This document shows, one piece after another, positions 1 through 64,000 of a stretch of 64,000 nt of DNA. The notes below the pieces were generated by a model. The model made no database searches, was not told the origin of the DNA, and was given only the letters and a program-made list of their open reading frames with translations. Position 1 is the first letter of the stretch, and each line of letters begins with the position of its first letter. The position numbers and the translations under genes are program-made. This DNA comes from Mya arenaria. Lineage: Eukaryota > Mollusca > Bivalvia > Myida > Myidae. The DNA lies in contig NC_069126.1 in the NCBI RefSeq assembly GCF_026914265.1, positions 76,635,232-76,699,231 of the forward strand. The letters are read 5' to 3'.

Positions 1-2470
1 AAGGGATGCAACTCTTGTGATGATAGTTGTATGTTTGCAATACTTTTGATAACAGTAATATGAATTGGTGCAACTCTTATGGCAACAGTTTATCAAAGAG
101 CTTCAACGCTGTATAGTATGCATCTCTGTGTGACATCATTTTTTAGAAGGACTTAAAAGGTGCTTTTGAACTCTTTGAAAACTGTAAAAACATGTTGAGA
201 TTTAAGGAAGGGTTTGACATATTTTTACATGGGGTGGTAATTCTTGAGCCACCATCTGATTAATTATGTTGAAAGGAGCCTTAATCTTAACATTTAAATA
301 GTGCATTCTCTGCTCAGCTTGTTTGATTTGTTTATATTTACATCACCAATGAAGAAATAGATAACAGGTTGAATTAGGCCTTTTGAGCAATTTTTGGTTC
401 AAGCGAAATCAATAAACAAAAATTGGAACCTCTAGGATATGTTTAAATGCATCCGAATGCTGGTATTGCCTACCAACTAGATATTAACTAAATGTCAAAA
501 GAAACATAAGTTACGGTAGTTTGAATTTTTGTTCTTTATTTAACTGAAATTAGACATGAAATGACTCATAGTTCAATCTCCCAAAGTTAAAAAATCTTGT
601 TTCCAATCGTTTCTTGGTATAATATTTAGGCATTCTTTTTCTATTCATACAAACCCTGCAAGTCATATCAAAATAATACAGGTTCACCAGTCATCCACCA
701 TTCACATAATTCTACATTGGATACCATGCCAAATTATTTAAACTAGCGATAGTGCTGTGATTGCATTTAATCTATTAATCGTCGATGGATGCCAACAATC
801 GGTAAATATCGATTGAGGTCATCTATGATCAGTTTTCTCCAAACATTATTTTACGTAAAAAAACATTAAATACACATGTATAATATCATGTACCATCAGT
901 AGTTGAGGGATAACATGATATATCCAAGTTGGGGGATATGATTGTACGAAAAATAATTCAATTTTTAAGTTTATTCTTTTGACATTACATATTTTTACAT
1001 AAAATAAGTAAACAAACAAATCATGAATATAAGGCATAGAACTTTTGGAAATAAACATTCTATTTACATTATATTATTAAGTTTGGAAATTTGCTTATGA
1101 TTATATCCAATTTGATGATAGATAAAGATTGTCCAATATAATTTAATTATTGATGATGAAATTTGTCCCATTATACGACACTCATTTAAAGTCAACACAG
1201 TTACCAGCCTCTGATGCCTATAGAGTATTTTCTTAAATGCACATCCAGAGAACTATTTGGTTCTTTTTTCTTCTCTGTAAAATTAATTTATAACCTACCG
1301 GGTATTAATGTTGATTTTTCAATAAAAAATCAGAATGCTTTTGATTACTTCAAAGCTGTTGCTAATGGCTGCAAATTCAAATTCTGTCGCATTATATAAC
1401 ACTATTAACAGTATACCATTACCAAATATTCTAAAATCCTGTTTATTTTAAGCTCACATATATATATATTTGAATATTGTGCTTTATGTGTGTATAGTTG
1501 AGACACATTAACATGTGTGTTATGGCCTGATGTAGGCATACCTGAGTGCCAAACTCGGTAATGTGCAATACGAGATAGTTCAATGTACCAGGCAGTGATT
1601 GTACAATGTGTTGAAAGTGTTTTTGCTGTAATTGTTTTAAAATGTATGATCAGTGTCACGTTATGATAACGAGTTTTTAATATGTTTGTTTATGATTTAT
1701 TTTAAAAAATATATTTCTTTCAGCTATTATTTCAGCTATTAATTATATCATATAAGCCTGTAAGCTTGTTTGCTTTTGGAAGAAATTAAGTTGTGGTAGT
1801 ATCAAAGTCTTTGGGTCTGTGTCGTCTTCGGCAGTGTGCTAAACCATAAACCTAGGCCATTGTTCAAGATAATAAATGTAACTTTGTACACATGTTGCCA
1901 GAGACAATACACAGAGTCATCTTAAGCAAGGCTAAATACTTTGGTGACTTTGAATCATTGTTGAGTTTTCCCCTTTTTCTGACAGAAACACAATAGATGA
2001 GTGTCTGCATTCACTCTGTGGCACTCTTGTTTTAAATTTCACCTTTGTATTGACAAAATCATTATTTGGTGTGTGATACCAATTTGTCTTTTACATTTTA
2101 GACATATTTTTTCACCTTATTGATTTTGTGAAGCTTATAGTAAAAGGCTAGAATGAATGTATTGAAATGTCGTTTGTTGGCTATAAACCATCTACATTAT
2201 AAAATGTAATCCTTCAAAATCCATTACTTAGTATACATGTGTAATTCCAGACTGCTAGTTAGTCATTTTCAGTATTTTTGTATACATTAAAGATATAATA
2301 TTAAACTTGTTCTTTGTGCTGATTTGTAATTTCATTATGTTTCAAAGTGTCAGACAGACTGTAGTTTGTTATATACATTGCCTTCTTGTATTGAAAGCAT
2401 AATTATGTGAGGTTTACAAGATCTGGAATACATTAAGTACTGAATAGGAGATTAAGTCTGATTTTTTTCA
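1..2470. other. no gene recognised (AT-rich)
   Basis: No open frame here resembles a protein I know, and the short frames present are of chance length for AT-rich DNA. It could be 3'UTR or intron of a gene lying to the left of the window, but no splice site or polyadenylation signal is convincing enough to say so. Confidence 0.5.
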
Positions 2471-2474
2471 TAAA

Positions 2475-3080
2475 CAGGGAGACAATTGTTTTTGCTCGAG
2501 TTTTCTGCCCTTCCGTCTGAACATCACAAATCGTGTCCACTCCATATCTCTGGAAGTGCTTGAATGATTTTTAAATAACTTGCCACAAATGTTCACCATA
2601 TTCAGACAATGTGTAGAGTGCATATAACAACCAGCTCAGTTCAAGGTCAAGGTCACACTTCGAGGTCAAAGGTCATATAACTATATTTGGTGTCCTCTCA
2701 ATGTTTTGAATCGCTTAAAGGATTTTGAAATAACTACGTAACCCACAAATGTTCACCATATTGAGACGATGTGCAGAGTGCATCTTACAACCAGCTTGAT
2801 TTAAGGTCAAGGTCACAGTTCGAGGTCATACGACTACATTTTGTGTCCCCTTCATGTCTTTTTAAATGTTTGATGGATTTTGAAATAACTCGCCACAAAT
2901 GTTGACCATATTGAGACGACGTACAGAGCGCATGTTACAACCAGCTCTTTTCAAGGTCAAGATCACACTAAGAGGTCAATGGTAATATGACTATGTCATG
3001 TCCACTCCATATCTCTTAAAGCACTTGAAGGATTTTGAAAAACTGTTCACCATATTGAGATGACGAGTAGAGCTCATGGT
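2475..3080. repeat. diverged tandem satellite with AAGGTCAAGGTCAC motifs
   Basis: Three to four degenerate copies of a unit of about 170-190 bp follow each other. Each has the landmarks CACAAATGTTCACCATATT, then GAGACGATGT, then CAACCAGCT, then AAGGTCAAGGTCACA. The same class of unit forms the core of the larger hairpin-ended elements elsewhere in the window, so this is probably an old fragment of such an element. The tandem AGGTCA hexamers match the nuclear-receptor half-site. Confidence 0.7.
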
Positions 3081-3835
3081 ACAATCACATTGAATGAGAC
3101 AACCATAGGGGAGAAATGTTTTTGATTTCAAAAATAACTGTCTAGTTGTGTCAAGCTTTTGGTATGTATTTATCTTGGCTAAAATACATGTGCAGCTTAA
3201 TACAAGACACAGAGCCATCATTCATAAAACATATTAAGTTAATAAACTTGAAACAAACAAAAAATAAAAATAAAAATTAGGTTTAGAGATATCTCTCAAT
3301 GATTTGAACTTTAATTTCATAATCATGAAAATATTATTTTTTTATATATAAAAATAAATACATGAAAGCACTTTGTGATTTTAAATAGTATTTTGGACTT
3401 GAAGTTATGACAAAAAAATATAGACGAATACCATCCAATGTCCCAAGCTTCAACATCAAGGTCTCCATCAGAAGTCCGATCTTTTGAAAACATAATTATG
3501 CAATCCCCCACAGATTTTTTATCTGGCAAATAACTATACTCTTGGGAACTTGAATGATTTGGCACAAGTTCTCCACAACCAAACATGAAACTTGTGACAT
3601 AATCCCAATGGACAATAATCTATACAAATGTATCTGTATCAGTGTAGGATCAAGATGACCTCGAGACTTGGACATTGAGTCAAACTGCAGACCACAATGG
3701 AATGGAGAAACACCAAATACTCAAGGACATTACATACACATTCCTTGGTGCTGCATCTTAAAAAGATTTCATCAAAATCAAATGTTCAGCATGAACTAAG
3801 TTAGACTACAAGAAGAGTCGTACAATTTTCTATGA

Positions 3836-3841
3836 TTTATT
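3836..3841 (-). promoter_or_regulatory. candidate poly(A) signal of ASCC2
   Basis: AATAAA on the minus strand, about 465 nt past the ASCC2 stop codon. It is the first canonical hexamer I noted at a plausible distance; other AT-rich variants exist nearby, so the true end of the transcript is uncertain. Confidence 0.3.
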
Positions 3842-4304
3842 ATCACAGCAACAAGCTGCAAATTTACTGGAGATGTGCAAATAAAGCAATACCATTATTA
3901 TTATTAACATTAGTAAAATAAACAAGTTCAGGATTCATTTTAAATAAATAACAAAATATTTCTGTATTAACCAATTACTTCCATCACAATCAGAAATTGA
4001 CTTGTATATGGTGCAAAAGTCCAAAGCCTCTTTAATAGTCTTTGTAATTTATAAGAACAAAAATCTGCTTATTACATGCAACAACATTATACGAAAACAC
4101 CAGCCCAGTAACCATAAGCAAAACCGTCGCCTGGAATTTTCAAATGAAAGAATCGTGTATGACTCGCCAAATAACATTAAGAGTTATCGAGTCAAGCTCT
4201 ACCTAGTGCCTGATTTAACACATTCAATTGGTTTCTTTTTAAAAAAAGCAACATTTCACTAGTGTATAATTCCATGAACACAATTCCTTCACAGTCCCCG
4301 CAAC

Positions 4305-7300
4305 CTACACTTTCCTCTTCCTGTCGGCCTGCGCTCGCCGGAAGTCACCTTTGTGCTCAGTTTTCCATTTTCTGTTTCTCTGTACCTCCTTACTTTGTCC
4401 TTGACCTTTTGGTCCACCCTTTACATCATGGGTCTTTTTGGCTTGACCTTGAGCTGGTTGGCCTTGACCTTGACTTTGCTGTCCTTGGTAACCTTGACCT
4501 CTCCTATTGGCCTTCCAGCGAGCACGGTCCTCTGCCCTCTCCCTGATTTTGGCTGGGTCTTCTATAAACAGGTCCTTCTTTTTGCCTGGTGATTCCTCCT
4601 CTGATTCCTGTTTGATAAAAAACAGAGTGTACATGTGGCAATAAACGTATATAGGGTTTTTGCTAAAGAGTTATGGAAGAGTGCTGCAACCTGTCCTTTT
4701 TTTATAGCAGCCTTCTGCCTCATGCTTACTAGCAAGTCAACCAGTCTGCCTTCAAAGAATTGAATGTTTAAAACAATCAAGTGTTTAATTATTTTTGATT
4801 AAAACTTCAATATATTAAGATTATAAATATATACAAAATTACAAACTTTACATATTGTGCAGTTGAAACCTAATATTTCTTCAAATAAACACTATTCCTA
4901 ACATTTTTTGTCAAATTTCAATCTGACAGCTTATTGCTTGAATATGTAAGCAGTAAATCTAGTTCAAAATGTAACCAGTAAAATACTACTTTTAAAGAAC
5001 AATTCTTATGTCTCTATTTGAAGCTATTTATATAAAAGTGTAACTTTCTGAAAATCTCTAAATTCTGAACAACATTTTGCATATCTTATTTCAAAACAAA
5101 CTTGAAATTAAAATGATCTAGTTGTGTATCTAGTTGCCATGCTTACCTCAGAGTCATTCTCATAATTCACCTTTGCACGACTGACCATCGCCCCACCCAG
5201 CACTCTTGGTACAGTAAATGGTCTGAAATACAAATCAACACATTTTATTTGGTCATATTAAAAGAAATCCCGCATGTACTTCAGAAACAAAGTCTTGAGT
5301 AGTAACAACAAACTGCGACTCATTTACCATACGATCTTCACTGATTGCCGGAGAAAAAATAAATATTATAATAATCATGCACAAGTCTGCTGTAGAGCAA
5401 AAGTCTCGCCAATGTTGTGCTTTATCAGTTGGATAAGGTGTGAAACAAAAATTGAAGCCAGATTTGACAACACCAAGGCAATGAAAATACCTTGCCTTTA
5501 AAATACAAGAACAACAGACAAGATAAAGATTCAAAATGTTGAACGGAAAGGTTCATACTCAACTCATATAATCATTAACAACTCATCATCATTAAAACAC
5601 ATACAGTCATTTACATGCAAGTCTCAAAGAGGAAACACCCATCTATCACCAAACCCCATCCGCAGCCCCAACATTCTATATCTTCCGAATCCCCTGCCCA
5701 TGAATGTAAAATTATCACACCACACAAAACTGTCTATCCAGGGGTCACAGGTTTGATTCCCCATCGCACCACTAAAAAATACTAATCGTCTCCCGGAGGG
5801 ACATTAAATGAGTGTCTCGTGTTACAGTGCTATACACTGGTTAAAGAACCAGGGTAGCTCTTACATTTTGTCTATGCACTATGCTCCAAATACCTCAAGT
5901 GACTAACAATCTTATCGGAGCACTTGCCGCAATGGCCTTGCCGGAGAGCGATTATAAATAAGCCTCATCATGTTTTCAATCGTTAAGTTGAAATTATGAG
6001 CAAATTATAAACTATAAAAAATTATCACTGCGTTAATTCTGTTTGAGCTTTTTGATTTTGATCAAACAAATATTTAAAATTTTCTTATTTTTGTCTCACC
6101 AAATTTCGACATACCAGTAATCCCAAAGATTTTTCTGATGAACTATTTTCTCAATAGGATTTTGTCCCCAGTCACTGCTCAGGCCTCAAAAACATCTTTT
6201 TTTCTTCTTATCTTTCATATAGATGTACAATATTACAGTCTGGGAACCCCAAGACATCAGCCACACATACCTAAGATTTGTAAGCTCGTCAGCAGAATCT
6301 GCATCATCAGCGCCGACCACGTTCGTATCATATGTATCATCATACTCGTCCTCGTACAAATCCCGTGTATACTCCCCCTCCCCAGTGTCAGCTGAAATTG
6401 GGGGTTGGGCAGGGGGCACCCTCTCTTCCACAATGTCAACCACAACCCCGTAGTCCTTGCTGATATTGTCATTGATTTCTCTCAGGGCTGTCTTGTCCCC
6501 TATCACGATGTTCTCAGTCTTCTCTCTATTTGTATAAAAAAGACATACATCATCAGAATCAACCTTGCAAGATTTTTGTCAATTTCTGTAACTCTAAACT
6601 AGTATTAAGGTTCATTTATTTTCAAAATTGTTATCAATGCAAGTTTTTATCAACTGAAAATGGATTCAGGTTGAGGTCATGGGTTTTAAAGCCTCCAACA
6701 ACCATGAATTGCACACCCTTAACAGCCATGAATGATACACCATTAACAGCCATGAATGATACACCCTTAACAGCCATGAATGATACACCATTAACAGCCA
6801 TGAATGATACACCATTAACAGCCATGAATGATACACCATTAACAGCCATGAATGATACACCATTAACAACCATGAATGATACACCATTAACAGCCATGAA
6901 TGATACACCATTAACAACCATGAATGATACACCATTAACAGCCATGAATGATACACCATTAACAGCCATGAATGATACACCATTAACAGCCATGAATGAT
7001 ACACCATTAACAGCCATGAATGATACACCATTAACAGCCATGAATGATACACCATTAACAGCCATGAATGATACACCATTAACAGCCATGAATGATACAC
7101 AAAATAAGGACCAAGCTTCAGTCAACTATAAAGTCATGTGTATAATTACTAAAGCTTTTCCTTTCTTAACAAATTTACATCCATATGTGACACGGTAGTT
7201 ACGTGACACGTACGCTTTTCCATGGCGTATCTTCTGTTTGTCTATGTCGTCTCTATGGAACACATCAAATTCATCGTAATCGTAGATGTTCTTCCTCTCG

Positions 7301-10300
7301 TGCAGGAGACTCGGAGGTGAAGGGGCCCTTTTCTTCCTGTACAGGAAAACAATACAGTCTCATTTAAGGTTCACGATGTACAATTATATGAATTTTAAAT
7401 GCCAGGTTTATTAAAAGAGAAAGAATACTTAAAAGAGAAAGAATACGTAAAATAAGTTGAAAAAGTATCACTAATAAGTAATAAGAGCTAAGATATGAAA
7501 GATTGCAAAACAGGTAAAATTGCGCTAAATTTAAATTAAAATCAATTACAAATCCACAAACTGCAACACCTCATCATTTTTTAGGTCATTTGTTTAAATT
7601 CATAGAGAGGTAGATGACTTTTCTGTTGCCTGAGGCCTTAGTGGATTATCACCTGTGAAGAATCTTAACTTCCCACACAGGTTTCAATCTTAAATCTAAA
7701 ATCTTCTGATATGATGGTACCTGGGCAGTAGCCTGTCCACCTCCCGCAGTGATGGGGGAGGATTGTCCTCTAGCATGGCATTGATCACCCTCTCCATGTC
7801 GTAGTTAAGTTCCTCCAAACACAACTGAAAGTCATGTAGGTAACGTAGGTGTGTAGCTACACGTATAGATAAAAGCTATATTTTTATAAGTGATTTGCGA
7901 AATCTTTTTGTACTTGTAGCATAACTGATACTCTTCAAAATCCCTTTCCTCGTAATCTTGTACATGCTTTTTCTTAAACCTGTACATTGTACACATACCT
8001 GGATGAAGTAGCGCACAAAAAGTAGTCCCTATTTACACATACAAGTAGGGTTACGCAACCTCTCTTTTACCACAAACAGGAGACCATGGGCCTTTTTCAA
8101 TGTTTTGATTGAACTGTAAAAATAGGTGGCCAATCGAATGAATGGAATCACTGAGGCATTATCAAATGATCAGGGTATACAATACTCAGTACAGAATACT
8201 TATATTGAATACTGTCCCCTACCTCAATGAATCCTTCTCCTAATTCAGGAAGCAGATCCTTGATAGAGGAGATGAGAGAGTCCAGCTGAACTCCCGTAAC
8301 AGCTGGGGCAGACGAGGCACCGCTGTCCTATAAATACTCCTGTTGGTTAGTTTCCCAATGCTCCAACTTTGTGATCAAATAGCAGCAGTGTCACATGACC
8401 TTACAGTACCAGTACATGATATAACCATGGAACTGATTGAATGATACTTATAATTTTTATCTACATGAGGAAATTTGTTCATGTTATGAAAAATACATAC
8501 ATGTGGAAAGGCTTCAGCCCTACTAATGATAATTGCACAAAATATATCGGATATCCTATATAGAACATGGTTAACCATATGAACATATGTTTTTACCCAA
8601 CTCATGGTCAAAAAATACTAATCAACACTCACATGATCCTCCACCTGATAAGCACCTGGCTGTACGGCAGCAGTGGCACCTCCTGTAGCCCCTTCCAGGG
8701 GCCCCACAGACCCATCCGGGCTCTTCCTACCCCCTCGGTTCATGGCTCCTTTAGGGGCCTTGCGTTTCCCGTAGGTCGCAAATGCGATGTTCACAGCTTC
8801 CTTGATGTACTGTATTCTGGTTTCATCACTAAGAGGTGTTAAGGAATTTCTTAATATGAGAAGTTTATTGCAGACTTGCTGTAAGACTTATTCTGTCATT
8901 GAACATCATTGCTTTATTTGAATGAGAACTTTTTATTTCATAGTTTACCACGGTATATACATGTATGTCGTTTTTCAACTGACTTTACAATTAACCTGAT
9001 ACTAGATAAAGAAGAACAAGTATTTTAGCTATGCAACGAGTACGGTAACTAGAGATTGCTTTTTTGAAAAAGCGCTTGTCTCCCCTATTGTGTGGTCGTA
9101 GCTGAGAAAAAATAAATGATGGACATGAAATTTGTAACTTTGGACTGGAGACAAACCAACAGTGAAGTTTGGTTTATTCGATTATATTAAATAGTGAAGA
9201 GAAGAAAGTGTTGTTGATTAATCATGGAAAATGTAAACGAAGTTTGCATTGTATGAAGTTCCTGGGCGCAAGCGTTATTCAATTATTGATCGGAAACCAT
9301 TTTTCAGCTCACAGTCATCGTGACCATGACCTTTTACCTACTGATCACAACATCAATAGGGATCATCTACATAACCAACTTGCATACCAAGTATTAAGTT
9401 CTTGGGTGCAAGTGTTCTTTAGTTACTGAGCGGTAACCATTTCTTCAACTCAAGGTCATGGCAACCTTGACCTTTGACCTACTGATCTCAAAATCAATAG
9501 GGGTCATCTACTAGTCATGACCGACTAGCGTACCAAGAATGAAGTTCCTGGGTACAAGCGTTCTTAAGTTATTGAGCAGAAACCATTTTTAAGCTTAAGG
9601 TCACCGCCAACGTATCATTTTTTACCTGAAGGTAACCTTGACCTTTGACCTTTTGATCTGAAAATCAATAGGGGTCATCTTCTAGTCATGAACAACTAGC
9701 TTACCAAGTATGAAGTTCCTGAAACCAAAGGATCTTTAGTTATTGAGCGGAAACTTTTTCTTCACTTCAAGGTCATGGCAACCTTGACCTTTGACCTAGT
9801 GATCTCAAAATCAATATGGGTCATCTTCTAGTCATGACCAACTAGCATACCAAGTATGAAATTCCTGGTTGCAAGCGTTCTCTAGTTATTGAGCGGAAAC
9901 AGTTTCTTCACCTCAAGGTCACGGTGACCTTGACCATTGACCTACTGATCTCAAAATCAATAGGAGTCATCTACTAGTCATGAACAACTATGAAGTTCCT
10001 GGGTACAAGCTTTCTTTAGTTATTGAGCAGAAACCATTTTAAGCTTAAGGTCACTGCCAACATAACATTTTTTAACTGAAGGTAACCTTGACCTTTGACC
10101 TTTTGATCTCAAAATCAATAGGAGTCATCTAATAGTCATGAACAACTAGCATACCAAGTATGAAGTTCCTGGACCCAAAGGATCTTTAGTTATTGAGTGG
10201 AAACCGTTTCTTCACCTCAAGGTCACGTTGACCCTGATCTTTGACCTAGTGACCCCAAATTCAATAGGGGTCATCTACTAGTCATGACCAACTAGCATAC

Positions 10301-13300
10301 CAAGTATGAAGTTCCTGGGTCTAAGAGTTCTATAGTTATTGGGCGGAAACGAAGTGTGACGTACTGACTGACTGACTGACAGACTGATGGACTGACTGAC
10401 GGACAGGGCAAAAACAATATGTCTCCCCATGAATGGGGGAGACATAAAGATATTACACGCAAATGATTTTTACATGGAAGGTCACCACGACCTTGACTAT
10501 TGACCTTGTTACCCCCAAAACAATTGGGATCATCTAGACATCATGACCAACCTCACTTCAAAGTTTGGTGAACCTAGATCAAAGCATTCTCCTGATATTG
10601 CACGGAAATATTTTTTACATTAGAGGTCACAGCGACGTTGACCTTTGACCTTGTGACCCTCCAAAATATAGGAGTTTTCTAAACCTCATGATCAACCTCC
10701 CTACCAAGTTTGGTGAACCTAGGTCAAACCATTCTCAAGATATTGAGCGGAAATGTTTTTTACATTGGGGGTCGCCGCGACCTTGACCTTTGACCTAGTG
10801 ACCCCAAAAACAATAGGGATCTTCTACACCTCATGACCAACCCCCCTACCAAGTTCGGTGAACCTAGGTCAAACCGTTCTCAAGATTTTGAGCAGAAATG
10901 TTTTTAATATTGGGGGTCGCCGCGACCTTGACCTTTGACCTAGTGACCCCAAAAACAATAGGGATCCTCTACACCTCACGACCAACCTCCCTACCAAGTT
11001 TGGTGATCCTAGGTCATGCGGTTTTCCAGTTATCGATCGGAAACGAAGTGTGACGTACGGAAGGACTGACGGACTGACAGACTACCGGACTGACGGACAG
11101 GGCAAAAACAATATGTCTCCCCCAGAGAGGGGGAGACATAATAAATATCGTCAGAAAACTTGTTCTTGGAGGATGTTTTCGTCATAATGTTCATTCAGTT
11201 ATTGAAAGGATACACATCCCCAGAAGCCTGCATAAGAATATCCAGGTCACCTTGGAAACTGAGAACACTCTCATAGTCTGCCAGAAACCTGAAAATTTTC
11301 CTTCAATTATTAAAGAGAAAAACAAAATATGAGAAAGGTTATGCTCTTTAAATGTAATTAGAAATGTATTTGGCAGCTCATGAAATCAAATTCAAGATGA
11401 AATTATTTGAGCTTAATTAACCTGCATTACTATAAAACCTGTGTATCATAGATCACTTTTATAAATAGTGAGGTTGCAAAAAACACTTGTAAGTGTACAT
11501 GTGATCTACTCTGAGTGCTGTGTATTAGCCAGGTATGTGTAAGTTTATAAAGTAGAGGGTATCCAGGATTTATGAACAATTGTGATCTTCCTCATACAGG
11601 TATAAGTAGGCTCATCATGGTAAGGCGAACAGGAATTACATCTACAAAATCATGACGAAAGTATTTTGTGGAGGGGGCTGTTAGTGCACCTGTTTACATG
11701 AAACAGGGTTTGCAACCTACTTTCAAGACCACTGCCAATTCTGCAAAGTACACTACACATACCAGTACAAAAGTATCACAAGCACTCTTTTAATATATCT
11801 AAACCTGTTGCCAAAATAAAAGATTGCATTACCTCCTATCATTCAGCACAGTTGACATGAGGTGAAGGTAGTCTTCCACATAATCCATTGTCACACCCCT
11901 GGAAATAAAGTTATACATTTTCTCTGATAATAATGCAATGATTATTTCTTTTCTGGCAAATCATACAAGAGTTGTATATATTGAAACTGTTAATATAAAA
12001 GGACATTAAAATATGTTTTAATCACAACAGGTATTACAATACACCGCATGACTGTTAATATCCAAGATTAAACAATAACAGAAAGACAAGTATTGTTTAT
12101 CTAAGGACTGCCATGTAACATAACTCACGTCTTCTCTAGTAGTGGTTGTATACAGCAGTGGGCGATGACAGTCTGGAACACAGTTAGTAGGTGGGTCCTC
12201 CCCTCTAACAACTTCTTTTTCAATTCCTTCTTATCTCTACAAATGAGGAAAATAATGGTCCAGGAAAGTCAATTCAGAATTTCGAAACTTAACTAGAGCT
12301 ATCGCTGAATGTGATTAATACCCCCGAACGCCGCCTCTCATTATGATTTATCATTGTATAAAGTTTTATGCTATTCCATCTAGTAGTTTTCAAGTTACTG
12401 TCCGGACAAAAGTTTGACAAAAAAACCCACAGAAAAAGGCAATAACTCTGTAATTTGCTAAAAAAGTGTAGTGATTCATGTACATTGAACTCCTTCTCAT
12501 TGTGCTGTACCACTGTATAAAGGTTTATTACATTCCATCCGGTAGTTTTCAAGTTATGCTACGGACAAGAAAAAAGTAACAAAGGGCAATAACTCTGTAA
12601 TTGGCTGAAATAGAATTGTGGTTCCTGTACACTACACTTCCTCTCATTATGATCTATCACCGAATGAAGATTTATTAAATTCCATCCAATAGTTTTCAAA
12701 TTATGATCCAGACAAGAAAGAGTAACAAATGGCAGTAACTCTGTAATTAGCTGAAATATTATTGCGATTCCTGTACACTGCACTCCCTCTCATTATGATC
12801 TATCACTGTATGAAGTTTTATTAAATTCCATCCAATACTTTTTCAAGTTATGCTCCGGACAAGAAAAAAGTAACAAAGGGCAGTAACTCTGCAATTAGCT
12901 GAAATATAATTGCTTTTCCTGTACACTGCACTTCCTCTCATTATGATCTATCACTGTATGAAGTTTCATTAAATTTCATCCAATAGCTTTCAAGTTATGC
13001 TCCAGACAAGAAAAAGTAACAAAGGGCAGTAACTCTGTAATTAGCTGAAATAGAATTGCGGTTCATGTACACTGCACTCCCTCTCATTATGATCTATCAC
13101 TGTATGAAGTTTCATTAAATTCCATCCAATAATTTTCAAGTTATGCTCCGGACAAGAAAAAGTAACAAAGGGTAGTAACTCTGTAGTCAGCTAAAATAGA
13201 ATTGCGGTTCCTGTATACTGCACTCCCTCTCATTATGATCTATCACTGTATGAAGTTTTATTAAATTCCATCGAATACTTTTCAAGTTATGCTCTGGACA

Positions 13301-16300
13301 AGAAAAAAACAACAAAGGGCAGTAACTCTGTAATTAGCTGAAATAGAATTGCAGTTACTGTACACTGCACTCCCTCTCAGTATGATCTAGCACTGTATGA
13401 AGTTTTATTAAATTCCATCCAATAGTTTTCAAGTTATGCTCCGGACAAGAAAAAGTAACAAAGGGCACTAACTCTTTAATCAGCTGAAATTGAATTGTGG
13501 TTCCTGTACACTGCAATTCCTCTCATTATGATCTATCACTATATGAAGTTTTATTAAATTCCATCTAGTAGTTTTCAAGTTATGTTCTGGACAAGAAAAA
13601 AGTAACAAAGAGCAGTAACTCTGTAATAAGCTGAAATAGAGTTATGGTTCTTGTGCACTGCACTTCCTCTCATTGTGCTTTACCATTGTATGAAGTTTTA
13701 ATAAATTCCATCTAGTAGTTTGCAAGTTAATGTCTGGGAAAAAAATTGACAGCAAAAAACAAATAAAGGGCAATAACTCAGTAATAAGCTGAAGTAGAGT
13801 TATGGTTCTTGAACACTGCACTTCCTCTCATTGTGCTTTACCATTGTATGAAGTTTCAATGAATTCCATCCAGTACTTTTCAAGTTATACTCCGGACAAA
13901 AAAAGTAACAAAGAGCAATAACTCAGTAATAAGCAAGAATAGAGTTATGGTTATTGTACACTGCACTTCCTCTCATTATGCTCTATCATTGTATGAAGTT
14001 TAATCCAATTCCATCCAGTAGTTTTTAAGTTATGCTCCGGACAAGGAAATGGACCGACGGACCGCCAAACCGACGGATCGGCCACAGGGTGACTCCAATA
14101 TACCCCCTTCAAACTTAGTTTGTCGGGGGTATAATAATTACTTTGCTCTAATCAGCAGATTAAAAGTCACAGGAAAAACATGTATACACAGTTGGTGATA
14201 TCACAATGTCATTTATGTACAAGTAAAGAGTTGTTTTTTATTGTATCATCCCTTTCAGATAAGGGCCAGCCTGCTGGACTTATGAGACACCTTGATATAT
14301 GAACATCTTTACAATCTAGAACACAGTTAGCAAATGGGTTCTCCCCTCCAACAGCTCCTTCTTTAACATTGAATCAATGGCTACCCATTTATTTAACTAG
14401 CTGCTGGGTCAACCCCAAAAATCATTGCCAACTTTGGAGAAATCCGCTGAAGCGAAAGTTCTCTAAACTTAGTCTTTCAACAGATCAACTTACTTCCTAC
14501 ATATATATTAGGATAATTCTTGCCCTTTAAGATGATGGTTTTGTATAATTTGTATGGTTTTTACATTTTGGTCCTTTTTAAGGGTTTTGTTGGTCATTAA
14601 AAGTTACATTGAAATAAGAAAGAGCTAAAAATTGTTTTGCCATTTAAAGTTATTATAGACATCCGATCGCTTAGCTTCCAGCGGATTACGATGCAGAATT
14701 TTTTTCTCTTACAAATGCACTTTTCGAAATAATGAAGTTTTAAATATCTTTTGGTCCTTTTTGAACATTTATGTAAAATTTGAAGAAAATCGATGCCCAG
14801 AACATGTGTATTCAACTGTACGATAATGGTTTTATGGCCCACCCCGCGGCGCATTCACAGCAGGATAGAAATAATCCATCGGCAAGGTTTGACACTGGGT
14901 ATGACATGTGCAACGAAGTTTGTCATTTATAGCAATAAAATTATTCCATGACTATTTCGGATTTTTTTTCCCTTTTATTATTATTATATAATTGAAATTA
15001 TATATGATACTAGATTATTCATTTACATAAGTAATTAAGAAATGTCATATATTGTTTTTGTGTAAAAAAAGAAAATAATATATTTAGCAAAAATAATTCC
15101 CATTGTTAATCGCAATCACTATTACAGACAGTTAAAACGTAACACTTTTCTTATAAAATATTAATGTTTCAAGTTTCATTGGCAATTTTGGAAATACATA
15201 TTGGCTATGAAACATAATAAATAAGGGTATTCAAAGATAATAATTTACATATCTACATCGAGTCAACATGTTCATTAGTAATGCTTAAGTTCTATAATTC
15301 TTAATGGTAAACATTTTGCTCTACCATTTTGCACTCAACCAAACATGTTTATAATTATAATTATTTTGATTAGGCAAGAAATGTCTTACATGGAATTTTG
15401 TCGACATATTTTTAGTAACGAGTGCACTAGGTGTTCATAACATGTCAAATTGCCATTATATTAACGTGTTGTTATGGAATAAAAGGGTAAATCTGTCTTA
15501 TTGTCAATACAAGATTAATGACATTTTAACTTTTATCGTTAAAGACCGGTACTAAATGATATTAACTGCAGTTAATATTTCATTTTAGCTGTTCCTTTCC
15601 GAAATTTCAAACACAATTTTGTGTTACACTGCTATAAGAAAAATAACCAAAATGTTAAAATAAAGGTGTGGAAATGGCCCCAATTAAATGTCTTGATAAA
15701 CAATCAATTATAGACTTCCACAAAAAGACACAGAATATAATATGTAAAAGAAGTAAATTTATCAGAGATTATTTGATATTTCAGTTCTAACTAACGTTTT
15801 CCTATAGAACAGCTCTACCTAATTATGGCTAGATCTAAAATCGTCCAAAACTGAAATTTTCTATTGCAACTTAAAATAAAAGGACGGGTCAACTTTATGA
15901 CCCTCATAAATTCTGTATTTCTGACCTGCCTAATCTTACACTGCGTCCAGTAGATAAATAAGTGCTAAACTAGCGTATCTTAACGCTACTATTGCACTGA
16001 GAGGAGAAATCGATAGAGACCGTCGTTACCCTGATAAGCTCCAAAGTTGGCAATGATAGAAATAAACTTAAAGATCAAGTGAAAGTGCTGTTATGTCTTA
16101 AGTAAGTTATCAATACAAACATTATTAAGAGCAAATTTTTTGCCTAAATGGTAAGGGGTTGGGTATCATGCTATCCTTCAAATCAAATAGTGTACATTAA
16201 TTTAGACAAATTATGAAAAAAAAAAATCTTTTACATATACATGCTATATAATGACAAATTATGGAGCATAACATTCATGTACCCAATATTGAGCTCCCTC

Positions 16301-19300
16301 TGTTTCAATGCAGCAAACACCTCCGGGACCACTGCATCGTAAAACCCCGGAAGTCGCACGAGGAAATCACTGTCATGAAACGCTTGACATGCTTCTGGGA
16401 AAACATCCAGAAATGAGGTCAAGGTCACACCAATGTCGGACAGGTAGAAGATAATATCCCGGAACTCTGCAGTTGACATGGTAAGTAAGGAAGCCTTCTT
16501 GGTGCCCAGCTCACCCAGTTTCTGAGGTGACTGCGAGCCAGATTCTACCTGTATACCACATTTGGTAGTGATGTTGTCAAAAACCTATCAAGATAATAAA
16601 ATGAATTAGATAAAACTCACAAGAATGAAAATAATACATATGTTTATATATTTTTAAACCTATCTTTATAAATCAAATAACTTCTCAATAACGATGCTCA
16701 ATATACAGGTAGTGTAAAAACTAGGAAAAGACTAGAGACTCTAATAAAATGTCAAAACTTCACCATTTTAGTTATTAAAAGGCAAATAGAACCTTACACC
16801 TTGTAATTGGAAAGATAATGTTTATTATTTTTTCGAGGCCTTTTCACCAAAATCTTAATTTAATAAATCAATGTTTCTGAGAGTTTAAGATCAAATACTA
16901 GAATGACAACAATGAATATGATCAACAGTAATTTAATATCAAATGCTATTATCATTCTGGAGCTATGATAAGCCAAACGAATCACTGAGTTACTTGGGAG
17001 AGAGTGTTGATGGTATCAGCCAAGTCCTGGTGATAGCCGGGCTGTTGGGTGAAGATGTTGTCAATCATACGGGCCAGTAGCTGCTTGTTCCCAGCCCCAT
17101 ATAGCACACACAGGTCCAGCATTTTGGGGATGTCAAACAGGAAATTCTCGTACAGGATCTCTCCGAACACACTTGGTGTAATGTAACACTCCTGAAATGA
17201 ATTTTAAACTTATAAACAATATTAGGAGAGTATTAGGTGTTAAATTTCACTGTGAGAGAAACCTGATTACCCTAAGAAACCCATTGTCCAGCTTGGTGAT
17301 CAACAACAAAACTCAAAGGTTGTTTTTATCCCATACTATGGCAAAAAGGCAATACTAGTATCTAAATTTTTCAAGCAAAGCAAAAAAAAAAAGTACAGTG
17401 AACATTTATTTATTGTGTAATGTACTCTTTTTCATATTCATTACTGCTGGTAATACCCCTGCTTGTATTGAAGTACACTTTAACATATACCAGGCTGGTA
17501 TATGTTAAAGTGTACTTCAATACAAGCAGGGGTTCTAACAGCTGATAATTGTCAAACCTGAAAATGGCCTTTTGAGTATGAGGTACTAGTATTCCACCGG
17601 TATCCACCCCCTTTGAAATTGTTTCCAAAGTCATTTATTTTAACTTCATTCCAATGTATTTTCTAATGTTTCAGATGCAAAGTCCAAACAAAAAACAAAC
17701 TGTACAACACAGTACAATAGTCTGAAGTTGAAAGCTCGCAATCCTGATTTTAGGATTAAATCTGAACTTTAGAACCCCTGTTCCCAGTCTATAAACGAAT
17801 AACAGTACATTCAAAGTAAGATGATACCATCGAATGTGTGAAAATTTAAACATAATATAAAACATAGGTATTTATCTCTACCTTCGACTCCTTGTAAGTA
17901 GCCATTCTCAGACAGGACAGGAAGATGAGCCTGTGAACTTCATCATGGGTCTCCTTGGCAGCCGAGGGCAACTTGTGTATAGTCTCATATGACCTTGGGG
18001 CAAACCTCAGGTAGCTATCTAGACATCTATGAAGACTCGAGTCAAATATTGCCTGTTACAAATAAGAGGTTTATGCAAATAAGGGATAATATACTTTTTC
18101 AACTTTTGAATTTCTTTGAAATTCTGCTTAGTTTGTACGTAAAAAGATAAATAAATAATATACATATAATCATGTAAACAAAAAACTAAAATTATAAGTC
18201 TGTAAACAATGGAGGTCTTTTAAACCTTCAGCACTCTCCAAAACAGTACCAGTATATGTCTATAAATTAAATAGTTATATAACTTATAATGACTATGCAA
18301 AGATACCAACCTGGCACCAAAACTTTGCATGTGGCAACTGCAGCAGCCAGTGGATGTCCGCCTCTATAAACTTCAGCCTCTCCAGCCATTCCTCGTACTG
18401 TCCCTTGTCAGTCAGGTCAGTGGGTGGGGCCTGGTAGCTCACAAACTGGACCTCCTCAACCCATCGTTGATGCTGCAAATTAGAGTTTATGATTACAGAG
18501 AAAATAAGTTATTTCTACAATCTGATGAAACTCACACACTTAAGCACTTCAACCCAATGAATACACACTGACTCACAGTAAAGTACCAGAGAAAGGTTTT
18601 TTTTTCTGCATTGAGTACACCTATAACCCATTTACAGCTCTTTGCCTTGTTATAATGTGAATGATGTAGAGTTGAAAAGAAAACAAATTGTAGCTCAGGC
18701 TTAGCATCTTAACAATATAATGTACAAAGGAAGACTTTGTTGTTGTCTTCCTTTGTAGTGGAACCTGTTAGTGGAATATCTTTGTATCGGTATGACCTCT
18801 GCAGTTTTCAATCAATTTGTACTCTCTGATTTTCAGTTATTTCATTACCATTAAATAGTCATTGTGCTCCTGATCTAAAGTCATTTTTTGTAATCTATAT
18901 TTTATTTATCTTTAAAGTTATTTTATCATATGAAATACAATAATTAAGTGTATATAGACTCAATAAGTTAAAATACATATATATATCTTAAATCATTTTG
19001 TAACCCTCGGATAGCAATTATAGCAGATTCTTTAAAGTGACACTCTTCTTCAAAATCAATATATACACATGTAAAACAAATATAAATTTTGACTGATAAA
19101 CCTTCAACTACTTACTAAATAATGCATTTATGGAAAATATTAATTGCTATTAACAATATTATATGTGTTTTTAATAGCTGAAAATGCAAAAATATTAAAT
19201 GATTGGTGAATGCTAAAAGATTTACTGCGATTTACTATGGTCTCATAAGACAGAAATATCGTGTTTTCTGCACATTTCTTTAGAATTAAACTTGGTTTCC

Positions 19301-20368
19301 TTCATAAGCATCATTGTTTTTGACATTTGTTGAGTATATCCTTTTGGGTATATTAAAACAATGGTATTAAATGTGTTAAAACTTATTTGGGAGTAATAGT
19401 GCATCTTAAATGAGGTTGTTATTAAGCCTGCACGAGGTTTGAAATAACTTGATCAGTCGGTTGGTTTCAAGATAATCAAGAGGTGCAAAGTTCTTTGTGC
19501 ATTCCTGTTATGAAATGACTTTTAAGTGAGGTACGAAATGACTTTTTAAAGGTTACAAAATGACCGAAAATCAGAGGGTTTGAAACGACTAGTTCCCACT
19601 TCTGTTGTACCCCACCTGGTAGGATTTTAATGAGTTAATAATTAATTAATAATAAAGTGATCAAACACAAGCACAAGCGTTACAATTGTATATAAATTCT
19701 TAACGATATACATCTCCTATCTGATCCACATTATAAACATATTTGTGGTGTGGGTCCAAAAAAGGAAAAATAGTACTGGATAACTGTCTCTGTGGCCTAG
19801 TGGTTAAGTGTCCGCCTACAGAGCGGGAGCTAGTGGGTTCGATCACTGGCTGCATCATACCAAAAGACGTTAAAAGTTGGTACAAGTACATGTAGCTCCC
19901 TTGCCTGGTGCTTGGCATTTTAAGGGTAGTGCTTGGAAAAGTGGTGTACTCAGCACTGGTTTAACCCAGGAAAGTTGTACCCCGTGTATCGGTGATTTAC
20001 ACCGAGCACGTAAAAGAACCAAGGGGTCTTTTCGAAAAAGAGCTAGGGTATCGCACCTGGGCTTCCTTGTATACCACCACTGTCTCTTGACTTCAGCGTG
20101 CTATCCCTTCAGCAAAAACAAAGCACCCCGTTGGAAATAAGTGCTTGCACTTTCACGGGTTTCCTTGACCGCAAGGTCTTAAGAAATACATACATACATA
20201 CATCTTTACACATAATTCGGACAAAGCATATATTTCGGATACTTTTTGAAGCTTTCTTATTTTTCTGTCTACTATATTTAATTATCAAAGACTTACCAAT
20301 GCGGGAAATGTTTCTTTTGATTTATTACTATCAATAACAACGTTTTGTTTGTCGAGAGGGACACTCAT
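4305..20368 (-). CDS. ASCC2: activating signal cointegrator 1 complex subunit 2 (ASCC2), 15 coding exons
   Basis: Exons (high to low): 20368-20297, 18472-18311, 18052-17882, 17191-16994, 16584-16283, 12236-12129, 11898-11833, 11288-11214, 8828-8633, 8327-8223, 7824-7721, 7336-7214, 6525-6271, 5222-5147, 4607-4305. All junctions are GT-AG and in phase, giving 2316 nt, 771 aa (human 757). Family landmarks seen in order: FPALHQRW near residues 22-28, HWLLQLPHAKFWCQ at the end of exon 2, FGEILYENFLFDIPKMLDLC in exon 4, RRFLADYE near 359, a CUE domain around 461-505 (LLPELGEGFIELCLEELNYD), then EDEYDDTYD and GADDADSADE, then a basic Gln/Gly-rich tail. Known role: the CUE domain binds K63-linked ubiquitin; with ASCC3 and TRIP4 it acts in ribosome quality control and in recruiting ALKBH3 to alkylated DNA. 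Exon 8 uses a GT|GTATCC donor. A transposon lies 50 bp upstream of the ATG. Identity is secure; exon 1 is the least certain exon. Confidence 0.96.
5729..5963 (+). mobile_element. tRNA-headed SINE, family 1, 5'-truncated
   Basis: It contains a pol III B-box-like GGTTTGATTCC followed by a conserved body (CGGAGGGACATTAAATGAG, then GACTAACAATCTTATCGGAG) and ends near ATTATAAATAAGC. The same body is found in the opposite orientation at 58775-59036, which shows it is dispersed. This copy lacks the A box and lies in ASCC2 intron 13, antisense to the gene. Confidence 0.75.
6697..7098. repeat. 24-bp minisatellite in ASCC2 intron 12
   Basis: About 17 head-to-tail copies of ACACCATTAACAGCCATGAATGAT. 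Copies are almost identical (one C/A and a few G/A variants), so the array is young. Because 24 is divisible by three, frames crossing it stay open on both strands, but these are repeat artefacts and not genes. Confidence 0.95.
9070..11145 (+). mobile_element. hairpin-ended tandem-core element (pearl/Helitron-like), dimeric, ASCC2 intron 8
   Basis: The left edge has CTTGTCTCCCC near 9076. A first tandem block (about 9240-10370) has 145-172-bp units with landmarks TATGAAGTTCCTGGG, TTATTGAGCGGAAACC and CCTTGACCTTTGACCTA. It ends in GGACAGGGCAAAAACAATAT and a hairpin (ATGTCTCCCC / GGGGGAGACAT, 10418-10446). A second block of 145-bp units with a different consensus (CTACCAAGTTTGGTGAACC) follows and ends in the same terminal sequence and hairpin (11112-11140). 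A tandem core with a terminal palindrome is the architecture reported for bivalve pearl elements and Helentron-type non-autonomous elements; that class assignment is inference. No protein is encoded. Confidence 0.7.
9916..9930. promoter_or_regulatory. perfect palindromic oestrogen-response-element match
   Basis: AGGTCACGGTGACCT matches the consensus AGGTCAnnnTGACCT at all positions. It arises inside the repeat unit of the intron 8 element, and related imperfect versions occur in neighbouring units (for example 10217-10231). TGACCTTTGACCT in many units is a direct repeat of the half-site with 1-bp spacing (DR1). Match to the motif is seen; function is not shown. Confidence 0.45.
12290..14135 (+). 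mobile_element. hairpin-ended tandem-core element (pearl/Helitron-like), ASCC2 intron 5
   Basis: Starts near AACTAGAGCTATCGCTGAAT with TAATACCCCCGAACG close to the left end. The core is about 12 copies of a unit of about 147 bp (CTCTCATTATGATCTATCAC, TTCAAGTTATGCTCCGGACA, GGCAGTAACTCTGTAATTAG). The right end is a GACCGACGGACCG stretch and then a nested hairpin (TATACCCCC ... CAAACTTAGTTTG ... GGGGGTATA, 14099-14132). Core units differ by about 5-20 percent, so it is older than the minisatellites. No coding capacity. Confidence 0.75.
14311..14380 (-). pseudogene. decayed duplicate of ASCC2 exon 6
   Basis: On the minus strand this stretch encodes LKKELLEGRTHLLTVF, then a TAG stop and IV, against LKKKLLEGRTHLLTVFQTV in the real exon 6 (12236-12129). 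In the 18 codons compared I count about seven silent changes, two replacements and the stop. A possible acceptor (GGTAG) sits at the position matching the exon 6 acceptor. The similarity fades beyond the Val codon and no donor is clear. It lies in intron 5, upstream of exon 6 in transcript order, so it was probably a tandem exon duplicate, since lost. Confidence 0.75.
14421..16057. mobile_element. putative DNA transposon bounded by 19-bp inverted repeats, ASCC2 intron 5
   Basis: ATCATTGCCAACTTTGGAG at 14421-14439 recurs as its exact reverse complement at 16039-16057. The 1.6 kb between is AT-rich and has no frame I can assign to a transposase. No target-site duplication is clear, so superfamily is unknown and a chance or rearranged inverted pair cannot be excluded. 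Confidence 0.5.
17455..17533. repeat. perfect 39-bp-arm palindrome, ASCC2 intron 3
   Basis: The left arm 17455-17493 (begins ACCCCTGCTTGTATTGAAG) and right arm 17495-17533 are exact reverse complements with a single spacer base. Weaker pairing continues into the flanks (CTGCTGGTAAT against CTAACAGCTG). No second copy was seen in the window. Confidence 0.9.
19036..19405. mobile_element. TTAA-flanked MITE, family A copy 1, ASCC2 intron 1
   Basis: Flanked by TTAA at 19032-19035 and 19406-19409, the target duplication of piggyBac-type elements. Ends AGTGACACTCTT / AATAGTGCATC are imperfect inverted repeats. The body matches 36596-36969 nearly end to end, for example ATTAAATGATTGGTGA. Non-coding. 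The superfamily assignment rests on the TTAA alone. Confidence 0.7.
19783..20206 (+). mobile_element. tRNA-headed SINE, family 2, ASCC2 intron 1
   Basis: The head has a pol III A box (TGGCCTAGTGGTTAAG) and B box (GGTTCGATCAC) at tRNA spacing. A body of about 300 bp follows, and the copy ends in a short-period tail of ATAC repeats near 20187-20206. The length and tRNA head with a conserved middle domain fit molluscan SINEs such as the MetaSINE type; that family name is inference. It is antisense to ASCC2 and looks full length. Confidence 0.8.
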
Positions 20369-20418
20369 TTTAAGGTTGTGCAAGAAGATTACTACAGGGC
20401 TACATACAACTAATTAGA

Positions 20419-22430
20419 GGCTACTAGACAAATCGGCCCCTTACCAAATCGGCCCCTAGCTCAAACGGTTACCTTTTCGGCCCCTTACCAAATCGTCCGC
20501 ATCCCGTAGACGTTTCGGCCCCTGATTACCGCGACGTTTCGGCCCTTATTTCTATTTTTTTTTTTTTTTTCTAAATATAAGTAAAAAACATGTAATTTCA
20601 TTTTTTTATTTTAATAGACAAAGCTATATACATGTATACAAAGGTACTGTATAGATAAAAATAGATTTAATGAAAATATCTGTACACTTGAAAACATGTA
20701 AAGATTTATTCACGAGATTTTTTCATAAAAAGAAATAGAGTTGAAGAAGAAATGTTTAAACTTCATTTTTTTTCAAATAATCTTTAAATATTATACATAA
20801 CTATGTTGCTAATAGTATGTATAATGACATGTCCATTGTCTAACATCAGTCTTGACCAAACACCTATCGCCCGCCGTAGAGGGCACCAACATTTTTCAGG
20901 AACTCCTCGCAGGTGACCTTATGCGAATCGTATGAGTCCCACTCATCCATGATCCTGGCGTTGATGTCTCTGTAACGCTCTCGACATAAGTTATACATTT
21001 TATGAAATTCAGTTATTTATATTCAAATCAGGTAAGGATGAAAAAACTACTAGTATTATTAATCTTATATTTAATACGTATGCAAATCCGTACTGGCTTA
21101 AACGGTGTTTTTAGACAGATGGTCTTATGGCGAATTGTCACATTCCACAGAGTTATCAGGCGTTGGAATTATGACACTTTGTGTTTACAAACTTATAAAT
21201 ACGTCTACAAGGTTTGTTCCGACTTTCCCAACCGCTAATTCTCACACTTAAAGATTAATACCAATTATCTCTTCGCACCTCAAACAGAATATTATTTCAC
21301 TTTTTTATTACGGATATATTGTTTTACTCTTTTTAAAATGCATATTTATTGTATAATATCTGTAGAACTACCAAGTTGTCACTTGTTTGCAATTCATATC
21401 TTTAAAACCAACATGTTTTCCTAATTATGTATAGATGATCCACTAATTGTTAAAAATAATAATTAATAATTATTCTGGAGCAATTGTATGCCACACAGAT
21501 AACAAACTAATGGTTGAAACATAAAGGCATTTTAAAAAAAACCTTGCTTAAGCATAAAACGCATATATGTACGTATGGCATGTGGCTATAACATAAGTTC
21601 TATTGTATCATAAGTTTGATAAAAAATATTGTGAGAATGTTATCGATATTAAGGTATAATATAAAAAGGTAATGATTCCAGTGTTATATATACCGCAAGG
21701 TTCATGCTGCGTGGTACATACAACACAAAACGAACAAGAATATGTACATCGCGTATGTTCTAAGGATCAACAGAATTATGTTTAAACACTTCCGTTTATG
21801 ATACAATAAACATAACAAAGAAACATAGCAAACATTTTATACTAGGGAATCACAAGTCAAACACGCGTGTAATCAGGAATGATAGCAAAATAAAAACCAC
21901 GAATGCCAGTCCAGTGTCAATGCTTTGATATACCTTTGGCGCCACGTGCATTTTAATCTAAATTATATGAGTTATGGGAGTACTCGGCGGTAAACATAGC
22001 CATACATTTTCTTTGAAGTCTTTAATGATCAATTAATAATTAACATTTATAACATATAAACTTTCTTAGATTTTCTAACATTTTATATTAAAATCAGGGT
22101 TAATATTTATTTAGATTTTAATTATATTTTTATATCAGTCCTATCAATGTTTTTCATGCATATTTGTCTATTTGTAAATTTAAAGACTTTATTTACAACT
22201 TATTTACAGATCTCATTTACATTTATAAGACGACCTACAATGTTTTTCTTTATACTCAAGATAAAAAATAAAATAAAATTAAGGGGCCGAAATGTCTCTG
22301 TTAAAAATCACTAAGGGGCCGAAACGTCTCGAGTCATTTTAATTAAGGGGACGAAATGGCAGGGCCGAAACGTCTTAGGGGCCGATTTGGTAGTAGGCCG
22401 ATTTGGTAAGGGGCCGATTTGTCTTGCTCC
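20419..22430. mobile_element. 2.0-kb TIR transposon with iterated GGCCCC termini, Mutator-like
   Basis: The element is bracketed by an exact 9-bp duplication CTAATTAGA at 20410-20418 and 22431-22439. Both termini start GG and soon reach GACAAATCGGCCCCTTACC in inverted orientation. The inverted repeats (about 20419-20550 and 22281-22430) are built of five to seven iterations of a TTTCGGCCCCTT-like motif. A 9-bp duplication and long, internally repeated termini fit the Mutator-like group best. The only coding trace is the 44-aa minus frame at 20864-20998. It lies between the ASCC2 start codon and its original upstream sequence. Confidence 0.85.
20864..20998 (-). pseudogene. 44-aa C-terminal transposase-like fragment inside the TIR element
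   Basis: The frame reads MYNLCRERYRDINARIMDEW and ends EEFLKNVGALYGGR before a stop. Its charged, codon-biased composition stands out from the AT-rich surroundings, so it may be the last exon of the parent element's transposase. I cannot assign the family from this fragment. Confidence 0.4.
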
Positions 22431-22849
22431 CTAATTAGACAGGTTTATTCCCCGGAAAATAACCCGGAAAACCAGGAATAGTTTTAAAGCATTTTGAAAG
22501 TGCTATATATATATATGTATCATACACTACTTAAGATTTTTTTTATATATAGTTGATATGATAGTTTTCATCATTGATTAATTATAAATGTATAAATCAA
22601 ACATTGTCAGTAGACTTAGTAGAATCTTCTATGCCGCAATTTAACAAAGACGATAATTATATAATTAAGCAAAATATGTATACTTTGTCAATCAGATAAG
22701 GGAGGCTGTTATATAATAACTGATACCACTTAATTAAGTAATTGGTTACTAATTATTACTGTTTGTGAGCTTCCCCATTTATTGCACATTGTATGTTTAT
22801 ATGCTATGGACACAGTATAATGTTTTACGCAATAAATTAATAGTATCGA

Positions 22850-24125
22850 ATCGTATCGTATCGCATCGTATCGTATCGCATCGTATCGTATCGTATCGTT
22901 TCGCATCGCATCGTATCGTATCGCATCGTATCGTATCGTATCGTATCGTATCGTATCGTATCGTATCGTATCGTATCGTATCGTATTGTATTCGTATCAT
23001 ATCGTAATCGTATTCGTATCGTATTTTATCGTATCGTATCGTATCGTATCGTTTCTATCTTATCGTATTCGTATCGTATCGTATAGTTCCCATCGTATCG
23101 TATCATATTGTATCGTATCGTATCGTTTCGTATTCGTATTCGTATCGTATCGTATTCGTATCGTATCGTATTGTACCGTATCGTATCGTACCATATCGTA
23201 CCATATAGTTTCGTATCGTATCGTATCGTATCGTACCATATCGTACCGTACCGTACCGTACCGTACCGTATTGTATCGTATCGTATCTTATCATATCGTA
23301 TCGTTTCTATCGTATCGTATTCGTATTCGTATCGTATCGTATCGTATCGTATCGTATTCGTATGGTATCGTATCGTATTGTACCGTATCGTATCGTACCA
23401 TATCGTACCATATAGTTTCGTATCGTATCGTATCGTACCATATCGTACCGTACCGTACCGTACCGTACCGTACCGTACCGTATTGTATCGTATCGTATCT
23501 TATCATATCGTATCGTTTCTATCGTATTCGTATCGTATCGTTTTCGTATCATATCGTATCGTATCGTATCGTATCGTATCGTATCGTATCGTATTCGTAT
23601 CGTATCGTATTGTACCGTACCGTATCGTACCATATCGTACCATATAGTTTCGTATCGTATCGTATCGTACCATATCGTACCGTACCGTACCGTACCGTAC
23701 CGTACCGTACCGTACCGTACCGTACCGTACCGTACCGTATTGTATCGTATCGTATCTTATCATATCGTATCGTTTCTATCGTATTCGTATCGTATCGTAT
23801 CGTATCGTATCGTATCGTATCGTATCGTATCGTATCGTATCGTATTCGTATCGTATCGTATCGTATCGTATCGTATCGTATTTGTATCGTATCGTATCGT
23901 ATTTGTATCGTATCGTATCGTATTAGTATCGTATCGTTTCTATCGTATCGTATTTGTATCGTATCGTATCGTATTCGCATTCGTAACGTATTCGTATCGT
24001 GTCGTATCGTATCGTATCGTATCGTATAGTCTCGAATCGTATCGTATCATATTCGTATCGTTTCGTATCGTATTCGTATCGTATCGTATCGTATCTTATT
24101 CGTATCGTATCGTATCGTATTCGTA
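22850..24125. repeat. TCGTA pentamer array with higher-order repeats
   Basis: About 1.27 kb made almost wholly of TCGTA, with variants TTCGTA, ACCGTA, TTGTA and CCATA. Variants recur in a fixed order: the block TTGTACCGTATCG ... CCATATAGTTTCG ... CCGTA run ... TTGTATCG ... CTTATCATATCG ... TTTCTATCG starts near 23170, 23379 and 23609. This gives higher-order units of about 210-230 bp that differ mostly in the length of the CCGTA run. Long frames on both strands are repeat artefacts. Confidence 0.95.
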
Positions 24126-24630
24126 AGAAGTGTTGATTGAACTTATGTCTTTATTATGGCAGTTATTTTATTGCTCGTGCGTTTACATTGTATTTTAAAT
24201 GAGGAGCAACCCGGTGTTGATCATCGAAAGAAAGTTGAGCTGATGTTTCAATGAAAAAAAGGATATCCCCAGACATAATTTTTCACAGTAAGTCAAATTT
24301 ATGATCATTTAAAATGAAGAAGAAATAGTGAAGTTATCTTTGTTTAAAGTCTTCATTCGAAGCAAACTGTTGCCTTTCGACATAGCATTTATGACGCAAC
24401 TTATCACGTGGTATTTGCTGTCTATACGTATAATGTATATATTTAAGGACTTTCTTGGAATAAAGTTTAAGTATGTACTGTGTTTAAATTATATACAATA
24501 TCTATAGTGGTTGTGGTATTTTCGTATTCTGGATTGAAGTGTTTCTTGAAATAGTTAATTGTCTATTAAGTGTATATTTTATTATAACAATTATTTTTAT
24601 GATTGGACACTCGTGGGTGTAGTACTTTGC
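24126..24630. other. no feature recognised
   Basis: Unique-looking AT-rich sequence between the TCGTA array and a dispersed repeat. I see no gene, only a CACGTG E-box at about 24406 that may be chance. Confidence 0.4.
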
Positions 24631-24795
24631 AGGGGCGGATCCAGGATTAATGTAAGAGGAGGTGCAACTTAGGAGCGTAACCTTTTGACTTGCGCCCCTT
24701 CATTAGAACCAAACTTTATTTGGTTAAAAGAGGTGACAGGGGGGTTCGGGGGTACCCCCTTGAAAGTTTTAACCATTTCTAATTTTTGGGCGCCT
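24631..24795 (+). repeat. dispersed repeat beginning AGGGGCGGATCCAGGA, copy 1
   Basis: Starts AGGGGCGGATCCAGGATT and has the landmarks GCGTAACCTTTTGA, then a G-rich tract, TTTTAACCATTTCTA and TTTTGGGCG. A second copy in the same orientation lies at 59196-59365. The class is unknown; such sequences are common in marine invertebrate genomes. Confidence 0.7.
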
Positions 24796-25649
24796 ACTTG
24801 TGTTCAGGGGAATATACGGTATTTCAACGCGCCCCGGTTTTGTGAGGGAGACAAGAGTTATTCGACGTCGTGCCGTTTTTCTCTGTGTATACATTTTTTT
24901 CCAATTATTATGGTCAGATAATGGTTCTTGTATGCGACGTATAAACTAAGTTCACACGGATAAATAAATACTTTTTATTCCTCCATAAGTGAAGATATGA
25001 ACATATTTTTTTTATATACAGATGAATATAAATAGTATATACACGAACATCAATAGAACATTATGATATTATATAGATAAACATTATTAATATTAAACAT
25101 TTCGAGTTATCATTTACAATAACAACATCATCCATGCGCATATAATTATAAATAAATAGTCAGGTGTAGTCACAATTGACAAAATATATAAACGCTAATT
25201 ATTCAGAGTAATCTACTCATAATGTATCACAGTGTGGAATTCGCAAACCATAACTAAATATAAAGTTACTGCTAGAACTAAGTTAATTTATGGTAAGTGG
25301 AATCACGAATCTTATCTAGTTAACCAGTTATTATGTTACTTATTAAGTGGAATTCACAAACCATACCTAGTTAATCTGGTAGTGTTGTATAGTTAAAAAG
25401 GGTAATAGGTGGCAGTTCTATGCACTTTCAAGCCTGTTGTTAGTCCTATTTATCTTACCAAAAAGTAGCGCGAATGTTAACCATGTTAACTGGATAGCTA
25501 GATAATTATCGCGAAAATTAAGTGGTTAACACGAAATCATTCGGCAATCAGGTTATCTTACGGCAGTAATATGCCACCATTACTTCTTTATATTGCTTTA
25601 CCGCGTAATTTATGGAAAGTCGATTATGACATTTTAAAAGAGCGCGGTT

Positions 25650-25993
25650 GAAAGTATAATCTACATAAAATATAATCACAAAATGACAATAAAAAATCGT
25701 CAAAAACGCGATTACCAAAGGTCGAGGTCAACATTGGACTAAACTTACACTTTGTCATGACGCCAACAACGTCTCACCCGCTTATTGGTGAAATCTACAA
25801 CAATACGTTTTCTACGTCATTTTCCTTCAAATTCATGATTTACGGTTTAAAAGAAAAACATCAATCATGTTTTTTTTCCGGTCCGAATCGAAAAATCCGA
25901 TCCTCGCGCACTCTGTAAGTCGGCAAGAACTGTTTCCGGCTTATGCGCGTGCCCTTTTTTGTTATGAGTTTCCGATCCGGGCCGGAAACACAT
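25650..25993 (-). mobile_element. non-autonomous TIR element, family B copy 1 (partial)
   Basis: Its reverse complement aligns with 50927 onward: TGTGTTTCCGG at one end, GGGCACGCGC, GTAAGCCGG-like sequence, TCGGATTTTTCGAT, CCGGAAAA and then GACGTAGAAAACGTA. The far terminus present in the other copy was not found, so this one is truncated or eroded. Non-coding. Confidence 0.65.
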
Positions 25994-27034
25994 GGCATAA
26001 TATTAAAAGACACAGCTGTTAAAAGAGGACTAGTGATGTGACTTTTTTATGAGAATATGTTAGAGTTCATTTGGCGATCTAGAGAAAGTGGAGCGAGCCT
26101 TGTGATATCACTAGTTTTTGTAACGAATTGATTATAATACTGTCACAAATGAAAACTTAATCAAACATAATGCGCCCAATACAGTGTATATGTACTTTGT
26201 CATACACTATAATCATGTAAATTAGGCTTTACAAAGGCTTCATTGGCAAGCTTTATTAATAAAATCATCTACGTAATCAATTTGTAACATTTACACAATA
26301 TGAAGCGTTGATGCTGGCGCGATGATTAGCTCACATATCTGATACAACGATAACATATTCAACACGACTTGTTTGCTTATGGCGGTAAACACATACATGA
26401 TAAGCTTATCAGAAAGCATTAAAATAGACTGGTATACTGTGGGCGATTTGGCTATGAAAATATCGTAGCCATGACTAATTAATGAGGCAGTTTCATTGGT
26501 CCCGGAAGGAAACTTCTCCAGAAATCTGACTCATTCTTACGCAGATAAAAACGTTTTCCGTAGAAAATGGATTCTGGCGAAAGCTCGAATTGAACACGGT
26601 CCATCTGCTCACTACAAATTTTAGACCAGATACTTATACAACTCGCCTGCGGAGAAAATTAACAGTACATGGTTATTGAAGAGTATTTAATTATAACATG
26701 CGATTTTATTGGTATAAGAGTGTCTCTCCTTCCTCATGCATATTTATAAACGAAATTTTGTCAGTTAATTTTTTTACGGTATGTAAGTAGTGTAACAGAA
26801 TATAGTACGGTAGTTGCCGACGATGTAGTTAGTGAATTGTAGGGGAAAACATGTGTTCATTTTTTTTATCGTCTACCCATTTATATTAACCACATTAGAA
26901 ATAGAAATTGACAAATTTTGTTTTGTTTTGAAACCGTTTTTGAAATGATTTGCTCAACTCTTCATTTAAAATCCATGTGCAAATATGAACATCATACTTA
27001 AGAGTGTTAGGTCAATACTAAATTGGGCTTAAAT
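25994..27034. other. no feature recognised
   Basis: AT-rich intergenic DNA without a recognisable gene or repeat copy. Frames are short and unlike known proteins. Confidence 0.4.
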
Positions 27035-27101
27035 CTATGGTGGCCTTAAACAATGCGCGATCTTTAACAGGTTATCTTACGGCAGGAATTTGCCACCATA
27101 G
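27035..27101. mobile_element. 67-bp inverted-repeat miniature element
   Basis: CTATGGTGGC at the left is the exact inverse of GCCACCATAG at the right. The inner right end (AGGTTATCTTACGGCAG) recurs at 25550-25566 followed by the same TGCCACCAT, so a dispersed family with this terminus exists. This copy looks like an extreme internal deletion. Confidence 0.5.
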
Positions 27102-27676
27102 AAATCGAATTGACATGACTGCATGATACATTAAATGAATTCTAAAATTGTAAGTAGAGATAAGTTTACAAGTGTTATAAGAGTTTAGAATGATATGTAA
27201 GTGAAAAGATGTGATTTTGTCGATATTACTGAATTGTAACATTGATTGACATATGATGGCATAATTCAGCCGGTGACTAGTCTAGTTTATTATCATTATA
27301 TTGAATTAAACTAAATATTCAAATGAATATTAGTCCAGGAAGTGTCTAAAGTTTTGAAGCAAAATGTGTGGAACGTATTAAACTGTATGTATTTTTTCTG
27401 CTAATTATTGTCACTGAATTCACTTGAAACAAATTCCACGTCGTTTCTATATATATGTTAATTTTTTTTATACATTTTACGTGCGTTGATTTGATATGAT
27501 ATTGAAGAAATAACAACGACAGCAATAGCTTATACATGGATAGAAATTTTAAAGAGAAAGAGTTTAAATCTAAGTACAGAATTAAAAAGTGTTCAAGTAA
27601 TCTTAAGTTTCGTTATCAGTTTTGTTAAAAATAAAGTGCTTCAACCATTGTAGTTAACATACATGCCCGATCTTAA

Positions 27677-28000
27677 AGGGACTAGACAGCAGGTGGCCCA
27701 AAAAAGTATTTCATCAAAGCAAGCTTGGAATTGCCAATGCGAGCTAGTTTGAGACCGATAATACATCATTTTATATGATTTCAAGAATTAACACAATAAT
27801 CATGCTGATCTCATCCGAGTTTACCATTTAAAAAATAGCGCATAATGGTTTCCTAGTTTAGATCATATCCGGTTATGAGATCCGGATGCCTCATACATCA
27901 GTAAGGACGAATGAATGCGCTGAACTCAACAATATCAGTTTTATGCAAGTTTTTGCCGATTACTTTTTCTGGCAATTGTATAATCTAGTGTCTAGTCCGT
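27677..28000. mobile_element. TTAA-flanked MITE, family C
   Basis: Flanked by TTAA at 27673-27676 and 28001-28004. Termini AGGGACTAGACA and TGTCTAGTCCGT form inverted repeats with one mismatch. It is 324 bp and non-coding. A similar left end (TTAAAGGGACTCG) appears at about 63878 near the window edge. Confidence 0.75.
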
Positions 28001-28211
28001 TTAAGTAAAAAGGGAGAAATTATAATTCACGACGTGAAAACCATTAAATGTTCATGTAGTGTTCATTGTTGATATGTACAATACAGACACCTTGACATTC
28101 TCTGTCTTTGCTCGTGTTCTACAAGTTGTGCGTGCAGCGTTATATAGAAATAAATTATATCTCTTAATTGTTATGAACAGAACAGAACATGGCTGGTATT
28201 CAATATTGCTC

Positions 28212-29122
28212 TTAATCGGATCTAAGAACGATGTAGCTAATCGGATTACTTGTTATTAAGAACTGACCAAAAGTGTCGAATATCATTATACATTTAACAA
28301 AATACAACAAAATGGAATCATTTTCAATATGGTATAAGTTGCACAATGTACATTTCCCATCTTGACTTATTAAAAAAACAAACTGGGAGGACAATCTAAG
28401 TATAACATAATATTTCTATATTCCATACTTTCTAGTAAAACAATGTAATTTGACAATTTAAACATTTTCTTAACTTAATTATACAAATACAGTGATGAAC
28501 GTGACTCCATGTTAGCTCGCCAACCTGTTATATACACATCTCGTACTCCGTCTCTGACCATGGAAACAAATGCACGAATACTTACAGACTCTGAAATTAG
28601 ACACAAGATCTCAAAACCGGATGATTGAAAAAAGTACTTTACAGGCCAAGTGAATACTTTGTGGATTATTATTTAAATCACTGTATTGTCCATTGATAGT
28701 GAACCATGAGGGTACAATTATCTCCTTTCTCATCGTACATCTTAAGAAAATACACGATAATACCATTTATTCCAACAATGCGTTCAGGAACATACCCATC
28801 GGATATACAAACATACAATGATAATACGAATGTGTCGCTCAACGTACAATGGAAATCTGCCAAGTCCTCCATATTTTAGCGACAAACGATTGTAGAGAGA
28901 TTGACGTTTAGTTACTACGTGCAAAAATCAATGCACTAATTCTATCACCCCCGTCTTAATGTAACCCCATACTTCTGAACTATAGTTGAAGATAAACATA
29001 ACAATGCACCAAATAGTAATATCAATGGGGACCTGGTTACACTTGATCAAGACCTTATAAAGTGAATCCATCGGGAGCAGTGCCTTGCCAGATCCACCAC
29101 TAGACAATAAAATGTGGTGCAT
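28212..29122 (-). mobile_element. LINE (non-LTR retrotransposon) 3' ORF remnant
   Basis: Two minus-strand frames carry pieces typical of the C-terminal end of LINE reverse transcriptase. At 28928-29122 there is a stretch ending NYSSEVWGYIK and then IELVH, recalling the Y-G-x-E-V-W-G motif. At 28212-28394 there is a C-x-x-C, IEND and distal Cys pattern like the terminal zinc-knuckle region. About 500 bp of unrecognised sequence lies between. The copy is short and decayed. Confidence 0.5.
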
Positions 29123-29129
29123 GTATGCC

Positions 29130-30623
29130 TGTATATAACCTACACATCAAATTTAATATGTTTCACTGTTGTGGATCTTTAGCTAGTTAGATATTCTGAT
29201 CTTGGTTCATGTATATCCATGTCTGTTATTCAAAATTACCACGGCAAGTAGAAGTTCATAGTTGATGTATGTGGTTTTACATCTTTATGGCCTATACACG
29301 AACTAGAGAAGGTATTTATCAGTCTACAAACAGTCATTTAGAACAGATATATCTTTATTTCCTCCTTTCAAAGAAGATTTACAAATACAAGAACAAATAG
29401 AAGAGTACTTAACTGGTCTAACTAATTATATCCCGCTGGTGGGAACTAATGGACGGGTAAACATTTACAAGTGGTACAAGTGTCTTATGTCCAGGCCACG
29501 GTTTTATGCGTTTAAAATTCGGACAAAGACATTTTTAACAGAATATATTCCAAGAACCCTATAGGGTGGCTTATTAAAATTTAAAAATCAATAACTTTAC
29601 TAATTATTATATAAAATACAAAAACACCCACGTCCAAATACAGTTTCCTTTAAGACAAAACCCCTCTTTATAACATTGCTCTTCTATTAGCGCATTTTGA
29701 GCTCGTATGAACGGGTATGGCATTTTATTGAAAGTTAAATTTGTATGCCCCGCTTTACCGATATTTTTTTTATCTTAAATATTAAATGATTTTAATTCTA
29801 AAATAAACACCAAATACCATGAATTAAGACGCATGGAGTTCGGTGGTTGAATTTATACATATGATACATAACTAAAAAGTCGCACAGTTGTAAATAAAAA
29901 AATATGATTGTGTGTCATATGGGATATGATGAGATGGAGTCTGAATCACTTTCTGCTTGTTTGCCAACTAGGAATTCTGGTCTAAACTGTAACTCGAACA
30001 ATACACTGAACAGTAAAGAAAAATATATCTACTTTGCTAACCAGATAAGAGTGGCTGTTATGTATCATCATCTATGATGTAGGTTTACTAACATTTTCAA
30101 TATTTTAAATACACTCTTAAAAACTATAAGATGATATACCATTCATATTAAGTAGCTCCACAAAATTCTGTTTGGGTGCTTTCTCCATTCGTTTGATGTT
30201 TTATGCTTTGAATATTGTTCATTTTTTACGCAAAAAGCGTATCGTACCGCTAGGTATCGTATTGTTCTTTCTTGTCAGATAAAAGACTCTTTGGTAACGT
30301 ATTTCATCACCGATTGCAACTTCGTCATCTAATTCCTTATCGGTTCCGGATATATTTTTGTGATCGGAATGAGTTTTCATTAACGTTGTCAGAATTAATA
30401 AAAAGTTAACAATACATAGAGTGGCATTTCAAGGGGAAAAATACAAACAATTTCTTAACTGCAAATCACACATATATGACTTAACCATTGCTGTGTGAAA
30501 AGGCGAAATCCAGATCGGACAAATATACCAGAACTATTCGATCGTCTCCTGTACTACACGGACCCGACTACACCCAAGTTGTAACAATCATTTTGCAGAG
30601 CAGGTACGCCTCGACAGGTCAAA
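29130..30623. other. upstream region of the tetraspanin gene
   Basis: No gene seen. A stretch near 30040-30060 (CCAGATAAGAGTGGCTGTTAT) resembles 22694-22714, hinting at a shared old repeat. Promoter and first-exon UTR of the tetraspanin must lie near the right end, but no TATA box or initiator is clear. Confidence 0.4.
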
Positions 30624-33600
30624 ATGGGGGCGTGTACAGGATGTGGGCAGCTTGTCTTGGTGCTCATAAATATTCTTTTCTCAGTAAGTATTACGCTTCG
30701 TTCTGTTACCAAGTTATTATACTTGTTTTGTTTTATTTTCTGGTGTTTTGGGGAGTTAAAATTCCCCAACGGTAAATGTATAACTGTTTCCGCAAATATG
30801 CCGTAGGAAGTAAATGCTGCGAATTCTATTTACACTCTGCTACAGCAGATGAAACATGATGAACACTGACTGATGATCTGATGGAATTTCGATCTGTTTC
30901 AGGTTGTAGGTATTGCGCTTCTGGTGGTGGCCTGTCTGGTCAGGTTCGGCTCGGGCGTGTTCGATTCCTACCTAGAGGACGGGTAGGTTCTGCTCAAAAT
31001 ATAAAAAAAAACAATTCTGTAAATACGGAAACGTTTGGCAAGTGGAAGTTCTTTATATGGTTTCGTGTGCTTATATGTAACGCTTTCCTACAACCCGATT
31101 TCAGTAATACTTGGCAGAAAAAACACAAACATACGCTAATAAAAGAGCATTTAAACTAGTATATAGCCTATATCACTTTATCAAACGATTTAAAAACTAC
31201 TTCGAAGATCGTGAAGTGCAATTCTATAAAAATGGTCAACACCATGTAAAATATATTCATAGGTATACTGAGTTTAAGCTAGCCGTGGAAATCGCCACCA
31301 AGGGTAAACTTGACATTAGCGGCCTTGACATTGGGGACATCGTCGGGGACGCCGCTATTGCCTTCATCGTCATCGGTGCCTTTTTCTTCGTCCTCGGGAT
31401 ATTCGGATGTTGTGGGGCAATCTGCAAAGCAAAGAGCCTGCTTGTGATTGTAAGTGGCTATCTTGGCAACTATTACGAGACTAACTGGCTTGTAATTGTA
31501 AGTGGCTATCTTGGCAACTATTACGAGACTAACTGGCTTGTAATTGTAAGTGGCTATCTTGGCAACTATTACGAGACTTACTGGCTTGTGATTGTAAGTG
31601 GCTATCTTGGCAACTATAACGAGACTAACTGGCTTGTAATTGTAAGTGGCTATCTTGGCAACTATTACGAGACTAACTGGCTTGTAATTGTAAGTGGCTA
31701 TCTTGGCAACTATTACGAGACTAACTGGCTTGTGATTGTAAGTGGCTATCTTGGCAACTATAACGAGATTAACTGGCTTGTGATTGTAAGTGGCTATCTT
31801 GGCAACTATAACGAGACTAACTGGCTTGTGATTGTAAGTGGCTATCTTGGCAACTATAACGAGACTAACTGGCTTGTAATTGTAAGTGGCTATCTTGGCA
31901 ACTATTACGAGACTAACTGGCTTGTGATTGTAAGTGGCTATCTTGGCAACTATTACGAGACTTACTGACTTGTGATTGTAAGTGGCTATCTTGGCAACTA
32001 TAACGAGACTAACTGGCTTGTGATTGTAAGTGGCTATCTTGGCAACTATAACGAGACTAACTGGCTTGTGATTGTAAGTGGCTATCTTGGCAACTATAAC
32101 GAGACTAACTGGCTTGTGATTGTAAGTGGCTATCTTGGCAACTATAACGAGACTAACTGGCTTGTGATTGTAAGTGGCTATCTTGGCAACTATAACGAGA
32201 CTAACTGGCTTGTGATTGTAAGTGGCTATCTTGGCAACTATTACGAGACTAACTGGCTTGTGATTGTAAGTGGCTATCTTGGCAACTATTACGAGACTAA
32301 CTGGCTTGTGATTGTAAGTGGCTATCTTGGCAACTAGTACGAGACTTACTGACTTGTAATTGTAAGTGGCTATCTTGGCAACTGGCTAACTTGGCCAACG
32401 CTTACATGAAAATAAATAGTTGTTTATACACTATTCTTTGAAACCATGATACAGGGAGTGTATTCTTTTGTACTGTATATAATAAATAATGATAATAATT
32501 GTAACTACATATACTGTTTTTATACCAATACTATTTGTAATAATTACTTCTGTTTGCAGTACGCTGTGGTTCTTGGGGTCATTTTCTTGGCTGAAGTCAT
32601 ATTTGTTATACTTCTGTTCACAATGAAGTCAAAGGTAATAGTTCTTTCAACGTTGTTGAACATATGTATTAAAGCTGCACTCTCACAGATATACCATTTT
32701 TACAACTTTTTATATTTTTTTTTGTTTTTGAAAGAGCAATTTTTTGCGTATATATCTGCAAACCAATGATATAAGGTTGCTGACAAAAATCAGATCGTAG
32801 ATTTTCATATTTCCGTTCGAAAATAAATGTTTTATGGCTTAAACCGTTACTAACGGTAATGCATAAAACATCAATTTTTGAACTTAAATACAAAAATCTG
32901 CGATCTATTTTTTTTGTCAGCAGTCTTATATAACTGGTTTCCATATGGATTTTCGCAAAAAATGTTTCGTTCCAGGACAAAAAATAAAAAAGTTGTCAAA
33001 ACTTTCAATCTGTGAGAGTGCAGCTTTAAGGAGTGTTTGTTAAGTATTCATATGGTTTTAAAAAGTTTCAAGTGACATAAATTGTAAGTTTATTTCACAT
33101 TTACGTGGTAAAAATATAAATATCGGGGATTTCAAATAAATGTTATTTGCATTTCAAACTCGGTGGCATGAAATAAATAATCATGCTGATAGATTGAAGA
33201 TTAATATTCTCGTAAAATTGCCCCAAACTAGGCCGCCAGATTACTTAAGTATCATTGTCTTTAATGAAATACGACCGATGGATTTAAGAGATCCGACCCA
33301 CTCAAATGTGACTTAAAATGTTTGGTGACCCCATATTAGTTTGAATATCATTTAAAAGGGTTTTGTGTGAAAAATGTCCATTAAGATATATTAAGGTTAT
33401 ATTTTTTATTTCTATGTTTAGGCCTTCGAAAAGGCAGTTTTAGTCCGTTTAAGGTGGAAAAAGAGCACATATTCTGGAATAACTTTATGTATAATGTTCG
33501 TTGGTCATTTAGATTTCATCGCACATTAGTAAGCGCCAAAACAAAGGATTCACGTCTGTTCCTTACTTCCTTCTAAATTGGAAGCAATAAAAAACTAACA

Positions 33601-36354
33601 CAGTAACATAATTACATTCTCGTTCACATTCAGAGTGATGATGCTACGCGTTAGATTTATCACGATCAACCCTCTGATGAATGAGAATGCATAATTATAG
33701 TTTAACCATTTTGTGTTTAAAGATAGACGGATGGATTCAGGGGCCGTTAGAAGACACTCTGAATGAGAAGTACACCGGAAGTAACGGCTCTGACCCCTTC
33801 ACACTCACCATCAACTTCGTCATGAGGGAGGTACAGTGCATCCATGTATTGGTGGCCATCTCACACTTGTGGAGTCCTAGGGAAGCGTTCTCTTGGCCCA
33901 TTGGAATGGTCACTTATACACTTAAACAAGCAGCAGCTGTCTGGACGATCAACGAGTTTATGTCATTCTTCAGTCTGTATATTGTTATTTACGCATTTGT
34001 AAAACGATTCAGTGTAGAACGGCCTGCAGACAGTTAAGTCTTCTCTAATTTTGATGAAAATGATAAATATTTGACAAAAATTAAATAAATAATATTGTGT
34101 GTTTTTTACAAACTGGCCGTATTCTAACAACCATTTCTTTCCTCAGTTCGAGTGTTGCGGAATAAAGGGTCAGGGCGACTTTAACAGCACGACGAGCTGG
34201 CGACGGCCCGACCCGGCCATGGTGGTTCCTTATGTGTGCTGCATGGACACCAATGATACAAACTGTGTCACAAATCCTACCAGCAATAATTCTTACACAG
34301 AGGTTCCTTTCACTGTTTTATTTGAATTCGTTTGCACTTATTTTACCTTGATGTAATAATGTCGTGAATCAAACCAAAGATCTATCACTTTATAATATCC
34401 ATATTTTGAATTATAAAGGATGTACAGTCGAATCTAGTTATGTCGAACACTGTTATCTCGAAGTTCCGGTGGCTTTTTTGGTATATGCTGGTAAAAAATA
34501 TACACTTCGTATATCTGTTATATCGAATGTTCGATATTACGAAGGATTTCCTGGGGTCCCAACGACTTCGACATAGCGAGTTTTGAGACCAAATGTAAAA
34601 GCTATCAATGATCATTATCATATCCACCAGGCAGACAGTCTGTCCGTCTGTCATGTCACCCAAATATATATGACATTGATGTAGCCATCACATTTTTGTT
34701 TGGCTTTCAGGGTTGCTACAATACTGTAAACAATTGGCTGACAGACAATAAGAACGTTCTGATTGGTGTAGGGAGTGGCGTCGCCGCCGTGCAGGTATGA
34801 CGTCATCGAACGCCATATTGCATAACCTTTTTTTAGTTATTTTTTTTACATGATATAAATAGAAAATACACCATAATAAAACCTATCGTAGTTTTTTTAA
34901 AAGAAGCCAATAAGCTCATTTTTTAAATAATTTAGTACGCCGATAACAAAAACTGAAATATTAATGGAATGCTTGGTCTTGATGCTTTCAGATGCTGCTT
35001 ATTATATGTTCTGTCGTCATATGCTGCCAACGTCGGCGGGAGAAACTTGACGACAGCTATGACAGTAAAGACGATATACCGATACAGCCGTACAGGTAAG
35101 GCAGCGGTCAACATTGGTCGTCAGCCTCCCAGGTACCGATACAGACGTACAGGTAAGTAAGCGGTCAACATTGGTCGCCAGCCTTCCAGGTACCGATAAA
35201 GCCGTACAGGTAAGTCAGCGGTCAACATTGGTCGTCAGCCTTCCAGGTACCGATAAAGCCGTACAGGTAAGGCAGCGGTCAACATTGGTCGTCAGCCTTC
35301 CAGGTACTGATACAGCCGTACAGGTAAGTCAGCGGTCAACATTGGTCGCCAGCCTTCCAGGTACCGATAAAGCCGTACAGGTAAGTCAGCGGTCAACATT
35401 GGTCGTCAGCCTTCCAGGTACCGATACAGCCGTACAGGTAAGTCAGCGGTCAACATTGGTCGTCAGCCTTCCAGGTACTGATACAGCCGTACAGGTAAGT
35501 CAGCGGTCAACATTGGTCGTCAGCCTTCCAGGTACTGATACAGCCGTACAGGTAAGTCAGCGGTCAACATTGGACGTCAGTCTCCAAGGTACCGATACAG
35601 CCGTACAGGTAAGTCAGCGGTCAACATTGAACGTCAGTCTCCAAGGTACCGATACAGCCGTACAGGTAAGTCAGCGGTCAACATTGAACGTCAGTCTCCC
35701 AGAACCGATACAACTGTACAGGTTAGTCAGCGGTCAACATTGGTCGTCAGCCTCACAGGTATGAATTAATACTCATCGGATAACCCCGGCAGTACTCTTC
35801 TCCATCATGCTTTAGCGTGTATTGCAATGTAGGTGCCAACAAAGATATCAAGTTGCCCTCTTTGCCTCCGTAGGATTTCTTAAAAAAGGCTATCTATTCC
35901 GTCATCCTCCTAGAATAGTCGAATGTTTGCGGAATATTCGCTTACTAATCCAGTCGTTACTGGGAGAGAGCGTGTGCCGTGAGTGGCGATGACGTAGACT
36001 AAGTTCTTTCATTTGATGTGTAGTTTACATATAAGCAAAAAGTACGAAACTTTAAAGTACATACTTAAGTTGCCGTTATGTGGTCGTTTACATACAAAAC
36101 ACATAATTGAATATCCTAGGAGGGAGTTACCGGATCCCCACGGGCACAACAATCCCGGGTACCATGGGGCCGGGTCCTACCCCGACCTCCACCGGGAGCC
36201 GGGCGGATATGGAGCGAGGGAGACCGGATTCCCACAAGACAACCTGGACGAACAACCACGAGGCCGGGGCCACTCGCAGCCCTACCAGGGACGGACGGAC
36301 TTATACACGGGGCCACCGGAAGCGTATGGCGGGGACAGACGTTATCATCGATAA
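30624..36354 (+). CDS. tetraspanin with long Gly/Pro/Arg-rich tail, nine coding exons
   Basis: Exons: 30624-30683, 30903-30982, 31263-31449, 32560-32634, 33723-33830, 34147-34302, 34711-34794, 34992-35095, 36120-36354. Phases are consistent; 1089 nt, 362 aa. Four membrane segments at about 10-34, 77-95, 110-131 and 238-262; GCCGA after TM2 (95-99); large extracellular loop with CCG (173-175), CC (201-202), C210 and GC (223-224), the diagnostic tetraspanin pattern. The N-terminal MGACTGCGQ has Cys suitable for palmitoylation. The cytoplasmic tail (about 100 aa, residues 263-362) is far longer than the usual 10-20 and is rich in G, P, R and Y. Tetraspanins organise membrane microdomains. Two oddities: the donors of exons 3 and 8 are each amplified as minisatellites, and exon 6 ends at a weak GTTCCT donor. 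The subfamily is not assigned. Confidence 0.94.
31441..32391 (+). repeat. 48-bp minisatellite carrying 20 copies of the exon 3 splice donor
   Basis: Twenty 5' splice sites of the form ATT|GTAAGT occur exactly every 48 bp from 31449 to 32361. The unit spans the last nine bases of exon 3 (CTTGTGATT) and the first 39 of the intron. Copies differ at only a few positions (TAT/AAT, GTG/GTA). Reading on from exon 3 stays open for 11 units, each adding 16 residues (VSGYLGNYYETNWLVI), until a TGA near 31966. Use of any of the next ten donors would therefore keep the frame. Confidence 0.97.
32673..33025. mobile_element. TTAA-flanked palindromic MITE, family D copy 1, tetraspanin intron 4
   Basis: Flanked by TTAA at 32669-32672 and 33026-33029. 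Termini AGCTGCACTCTCACAGAT are perfect inverted repeats, and homology between the arms extends well inward (ATCTGCGATC / GATCGTAGAT-like). The whole element folds back on itself. 353 bp, non-coding, piggyBac-type target. An older copy lies at 41418-41760. Confidence 0.85.
34423..34580. mobile_element. possible pogo/Tigger-like MITE fragment, tetraspanin intron 6
   Basis: ACAGTCGAATCTAG and repeated TATGTCGAA / TATATCGAA motifs on the left, with TTCGACATAGCGAG inverted on the right. This resembles termini of pogo-group miniature elements, but only one copy is present and the ends are imperfect. Confidence 0.35.
35076..35760 (+). repeat. 57-bp minisatellite carrying about 12 copies of the exon 8 splice donor
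   Basis: CGTACAG|GTAAGT recurs every 57 bp from exon 8's own donor (35095) through 35152, 35209 and so on to 35665, with a last variant at 35721. The unit includes the last ~20 bases of exon 8 (ACCGATACAGCCGTACAG), the donor, and a CCTTCCAG that could serve as a 3' splice site. Read on from exon 8, the frame meets TAA immediately after the donor, so retention would yield a receptor with a very short tail ending QPYR. Confidence 0.97.
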
Positions 36355-36595
36355 CATAGTTGTTGACATTTTGATTGGATTGTATATATGTTATTGTATT
36401 GTGAAATCGTTGTATCATATAATTGTTATATATTAGTGTGTACATTATGTTTTGGATACGTGAAAGACATATAATAACATTTCAAGCATGTTTTTTTATT
36501 TACAATGTGCAGTTGTATTTAATTGTAACTTTAAAGCTTATATTTAAACAATAGAACATCATGACACCAATTTTCTTAAAATGTTTATTATTTAA

Positions 36596-36969
36596 AGTGA
36601 CTCCCTTATTCAAAATCAATACATACACATGTAAAACAAACATGAATTTTGAGTGATAAACCTTAAACTACTTACTTAATAATGCATTTTGGAAAAAAAT
36701 AGGTACTGGTAACAATATTGTAACCTAGCTTGTACTTAATGGCTGAACACGCAAAAATATTAAATGATTGGTGAGTGCTAAAAAATTTAGTTCGATCTAC
36801 TTTTGTCTCATAAGGTAGAAATACCGTGTTTTCTGCACCTTTCTTTCAAATTTAACTCGGTGTCCTTCATAAGAGCCATTGTTTTCGACATTTATTCATC
36901 CCTTTTGGTATATTTAAACATTTCAACGGTATTAATTGTGGTAAATCTGTCTTGGGAAAGAGTGCATCT
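36596..36969. mobile_element. TTAA-flanked MITE, family A copy 2
   Basis: Flanked by TTAA at 36592-36595 and 36970-36973. Ends AGTGACTCCCTT and AAGAGTGCATCT are imperfect inverted repeats. Body homologous to 19036-19405 in the same orientation. It lies about 240 bp past the tetraspanin stop codon, so it may mark or sit in the 3'UTR. Confidence 0.75.
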
Positions 36970-36973
36970 TTAA

Positions 36974-37562
36974 GGAATGATAACTTAAAAATTCAATTAA
37001 GGATGATAAAATATCATCTGAGTGACCATTGTTGGTAGATTTGCAAATAAAAGTGGTCTAATAATTGCGATATTTTGTCACGTCTTAGCAGTATTTTTTC
37101 ATTTGTAGAAAATGGGAAAATAAAGCTACAGTTCTGGAATCAACGAGTGAGCTAGATATAGTTGTATTTGTCAAGTTCCCACCTTGTGGGGAAAGCAGGC
37201 TGTCACCAGTCCGCTACATATGCCCCAAAAGTAGAAACCCAAACCCCTTCTACCCACCTAACACATGAACAAACGACTTGGGACTTGGTTAGATATATCA
37301 AGACGTCGTGTCGGCAGGGAATGAGAATTACTAGAATCAGTGAAATTCATGAAACCTGAACATCTTTTCTCTGCATTATATTTTCACAATATTGGTAAGA
37401 TACACATATTTAAAGGTTTCAACTCCTGTATTCTGAAAAATGACAAGAGTTCTTGATACAAATGGAGGAACTAATTACAATTAATAGACCTCAAGTCTAA
37501 CAAAGTCTAACACCATTGACTTCACGTGTCATTCCTCATGCCAAGATGGTGAGGTTGTACAT
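36974..37562. other. intergenic, no feature recognised
   Basis: Between the tetraspanin and the poly(A) polymerase genes. No gene, RNA or repeat copy could be recognised. Confidence 0.4.
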
Positions 37563-37563
37563 G

Positions 37564-37565
<2 letters not shown>

Positions 37566-37656
<91 letters not shown>

Positions 37657-37658
37657 TA
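37566..37658. repeat. (TA)n microsatellite, about 45 units
   Basis: Uninterrupted TA dinucleotides over about 90 bp with one CATATA break at the right edge. It lies about 530 bp upstream of the MTPAP start codon and can extrude a cruciform. Confidence 0.97.
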
Positions 37659-38187
37659 GTACTTAGTGATTGAGATAGATATAAATCATAATGTTTTACC
37701 AACCCGGGCATAAATCTATAACACGTTTTCCGTAGGTTTATAGAGACTTATCAGTCAAGTAAAACCGTTAAGTTTCACTGTTTCAAACCGTGAGATTGAA
37801 GTTGAGCCCGTTCTCTCAGTTGATTGATATGTAATCCGGGTTGATGGTTCTGGTCGAGTAACTATAAGAAACAAAAAGCTTTTGAAGGAATACACACCCG
37901 TTCGCACATCACCGTATTAGCTATGAAAACGGTCAGGAATGATACAGACACAACTGGTTAACACTATAACAAAAACTGGCGCAATGATTTGTAAGCATGC
38001 CATTAATTCATATAATCACATAGTAATGAACGATGGAATTGGACAGAAACATTTAAATATGCCAATTGAAATATTCACAAGCGTGGCCTCCGGATAATAA
38101 GGGGAGATCACTGCGTTAAATCGTTTAACTTAATATTGTACTGTTTAACCGACATCGATAGGGTGTTGCTTTTAAGAAAAAACAAAG

Positions 38188-41100
38188 ATGGCAGCGCCCA
38201 TGCAATATGTGAAACTAAACTATCTAACAAAATACTTTCAGAATAGATCTTTAAATTTCCAACATTTATTGTTTGGCCAAAGAAAGAATTATTACTCAAG
38301 AGGTTTGTTTAATATTGTTATATTTTAGAATATTTAATATTGCACAGCTTTTACTTATCAACCCCTAAATGCACAGAAACTTGAATGTATGATGCAGATC
38401 CAAACAGCTACCCCTGGCTTGCTTTAAATAGTTGCTTGTGGCCCCAGCTGGGTAAAATCAGTCTTGATCCTGAAAATGAAAAAATACAACATTTTATGTG
38501 CTGCTAATCACGTCTTGGGGCACAATAAAACTATTAATCATGATTTTTTGACGATATTTCAACATTCTATAAAATCTAAAAATCCACTAGGGTTATATAA
38601 TTGACAAGAGAAGAAATTTCCATTCATGTGAACTCTACCAGAGGTAGGTAAAATATACCGCTTTTGAGACCCTTCTAACGCAATACCGCCTTCCCGTCGA
38701 AATCTACCTATATTGAAAGCTCTTTTAAAAAACCTCAAAAGTATATTAAAATGGCCTTAAACTTACTTTTAAAAACCTCAAAATTCTATCTACCATGCTA
38801 AAGTACCATATTAATTTGTCACTTTAAAGAACATGGTGCAATAAACAACTTGTCAAATCACTTCACACTTCAGCCAAGATCGTTGCTTAGGCCAAAAAAA
38901 AAAATAGGTCTGTTTCCGGTCGCCCGACCGACCCTCTTATTTCCGCGCCGACCCTATACTTTTTATTGGTGTAAAAGTTAACTGCGCGCATATTTAGTAC
39001 TTTTCGGTACTTTCTTTCCGTTAATTTTCTTATCTTTGGTCTCATTTCGAATTCGGTAATTTGATAAGCAGTCTATTAAAATGGCGGCACCCATGTCGAG
39101 TTCGTCAGTGTTGGGACTGAAATTGAAACGTTGCTCCCACAATAAAACCGATAAAAATATTTTAGTAAGCCTGCCAAACAATAAAAATATTGAAGATGTT
39201 TGGCATATCTACCATGATACGAACGTTGGTAAATCGAGCGTGACGATAAAATGCTCTACGGAAATGTCTGGTGCAACAAACTTTGATGTTGAAGGTATAG
39301 TGTTTGTATTTTGGCAAACCATATATTTTTCGTTCAAATTTCAAAATAATGGCCATGTTTTTAAGATATCACCTGCAATGAATTACTGTGTCTTATCAAC
39401 TAAACTTGTATTTGTCTTTTTGTCACTGTCATATTCTGCTATTAATGTTAATTCTGCAAAGCTTGTGAAAATAAGTTTGTTCTGGTACTTCGTTGGAATG
39501 AGCTTCGGTAGGAAATTATTCGGCCTGAAAACACTTGTAGGACTTTTATTTAATATAAAATTTAAAATAATTCCCAAATTGTATTAAATTTCCTTGGTAC
39601 AATTTTTAAAGGAGTTAAATGTTGATTTTTCTCAGCATAAAGTGAAGTAGCCAGCTTGTGGATGTGTAATTAGAACTGGCATGTGTTCACAAAACATTTA
39701 TGGATCTCAATTGAGTTTGAGTATGAAATTTTGATATCAGTGTTACCAAACCTCAGGTTTAAACTCCAAATAAGTCAGATAACCAGTACCTAATTATCAC
39801 TTTCAAATAGTTAGTGTCTTAAATTTAGTACTAAACATATTTTTGAGATTTAAATAAGAAATTAAGTTTCATACTCTTAATTCAGTTGAGAATGGAAACG
39901 CTTTGTGAACACGGGTCAGGTGTACTTCGGAGATCATTGAAGTGACAAAAACAGCTTCTGACAATGTTTGGAATTTTAATATTCTATCAAATATAAGAAT
40001 AGCATTATAGCACAAATGTGAAATTGGTAAATATGAAAAATTGACAAATCTGAGGCACTCTTTTTCGACATCTGTCATACAGACAAACATGTTCAACAAT
40101 ACATGCATTTATATTCTAGAAAATGTATATCTATACATTATAATTAATACACATTATACAGTTATTAATAAATGAATGGACTTGTATTTACATTTTATGC
40201 TTTAGTACCTTTTAAAATTGTCTCATACGCAGTTAATATGGTTGTTTTTGAATAAAAGTCAGCCGCCTTCTATTCTAGATCACTTCCCCCCCCCCAAAAA
40301 AAAAAAAAAAATGCCTACCTACCTACCCTCTTTTTTTTGGGAAGGAGACCTGAAACGAACCTATTTTGTTTGGCCTTAAAGTTACCAGTACTGTACAAAA
40401 GACCACAAATCAGCATTCTTTGTTAATTATTCAATTTATCAAAGACATTATAAAACTGTCAAAACATTAAAGAAAACAACAAAGGTGTTATTAATTATCT
40501 ACAGTGAATAAAAGTTTACGACATTTTGGCGGGAAAATTAACATACACAGTTCTGCAGTCGTCTGCACTTTCACTCCGACCTGTTATGGCAGTCTGATTT
40601 GATTTTTTAGCAGCTCTTCTGAATATAAACTTGTTTTTACAAGTCAGAGGTAATATGCCATCTGTGTCTCAATCAAAAACAGTTAAACACTGACATTTGA
40701 CAAGTATTTTAACCCTGACATATTTTATGCGTATTTTCCGAAAATCTAAAAATAATAACAAACATCAAGTTTTTGTTTACATTGTTTTCATCATTGTTTT
40801 TGACTGAAAATTAAAGGAAATAGAAATTCTACCGTTTTTAGACCTAAATCTACCTCTCTGTCATTGCCAAAGGTTCACATGTCTGAATTTCCCAAACACA
40901 CTTCGTCATGAAAACGGTTAACGTCCAGTTCAGACATAAATATTACAGCTAATATACTAATCCTAAGCATATCACTGCATTATGCGCAAAGAATAAACTT
41001 TTTTTTTTCATCGAAATGACACAACAATCTTATCTGTTATTCCAAATTGTAGCAGGAATCTGATTAAAAGTATACACACTATTGCCAAAATTTTGCCGTA

Positions 41101-44100
41101 TGCAGGTCTTTTTCCAATAATTCTACTGCTGTTAAGATACCATCAGGATCATTTCAGGCGTTGTCTTGGGTGTTCCACATCTTTATGAAAAACCCATATA
41201 TCACAAAGTGAAATATATTACTCTATATTGCATGTAAACTAAATGAGAAACATTATCAATAATGACTATTAATTTATGATATTTTTTTATTTTCAGATTC
41301 CAAAAGAACAGCAAATACAATCACAGAACACAAGGTATTACATCTGACAGAAAGTCTTTATATCTTAGAGTGAATAAACATGTGCACAATCACAAGTGAT
41401 TACCGTTATGTTTTTCAAGGCTTCACTTTCAAAGATTGACCATTTTGACATTATTATTTTTATTTTTTGTCTTAAAATGTGCCAATTTTTGCGTAAATGT
41501 CTGGAAATCAGTGATGCAAGACTGCTGACAAAAGACCAGATCACAGTTTTTTTATATTTACGTTCAAGAATTAATGTTTTATGGCTAAAAGCATTACTAA
41601 AACTTTAAGAAAAACTTAATTTTATGCAGTTTCCCAAACGATTGAAATCTGTTCCATTGTGAGTTATATGAATTTATTGAATGCATCAATACCAAAATTA
41701 TCTGATTTTGAGACAAAAACTAAAAAAATGACGAAACTGTCAATCTGCAAGAGCTCAGCTTTAAAATACTTGTAAAATTGAAATGCTTAAAACCAAAAAC
41801 CTTTGTTACTGACGTTATATTCTCACCTTCAATTATAATTCATACAACAAATTGCTTTGTAACATTTAAAAAAAAAAATTGGGGGAAGTATATAACTCCC
41901 TAAAAATGTGCTAAAACTTCCAAATTGAGTCATTGTAAGTACACAAACTTTAATTTTTTAAGAGAAAACTCCCAAAAGTGAAGGCTTGGTTCTTCAAATA
42001 TGAATGCCTTGTGTCACATTTCTCACAGAGGAATATCTATCAAAGTTTTTTTGAATGTTAAAGTATTTGTGTTACTATGGCGACAGGGACTGCAAAGTTT
42101 CACTAAAAAAATAGGTTAGTGGCTTTTATGGTCTTTGCAGAAATAAAAAGAATGGATTAAAAGTGACTTTAGGTTGGTCACACTAAAATAGACAGCTGGC
42201 AAAATGAATATTTCGTAAATTTTAAAATCCAATCAGTTTTTATTTGTACTAGCTTATTTAAATTTATTTTTCGTTTATAGCAACTATAATGATTTTTTTA
42301 TTGTTCTCGGTAAAAAGAAATTAGAATGTACATTTTTTCCATATCAAAATTGTGATGTGAGCGTTAGAAACAAAACCTTATTCATGAAGACTCAATCACA
42401 GTTATATTAACAAAAAAGGGAAACTTGATTTACTGGTGTTGGTTGTTTCAGTTCCAGCCATATTATGACTACCTAAGACGGAATCGCAGAATGTCCAGCA
42501 ACTCTTTGCTTGTGGCATTCAACACCTACGAGAACGTGGGAATAGCAGACATAATTAAGAAATTGCGGCAGAAATATCCTGTGATACACTGGACTGTTGT
42601 GGATCATGATGCGGGATCTAACCTGGTATGACATAAAAACAATCTTTATGCATATAATTCTATCTTGTATTTTCTGTAATAAGATAAAAATAATTCTTTT
42701 TGGTGCTTGTTATGGTTAACTCAGAAAGAAAGTCAAGAATATTCAAGTTGGCAGTAACTTTTAATATTTTACTTGTCTGGATTGATGAGCCATTTTCTCC
42801 TCTTTGTTATAGGTTTTAGTCCACTTGCACAAAGATAAGTTCTCATTAAAGGAGAGGATGGCAGAAGAATGGCTTATCAGCACAAACAGATCTGGGTTTG
42901 TTGCAAAGACTAATAATCAGGTTATGGACCAGACATTTGTGAACCATCTCAGGGAGCAGATTGGAAAGTGTGAAAATGTATGCTTAACATTTGGGTTATC
43001 TAATACTGTCTCAATTAATGACTTTTTTCTCTTAAAAATGTGTCTTTGAGGATAATGATGATACTCAATGCAATAAAATCTTACTTTTCATTGAAGATTT
43101 TGAAGTTTGGAAACCAAAATTTCCACAGATGTAATACTTATTCATGTTCTTAAAAAAGGTTTGTTTTGTGTAGGAAGTTTGTCTTGTATTTAAACTTAAA
43201 TTCACTGTCAGATGTACTTCTAAGCTTTTTATTTCAGCTCGCTATTGGCAATGATGTTCAATTTTCTTGCTCGGTGACCCTTTAATTTTTGGTATCATTT
43301 GAAAGGGTGTTGCTTACAGTTTAATCTGTTTATATTACTGAAAACACCATACAGGTGAAATTATTGCAATTAATATTTTCAGCCCCTCTTACAGGGAGGG
43401 GATATAGATTTTCCCTTGTATGTCTGTGAGTAATTCTGTCCTCGCCAAAGTATTGGTGAATAAGGGTTGAGTTCATTAGGGTTAGGAGTTTATTTGGTTA
43501 TATGTGCTATTGGACCCCCCCCATAAAACATGTTTTTATGGGGGGTTAAAAGAAGGAAAAAACACATATACAAGAAGTGTTGACGCGTCTGTCTGTGATT
43601 CCATCTGTAAATACTATGTGAACTTGTGTCATTCATAACTCCATAACTATTTGACCAAGAGTGTTGACATCTTAGAAGTGTTGTTGAGATGATGAAGATG
43701 TGCACCTGGCATTTTGCAGCTGCACACAGTAAGGGGAGAGTTATGGCCCTTCATTTACCAAAGATTGGCATTTCTGGTCTTGTGTCGCTCAAACAGCTGC
43801 ACACAGTAAGGGGAGAGTTATGGCCCTTCATTTACCAAAGATTGGCATTTCTGGTCTTGTGTCGCTCAAACAGCTGCACACAGTAAGGGGAGAGTTATGG
43901 CCCTTCATTTACCAAAGATTGGCATTTCTGGTCTTGTGTCGCTCAAACAGCTGCACACAGTAAGGGGAGAGTTATGGCCCTTCATTTACCAAAGATTGGC
44001 ATTTCTGGTCTTGTGTCGCTCAAACAGCTGCACACAGTAAGAGGAGAGTTATGGCCCTTCATTTACCAAAGATTGGCATTTCTGGTCTTGTGTCGCTCAA

Positions 44101-47100
44101 ACAGCTGCACACAGTAAGGGGAGAGTTATGGCCCTTCATTTACCAAAGATTGGCATTTCTGGTCTTGTCGCTCAAACAGCTGCACACAGTAAGGGGAGAG
44201 TTATGGCCCTTCATTTACCAAAGATTGGCATTTCTGGTCTTGTATCGCTCAAACAGCTGCACACAGTAAGGGGAGAGTTATGGCCCTTAATTTACCAAAG
44301 ATTGACATTTCTGGTCTTGTGTCGCTCCAAAACTATGTGACCAAGACTCATGAAAGCTTAGGGAAATGTTGTTGGGTTGATCAAGTTGTGCACCTGGGGT
44401 ATTCTTTCAATCTATACTTAGTAAAACTAGAGTTATGGTCTTTGAATTAGCAAAAATTAGCATTCTGTGTCATTTAAAACTGCATAACTATTTTATCTAG
44501 AGTCATGAAACTTGGGAAAATATTGTTCAGGTGATGAAGTTGTGCACCTGGGGTTTGTTTGCCGCTGCACATAGTATATTAAGAATTATTGCCCTTGAAT
44601 AAGACGAAATTGGCATTTGTGGTCATTAGTCATGCACTCATGAGACCTTTCAGGAAGGTATTGATGTAATGAAGTTGTAGAACTAATAATTTTGATGCAC
44701 AGTTATGGAGAATAGACAAAATAATGGCCCTTGCTTCAAACTTGGCATGTGGGGGCAGCTGTGTTATATGGACACAGTTCTAGTTTTTCTTTATTTCAAC
44801 TACAATCAGAAGTGAAATGAGATATTTTACATCTAATAAGGCCAAAAAAAAATTCTTTCCAATAAAATAAGTTGGTATCATATTTACATATTCCTATTCT
44901 ACACCTTGTACATTTCAAATAGTATCAAAACAATTCAGGGTCACCCAGCATCAAAATTGAACATTAATGTACATAGCGTTCCTTAATTAATTACTAGAGT
45001 GTTTAATTTCAGAGTCCTCTTTAGCATTTCTTTGGTGTTGTTTATTTCAAACATTTCCATCAAGTTTGTATGTTTAAAAAAGGGATGAAAACAGATGCGA
45101 ATCATGAATTTTAAACCTTTTAATTCAAAACTTTATCAGAATTGAGTTTCTTTCTGGCTAAAGGACATTGGAAGCTGTCTATAGGACTATTTTTCAATGT
45201 TGATTTTTAAGCAATTAAAGGTAAACATGATATATGTGCATATTTTTTCAAGTTACCTTTTTTCATGCCTATGCTGCACATACAATGTAGGTCAGTTTTT
45301 GTGTGTGTTTTTTTCTGCGTCCTTGAACAAACTTTTATTTTCATTTAAAACACTCTTGGTATATTTCATTTATCTGTAAAGAGATATAGTTTTAAAGAAA
45401 TAACCTTATTATTCATCAACACTTTTATAAACATGCCATGGTTTATGAAATAAAACATATGAAGTTGAATTAATGTAGATTTCTACATGATGTTCCAGTT
45501 TTCTATGAGTTTAAAATATTAAAATATCCGATCACATGTACAAAACTTAGTTTATTTATGAATGTGATAAGATAACTTCATTTTTCATTATAATGGTAGG
45601 AAAATTAAAATAGATTGTGTCTTAGTTTCTTAAAGATGTCTAGTTTCAGGCAAAACGTTTTTGAACTACTTAGTCGTGTCATGGTATGAACTATTATTGT
45701 TTTCTTATATAAATGTGTCCCGCACAGTGACGTTGTATTTTAAGCAGCTGCTTTGAAATACCGTAGCAAGAAAAATCATGTATAATGTATAATACTTTTT
45801 TTCTTTTTAGGTTTCTTTGCAGCTCAATGTAGTTTATGATGCTGTGAAAATGCCAGCGTCAAGTTTAGAGTTTCATTTCTTTCTTACCGTCCTTCTTGAA
45901 AGATGCATACAACAGGTATGATCAATCCTAATGTTAGTTTTGTTCAATTTAGCTTCATTGTTAAGATAGCTGTAAGCTGATATAAATCCCTGTGGAGTCA
46001 ATTTCATGAGTAGAAACCAGCACTGATGATCATTTCATGGGTAGAAACCAGCATTGATGATTATTTCATGATCATTTCATGGGTAGAAACCAGCACTGAT
46101 GATCATTTCATGGGTAGAAACGAGCACTGATGATCAATGGGTAGAAACCAGCACTGATGATCATTTCATGAGTAGAAACCAGCACTGATGATCATTTCAT
46201 GGGTAGAAACCAGCACTGATGATCATTTCATGAGTAGAAACCAGCACTGATGATCATTTCATGAGTAGAAACCAGCACTGATGATCATTTCATGCGTAGA
46301 AACCAGCACTGATGATCATTTCATGGGTAGAAACCAGCACTGATGATCATTTCATGGGTAGAAACCAGCACTGATGATCATTTCATGGGTAGAAACCAGC
46401 ACTGATGATCATTTCATGGGTAGAAACCAGCACTGATGATCATTTCATGGGTAGAAACCAGCACTGATGATCATTTCATGGGTAAAAACCAGCACTGATG
46501 ATCATTTCATGGGTAGAAACCAGCACTGATGATCATTTCATGGGTAAAAACCAGCACTGATGATCATTTCATGGGTAAAAACCAGCACTGATGATCACTT
46601 CATGGGTAGAAACCAGCACTGATGATCATTTCATGGGTAGAAACCAGCACTGATGTCCATTTCATGGGTAGAAACCAGCACTGATGATCATTTCATGGGT
46701 AGAAACCAGCACTGATGTCCATTTCATGGGTAAAAACCAGCACTGATGTCCATTTCATGGGTAAAAACCAGCATAATGATTGATGATCATTTCATGGGTA
46801 AAAACCAGCACTGATGTCCATTTCATGGGTAAAAACCAGCACTGATGTCCATTTCATGGGTAAAAATCAGCATTGATGTCCATTTCATGGGTAAAAACCA
46901 GCAATGATGTCCGTTTTATGGGTAGAAACCAGCACTGATGATCATTTCATGGGTAGAAACCAGTACTGATGATCATTTCATGGGTAAAAACCAGTACTGA
47001 AGACCATTTTATGGGTAAAATCAGTACTGATGTCCATTTGGAGATGCCAAGCTAACTTTTCCCTGCTGGGACTCGAACCTAAGACTTCTTGGATGAGGGT

Positions 47101-50100
47101 GAACACCTAAATATCTTCTTGTTAAAAGTTTCATCTATGATTGATCAAACAGAAAACATTAAAGAACCAAACTGTTGTGTACCAGCACTGCAGCACTGTT
47201 TAGTATTCACTGGAATTAGAAACCCATGGACCTTTGTGTGGAAGTGGAAGTAAAAGTTGATTGTTTCCAATTAATCTTAAATTCAAAATTATTTACCTCT
47301 GACACTATGCTGACTTCATACTATTTTTTAAGTTCCAAAGCAGGGCATAGTAAACGGTATTGTTGGTCATGACCGAATTGTAATTTTGTCATGCATGGAG
47401 GGTTTTTAAATTTAATTGGCACATGTGTTCGGATTCATAAAAAAGATGTGTCACCTTCAAGACCCATGTCCCCACCTCTAACTACATCACTCCTCCATAA
47501 TTACTTTCAATCATCATTAGGGCGAGCATATGCTTGTAGTTCATGATAGCTCCTCCTGAAACTCGGCATAATAGTACATGTACATATTATTGCATAATCT
47601 ATTGAACTGTATGGCACTTTGTCTCTGTGACAGCTCTTGTTTCATTGAGACATGCTGTTACTTCACTGAAATAAAATTTGTAATATTTTATCAAGTTATA
47701 AGAAGATTAATAATAATCTGTATTTCTAGTCTTGCAACATTCCGAACCTCAAGGTGATATGCTTTGGCTCTGTGCCAAGTGGGACTGCACTCCGGGGCTC
47801 CTCCGACCTCGATATCGTACTCTTTGATGGTGGAGAAACCAATGTTCCGGTAGGAATTTACTTCATTCAACCTGAACTACAATTTATACAATTTTTTTTA
47901 CCAGGGATGCGATTTGTCTGGGGATTTCTGCCAACCTGTTGCTCGTGGTTGTTACCATATTTGTTGTTAGTATATGCACCCCAGTTTCTAATAAACTTGG
48001 AAGTCTGGACAGTCCTCAAAAAAGCATCTAAAACATACTTTTTCTTCTGGGTGCTTCACCCCATTGAAGGCCTTCTTTTGGCCCCAAAATCCTCACTGAA
48101 ATGGCTCTTCAACTGAAAGATCAATCACATCCCTGTCAAGCATTTCGAGGGGTGAAAGCGAAAAAGGTTCTATCTGCTTCTTTATTTAATGTCACTTAGA
48201 ACCTTTTTGCATTCACCCCTCGATTTACATGTACCAACACAAGAAAGTCAGCATATTAATGACTAGTTGTGATAATCATAAAAAATACATAGCTTTTTGT
48301 CAGTGGTTCTAAATTATAGGATTAGTAAACCTTAAGTGTCTGGCTCAGTGTCACTCAAATAAACTTGCATAGGATCTTACCTAGGAAGTGTCTGGTTCGG
48401 TGACTCACAACTGAACCCACATAGGTTGAGGTCAGCAATTTAATAATGAAAGAGTTTCAAATAGTGTTTTTGCTTCCATAAAATAGCAAGAAGGGTTACA
48501 TGTATGATGTAAATTGCCAGATTATAAATGCCCTGTTTAAAAGCCTGTATGAATTTTTTAAGGAAATGTACATATATATCGATGTCACTTTTAATGTAAT
48601 TCCATAGTTTGTTTGGACTGCATTTCAGGTTTTGATGAAATTGCACAAAGTTCTGAAGAGGAGTGTTTTGTGCAAGAATGTCATGTATATTCGACATGCC
48701 AGATGTCCCATACTCCATATGGACTTCACTCAATACAACATAAATGTGGATATCAGTTTGAACAATATGTAAGATAAAGCTACATTTGTAATATCACAAA
48801 ATAATTTTAAATCTCATTTAAGGCAATATATACATAAAGTACATAACTACATCACAATGAGACATTTATGATACAAAGTAATTAAGTTCTCTCTGGATGG
48901 AAGATCATTGTTTGTATATGTCCTCTGACCATAGCTCATTGTTTGCAAATGTCCTCTGACCTAAGCCCATTGTTTGCTAATGTCCTCTGACCTAAGCTCA
49001 TTGTGTGCTAATGTCCTCTGACCTAAGCTCATTGTTTGCTAATGTCCTCTGACCTAAGCTCATTGTTTGCTAATGTCCTCTGACCTAAGCTCATTGTTTG
49101 CTAATGTCCTCTGACCTAAGCTCATTGTTTGCTAATGTCCTCTGACCTTAGCTCATTGTTTGCAAATGTCCTCTGACCTAAGCTCATTGTTTGCAAATAT
49201 TCTCTGACCAAATGTTCTTTGACCTAATAGCATTGTTTGAAAATTTCCTTTTACTTTTGCTTATTGTTTGTAAATGTTCTCTCACCTTAGCTCACTGTTT
49301 GCAAATGTCCTCTGACCTTAGCTCATTGTTTACAAATGTCCTCTGACCAAATGTTCTTTGACCTAATAGCATTGTTTGCAAATTTCCTTTTACTTTTGCT
49401 TATTGTTTGTAAATGTTCTCTCACCTTAGCTCACTGTTTGCAAATGTCCTCTGACCTTAGCTCATTGTTTGCAATTTTTTCTGACCATAGCCTGACTGTA
49501 GCTCATAGTGTGCAATTATTTTCTGACTGCAGGTCATTGTTTGCAATGTCCTCTAACCATAGCTAATTGTTTGCACATTTCCTTTGACCATAGGGTATTG
49601 TTTGCAAATGTTCGCTGACTATAGCTCATTGTTTGCAAATGTTCACTGACCATAGCTCATTGTTTGCAAATGTCCTCTAACCATAGCTCATTGTTTGCAA
49701 ATGTTCTTTGACCATAGGGTATTGTTTGCAAATGTTCACTGACCATAGCTCATTGTTTGCAAATGTTCGCTGACTATAGCTCATTGTTTGCAAATGTTCA
49801 CTGACCATAGCTCATTGTTTGCAAATATTCGCTGTCATTGTTTGCCCTTTTCTTCAGGCCATAGCTCAATGTTTGCACGTCTCCTCTGACCGAAGCTCAT
49901 TGTTTGCAAATGTCTTCAGGCAATAGTTTGTTGTTTGCAAATGCTGTTTAACAGTGGCTTATTTTTTGCAAATGTTCTCTTACTGAAGCTAGATGAAAGT
50001 CATGGGTTGCAAATGTTATTAACTGTTGATCATTGTTTGCAAATATTCTCTGACCATATCAAACTGTCTATTAAAAATGTATGCCATCAAAAATTGGATA

Positions 50101-53100
50101 TCTTAAATAAGATTGAGTCCAACAAGCAAAGACTTCTTTAAGAACTATCACATTAACAGGAAAGATGACACTAAGATTTCAGACTGTCTAAATATGTATG
50201 CAACCGTCAAGGGATTTCAATTTTATTTCACACAAATCTTTGCAAGTCCATATTGATATAAATGTGTTCTTTATACCTAAATTACTATGGCATGTAGTTG
50301 AAATTCAGGTCATGTGTTGATTTCATGTACGCATTTGTGCTTCCTGATTTCAGTGTTGGGTCACTGATGAGCAATATAACCTACTTGCTGGCTCACATTG
50401 AACGAAGGTAAATTAAACTCATTTACTGACCTAGAGTGTTGAAGAAAATAAAGTGGTTTAATTGTAATAGTGGTGTTGTTGTTGGCTTGCACTAACCTGG
50501 GTGATATATTTTTTTTGAAAGATGTTTAAATAAATTGTATGTCAAAGGTTACAATTCTGCACTATATGAGCATATGTAGGAAGGCCTATAACACTGAACC
50601 GAAGGTTTTTTGTCCCACGCCCAAAGGTAGGTGTGTGTTTGTGTGTGTGTGTGCATGCGTGCGTGGGTGTCCGGGCATCATAGTTATTGCCATTTGTCCA
50701 TTTGTTAATTATCATACTATATTTTGTCCGGAGCAAATCTTGAAAAGTCTTTAAGATTTCGACTTCAAACTTTATATACAGAAATATCTCATTGAGGTGA
50801 AGTGCACAGATTCCATAACTCTGGGTGCAGTATGTTTTTAAGTTATTGCCCCGTTAATGTTCATTGTTATCCTTGGTTGTAAGGCGATGTTCTCAAATGG
50901 GCGGGGAATTATAAGTATCTGTCATGTGTTTCCGGTACAGATAGAAAAATCCGACCCAAGGGCACGCGCGTAAGCCGGTAACCAGGCTTGCCGAGTTATG
51001 GTCATGCAGCGTGCCAGAGGGTCGGATTTTTCGATCCGGACCGGAAAAACATGATTGATATTTTTTCTTGCATACCTAAAATTATGAAATTGTGGGAAAA
51101 TTGACGTAGAAAACGTACTTTTGTACATTTTACCAAAAAGCGCGTGCGACGTTGTGTACTGACGTCATAAAGCGCAGTAATTTTAAATCACTATTGACGT
51201 CAAATAGTTCCTTTAAAAATCGCGCTTTTACGATTATTTATTTTCAATTTTAATTAAAATTATTGTATACTTATATTTTTGATTCCGCTTTATTGAAATT
51301 GCATAATATACTTTTCATAAACCATACAATAAAAGAAATAAAAAGTGGCGCTTTGTTGCGCGTGACTCATCTTACATGGGGGGTGTAAGATGAGTTTTTC
51401 CAGCACCGGTCAAATGACCGGAAACACACGTCCTGTATGCAAGAAAAGGCAGTCTGTGACCGATCTTGTTGAAATTGATAGAAGTAAGCATTGAAACAAG
51501 TTCAATAAACTTTTGTATCAAAATACCAAGATTGTGTTATTTTATTTATATCATCAATTCTGATTTGATAAAATAAAATGTAACACACATTTTCAATGCT
51601 ATTTATTTATGACGTCAAATTAAAAGTTATTAGACTACTACTAACAGGTAAATTACTAATATCATGATGTTGTTTCATGATGGCAACATCAATTATGATT
51701 AACTCATTTTAATTCCATAATAATGGCAACTGTAGCCAAAAGTGCAAAAAGAAATCCTGCATTGAAATGAGGGCCAGGGGGGTAATTAATCAAGATTTCA
51801 CCTAGGATTCCCGATGAAATGCCCCCCTGGTGTTCAAATGCAAGGTGAGGGCAAAGTGAGCTTTGTAAAATTTAAGTCTCTTAAATTGGTTCTGTTTTAG
51901 GGCTAAACATGAGACAGTTGTAAAACCTACTATTATATGTAGTAACTACTATCATATACTTATACGTACACCAATACACCAACTGACTTTGAATAGAATA
52001 ATGTTTATGAAATACTGTCCATTGTTCAAATGATAAAGCCTGCCTTATCAACCAAAATATATTTTTTTCTTTAATTTTTCTTTAAGATTTCTCAAGATGG
52101 TGTTGTTTATCAAGTACTGGGCTCACACAAATGACATGGCTGGTTCTTTGCCGCGGCCGTTGTCTGTAACCAGTTACATGCTCACCCTCCTCATGATCGC
52201 GTACTTCCAGAAACTAAATATCCTACCCCCACTGAAGGAACTCTACAAGGACCCTTGTATGTATATAATTGGCATCCCAAAGAAAACAGGGACAACAGCT
52301 TAGTATTTGGTTAAAAAGCAAGACCATAAGAAAACTGAAAGAGAAACATTTATTTGTGATTCTGAGCTTTTTTGCTGTTTGACATAAAATTTACATGAAA
52401 TTGTTCTGACATAAAACACAGATGTCATTGAGCCGAATGTTATGAGGAGTGGTATATTTTAAGTTAAATTGTACTTTAAAATGTGCTATATACACACATA
52501 CTTTTAAGATTAATTTACTATGATATTCTATTGAATGATCATTTTTTATGGCTTCTGTTCACTCCTCACTTTTTGTTGTTTGCCTCCGCTGAGCCTGGCA
52601 GTCCCAATAGCATCTGTTCACTACTCACTTTCTGTTGTTTGCCTCCGCTGAGCCTGGCAGTCCCAATGGCGTCTGTTCACTACTCACTTTCTGTTTTCTA
52701 CCTCAGTTGAGCCTGGCAGTCCCAATGGCGTCTGTTCACTACTCACTTTCTGTTTTCTACCTCAGTTGAGCCTGGCAGTCTCAATGGCGTCTGTTCACTA
52801 CTCACTTTCTGTTTTCTACCTCAGTTGAGCCTGGCAGTCCCAATGGTAACTGGGAGCAGCTCTGCAAAATCACGTTCAGGGAAGACATCGCGGCCTTGAT
52901 GTCAAGCAACTGTAAGTAGATGTGGTCTGTTTTATGTGAACATTTGAGACATCATCTGCAAAAATGAGTCATGTTGAGGTATTTATGCTTACAACAAAAC
53001 ACAATTTGATCAATAGATGTAATCACAAAACAAAGTTTAAACAATGTGTTATTCAATTAAAGATCCTTAAAGAAAATATGTAAAAATAGCTACAATTGTC

Positions 53101-54019
53101 TGCGTATAAGGCACGAAATCAAGTTTGACCTGTTATGGGAAAAAAGCATGCTTTTTTCACTTTTTGGGAAAATATTCTGGGATAAAATGGAGTCAATAAA
53201 GCAGTAAATATATGAACCAGAAACATCATTTAATGAATCATGAGATTCATGTTATAATTTTTTTTATTAAAAATTGTTAGAGGCTATTTTTTCAGAAAAA
53301 AACAGGGTCTTGCCCTCGGCTACCGCAATGAAGGCAAAACAGCCCTGATAGTAAATGGTTTAGTGCAAAATGGAGTAAAGGACTACATGTATTATGTGTT
53401 TTTTGTCTATCGTAATTGCTTTGTCTAAATTTCAGCTGTAAAGACCTCTAACCTTATCCAAGGTTTCTTTGACATGTATGCCAACTTTGAATTCAACAAG
53501 AACATCATTGATGTCCATAATGGTGAGATAATTGAGGGAACACATTACTTTGACATCTACATTGCTAACCCACATGAAGCACGTCATAACGTCTGCCGGA
53601 ATGTGCCTAAACGGGGAGTGTCTAGGTTCCAGTTATTGTGCCAAGAAAGTGCTATAAGTTTGAAGGGAAAACATGAACAATCTTCAATTGGAATTAAAGA
53701 CTCTTCATCAGTTGGAGGTAAAAATAGTCAAGGCAAGGGAGGTAAAGACACAGCTTGGGGCTTACAACGGTTACTTCCCTTGGCAAAGAAAAGTTCCAAT
53801 GAAGCTCAAGATTTTATAGAGAACTTGTTCAACGAAAACACAGTCATGGAAATTGTTAAAACTAATGATTCTGACATAGAGATAGCAGTGCAAAAAACGA
53901 ACGCTAATTCTGACAGCTATGAATCAGAAGGTGGAAAAATTGTTAGCTCGGAGAAGCAAGATTTAGACTCGCCATCTTCCAAAAACAGAAGGAGAAAAAG
54001 ACGCTATAAGAAGGTGTAA
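38188..54019 (+). CDS. MTPAP: mitochondrial poly(A) polymerase (MTPAP/PAPD1 type), 11 coding exons
   Basis: Exons: 38188-38302, 41297-41334, 42452-42625, 42813-42977, 45811-45915, 47730-47849, 48629-48768, 50354-50407, 52087-52256, 52825-52911, 53436-54019. Phases agree; 1752 nt, 583 aa (human MTPAP 582). It extends poly(A) on mitochondrial mRNAs. Residues 1-40 are a basic, acid-poor presequence (MAAPMQYVKLNYLTKYFQNR ... YYSR). An RL (RNP-like) domain follows (LLVAFNTYENVGIADIIKKL). The nucleotidyltransferase core has FGS at 211-213, SDLD with D225 and D227, and the third Asp D280 in VDISLNN. The PAP-associated region includes YIANPHEARHNVCRNV, and WGLQRLLPLA near the C-terminus matches the family. 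The tail is acidic, then ends RRKRRYKKV. Exon 1 (donor GTTTGT) and the 38-nt exon 2 are inferred from phase and targeting character. Exon 10's acceptor is tandemly repeated. Confidence 0.94.
38890..40375 (+). mobile_element. 1.5-kb TIR transposon, PIF/Harbinger-like, MTPAP intron 1
   Basis: Termini GGCCAAAAAAAAAAATAGGT on the left and inverted ACCTATTTTGTTTGGCC-like sequence on the right, flanked by a 3-bp TTA on both sides (38887-38889, 40376-40378). A 3-bp TWA duplication is the PIF/Harbinger hallmark; the assignment is otherwise inference. It carries a plus-strand frame from 39081. An A-run and C-run lie near the right end (about 40285-40311). Confidence 0.65.
39081..39587 (+). CDS. unidentified ORF within the Harbinger-like element
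   Basis: Begins MAAPMSSSSVLGLKLKRCSH and stays open for 168 codons. The first 71 codons look coding (VWHIYHDTNVGKSSVTIKCS); after a GAAG|GTATAG donor-like site at 39294 the sequence becomes hydrophobic and AT-rich, like intron. I do not recognise the protein. It may be the first exon of an accessory gene of the element. It could splice in phase to MTPAP exon 2, giving an alternative N-terminus. Confidence 0.4.
   Translation: MAAPMSSSSVLGLKLKRCSHNKTDKNILVSLPNNKNIEDVWHIYHDTNVGKSSVTIKCSTEMSGATNFDVEGIVFVFWQTIYFSFKFQNNGHVFKISPAMNYCVLSTKLVFVFLSLSYSAINVNSAKLVKISLFWYFVGMSFGRKLFGLKTLVGLLFNIKFKIIPKLY
40376..41296. other. MTPAP intron 1, right part: nothing recognised
   Basis: AT-rich intron sequence between the Harbinger-like element and the small exon 2. 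No repeat copy or RNA was recognised. Confidence 0.4.
41418..41760. mobile_element. degenerate TTAA MITE, family D copy 2, MTPAP intron 2
   Basis: The right end is AGCTGAGCTCTTGCAGATTG (reverse strand) beside TTAA at 41761-41764; the left end is eroded (GGCTTCACTTTCAAAGATTG). Internal landmarks such as TAATGTTTTATGGCT match the younger copy at 32673-33025. Confidence 0.65.
43380..44790 (+). mobile_element. tandem-core element with hairpins, MTPAP intron 4
   Basis: A hairpin-forming stretch CCCCTCTTACAGGGAGGGG lies at the left edge, and a second hairpin (ACCCCCCCCATAAAACA / TGTTTTTATGGGGGGTT) at 43513-43546. About four diverged units of about 180 bp follow (GTTGTGCACCTGGGG, GAGTTATGGCC, GGCATTTCTGGTC). 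One unit has undergone a local 77-bp expansion (43722-44335). The class is probably the same as the intron elements of ASCC2. Confidence 0.55.
43722..44335. repeat. 77-bp minisatellite nested in an older repeat unit
   Basis: Eight copies starting GCACACAGTAAGGGGAGAG at 43722, 43799, 43876, 43953, 44030, 44107, 44181 and 44258. They are nearly identical; the sixth lacks three bases. Surrounding units of the element are diverged, so this expansion is much younger than its host. Confidence 0.95.
44791..45810. other. MTPAP intron 4, right part: nothing recognised
   Basis: AT-rich intron sequence up to the exon 5 acceptor (TTCTTTTTAG). No further feature recognised. Confidence 0.4.
45990..47040. 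repeat. 31-bp minisatellite, MTPAP intron 5
   Basis: About 34 copies of a 31-bp unit (GGGTAGAAACCAGCACTGAT, then GATCATTTCAT). Two variants are spatially sorted: GATGATCATTT dominates the left two thirds and GATGTCCATTT the right third. The array starts about 75 bp after the exon 5 donor. Confidence 0.96.
47041..47729. other. MTPAP intron 5, right part
   Basis: A B-box-like GGTTCGAGTCCC on the minus strand at about 47068-47079 suggests an eroded tRNA-derived SINE head, but no body was recognised. Otherwise nothing seen. Confidence 0.3.
48146..48222. repeat. hairpin with 26-nt arms, MTPAP intron 6
   Basis: Left arm CGAGGGGTGAAAGCGAAAAA... (48146-48172) pairs with the right arm at 48197-48222 with one mismatch and one bulge, across a 24-nt loop. 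The size of about 77 nt is like a microRNA precursor but may equally be a small inverted-repeat element. Confidence 0.6.
48900..50060. repeat. about 31-bp degenerate minisatellite, MTPAP intron 7
   Basis: About 35 copies of GCTCATTGTTTGCAAATGTC followed by CTCTGACCTTA. The left end holds identical copies with TGCTAATG, while copies to the right are diverged and of unequal length. A 115-bp segment is itself duplicated (TGTTCTTTGACCTAATAGC at about 49213 and 49352). Confidence 0.93.
50633..50660. repeat. short (GT)n-rich tract
   Basis: Alternating GTGTGTTTGTGTGTGTGTG in MTPAP intron 8; a minor microsatellite. Confidence 0.8.
50925..51431 (+). mobile_element. non-autonomous TIR element, family B copy 2, MTPAP intron 8
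   Basis: Termini TGTGTTTCCGGT (about 50928) and ACCGGAAACACA (about 51419-51430) are inverted repeats. An inner palindrome (AAAAATCCGACCC / GGGTCGGATTTTT) flanks GGCACGCGCGTAAGCCGG. Homologous to 25650-25993 on the other strand. About 505 bp, no coding capacity. Confidence 0.7.
52585..52848 (+). repeat. 59-bp repeat amplifying the exon 10 splice acceptor, MTPAP
   Basis: Five copies with GAGCCTGGCAGTCCCAATGG at 52591, 52650, 52709, 52768 and 52827, exactly 59 bp apart; the last is the true start of exon 10. The last three copies have the acceptor TTTTCTACCTCAG|TT (AG ending at 52706, 52765, 52824), while the first two read TTTGCCTCCGCTG and lack it. Since 59 is not a multiple of three, use of either upstream acceptor would shift the frame and soon meet a stop. 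Confidence 0.96.
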
Positions 54020-54747
54020 AAGAATACGTTCATTTAAAAAAAATTGAAATGAAAAAAAGAAGCTATTTTTGCAGGTATTCAAATTTCTACATGTAGAATG
54101 GAACAAATTACAAATCTATTTTTGTGCACAGAAAGAAAGTATGTACAATGGATTCACCATTCTTAGGCGTCTACTATGTTCAGTGCAGTCTGACTTGAGG
54201 AGCTTTTGGTCGATCATCTCTAAACATGGATGATATGTGTATGGGCAAAATATCTCGAGCTAAGTTGGATACCATGCCATGAAGCTCTAGTCACTTTCGA
54301 GTTATTGCACTTAAACTGCTTGAGCTTTCCATTCTGTTACTTGAGGCGTTTTTGTGTGATTACCGTATTACAAATTTTAGACACTGTGCATAGGCAGAAT
54401 ATCTGGGTCAGTGACTTCATAGTTATTGCCCTTTAAAGGCTTGAAAACAAAAAACTTGATTGTCAGCGGCGTTTCTTGTGCCATAAACCAAATTGGACTA
54501 AATATTTGGGCAGAATACCTTAATAACCTGCCATGTCATCCGAGTCAGTTCAGAGATCTGGCCCTTGAAATGCGGAAATTACATACACTTTTTAAAAAAA
54601 CAAAACATTCATACTCTTGATGGTTGTTACTTTTGATGGTTTTATCTTGTGACAGTTTGCCATTCTTAATATGTTTTGAATTTAAAGTTTATTACATTTG
54701 TATTAGTTAAATTTACTTGAACAAAAGGTGCGTAAAAATCTTGCGTA
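54020..54747 (+). other. probable 3'UTR of MTPAP
   Basis: Follows the stop codon with no intron signal. It holds two diverged copies of a satellite-like segment (GGCAAAATATCTCG near 54243 and GGCAGAATATCTGGG near 54394, each followed by TTATTGC), so part of the UTR is repeat-derived. Confidence 0.55.
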
Positions 54748-54753
54748 AATAAA
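54748..54753 (+). promoter_or_regulatory. candidate poly(A) signal of MTPAP
   Basis: AATAAA about 730 nt after the stop codon, followed by TTTGAGTAGATC and T-rich sequence. Confidence 0.5.
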
Positions 54754-55238
54754 GATATTTGAGTAGATCTTATCTCTGATCTGTTATATTGGAAGATTTA
54801 ACCGATTTCTTGCATTTTTACTCTGGTACAAAGCTAAAAGGTCAAAGTGTCACTTAGAGGTCAAGACTACATGTCAGTAATTAGATGCCATTATTCATCT
54901 TGGCTTTTACGTCATTTGCTTTGCTTTGTCTGAAATAATGGCTTTACTGTGTGCATAACCTGCTAAAGGTCAAGGTCACACTAAGATATTAGCACACTTC
55001 TTGCACATGGTACATTTGTGTCCAGACTGAAACTGGCCAACATGGGGATTTCAAGGCACAGATGCAATTACCACACAATATTTGATGCATCCTATGCAAG
55101 ACCGAGTTCCCTAGGTCAAGGCTAAATGTAATGTGAGATGCAATTCTGTATAAATTTGATGTGTTCTCTACTGTAGCAAAGTCCTGATTTGACATGTTTG
55201 TAAACATAAGCTAGAAATGCTGCAATGCGGCAAAGCAG

Positions 55239-56694
55239 TTTTTAGCTCTACTGGCCAAAGGCCAGAAGAGCTTATGCGATGGTAATGTGTCTGTGCGTCT
55301 GTAAACAATTGCTTGTGAACACGATACAGTCTTCAGTTTTGATTGTATCTGGATGAAACTTGTACAGTATCTAGATATCCATTAGAGCTGGGTTCCTTTC
55401 GAAAACCAGCCAGATCCGCCCATGCATGCCTAGATTATGGCCCTTGATAGTATAAAAAAATGCTATTGTGTAAACAATTGGTTGTGAACACGATACAGTC
55501 TTCAGTTTTGATTGTATCTCAATAAACTTGTACAGTATCTAGATATCCAATAGAGCTCGGTTCCTTTCGAAAACTAGCCAGATCCGCCCATGCATGCCTA
55601 GATTATGGCCCTTGATAGCATAAAAAAATGCTATTGTGTAAACAATTGGTTGTGAACACGATACAGTCTTCAGTTTTGATTGTATCTCAATGAAACTTGT
55701 ACAGTATCTAGATATCCAATAGAGCTCGGTTCCTTTCGAAAACCGGCCAGATCCGCCCATGCATGCCTAGATTATGGCCCTTGATAGTATTAAAAAATGC
55801 TATTGTGTAAACAATTGGTTGTGAACACGATACAGTCTTCAGTTTTGATTGTATCTCAATGAAACTTGTACAGTATCTAGATATGCATTAGAGCTCGGTT
55901 CCTTTCGAAAACCAGCCAGATCCGCCCATGAATGCCTAGATTATGGGCCATGAAAGTTTTAAAGAAATGCTTTCTATTTTTAGCCAGGTCTGCATGAGCG
56001 AATTCTATTTTTAGCCAAGTTTACATGTACATGTAAATTCAAGTCTAGAGTTAAGGGAGACAATTTGCAAGTCTAGGATTTTGAGAGACAATTGGCTTTT
56101 TGCTTCTGCAAGTGATTTTGTGAATTACTCTGCCTTGTTCTTGTTGAAAGCCCAAAGGCCATTTTTTAGCTTTAAGTTCTGTAGTTTGTGCATTCATCTT
56201 AACAAAATTGGTTGTGAATGTTTAAGTTATGCACCTGGTGTCATTACTGGCCACACCCAGGGTTCACAGATTTGGTAAACATAAATCTGGAAAGGTTTGA
56301 AAATCTTTTTGTGTGTTTGTGCATCCATCTCAGCACAATTGATTGTGAATGTTTGTTCAAATTGATCAATGTTGTCCTAGGATGCCCTTGACATTGATCT
56401 TTTGACCAACTTTTTTTAACTTTTAAAACTACAGAAGTTTTTACTATGAGTACAGTTTTGAAAGCATTTTTTTTGGTCAGATGACTTTTACTTGGCACAT
56501 ATTAAAATAGTTCATGCAACTAATCTGCTTACAATACTTAATGGGCTCAGATGTTGAACGTGCTACGTTTTCAGGTAAACCAAACACAAAACATAAACTA
56601 TGTCCGTGCCTTTTACCCATACATACATGCTCTGGATTGAGATGACCACAAAAGCCATGCCAGTAGAGCATAGGCCCTTTTGGGCCTCTTGTTT
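55239..56694 (+). mobile_element. hairpin-ended tandem-core element (pearl/Helitron-like), intergenic
   Basis: Begins TTTTAGCTCTACTGGCCAAA with a hairpin (CTCTACTGGCC / GGCCAGAAGAG). Four units of about 169 bp follow (TGTGAACACGATACAGTC, CTTGTACAGTATCTAGATAT, CCGCCCATGCATGCCTAG). The right end has CATGCCAGTAGAGCATAGG and a hairpin GGCCCttttGGGCC. The left and right termini share the inverted TACTGGC / GCCAGTA. No coding capacity. Confidence 0.7.
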
Positions 56695-57133
56695 GATGGT
56701 GGCTATCAGATTTTTTCACAATTATTTTTTGTGTCCAAATACAAGACATTTGTTATAGGCATCAGTTTCTGCAACCTTCATTTTACCAGTTTTCTATTTC
56801 GGCATAACTCAATTCCCCCAATGAACACCTTTCGTACATCTCTACATTTTCTGTATACACAAAAACGTTCTTCATTATTGTTAATCTTAACTTAGTTCAT
56901 TGAGCACTGGAACCTGTCCCTGACCTCACAAATACCAAATGAAACCCCCATAGTCATTACTAGTGCCAAGTTTCATCACTAAATAGTATTCCTTATTAAA
57001 GTTGATGAACGAGAACCGTTCTATTTTTTATTACAGTGACCTTGACCTACATAGACCAAATGCAACTCCAAGGCTCGTTTCCGCGTGAGCTTACTACCTA
57101 CCAAGTTTCATTATTATATCATGCTATTTAGCG

Positions 57134-58085
57134 GAAACGCCCGCGCAATGACAACCTTATTCTTATTACTCGCCCGCGCAATGACAACCTCATTCTTATT
57201 ACTCGCCCGCGCAATGACAACCTCATTCTTATTACTCGCCCGCGCAATGACAACCTCATTCTTATTACTCGCCCGCGCAATGACATCGCCCGCGCAATGA
57301 CAACCTCATTCTTATAACTCGCCCGCGCAATGACAACCTCATTCTTATAACTCGCCCGCGCAATGACAACCTCATTCTTATTACTCGCCCGCGCAATGAC
57401 AACCTCATTCTTATTACTCGCCCGCGCAATGACAACCTCATTCTTATAACTCGCCCGCGCAATGACAACCTCATTCTTATTACTCGCCCGTACAATGACA
57501 ACCTCATTCTTATAACTCGCCCGCGCAATGACAACCTCATTCTTATAACTCGCCCGTACAATGACAACCTCATTCTTATAACTCGCCCGCGCAATGACAA
57601 CCTCATTCTTATTACTCGCCCGTGCAATGACAACCTCTTTCTTATTACTCGCCCGCGCAATGACAACCTCATTCTTATTACTCGCCCGCGCAATGACAAC
57701 CTCATTCTTATAAGTTAACTCGCCCGCGCAATGACAACTCTCATTCTTATTACTCGCCCGCGCAATGACAACCTCATTCTTATTACTCGCCCGCGCAATG
57801 ACAACCTCATTCTTATTACTCGCCCGTACAATGACAACCTCATTCTTATTACTCGCCCGCGCAATGACAACCTCATTCTTATTACTCGCCCGTACAATGA
57901 CAACCTCATTCTTATAACTCGCCCGCACAATGACAACCTCATTCGTATTACTCGCCCGCACAATGACCACCTCATTCTTATAACTCGCCCGCACAATGAC
58001 AACCTCATTCTTATAACTCGCCCGCACAATGACCACCTCATTCTTATTACTCGCCCGCACAATGACAACCTCAATCCTATTACTC
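57134..58085. repeat. 30-bp minisatellite
   Basis: About 31 copies of CGCCCGCGCAATGACAACCT followed by CATTCTTATTA or CATTCTTATAA, with point variants (CGTACAATG, CGCACAATG). The units tend to be sorted left to right by variant. Three minus-strand frames and one plus-strand frame run open through it because 30 is a multiple of three; I do not read these as genes. Confidence 0.96.
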
Positions 58086-58774
58086 GGTGTTCGTTTAGAA
58101 CATGGGTAAAAATTGCTGCATTTCGCTGCGTGAGAATTGAAGAGATTACGAACATCCATGTATTAAATCCACTATTTGCAAATGTCAAAATAGTCAACTT
58201 TATAGCCACCTTTCCCCGCCGGACGTGACTCTTTAAGGACGTTATAAAGCTACATACAACACGGTCGTGTGCCGGATGCCGGAGTTCAAAGCCGCGTGGT
58301 AAATATTTAATGAACATATATGACACTGTACTCATTATAACAGCCGTGGGGAGAGATTTCTGCAGTCGAGGGTTAAATAATTCTCGAGTAATGACGTTCA
58401 CAACGCAGGTGACCGTTGTCTGATAAGTGACATGCCTTTATACTTCATTAAACAAAGCTTTAAATCGGGTTTATAATGAAATAACACACAGGATTTGTTT
58501 TGCCATTTTCCCACTGAAAGTTATGTTATGAAACGTCAAATGTTATTTTTCGGTGAAATTTTCGCTTAACTTTCCCGTTATAGAATCTAGTAGAAGCTAC
58601 CCAAACAGATAGGAGCAATTTGTCCGAATGAGGCATTCGTTGCAGACGATTATTTACTTGCACCTGTGTACGACACTTGAACTAACACCAATGATGGCCA
58701 CGCACGGGACTAGGGCGTATCACGTGACTCAGTCTCCAAATGGCAACGGTGACCAATACAACTGGAGCGTGTAA

Positions 58775-59036
58775 GCTTATTTATACTCGCACTCGGGCCA
58801 GGCCTTTTTGGCGAGTGCTTCGATAAGATTGTTAGTCATTTTAGGTATTTGGAACATAGTGCACAGACATAATGTAACCCTATTTAGAGCTGCCCTTGTT
58901 CTTAAACGTGCCCCTGTCACATGGGGCCCTCATTTAACGTCCCTCCCGGAATACTACGAGTATTGTTAGTGGTGCGGCGGGGAATCGAACCTGCGAGCTC
59001 TGGATAGACAGTCAAGTGCATTACCACTAGATCATT
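58775..59036 (-). mobile_element. tRNA-headed SINE, family 1, near full length
   Basis: On the minus strand it has an A box (TGATCTAGTGGTAATGC), a B box (GGTTCGATTCC) at tRNA spacing, then the body shared with 5729-5963 (GGGAGGGACGTTAAATGAG, GACTAACAATCTTATCGAAG) and the end TATAAATAAGC. Confidence 0.85.
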
Positions 59037-59195
59037 AAAAACAGCTGTTGCTATACTTGAGGCGCCAAAAGTAGTTGTGTGTAATTATGACACGCTGTTG
59101 TATTTTATAGCTATATGTAACGATAACGTTGTTGAAATGTATTTTATCTATAGCCACACCTGAGGATTTCAGCTACAGCTTTTTATATACATATC

Positions 59196-59365
59196 AGGGG
59201 CGGATCCAGGATTCCACATAAGAGGGGGCGTAACGTTTTGAAACGCGCCCATCCCTCTGAACCGAAATTAACTTTGTTTTAAATGTTGGCAGGGTTTTTT
59301 GGGTTTTCCTCCAAGACAATTTTAACGATTTCTAGTCCGAAATGGTGCATTTTGGGCGTATTTCT
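59196..59365 (+). repeat. dispersed repeat beginning AGGGGCGGATCCAGGA, copy 2
   Basis: Shares AGGGGCGGATCCAGGATT, GCGTAACGTTTTGA, TTTTAACGATTTCTAG and TTTTGGGCG with 24631-24795, in the same order and orientation. Confidence 0.7.
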
Positions 59366-60876
59366 TTAATTTTTTAACTCCTTTATTGAATATTCAACTG
59401 TAGTTGTACTTCCAGCCATAGCGTTAAAATAGAGTTGTTGCTTGAAGTTTCGAGCTGACACTATATTTTTGTGTCTTTCTGTTCGCTTTTAGCCAGATGG
59501 TACTCCATTAGGGACAAGGTCATTAAAACAGAAGTATTATCATGCTGAAATAGGAAACGGGCAGCATTAGGTTCGAGTCAGTAGTTGTAAACCTGCCGAT
59601 CTGGATTTATTAAGCTTAGTCACGTATGTAAGTCATGTAAAGCAGTACAAACAACGTATTGTTTGATTTCAGAAACGGTGACTTTTTGTCATTTTGATGA
59701 AATGGTGTGGTGTGCATCATTATGGATCATTGATAGAAGGATTCTATGTCCAAGGCTAGGCCTCGCATTTACCTCTCGAGATGGCTAATGAATAAGTTTG
59801 ATTTTCGTTGTGCTATCTCATATATATAGTGTTACTTATAAGCTCATATCTAAGTATCTTCATATCATCCCAGCGTGTTTTATTCGTATCTAACGATGTA
59901 AAGTAACGCAATGTGATCTCCATCGAAGCTTCAGCAATCTCCACATATAAAGGCGGATTATGTACAGACTATGTTAATACTCTCTTAACTTATTTAAGCA
60001 TCTTTAAACTGGCTAATTCCGCTATATGTGACCAAGCAACCGTGGCTTATTACCCGTCTTTCATTTCGTAAGGTCTTTTTATACGCCAAAGCATTCGTCT
60101 TCCCATCATTTAATAAAAATCCCATCTCATATTTTTCTACGCCATTCACCGATATGTAATACTGCACGCGGTACCCTTCCTTTGCAAGCTTCTTTATTGA
60201 CTTAAAGGTGTTTCATGACAGGTGAAAGAATAGGGAACAATTTCAGATCTGATACATGTAGAAATTATAAGCTTAAGTGCTGTTTAAACAGTTGTATAAT
60301 GCAGTGTAGCCTGCGCTTTGAGCTTTCTTTATTCACTACCGGGATATGAAGTTGGATGGATTTAATTACCTCGATGTATTATAAATGCTAGTTTGAAAGT
60401 TGAATAATATCATTTGAGAAAATGGTTGTATATGAAACATGCGCGTTATCTGATTCATGATATTGTGGTTATTGGGCTTATCGTAATAAATTGTCATGAA
60501 TGTATTGTGCAATGAGTTTTAATCGATAATGAAGAAAATGACAGGCGATAACGATAAGCTAATGCAAATAGAAATTTAAATAAGTCTCTTTCGAGAAATC
60601 TAATGTATCCGTCTGAAAGGACAGCCTTCATTTGTTTTCTTGCGATGATCCCCTCGCTGTATGGATTAACTTCATTCAGGTGAATAAAATGGAATACAGC
60701 CGGAATACAACTGCGTGCTTGAGGTGATCAATACTTACTGAGTGAGTTAAGCATGTGAAACTGTAATAAGCTGATGTGGAAACTGACATTTATAAAATAG
60801 ATATTATCATATCATGGATATTTCATATGGATAAGGATACTCCGATTCACCGCGATTTCGCCGACTTCCGGTGATA
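59366..60876. other. upstream region of the 60.9-kb gene, no repeat recognised
   Basis: Unique-looking sequence. Presumably it holds the promoter and 5'UTR of the next gene; an in-frame stop at about 60832 precedes the first ATG. No core promoter element is clear. Confidence 0.4.
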
Positions 60877-62542
60877 ATGTACCATGCTCGCCCCGTGGTG
60901 ACGGACCCAGGCCCCCCGGCGTGTTTCTGTACCACCCACACAGCCGCTTGCTTCACCAGTAACGGGCATCGCGAGCCAGTTGGGTCCCCGGATGTTACAC
61001 GCAACACTGGCGGTCGTGGTTCCCAGTTTGAGTCGGGGTCCCATGCTGGGAAACAACACCAAGATGGAACCGAGGCCGGGTACCAACGACGGGGCTCATG
61101 GGGTAACAATGTCAGACAGAGAATGGCAAATTTTGAGCCAAGCGGGAAACCAAGTCCTCGTGAAAACCTGTTTTCTGAAGAGTCTCGTCAGAATGAAGGT
61201 GATTCTATTCAGCCAAGTAGCTCCTTCAGAAGTAGAAGTACCGAAAAACCGGGGTTTTGTGGTGATAGGTCGACTACAAGATACTCGAAGTCATCGAGTG
61301 ATTTGTCACGGCGATGTAATCATTTCTACAGTGAAGATGATAATCGAACAATTGACACTGAACGTACACATGTCATTGGACGTGCGCGTGACAATGAAAG
61401 GAACAACACCGGCCTCCAAAATGAGCAGGGCAATTATATTGAATCCTTATTGTTATCACATCGACGAAGAAAATCCAGAAATCCATCACAGGCAAGACAT
61501 AGACAAAACAATTCCAACGTGTCAGCTGGAGATTCGACCATGCAAAACACACCTGTGAAACACCCTCCCAGTAAACATGTAGGTTTCTATGACGAGAGCG
61601 TTGTAAGCTCAGATACCGAAGTTCTTCATCAGTATGAGAGAGCCAGGGTCATTTCCAGCCGTGTTCATAGCCCCAGAAGTGAACAGAACTATCACATCAA
61701 TCCAGCATACCAAGGTGAAGGTCAACAAGCTAATATAGAAAATACTCAAGTTTACTCTGACAACGAATCCAGTGGTCACAGACAAGTAAGACCCCCTATT
61801 TCGAAGTCACCAGCTTCAAGCAAAAGTGTGGAAAACGTAAATAGGAATGATCAAAAAGTAACGATTAAGGCGGAGATTCATGAACACTTCGAATCTCGGA
61901 AAAATAGTTCAGCAAATGTGGCACGTTGGGCTGAGAACAATAGACACTTTGACGTCTTGCATAGTCCGTCTAAACTTCTTCCGGATAAACCTAAAGTGCC
62001 TATTCTAAAACATATGAACAATAGCAAAGAATTCAGTATTAAGAATTCTCAGGGTAAAATATATTCTGAAAACACTGACAGGAGTGTACACAGTGGTCGG
62101 GATGTTTCCATAGTGCCGGCAAAGGAACTATCAAAGTCACTAGACAACTTGCGATTTTCTCAAAATGAACTTCAGTTGAGCCATCAGGATGACTGGAAAA
62201 CATTGTCAAATAGTGCTCTTTCCCAGAATGTTTCCCTTGACGCGTTTGAAGACCAAGAAGACATGTTCGCGACAATTAACAATGTAAGTGCTTTTGTTAT
62301 GCGTCCCGGGACAAACAAAGGGCAGGACATGTCAGAGTTTAAAGATTTTGCTCCAGAATTAAGTGTTGTTTCGAATACGGATACAGAACCGCCCAATTCA
62401 GATCCGGACTTAATACGTCACGAATCGTCGTATTTAGACAAAACGTCTTCGAAGCCTCAGAGTCAGGACAAAACGTCCACAGACTGGGATGGCGTTGTTC
62501 AAGATCTCTTTTACAATCTAGACAACGTGGACCTCAAAACAG
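60877..62542 (+). CDS. first coding exon of an unidentified disordered protein (partial gene)
   Basis: Open for 555 codons from the first ATG to a strong donor (AACAG|GTAAGA at 62542/62543), ending in phase 1; later exons lie beyond the window. An upstream in-frame stop at about 60832 supports this ATG as the start. The protein is hydrophilic and low in aromatic residues, rich in Ser, Asn, Arg, Gln, Asp and Glu, with no membrane segment and no domain I recognise. Segments of possible note are RRGSWGNNVRQRMANFEPSG near residue 70, HVGFYDESVVSSDTE near the middle, ELSKSLDNLRFSQNELQLS and a more ordered end TDWDGVVQDLFYNLDNVDLK. This looks like a long regulatory N-terminus of a scaffold or signalling protein. 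Reading past the donor gives only 14 more codons before a stop. Confidence 0.8.
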
Positions 62543-64000
62543 GTAAGATGAATATAAATATGGGGAAATTAAATTGGCAATATTAACTGAAATCTTATTT
62601 GCTTGCAGACAAGACAGAACATTAAACGTTTTCGTTCATATACATTTTCATATTCAAAGTCTGTATCTTTTATATACCTTGTGTATCATTTTTCCGCTGA
62701 ATCAAGCAAACATGTGAAGCAAAATGTTTCATTCAGCTCGTATTGTGTTCAATGCTAAATAATGGTTAAAGGCTGTTAGTGTGAATATATTATACTTTAT
62801 GGTAATTTCATACTAACAACCCTTTAATCAGCTTAGTGGTCTAAATTGTGTTTTCTTTAATGGCCTAGCCTATGTTTTAACCTACCAATTCACCTAAAAT
62901 ATATATAAAAACGACAAACTGCTGATTAACCAAAGTTAATGTCAAGAGAATTTGATAAATACTGCCGGCCAATTGGACAAAATATAAATTCGACCCTTTA
63001 AGTTTTTTTTGTTTAATACGTGTCTGCATTCACAACGCATCTTAGTTCGAATTTTCAACTTAGTGAACATATCCGAATGTTTGACAAATATTATTTCTAG
63101 TTCCTGTAATTTATATACATTTATTCTTATACATCATATTGAAATGATGTTTTGCCCATTTCCATATTGTTGGTGTAGATACGCTGTTTGTTTTCTTTAA
63201 ATTCTACTAAAATATGCACTTTTCCAGTTAGTAAAACTCTTTATTTGCCTCAGCCGCATTATGAATACGGTTCCTCACTGCGTTTAATGTTGGATTGCTT
63301 ACGCTGTGTTGTATTATATTCATTTTCAATGTATTTCGTAATCAAATAAGTTGCACTGAATAAATGTGCATAATGGTGACATTAAATACATTGTCAACAC
63401 GAGCTTTCGTGTTTTATTAGGCAATATCGCTATCGGAAAGGGAATAAAACACTCATATAAGTTAAAGCCTAATTCTCGTATGTGCTAAAATGGATTTGAA
63501 AACGCATAATGTGATGAACATATAAATAAAAATAACGACAAATCAATAAACTTGAAGAAAGGTCAGACATATTTCAGCTTGGTATTTCTTTTATTGAATC
63601 AAATATTTCAGCATTAGCCAGATGGGGATATTTGTATTGAAAGAGTGAACTCCGGTGAATATTCAGTATATCAACTTACAAGGTATCAACATGATGATAT
63701 TAATTAAGTCTCACAGGGCACATATGCTGCCAATACTTGGACCTTGTTCTGATGTCTTTCTTCTGAAGTCTATGAACTAAGTGATCCCGGATTATCATTC
63801 AAACGATGCCCTAACCCCTGTGGTCCATAGGCATTACCGCTGTTCCCAGTTTTCATTATGTCCTCATGTATTTGAATTTAAAGGGACTCGTTTAAGCCTG
63901 ATTGGGCCAGACATCGAACACAATCAGTTTGTGTAAAATATGAACAAAATGCTTCTCTCAGTTAGAAAAAACATCACCAATCATTCAAAAATGAGCACTA
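62543..64000. other. start of intron 1 of the 60.9-kb gene
   Basis: AT-rich sequence after the donor, without another recognisable exon. At about 63878 TTAAAGGGACTCG looks like the left end of a TTAA-type MITE similar to 27677-28000, cut by the window edge. Confidence 0.4.

Follow-up and report, generated by a model that had tools for sequence, protein, structure and literature searches.

An array of 20 near-identical splice donors at the end of exon 3 of a tetraspanin gene of the bivalve Mya arenaria is, with a probability that we put at roughly three in four, a mirage minisatellite, in which we infer that the exon-adjacent copy at 31450 is the donor in use and that the other 19 copies are intron. 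Most likely, the array leaves the gene's message unchanged. We call the whole stretch of DNA that was analysed, 64,000 nt in length, the window, and positions are those of the window unless another locus is named. The gene and its first array (array 1) are laid out as follows, with a slash marking splice junctions:

30624-36354, + strand: whole tetraspanin gene, 9 exons, GT-AG introns, 362-aa ORF
30624-30683, + strand: exon 1 (gene model)
30903-30982, + strand: exon 2 (gene model)
31263-31449, + strand: exon 3, ending ..KSLLVI/GTAAGT (gene model and paralogue exon ends)
31440-32383, + strand: array 1, 48 bp x 19.7 copies, 97% matches (TRF)
32560-32634, + strand: exon 4, acceptor TTTGCAG/TACGCT, start of TM3 (gene model and Pfam on the joined ORF)
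33723-33830, + strand: exon 5 (gene model)
34147-34302, + strand: exon 6 (gene model)
34711-34794, + strand: exon 7 (gene model)
34992-35095, + strand: exon 8, ..DDIPIQPY, 3' end inside a second array (array 2)
36120-36354, + strand: exon 9, C-terminal tail

The joined ORF matches the Pfam family Tetraspanin (PF00335) with an E of 6.5e-43 and contains ECCG, and with it the CCG motif of the family; its PDB matches include TSPAN7, CD53 and CD9. In alignments to the PDB tetraspanins, KSLLVI is the last stretch before the junction of exons 3 and 4, which falls where TM3 begins. The CD53 and CD9 alignments cross this junction with no gap, and TSPAN7 shows one-residue gaps near it. An earlier, sequence-only reading of the region had placed possible inserts within the short loop between TM2 and TM3; the alignments correct this, in that an insert would enter where TM3 starts and not in mid-loop. 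Intron 4 contains nested inverted repeats at 32669-33029, with outer arms of 51 nt (82% complementary) and inner arms of 36-57 nt, which look like a foldback or MITE-like element. Elsewhere in the window, TRF finds a satellite of the pentamer GTATC at 22843-24125 (about 253 copies), and there are minus-strand ORFs in 4195-21016 that we take to resemble ASCC2; one piece of these ORFs had no match when it was compared with Pfam.

The anatomy of array 1 is largely as the sequence-only reading described it. Twenty tandem copies of the donor were claimed, and GTAAGT does occur 20 times within 31000-32700, at positions 31450 + 48k and thus at exact 48-bp spacing, with the last at 32362; the TRF match figure likewise agrees with the near-identity of the units. 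The exon boundary needed a correction of one base, in that nine exon bases per unit and a donor GT at 31449 had been given, and we find that the array takes in ten exon bases (31440-31449) and that GT begins at 31450. On the minus strand, a frame of 368 aa is open at 31279-32385, across array 1 and most of exon 3, and it is likely a by-product of the stop-free unit. We find it hardly credible at all that the length of array 1 is an assembly artefact. It is general knowledge that long near-identical arrays are easily mis-assembled, but the unit variants here are interspersed in a non-repeating order, and all 8 matches to the array sequence in the genome search lie at one place in an 81-Mb contig, with the reservation that the copy number may still be off.

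The position of the exon end is supported by paralogues, and also by the gap-free alignments to CD53 and CD9. The sequence-only reading had left room for relatives in which exon 3 ends elsewhere, and this is not what we found. The exon-3 homologues in a near-identical pair of loci, L044 and L045, end with ..KILLVT/GTACGA and the one in L052 ends with ..KTALTV/GTAAAT, in each case at the homologous codon as judged by eye. Because the paralogous exons stop at the same codon, we consider 31449 to be the true end of exon 3, and therefore the first donor to be the ancestral one.

The read-through frame is open to unit 11, as had been claimed. Splicing at any of donors 2-11 would leave the frame intact and lengthen the protein by 16 to 160 residues, and each unit ends with NWLVI, so the start of TM3 would be rebuilt after an insert. 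Stops lie in the 11th and 19th units, and with any of donors 12-20 the protein would stop after residue 281. Six columns vary among the 19 full units, one of them synonymous, three non-synonymous and two stop-making, against a ratio of 30:105:9 (synonymous:non-synonymous:stop) for all 144 possible single changes. With these six columns in 19 units, purifying selection on the frame is not visible. All 20 donors are intact, and distance from the exon has left no mark of decay on the splice signal. We considered constraint on the donor core and rejected it; the first 23 columns are invariant, but we estimate that none of the six variable columns would fall within the nine-base core by chance about 1 time in 4.

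Published rules for the choice among near-equal donors bear on which of the 20 is used. The rule that we draw on rests on human genes (PMC9225289). In the excerpted text of that study, splicing in five minigenes that each had two identical CAG/guaagu donors, with introns of 365 nt, went entirely through the upstream site, and exon definition is said to favour the donor nearest across the exon when the donors are near-equal in strength. In the survey of the same study, downstream donors are the preferred ones until the data are restricted to donors of equal strength, and in 86% of events the main donor is the stronger one (PMC9225289).

If donors 2-11 were often used, the gene would produce tetraspanins with 1-10 extra 16-residue segments at the TM2-TM3 junction, in numbers that vary between individuals with the length of the array, and the isoforms would carry VSGYLGNYYETNWLVI segments. 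The human gene IFI6 (6-16) is a possible model, as Turri reportedly described in 1995 a minisatellite there whose unit supplies several splice donors. Array 1 is like IFI6 in this respect, with donor-like sequence (GTAAGT) in 20 of 20 units. Two downstream repeat units of IFI6 have been reported as donors, with three mRNAs as the result (PMC4526556, in excerpt), and this precedent, the in-frame unit that is open to donor 11, the WLVI at the unit end that rebuilds the start of TM3 and the identical GTAAGT in all 20 donors speak for the longer proteins. IFI6 uses its downstream units, whereas the downstream use of array 1 is not favoured in our analysis. The frame shows no purifying selection, two of only six variable columns make stops, CD53 and CD9 align with no insert at the junction, the minigenes prefer the upstream donor (PMC9225289, in excerpt) and, on general reasoning, units that are open and divisible by three in length are no rarity under chance alone. 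We therefore think that frequent use of these donors is unlikely. Of the original proposal, the 20 donors, the in-frame unit and the near-identity stand, and the length-variable protein is possible and not favoured given the frame without visible purifying selection.

The length of intron 3 depends on the donor: it is 1110 nt from the first, and 246 and 198 nt from donors 19 and 20. The site could thus be noisy or harmful, with distal donors, above all 19 and 20, chosen through intron definition, giving stop-containing transcripts that are removed by decay, and lowering expression. Under intron definition the downstream donor is favoured (PMC9225289, in excerpt), donors 12-20 all lead to the stop after residue 281, and the U1 pairing of the donor ATT/GTAAGT is only middling (-6.5 kcal/mol, among the weaker of the gene). 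We judge this very unlikely nonetheless, since an intact ORF has been kept despite two such arrays, and use of donors 19 or 20 would lengthen exon 3 to 1051-1099 nt when the preference is for shorter exons, according to the excerpts of the same study (PMC9225289).

The repeated donors might also act as a regulatory RNA element, through the binding of many U1 particles or through folding. Four units fold better than their dinucleotide shuffles (z -3.28, with 1 of 200 shuffles as good), and the modelled accessibility of GTAAGT is 0.25 at donor 1 and 0.09-0.17 at donors 2-18. However, shuffled sequences no longer contain the repeat, and z is inflated if the unit is self-complementary; the modelled accessibility rises to 0.40 and 0.23 at donors 19 and 20, and a single fold computed over 1.1 kb cannot be relied on. 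We regard a regulatory role of this kind as highly improbable.

The same gene has a second array, which begins 19 nt within exon 8:

35077-35761, + strand: array 2, 57 bp x 12 copies (TRF), repeats the donor CCGTACAG/GTAAG(T/G)

Here the outcome of using a downstream donor would be different, as donors 2-11 all run straight into TAA (..DIPIQPYR and stop), giving a protein of 285 instead of 362 residues that has lost the exon 9 tail; the stop lies 53 nt or more ahead of the junction. The 12th row is one base out of register and was left out when we tabulated donor outcomes, and the last unit has GTTAGT. Because all of donors 2-11 would truncate the protein, use of the first donor is suggested, and since the ORF of the tail has been kept, the downstream donors can hardly be much used. 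Donor strength argues the other way: U1 pairing is -14.2 kcal/mol at the second donor and -12.0 at the first, and by strength alone this would favour the truncated form. In 8 of the 12 units there is also a CCAG/GTAC, and the AG and GT pair would make a 20-nt pseudo-exon. One can imagine the two arrays as two splice ladders, in which donors 2-3 of array 1 give low-level steps of 16 or 32 residues and array 2 switches between a long and a short tail (..QPYR), both tunable by copy number between individuals, but we hold this to be decidedly unlikely.

A third array in the window lies at the acceptor of another gene:

52548-52846, + strand: array 3, 59 bp x 5.1 copies (TRF), repeats the 3' splice site CTACCTCAG/TTGAGCC
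52825-52911, + strand: probable exon of a poly(A)-polymerase/TUTase-like gene (splice signals, open frame), first 22 nt inside array 3

The three copies on the exon side keep the acceptor AG, which ends at 52706, 52765 and 52824, and the two distal copies have lost it and have CCG. The probable exon is collinear with the pieces on either side of it, which match MTPAP-like_central and PAP_assoc, and it aligns within the match to PDB 5a2v, weakly in this stretch.

We propose that array 1 is a passenger, close to neutral, that sits on the edge of a coding region. A short tandem duplication across the junction of exon 3 and intron 3 would have come first, and slippage or unequal exchange would then have expanded it to 20 units. 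The copy at 31450 would serve as the donor, because among equals the nearest across the exon should win given the long flanking introns, and the remaining 19 copies would be removed as intron and be free to vary. As the array grew, intron 3 may have lengthened from about 0.2 kb to 1.1 kb and passed from the short into the long class, and the longer intron would in turn favour the first donor. In such arrays generally, the copy that adjoins the coding part would keep its function and the others would be free. The decay of units with distance from the exon (the stops in array 1, the GTTAGT in array 2 and the lost AG in array 3) supports the passenger view. Against it are the downstream donors of IFI6, the preference for downstream donors in the human survey where strength is not equalised (PMC9225289), the weakness of the array 1 donor, unlike the strong ones of the minigenes, and the fact that all 20 donors are intact. 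The short introns from the last two donors also count against it, as intron definition would favour the downstream donor.

Minisatellites across exon-intron boundaries are known from lancelets, where excerpts of two papers describe mirage minisatellites in Adh3, troponin C and the globins BflGb6 and BflGb9, and similar repeats in PGBD5 (PMC3087553, PMC3902484). The name mirage comes from the lancelet Adh work (PMC3087553, in excerpt), and as far as these excerpts go the repeats are reported not to disturb mRNA splicing (PMC3087553, PMC3902484). The lancelet repeats and the arrays here have in common a tandem unit that crosses the border of exon and intron, at splice sites of both kinds (5' and 3'), and many copies that carry splice signals. 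The units of arrays 1, 2 and 3 take in 10, 19 and 22 nt of exon, and their lengths of 48, 57 and 59 bp fall within the 10-160 bp given in the excerpted text of PMC3087553. Both types of boundary are found in one genome, with donors in arrays 1 and 2 and an acceptor, that of a probable exon, in array 3. Unlike the lancelet cases, array 1 is in a bivalve, its unit is open and in frame and GTAAGT is invariant across its 20 copies, and two arrays are in one gene. In human genes within segmental duplications, variation of boundary repeats can shift splicing (PMC2812944, in excerpt); those repeats are unlike array 1 in that they belong to primate paralogues, have a mean of 4 copies of 30-bp units and formed novel introns. 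Among the matches listed, we found no mollusc mirage case in the open-licence literature, and the arrays probably extend the mirage type from lancelets to a bivalve, a new lineage for it.

We searched the assembly (1,216,080,610 bp in 18 contigs) for similar arrays and found the same architecture at five further places: array 2, array 3, a cathepsin L-like exon (L060), the L044/L045 pair (counted once) and L136. Those outside the window are:

G000:C8:32097300-32101300, reverse strand: L060, cathepsin L-like exon, donor array of 44 bp x 43.7 copies
L044 (C3) and L045 (C5), from about 2193, reverse strand: 35-bp array at the donor of the next exon
G000:C4:38504470-38504678, reverse strand: L136, another tetraspanin, two perfect tandem copies of an 18-bp unit that span the homologous exon 3 donor

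The L060 exon ends with ..LPAAVDWKAKGYVTEVGNQ/ and the unit of its array takes in the final 31 exon nucleotides together with the donor; a second array, 46 bp x 28, lies 5' of this one. Its best PDB match is cathepsin L1 (E 1.3e-4), and its peptide had no Pfam match past the cut-off. In L044 and L045 there are about 32 copies of the 35-bp unit in the stretch examined, and by a simple pattern a donor-like site is kept in 18 units of L044 and 14 of L045, the rest having decayed. The flanks of the two loci are identical in 2075 of 2206 columns, and the order and spacing of the units differ; the two may not be alleles. This shows turnover of units between the two tetraspanin copies, as the sequence-only reading expected of such arrays. 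L136 is an early-stage case. It was the only one with a donor-crossing repeat among 17 tetraspanin loci, a sample of the 37 PF00335 matches that was chosen for a match end near the end of exon 3, and not every one of the 17 has a clear exon end.

We examined 16 other donor arrays among the matches listed (contigs to C11, three twin pairs included). One has a sure exon (L060) and one a probable exon (L062, with a Q-rich ORF), and for the remaining 14 a start within an exon was not demonstrated. Six peptides from donor-array loci were compared with Pfam, and none had a match past the cut-off. On C2, C4, C6, C8, C10 and C16, several exons and arrays are present twice per chromosome, about 0.5-6 Mb apart, as if they were uncollapsed haplotypes or a large segmental duplication.

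We also asked how often such arrays arise. Counting minisatellites with a period of 10-100 and 5 or more copies, with overlapping TRF rows merged, 3 of the 8 longer minisatellites in the window cross a splice junction. This is more than crude placement predicts (P 0.0004-0.002, post hoc and with assumed junction numbers of 50-90), and a seeding bias or function may lie behind the three arrays. A genome-wide excess of donor-containing arrays was rejected on reversed-motif controls. CAGGTAAGT three times at 30-60 bp spacing was counted at 273 places and its reversed control at 392; the single motif occurs 8209 times genome-wide against 10355, and distinct arrays on C1-C6, counted by eye among the matches listed, number 9 (array 2 included) against 11, with no excess in any of these counts. 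This motif test detects perfect CAG/GTAAGT only, and array 1, L044 and their like escape it.

As a separate sample, we took 60 loci (38,470 bp) from 105 mitochondrial-carrier matches; apparent twin pairs were represented by one member each, and a few more matches were omitted. A TRF array with a period of 10 or more was present in 16 of the 60, of which we judged 10 by sequence and 6 from coordinates, and none of the 60 carrier loci had an array across a splice junction. In L103 an array stops about 20 nt before an acceptor, and in L114 a two-copy repeat stops a few nt before one. Four of the 60 have a tandem repeat across the stop codon, L115 and L119 being paralogous:

G000 C2: L072, 38 bp x 2.1 copies, from the last codons, stop codon included
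G000 C14: L088, 37 bp x 4.1 copies, from the last codons, stop codon included
G000 C16: L115, 134 bp x 1.9 copies, from the last codons, stop codon included
G000 C4: L119, 119 bp x 1.9 copies, from the last codons, stop codon included

The existence of stop-codon arrays suggests that it is the edge of the coding part that matters, rather than the splice signal as such. The motif counts and the carrier loci speak against splice sites being favoured in general, and our reading is that seeding is random and is tolerated by selection at coding edges, with a local cluster in the window.

Arrays across exon-intron boundaries are known but rarely described repeats, and what stands out here is an unusually regular ladder of 20 donors. 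In the tetraspanin gene, near-identical donors compete within each of two arrays; leakage would be tolerable in array 1, which is in frame, and would meet an immediate stop in array 2. The gene is thus a natural test of how the spliceosome chooses among equal 5' splice sites. With copy numbers of 2, 20, about 32 and 44, the arrays provide cases for the model that new introns start from repeats of this kind.
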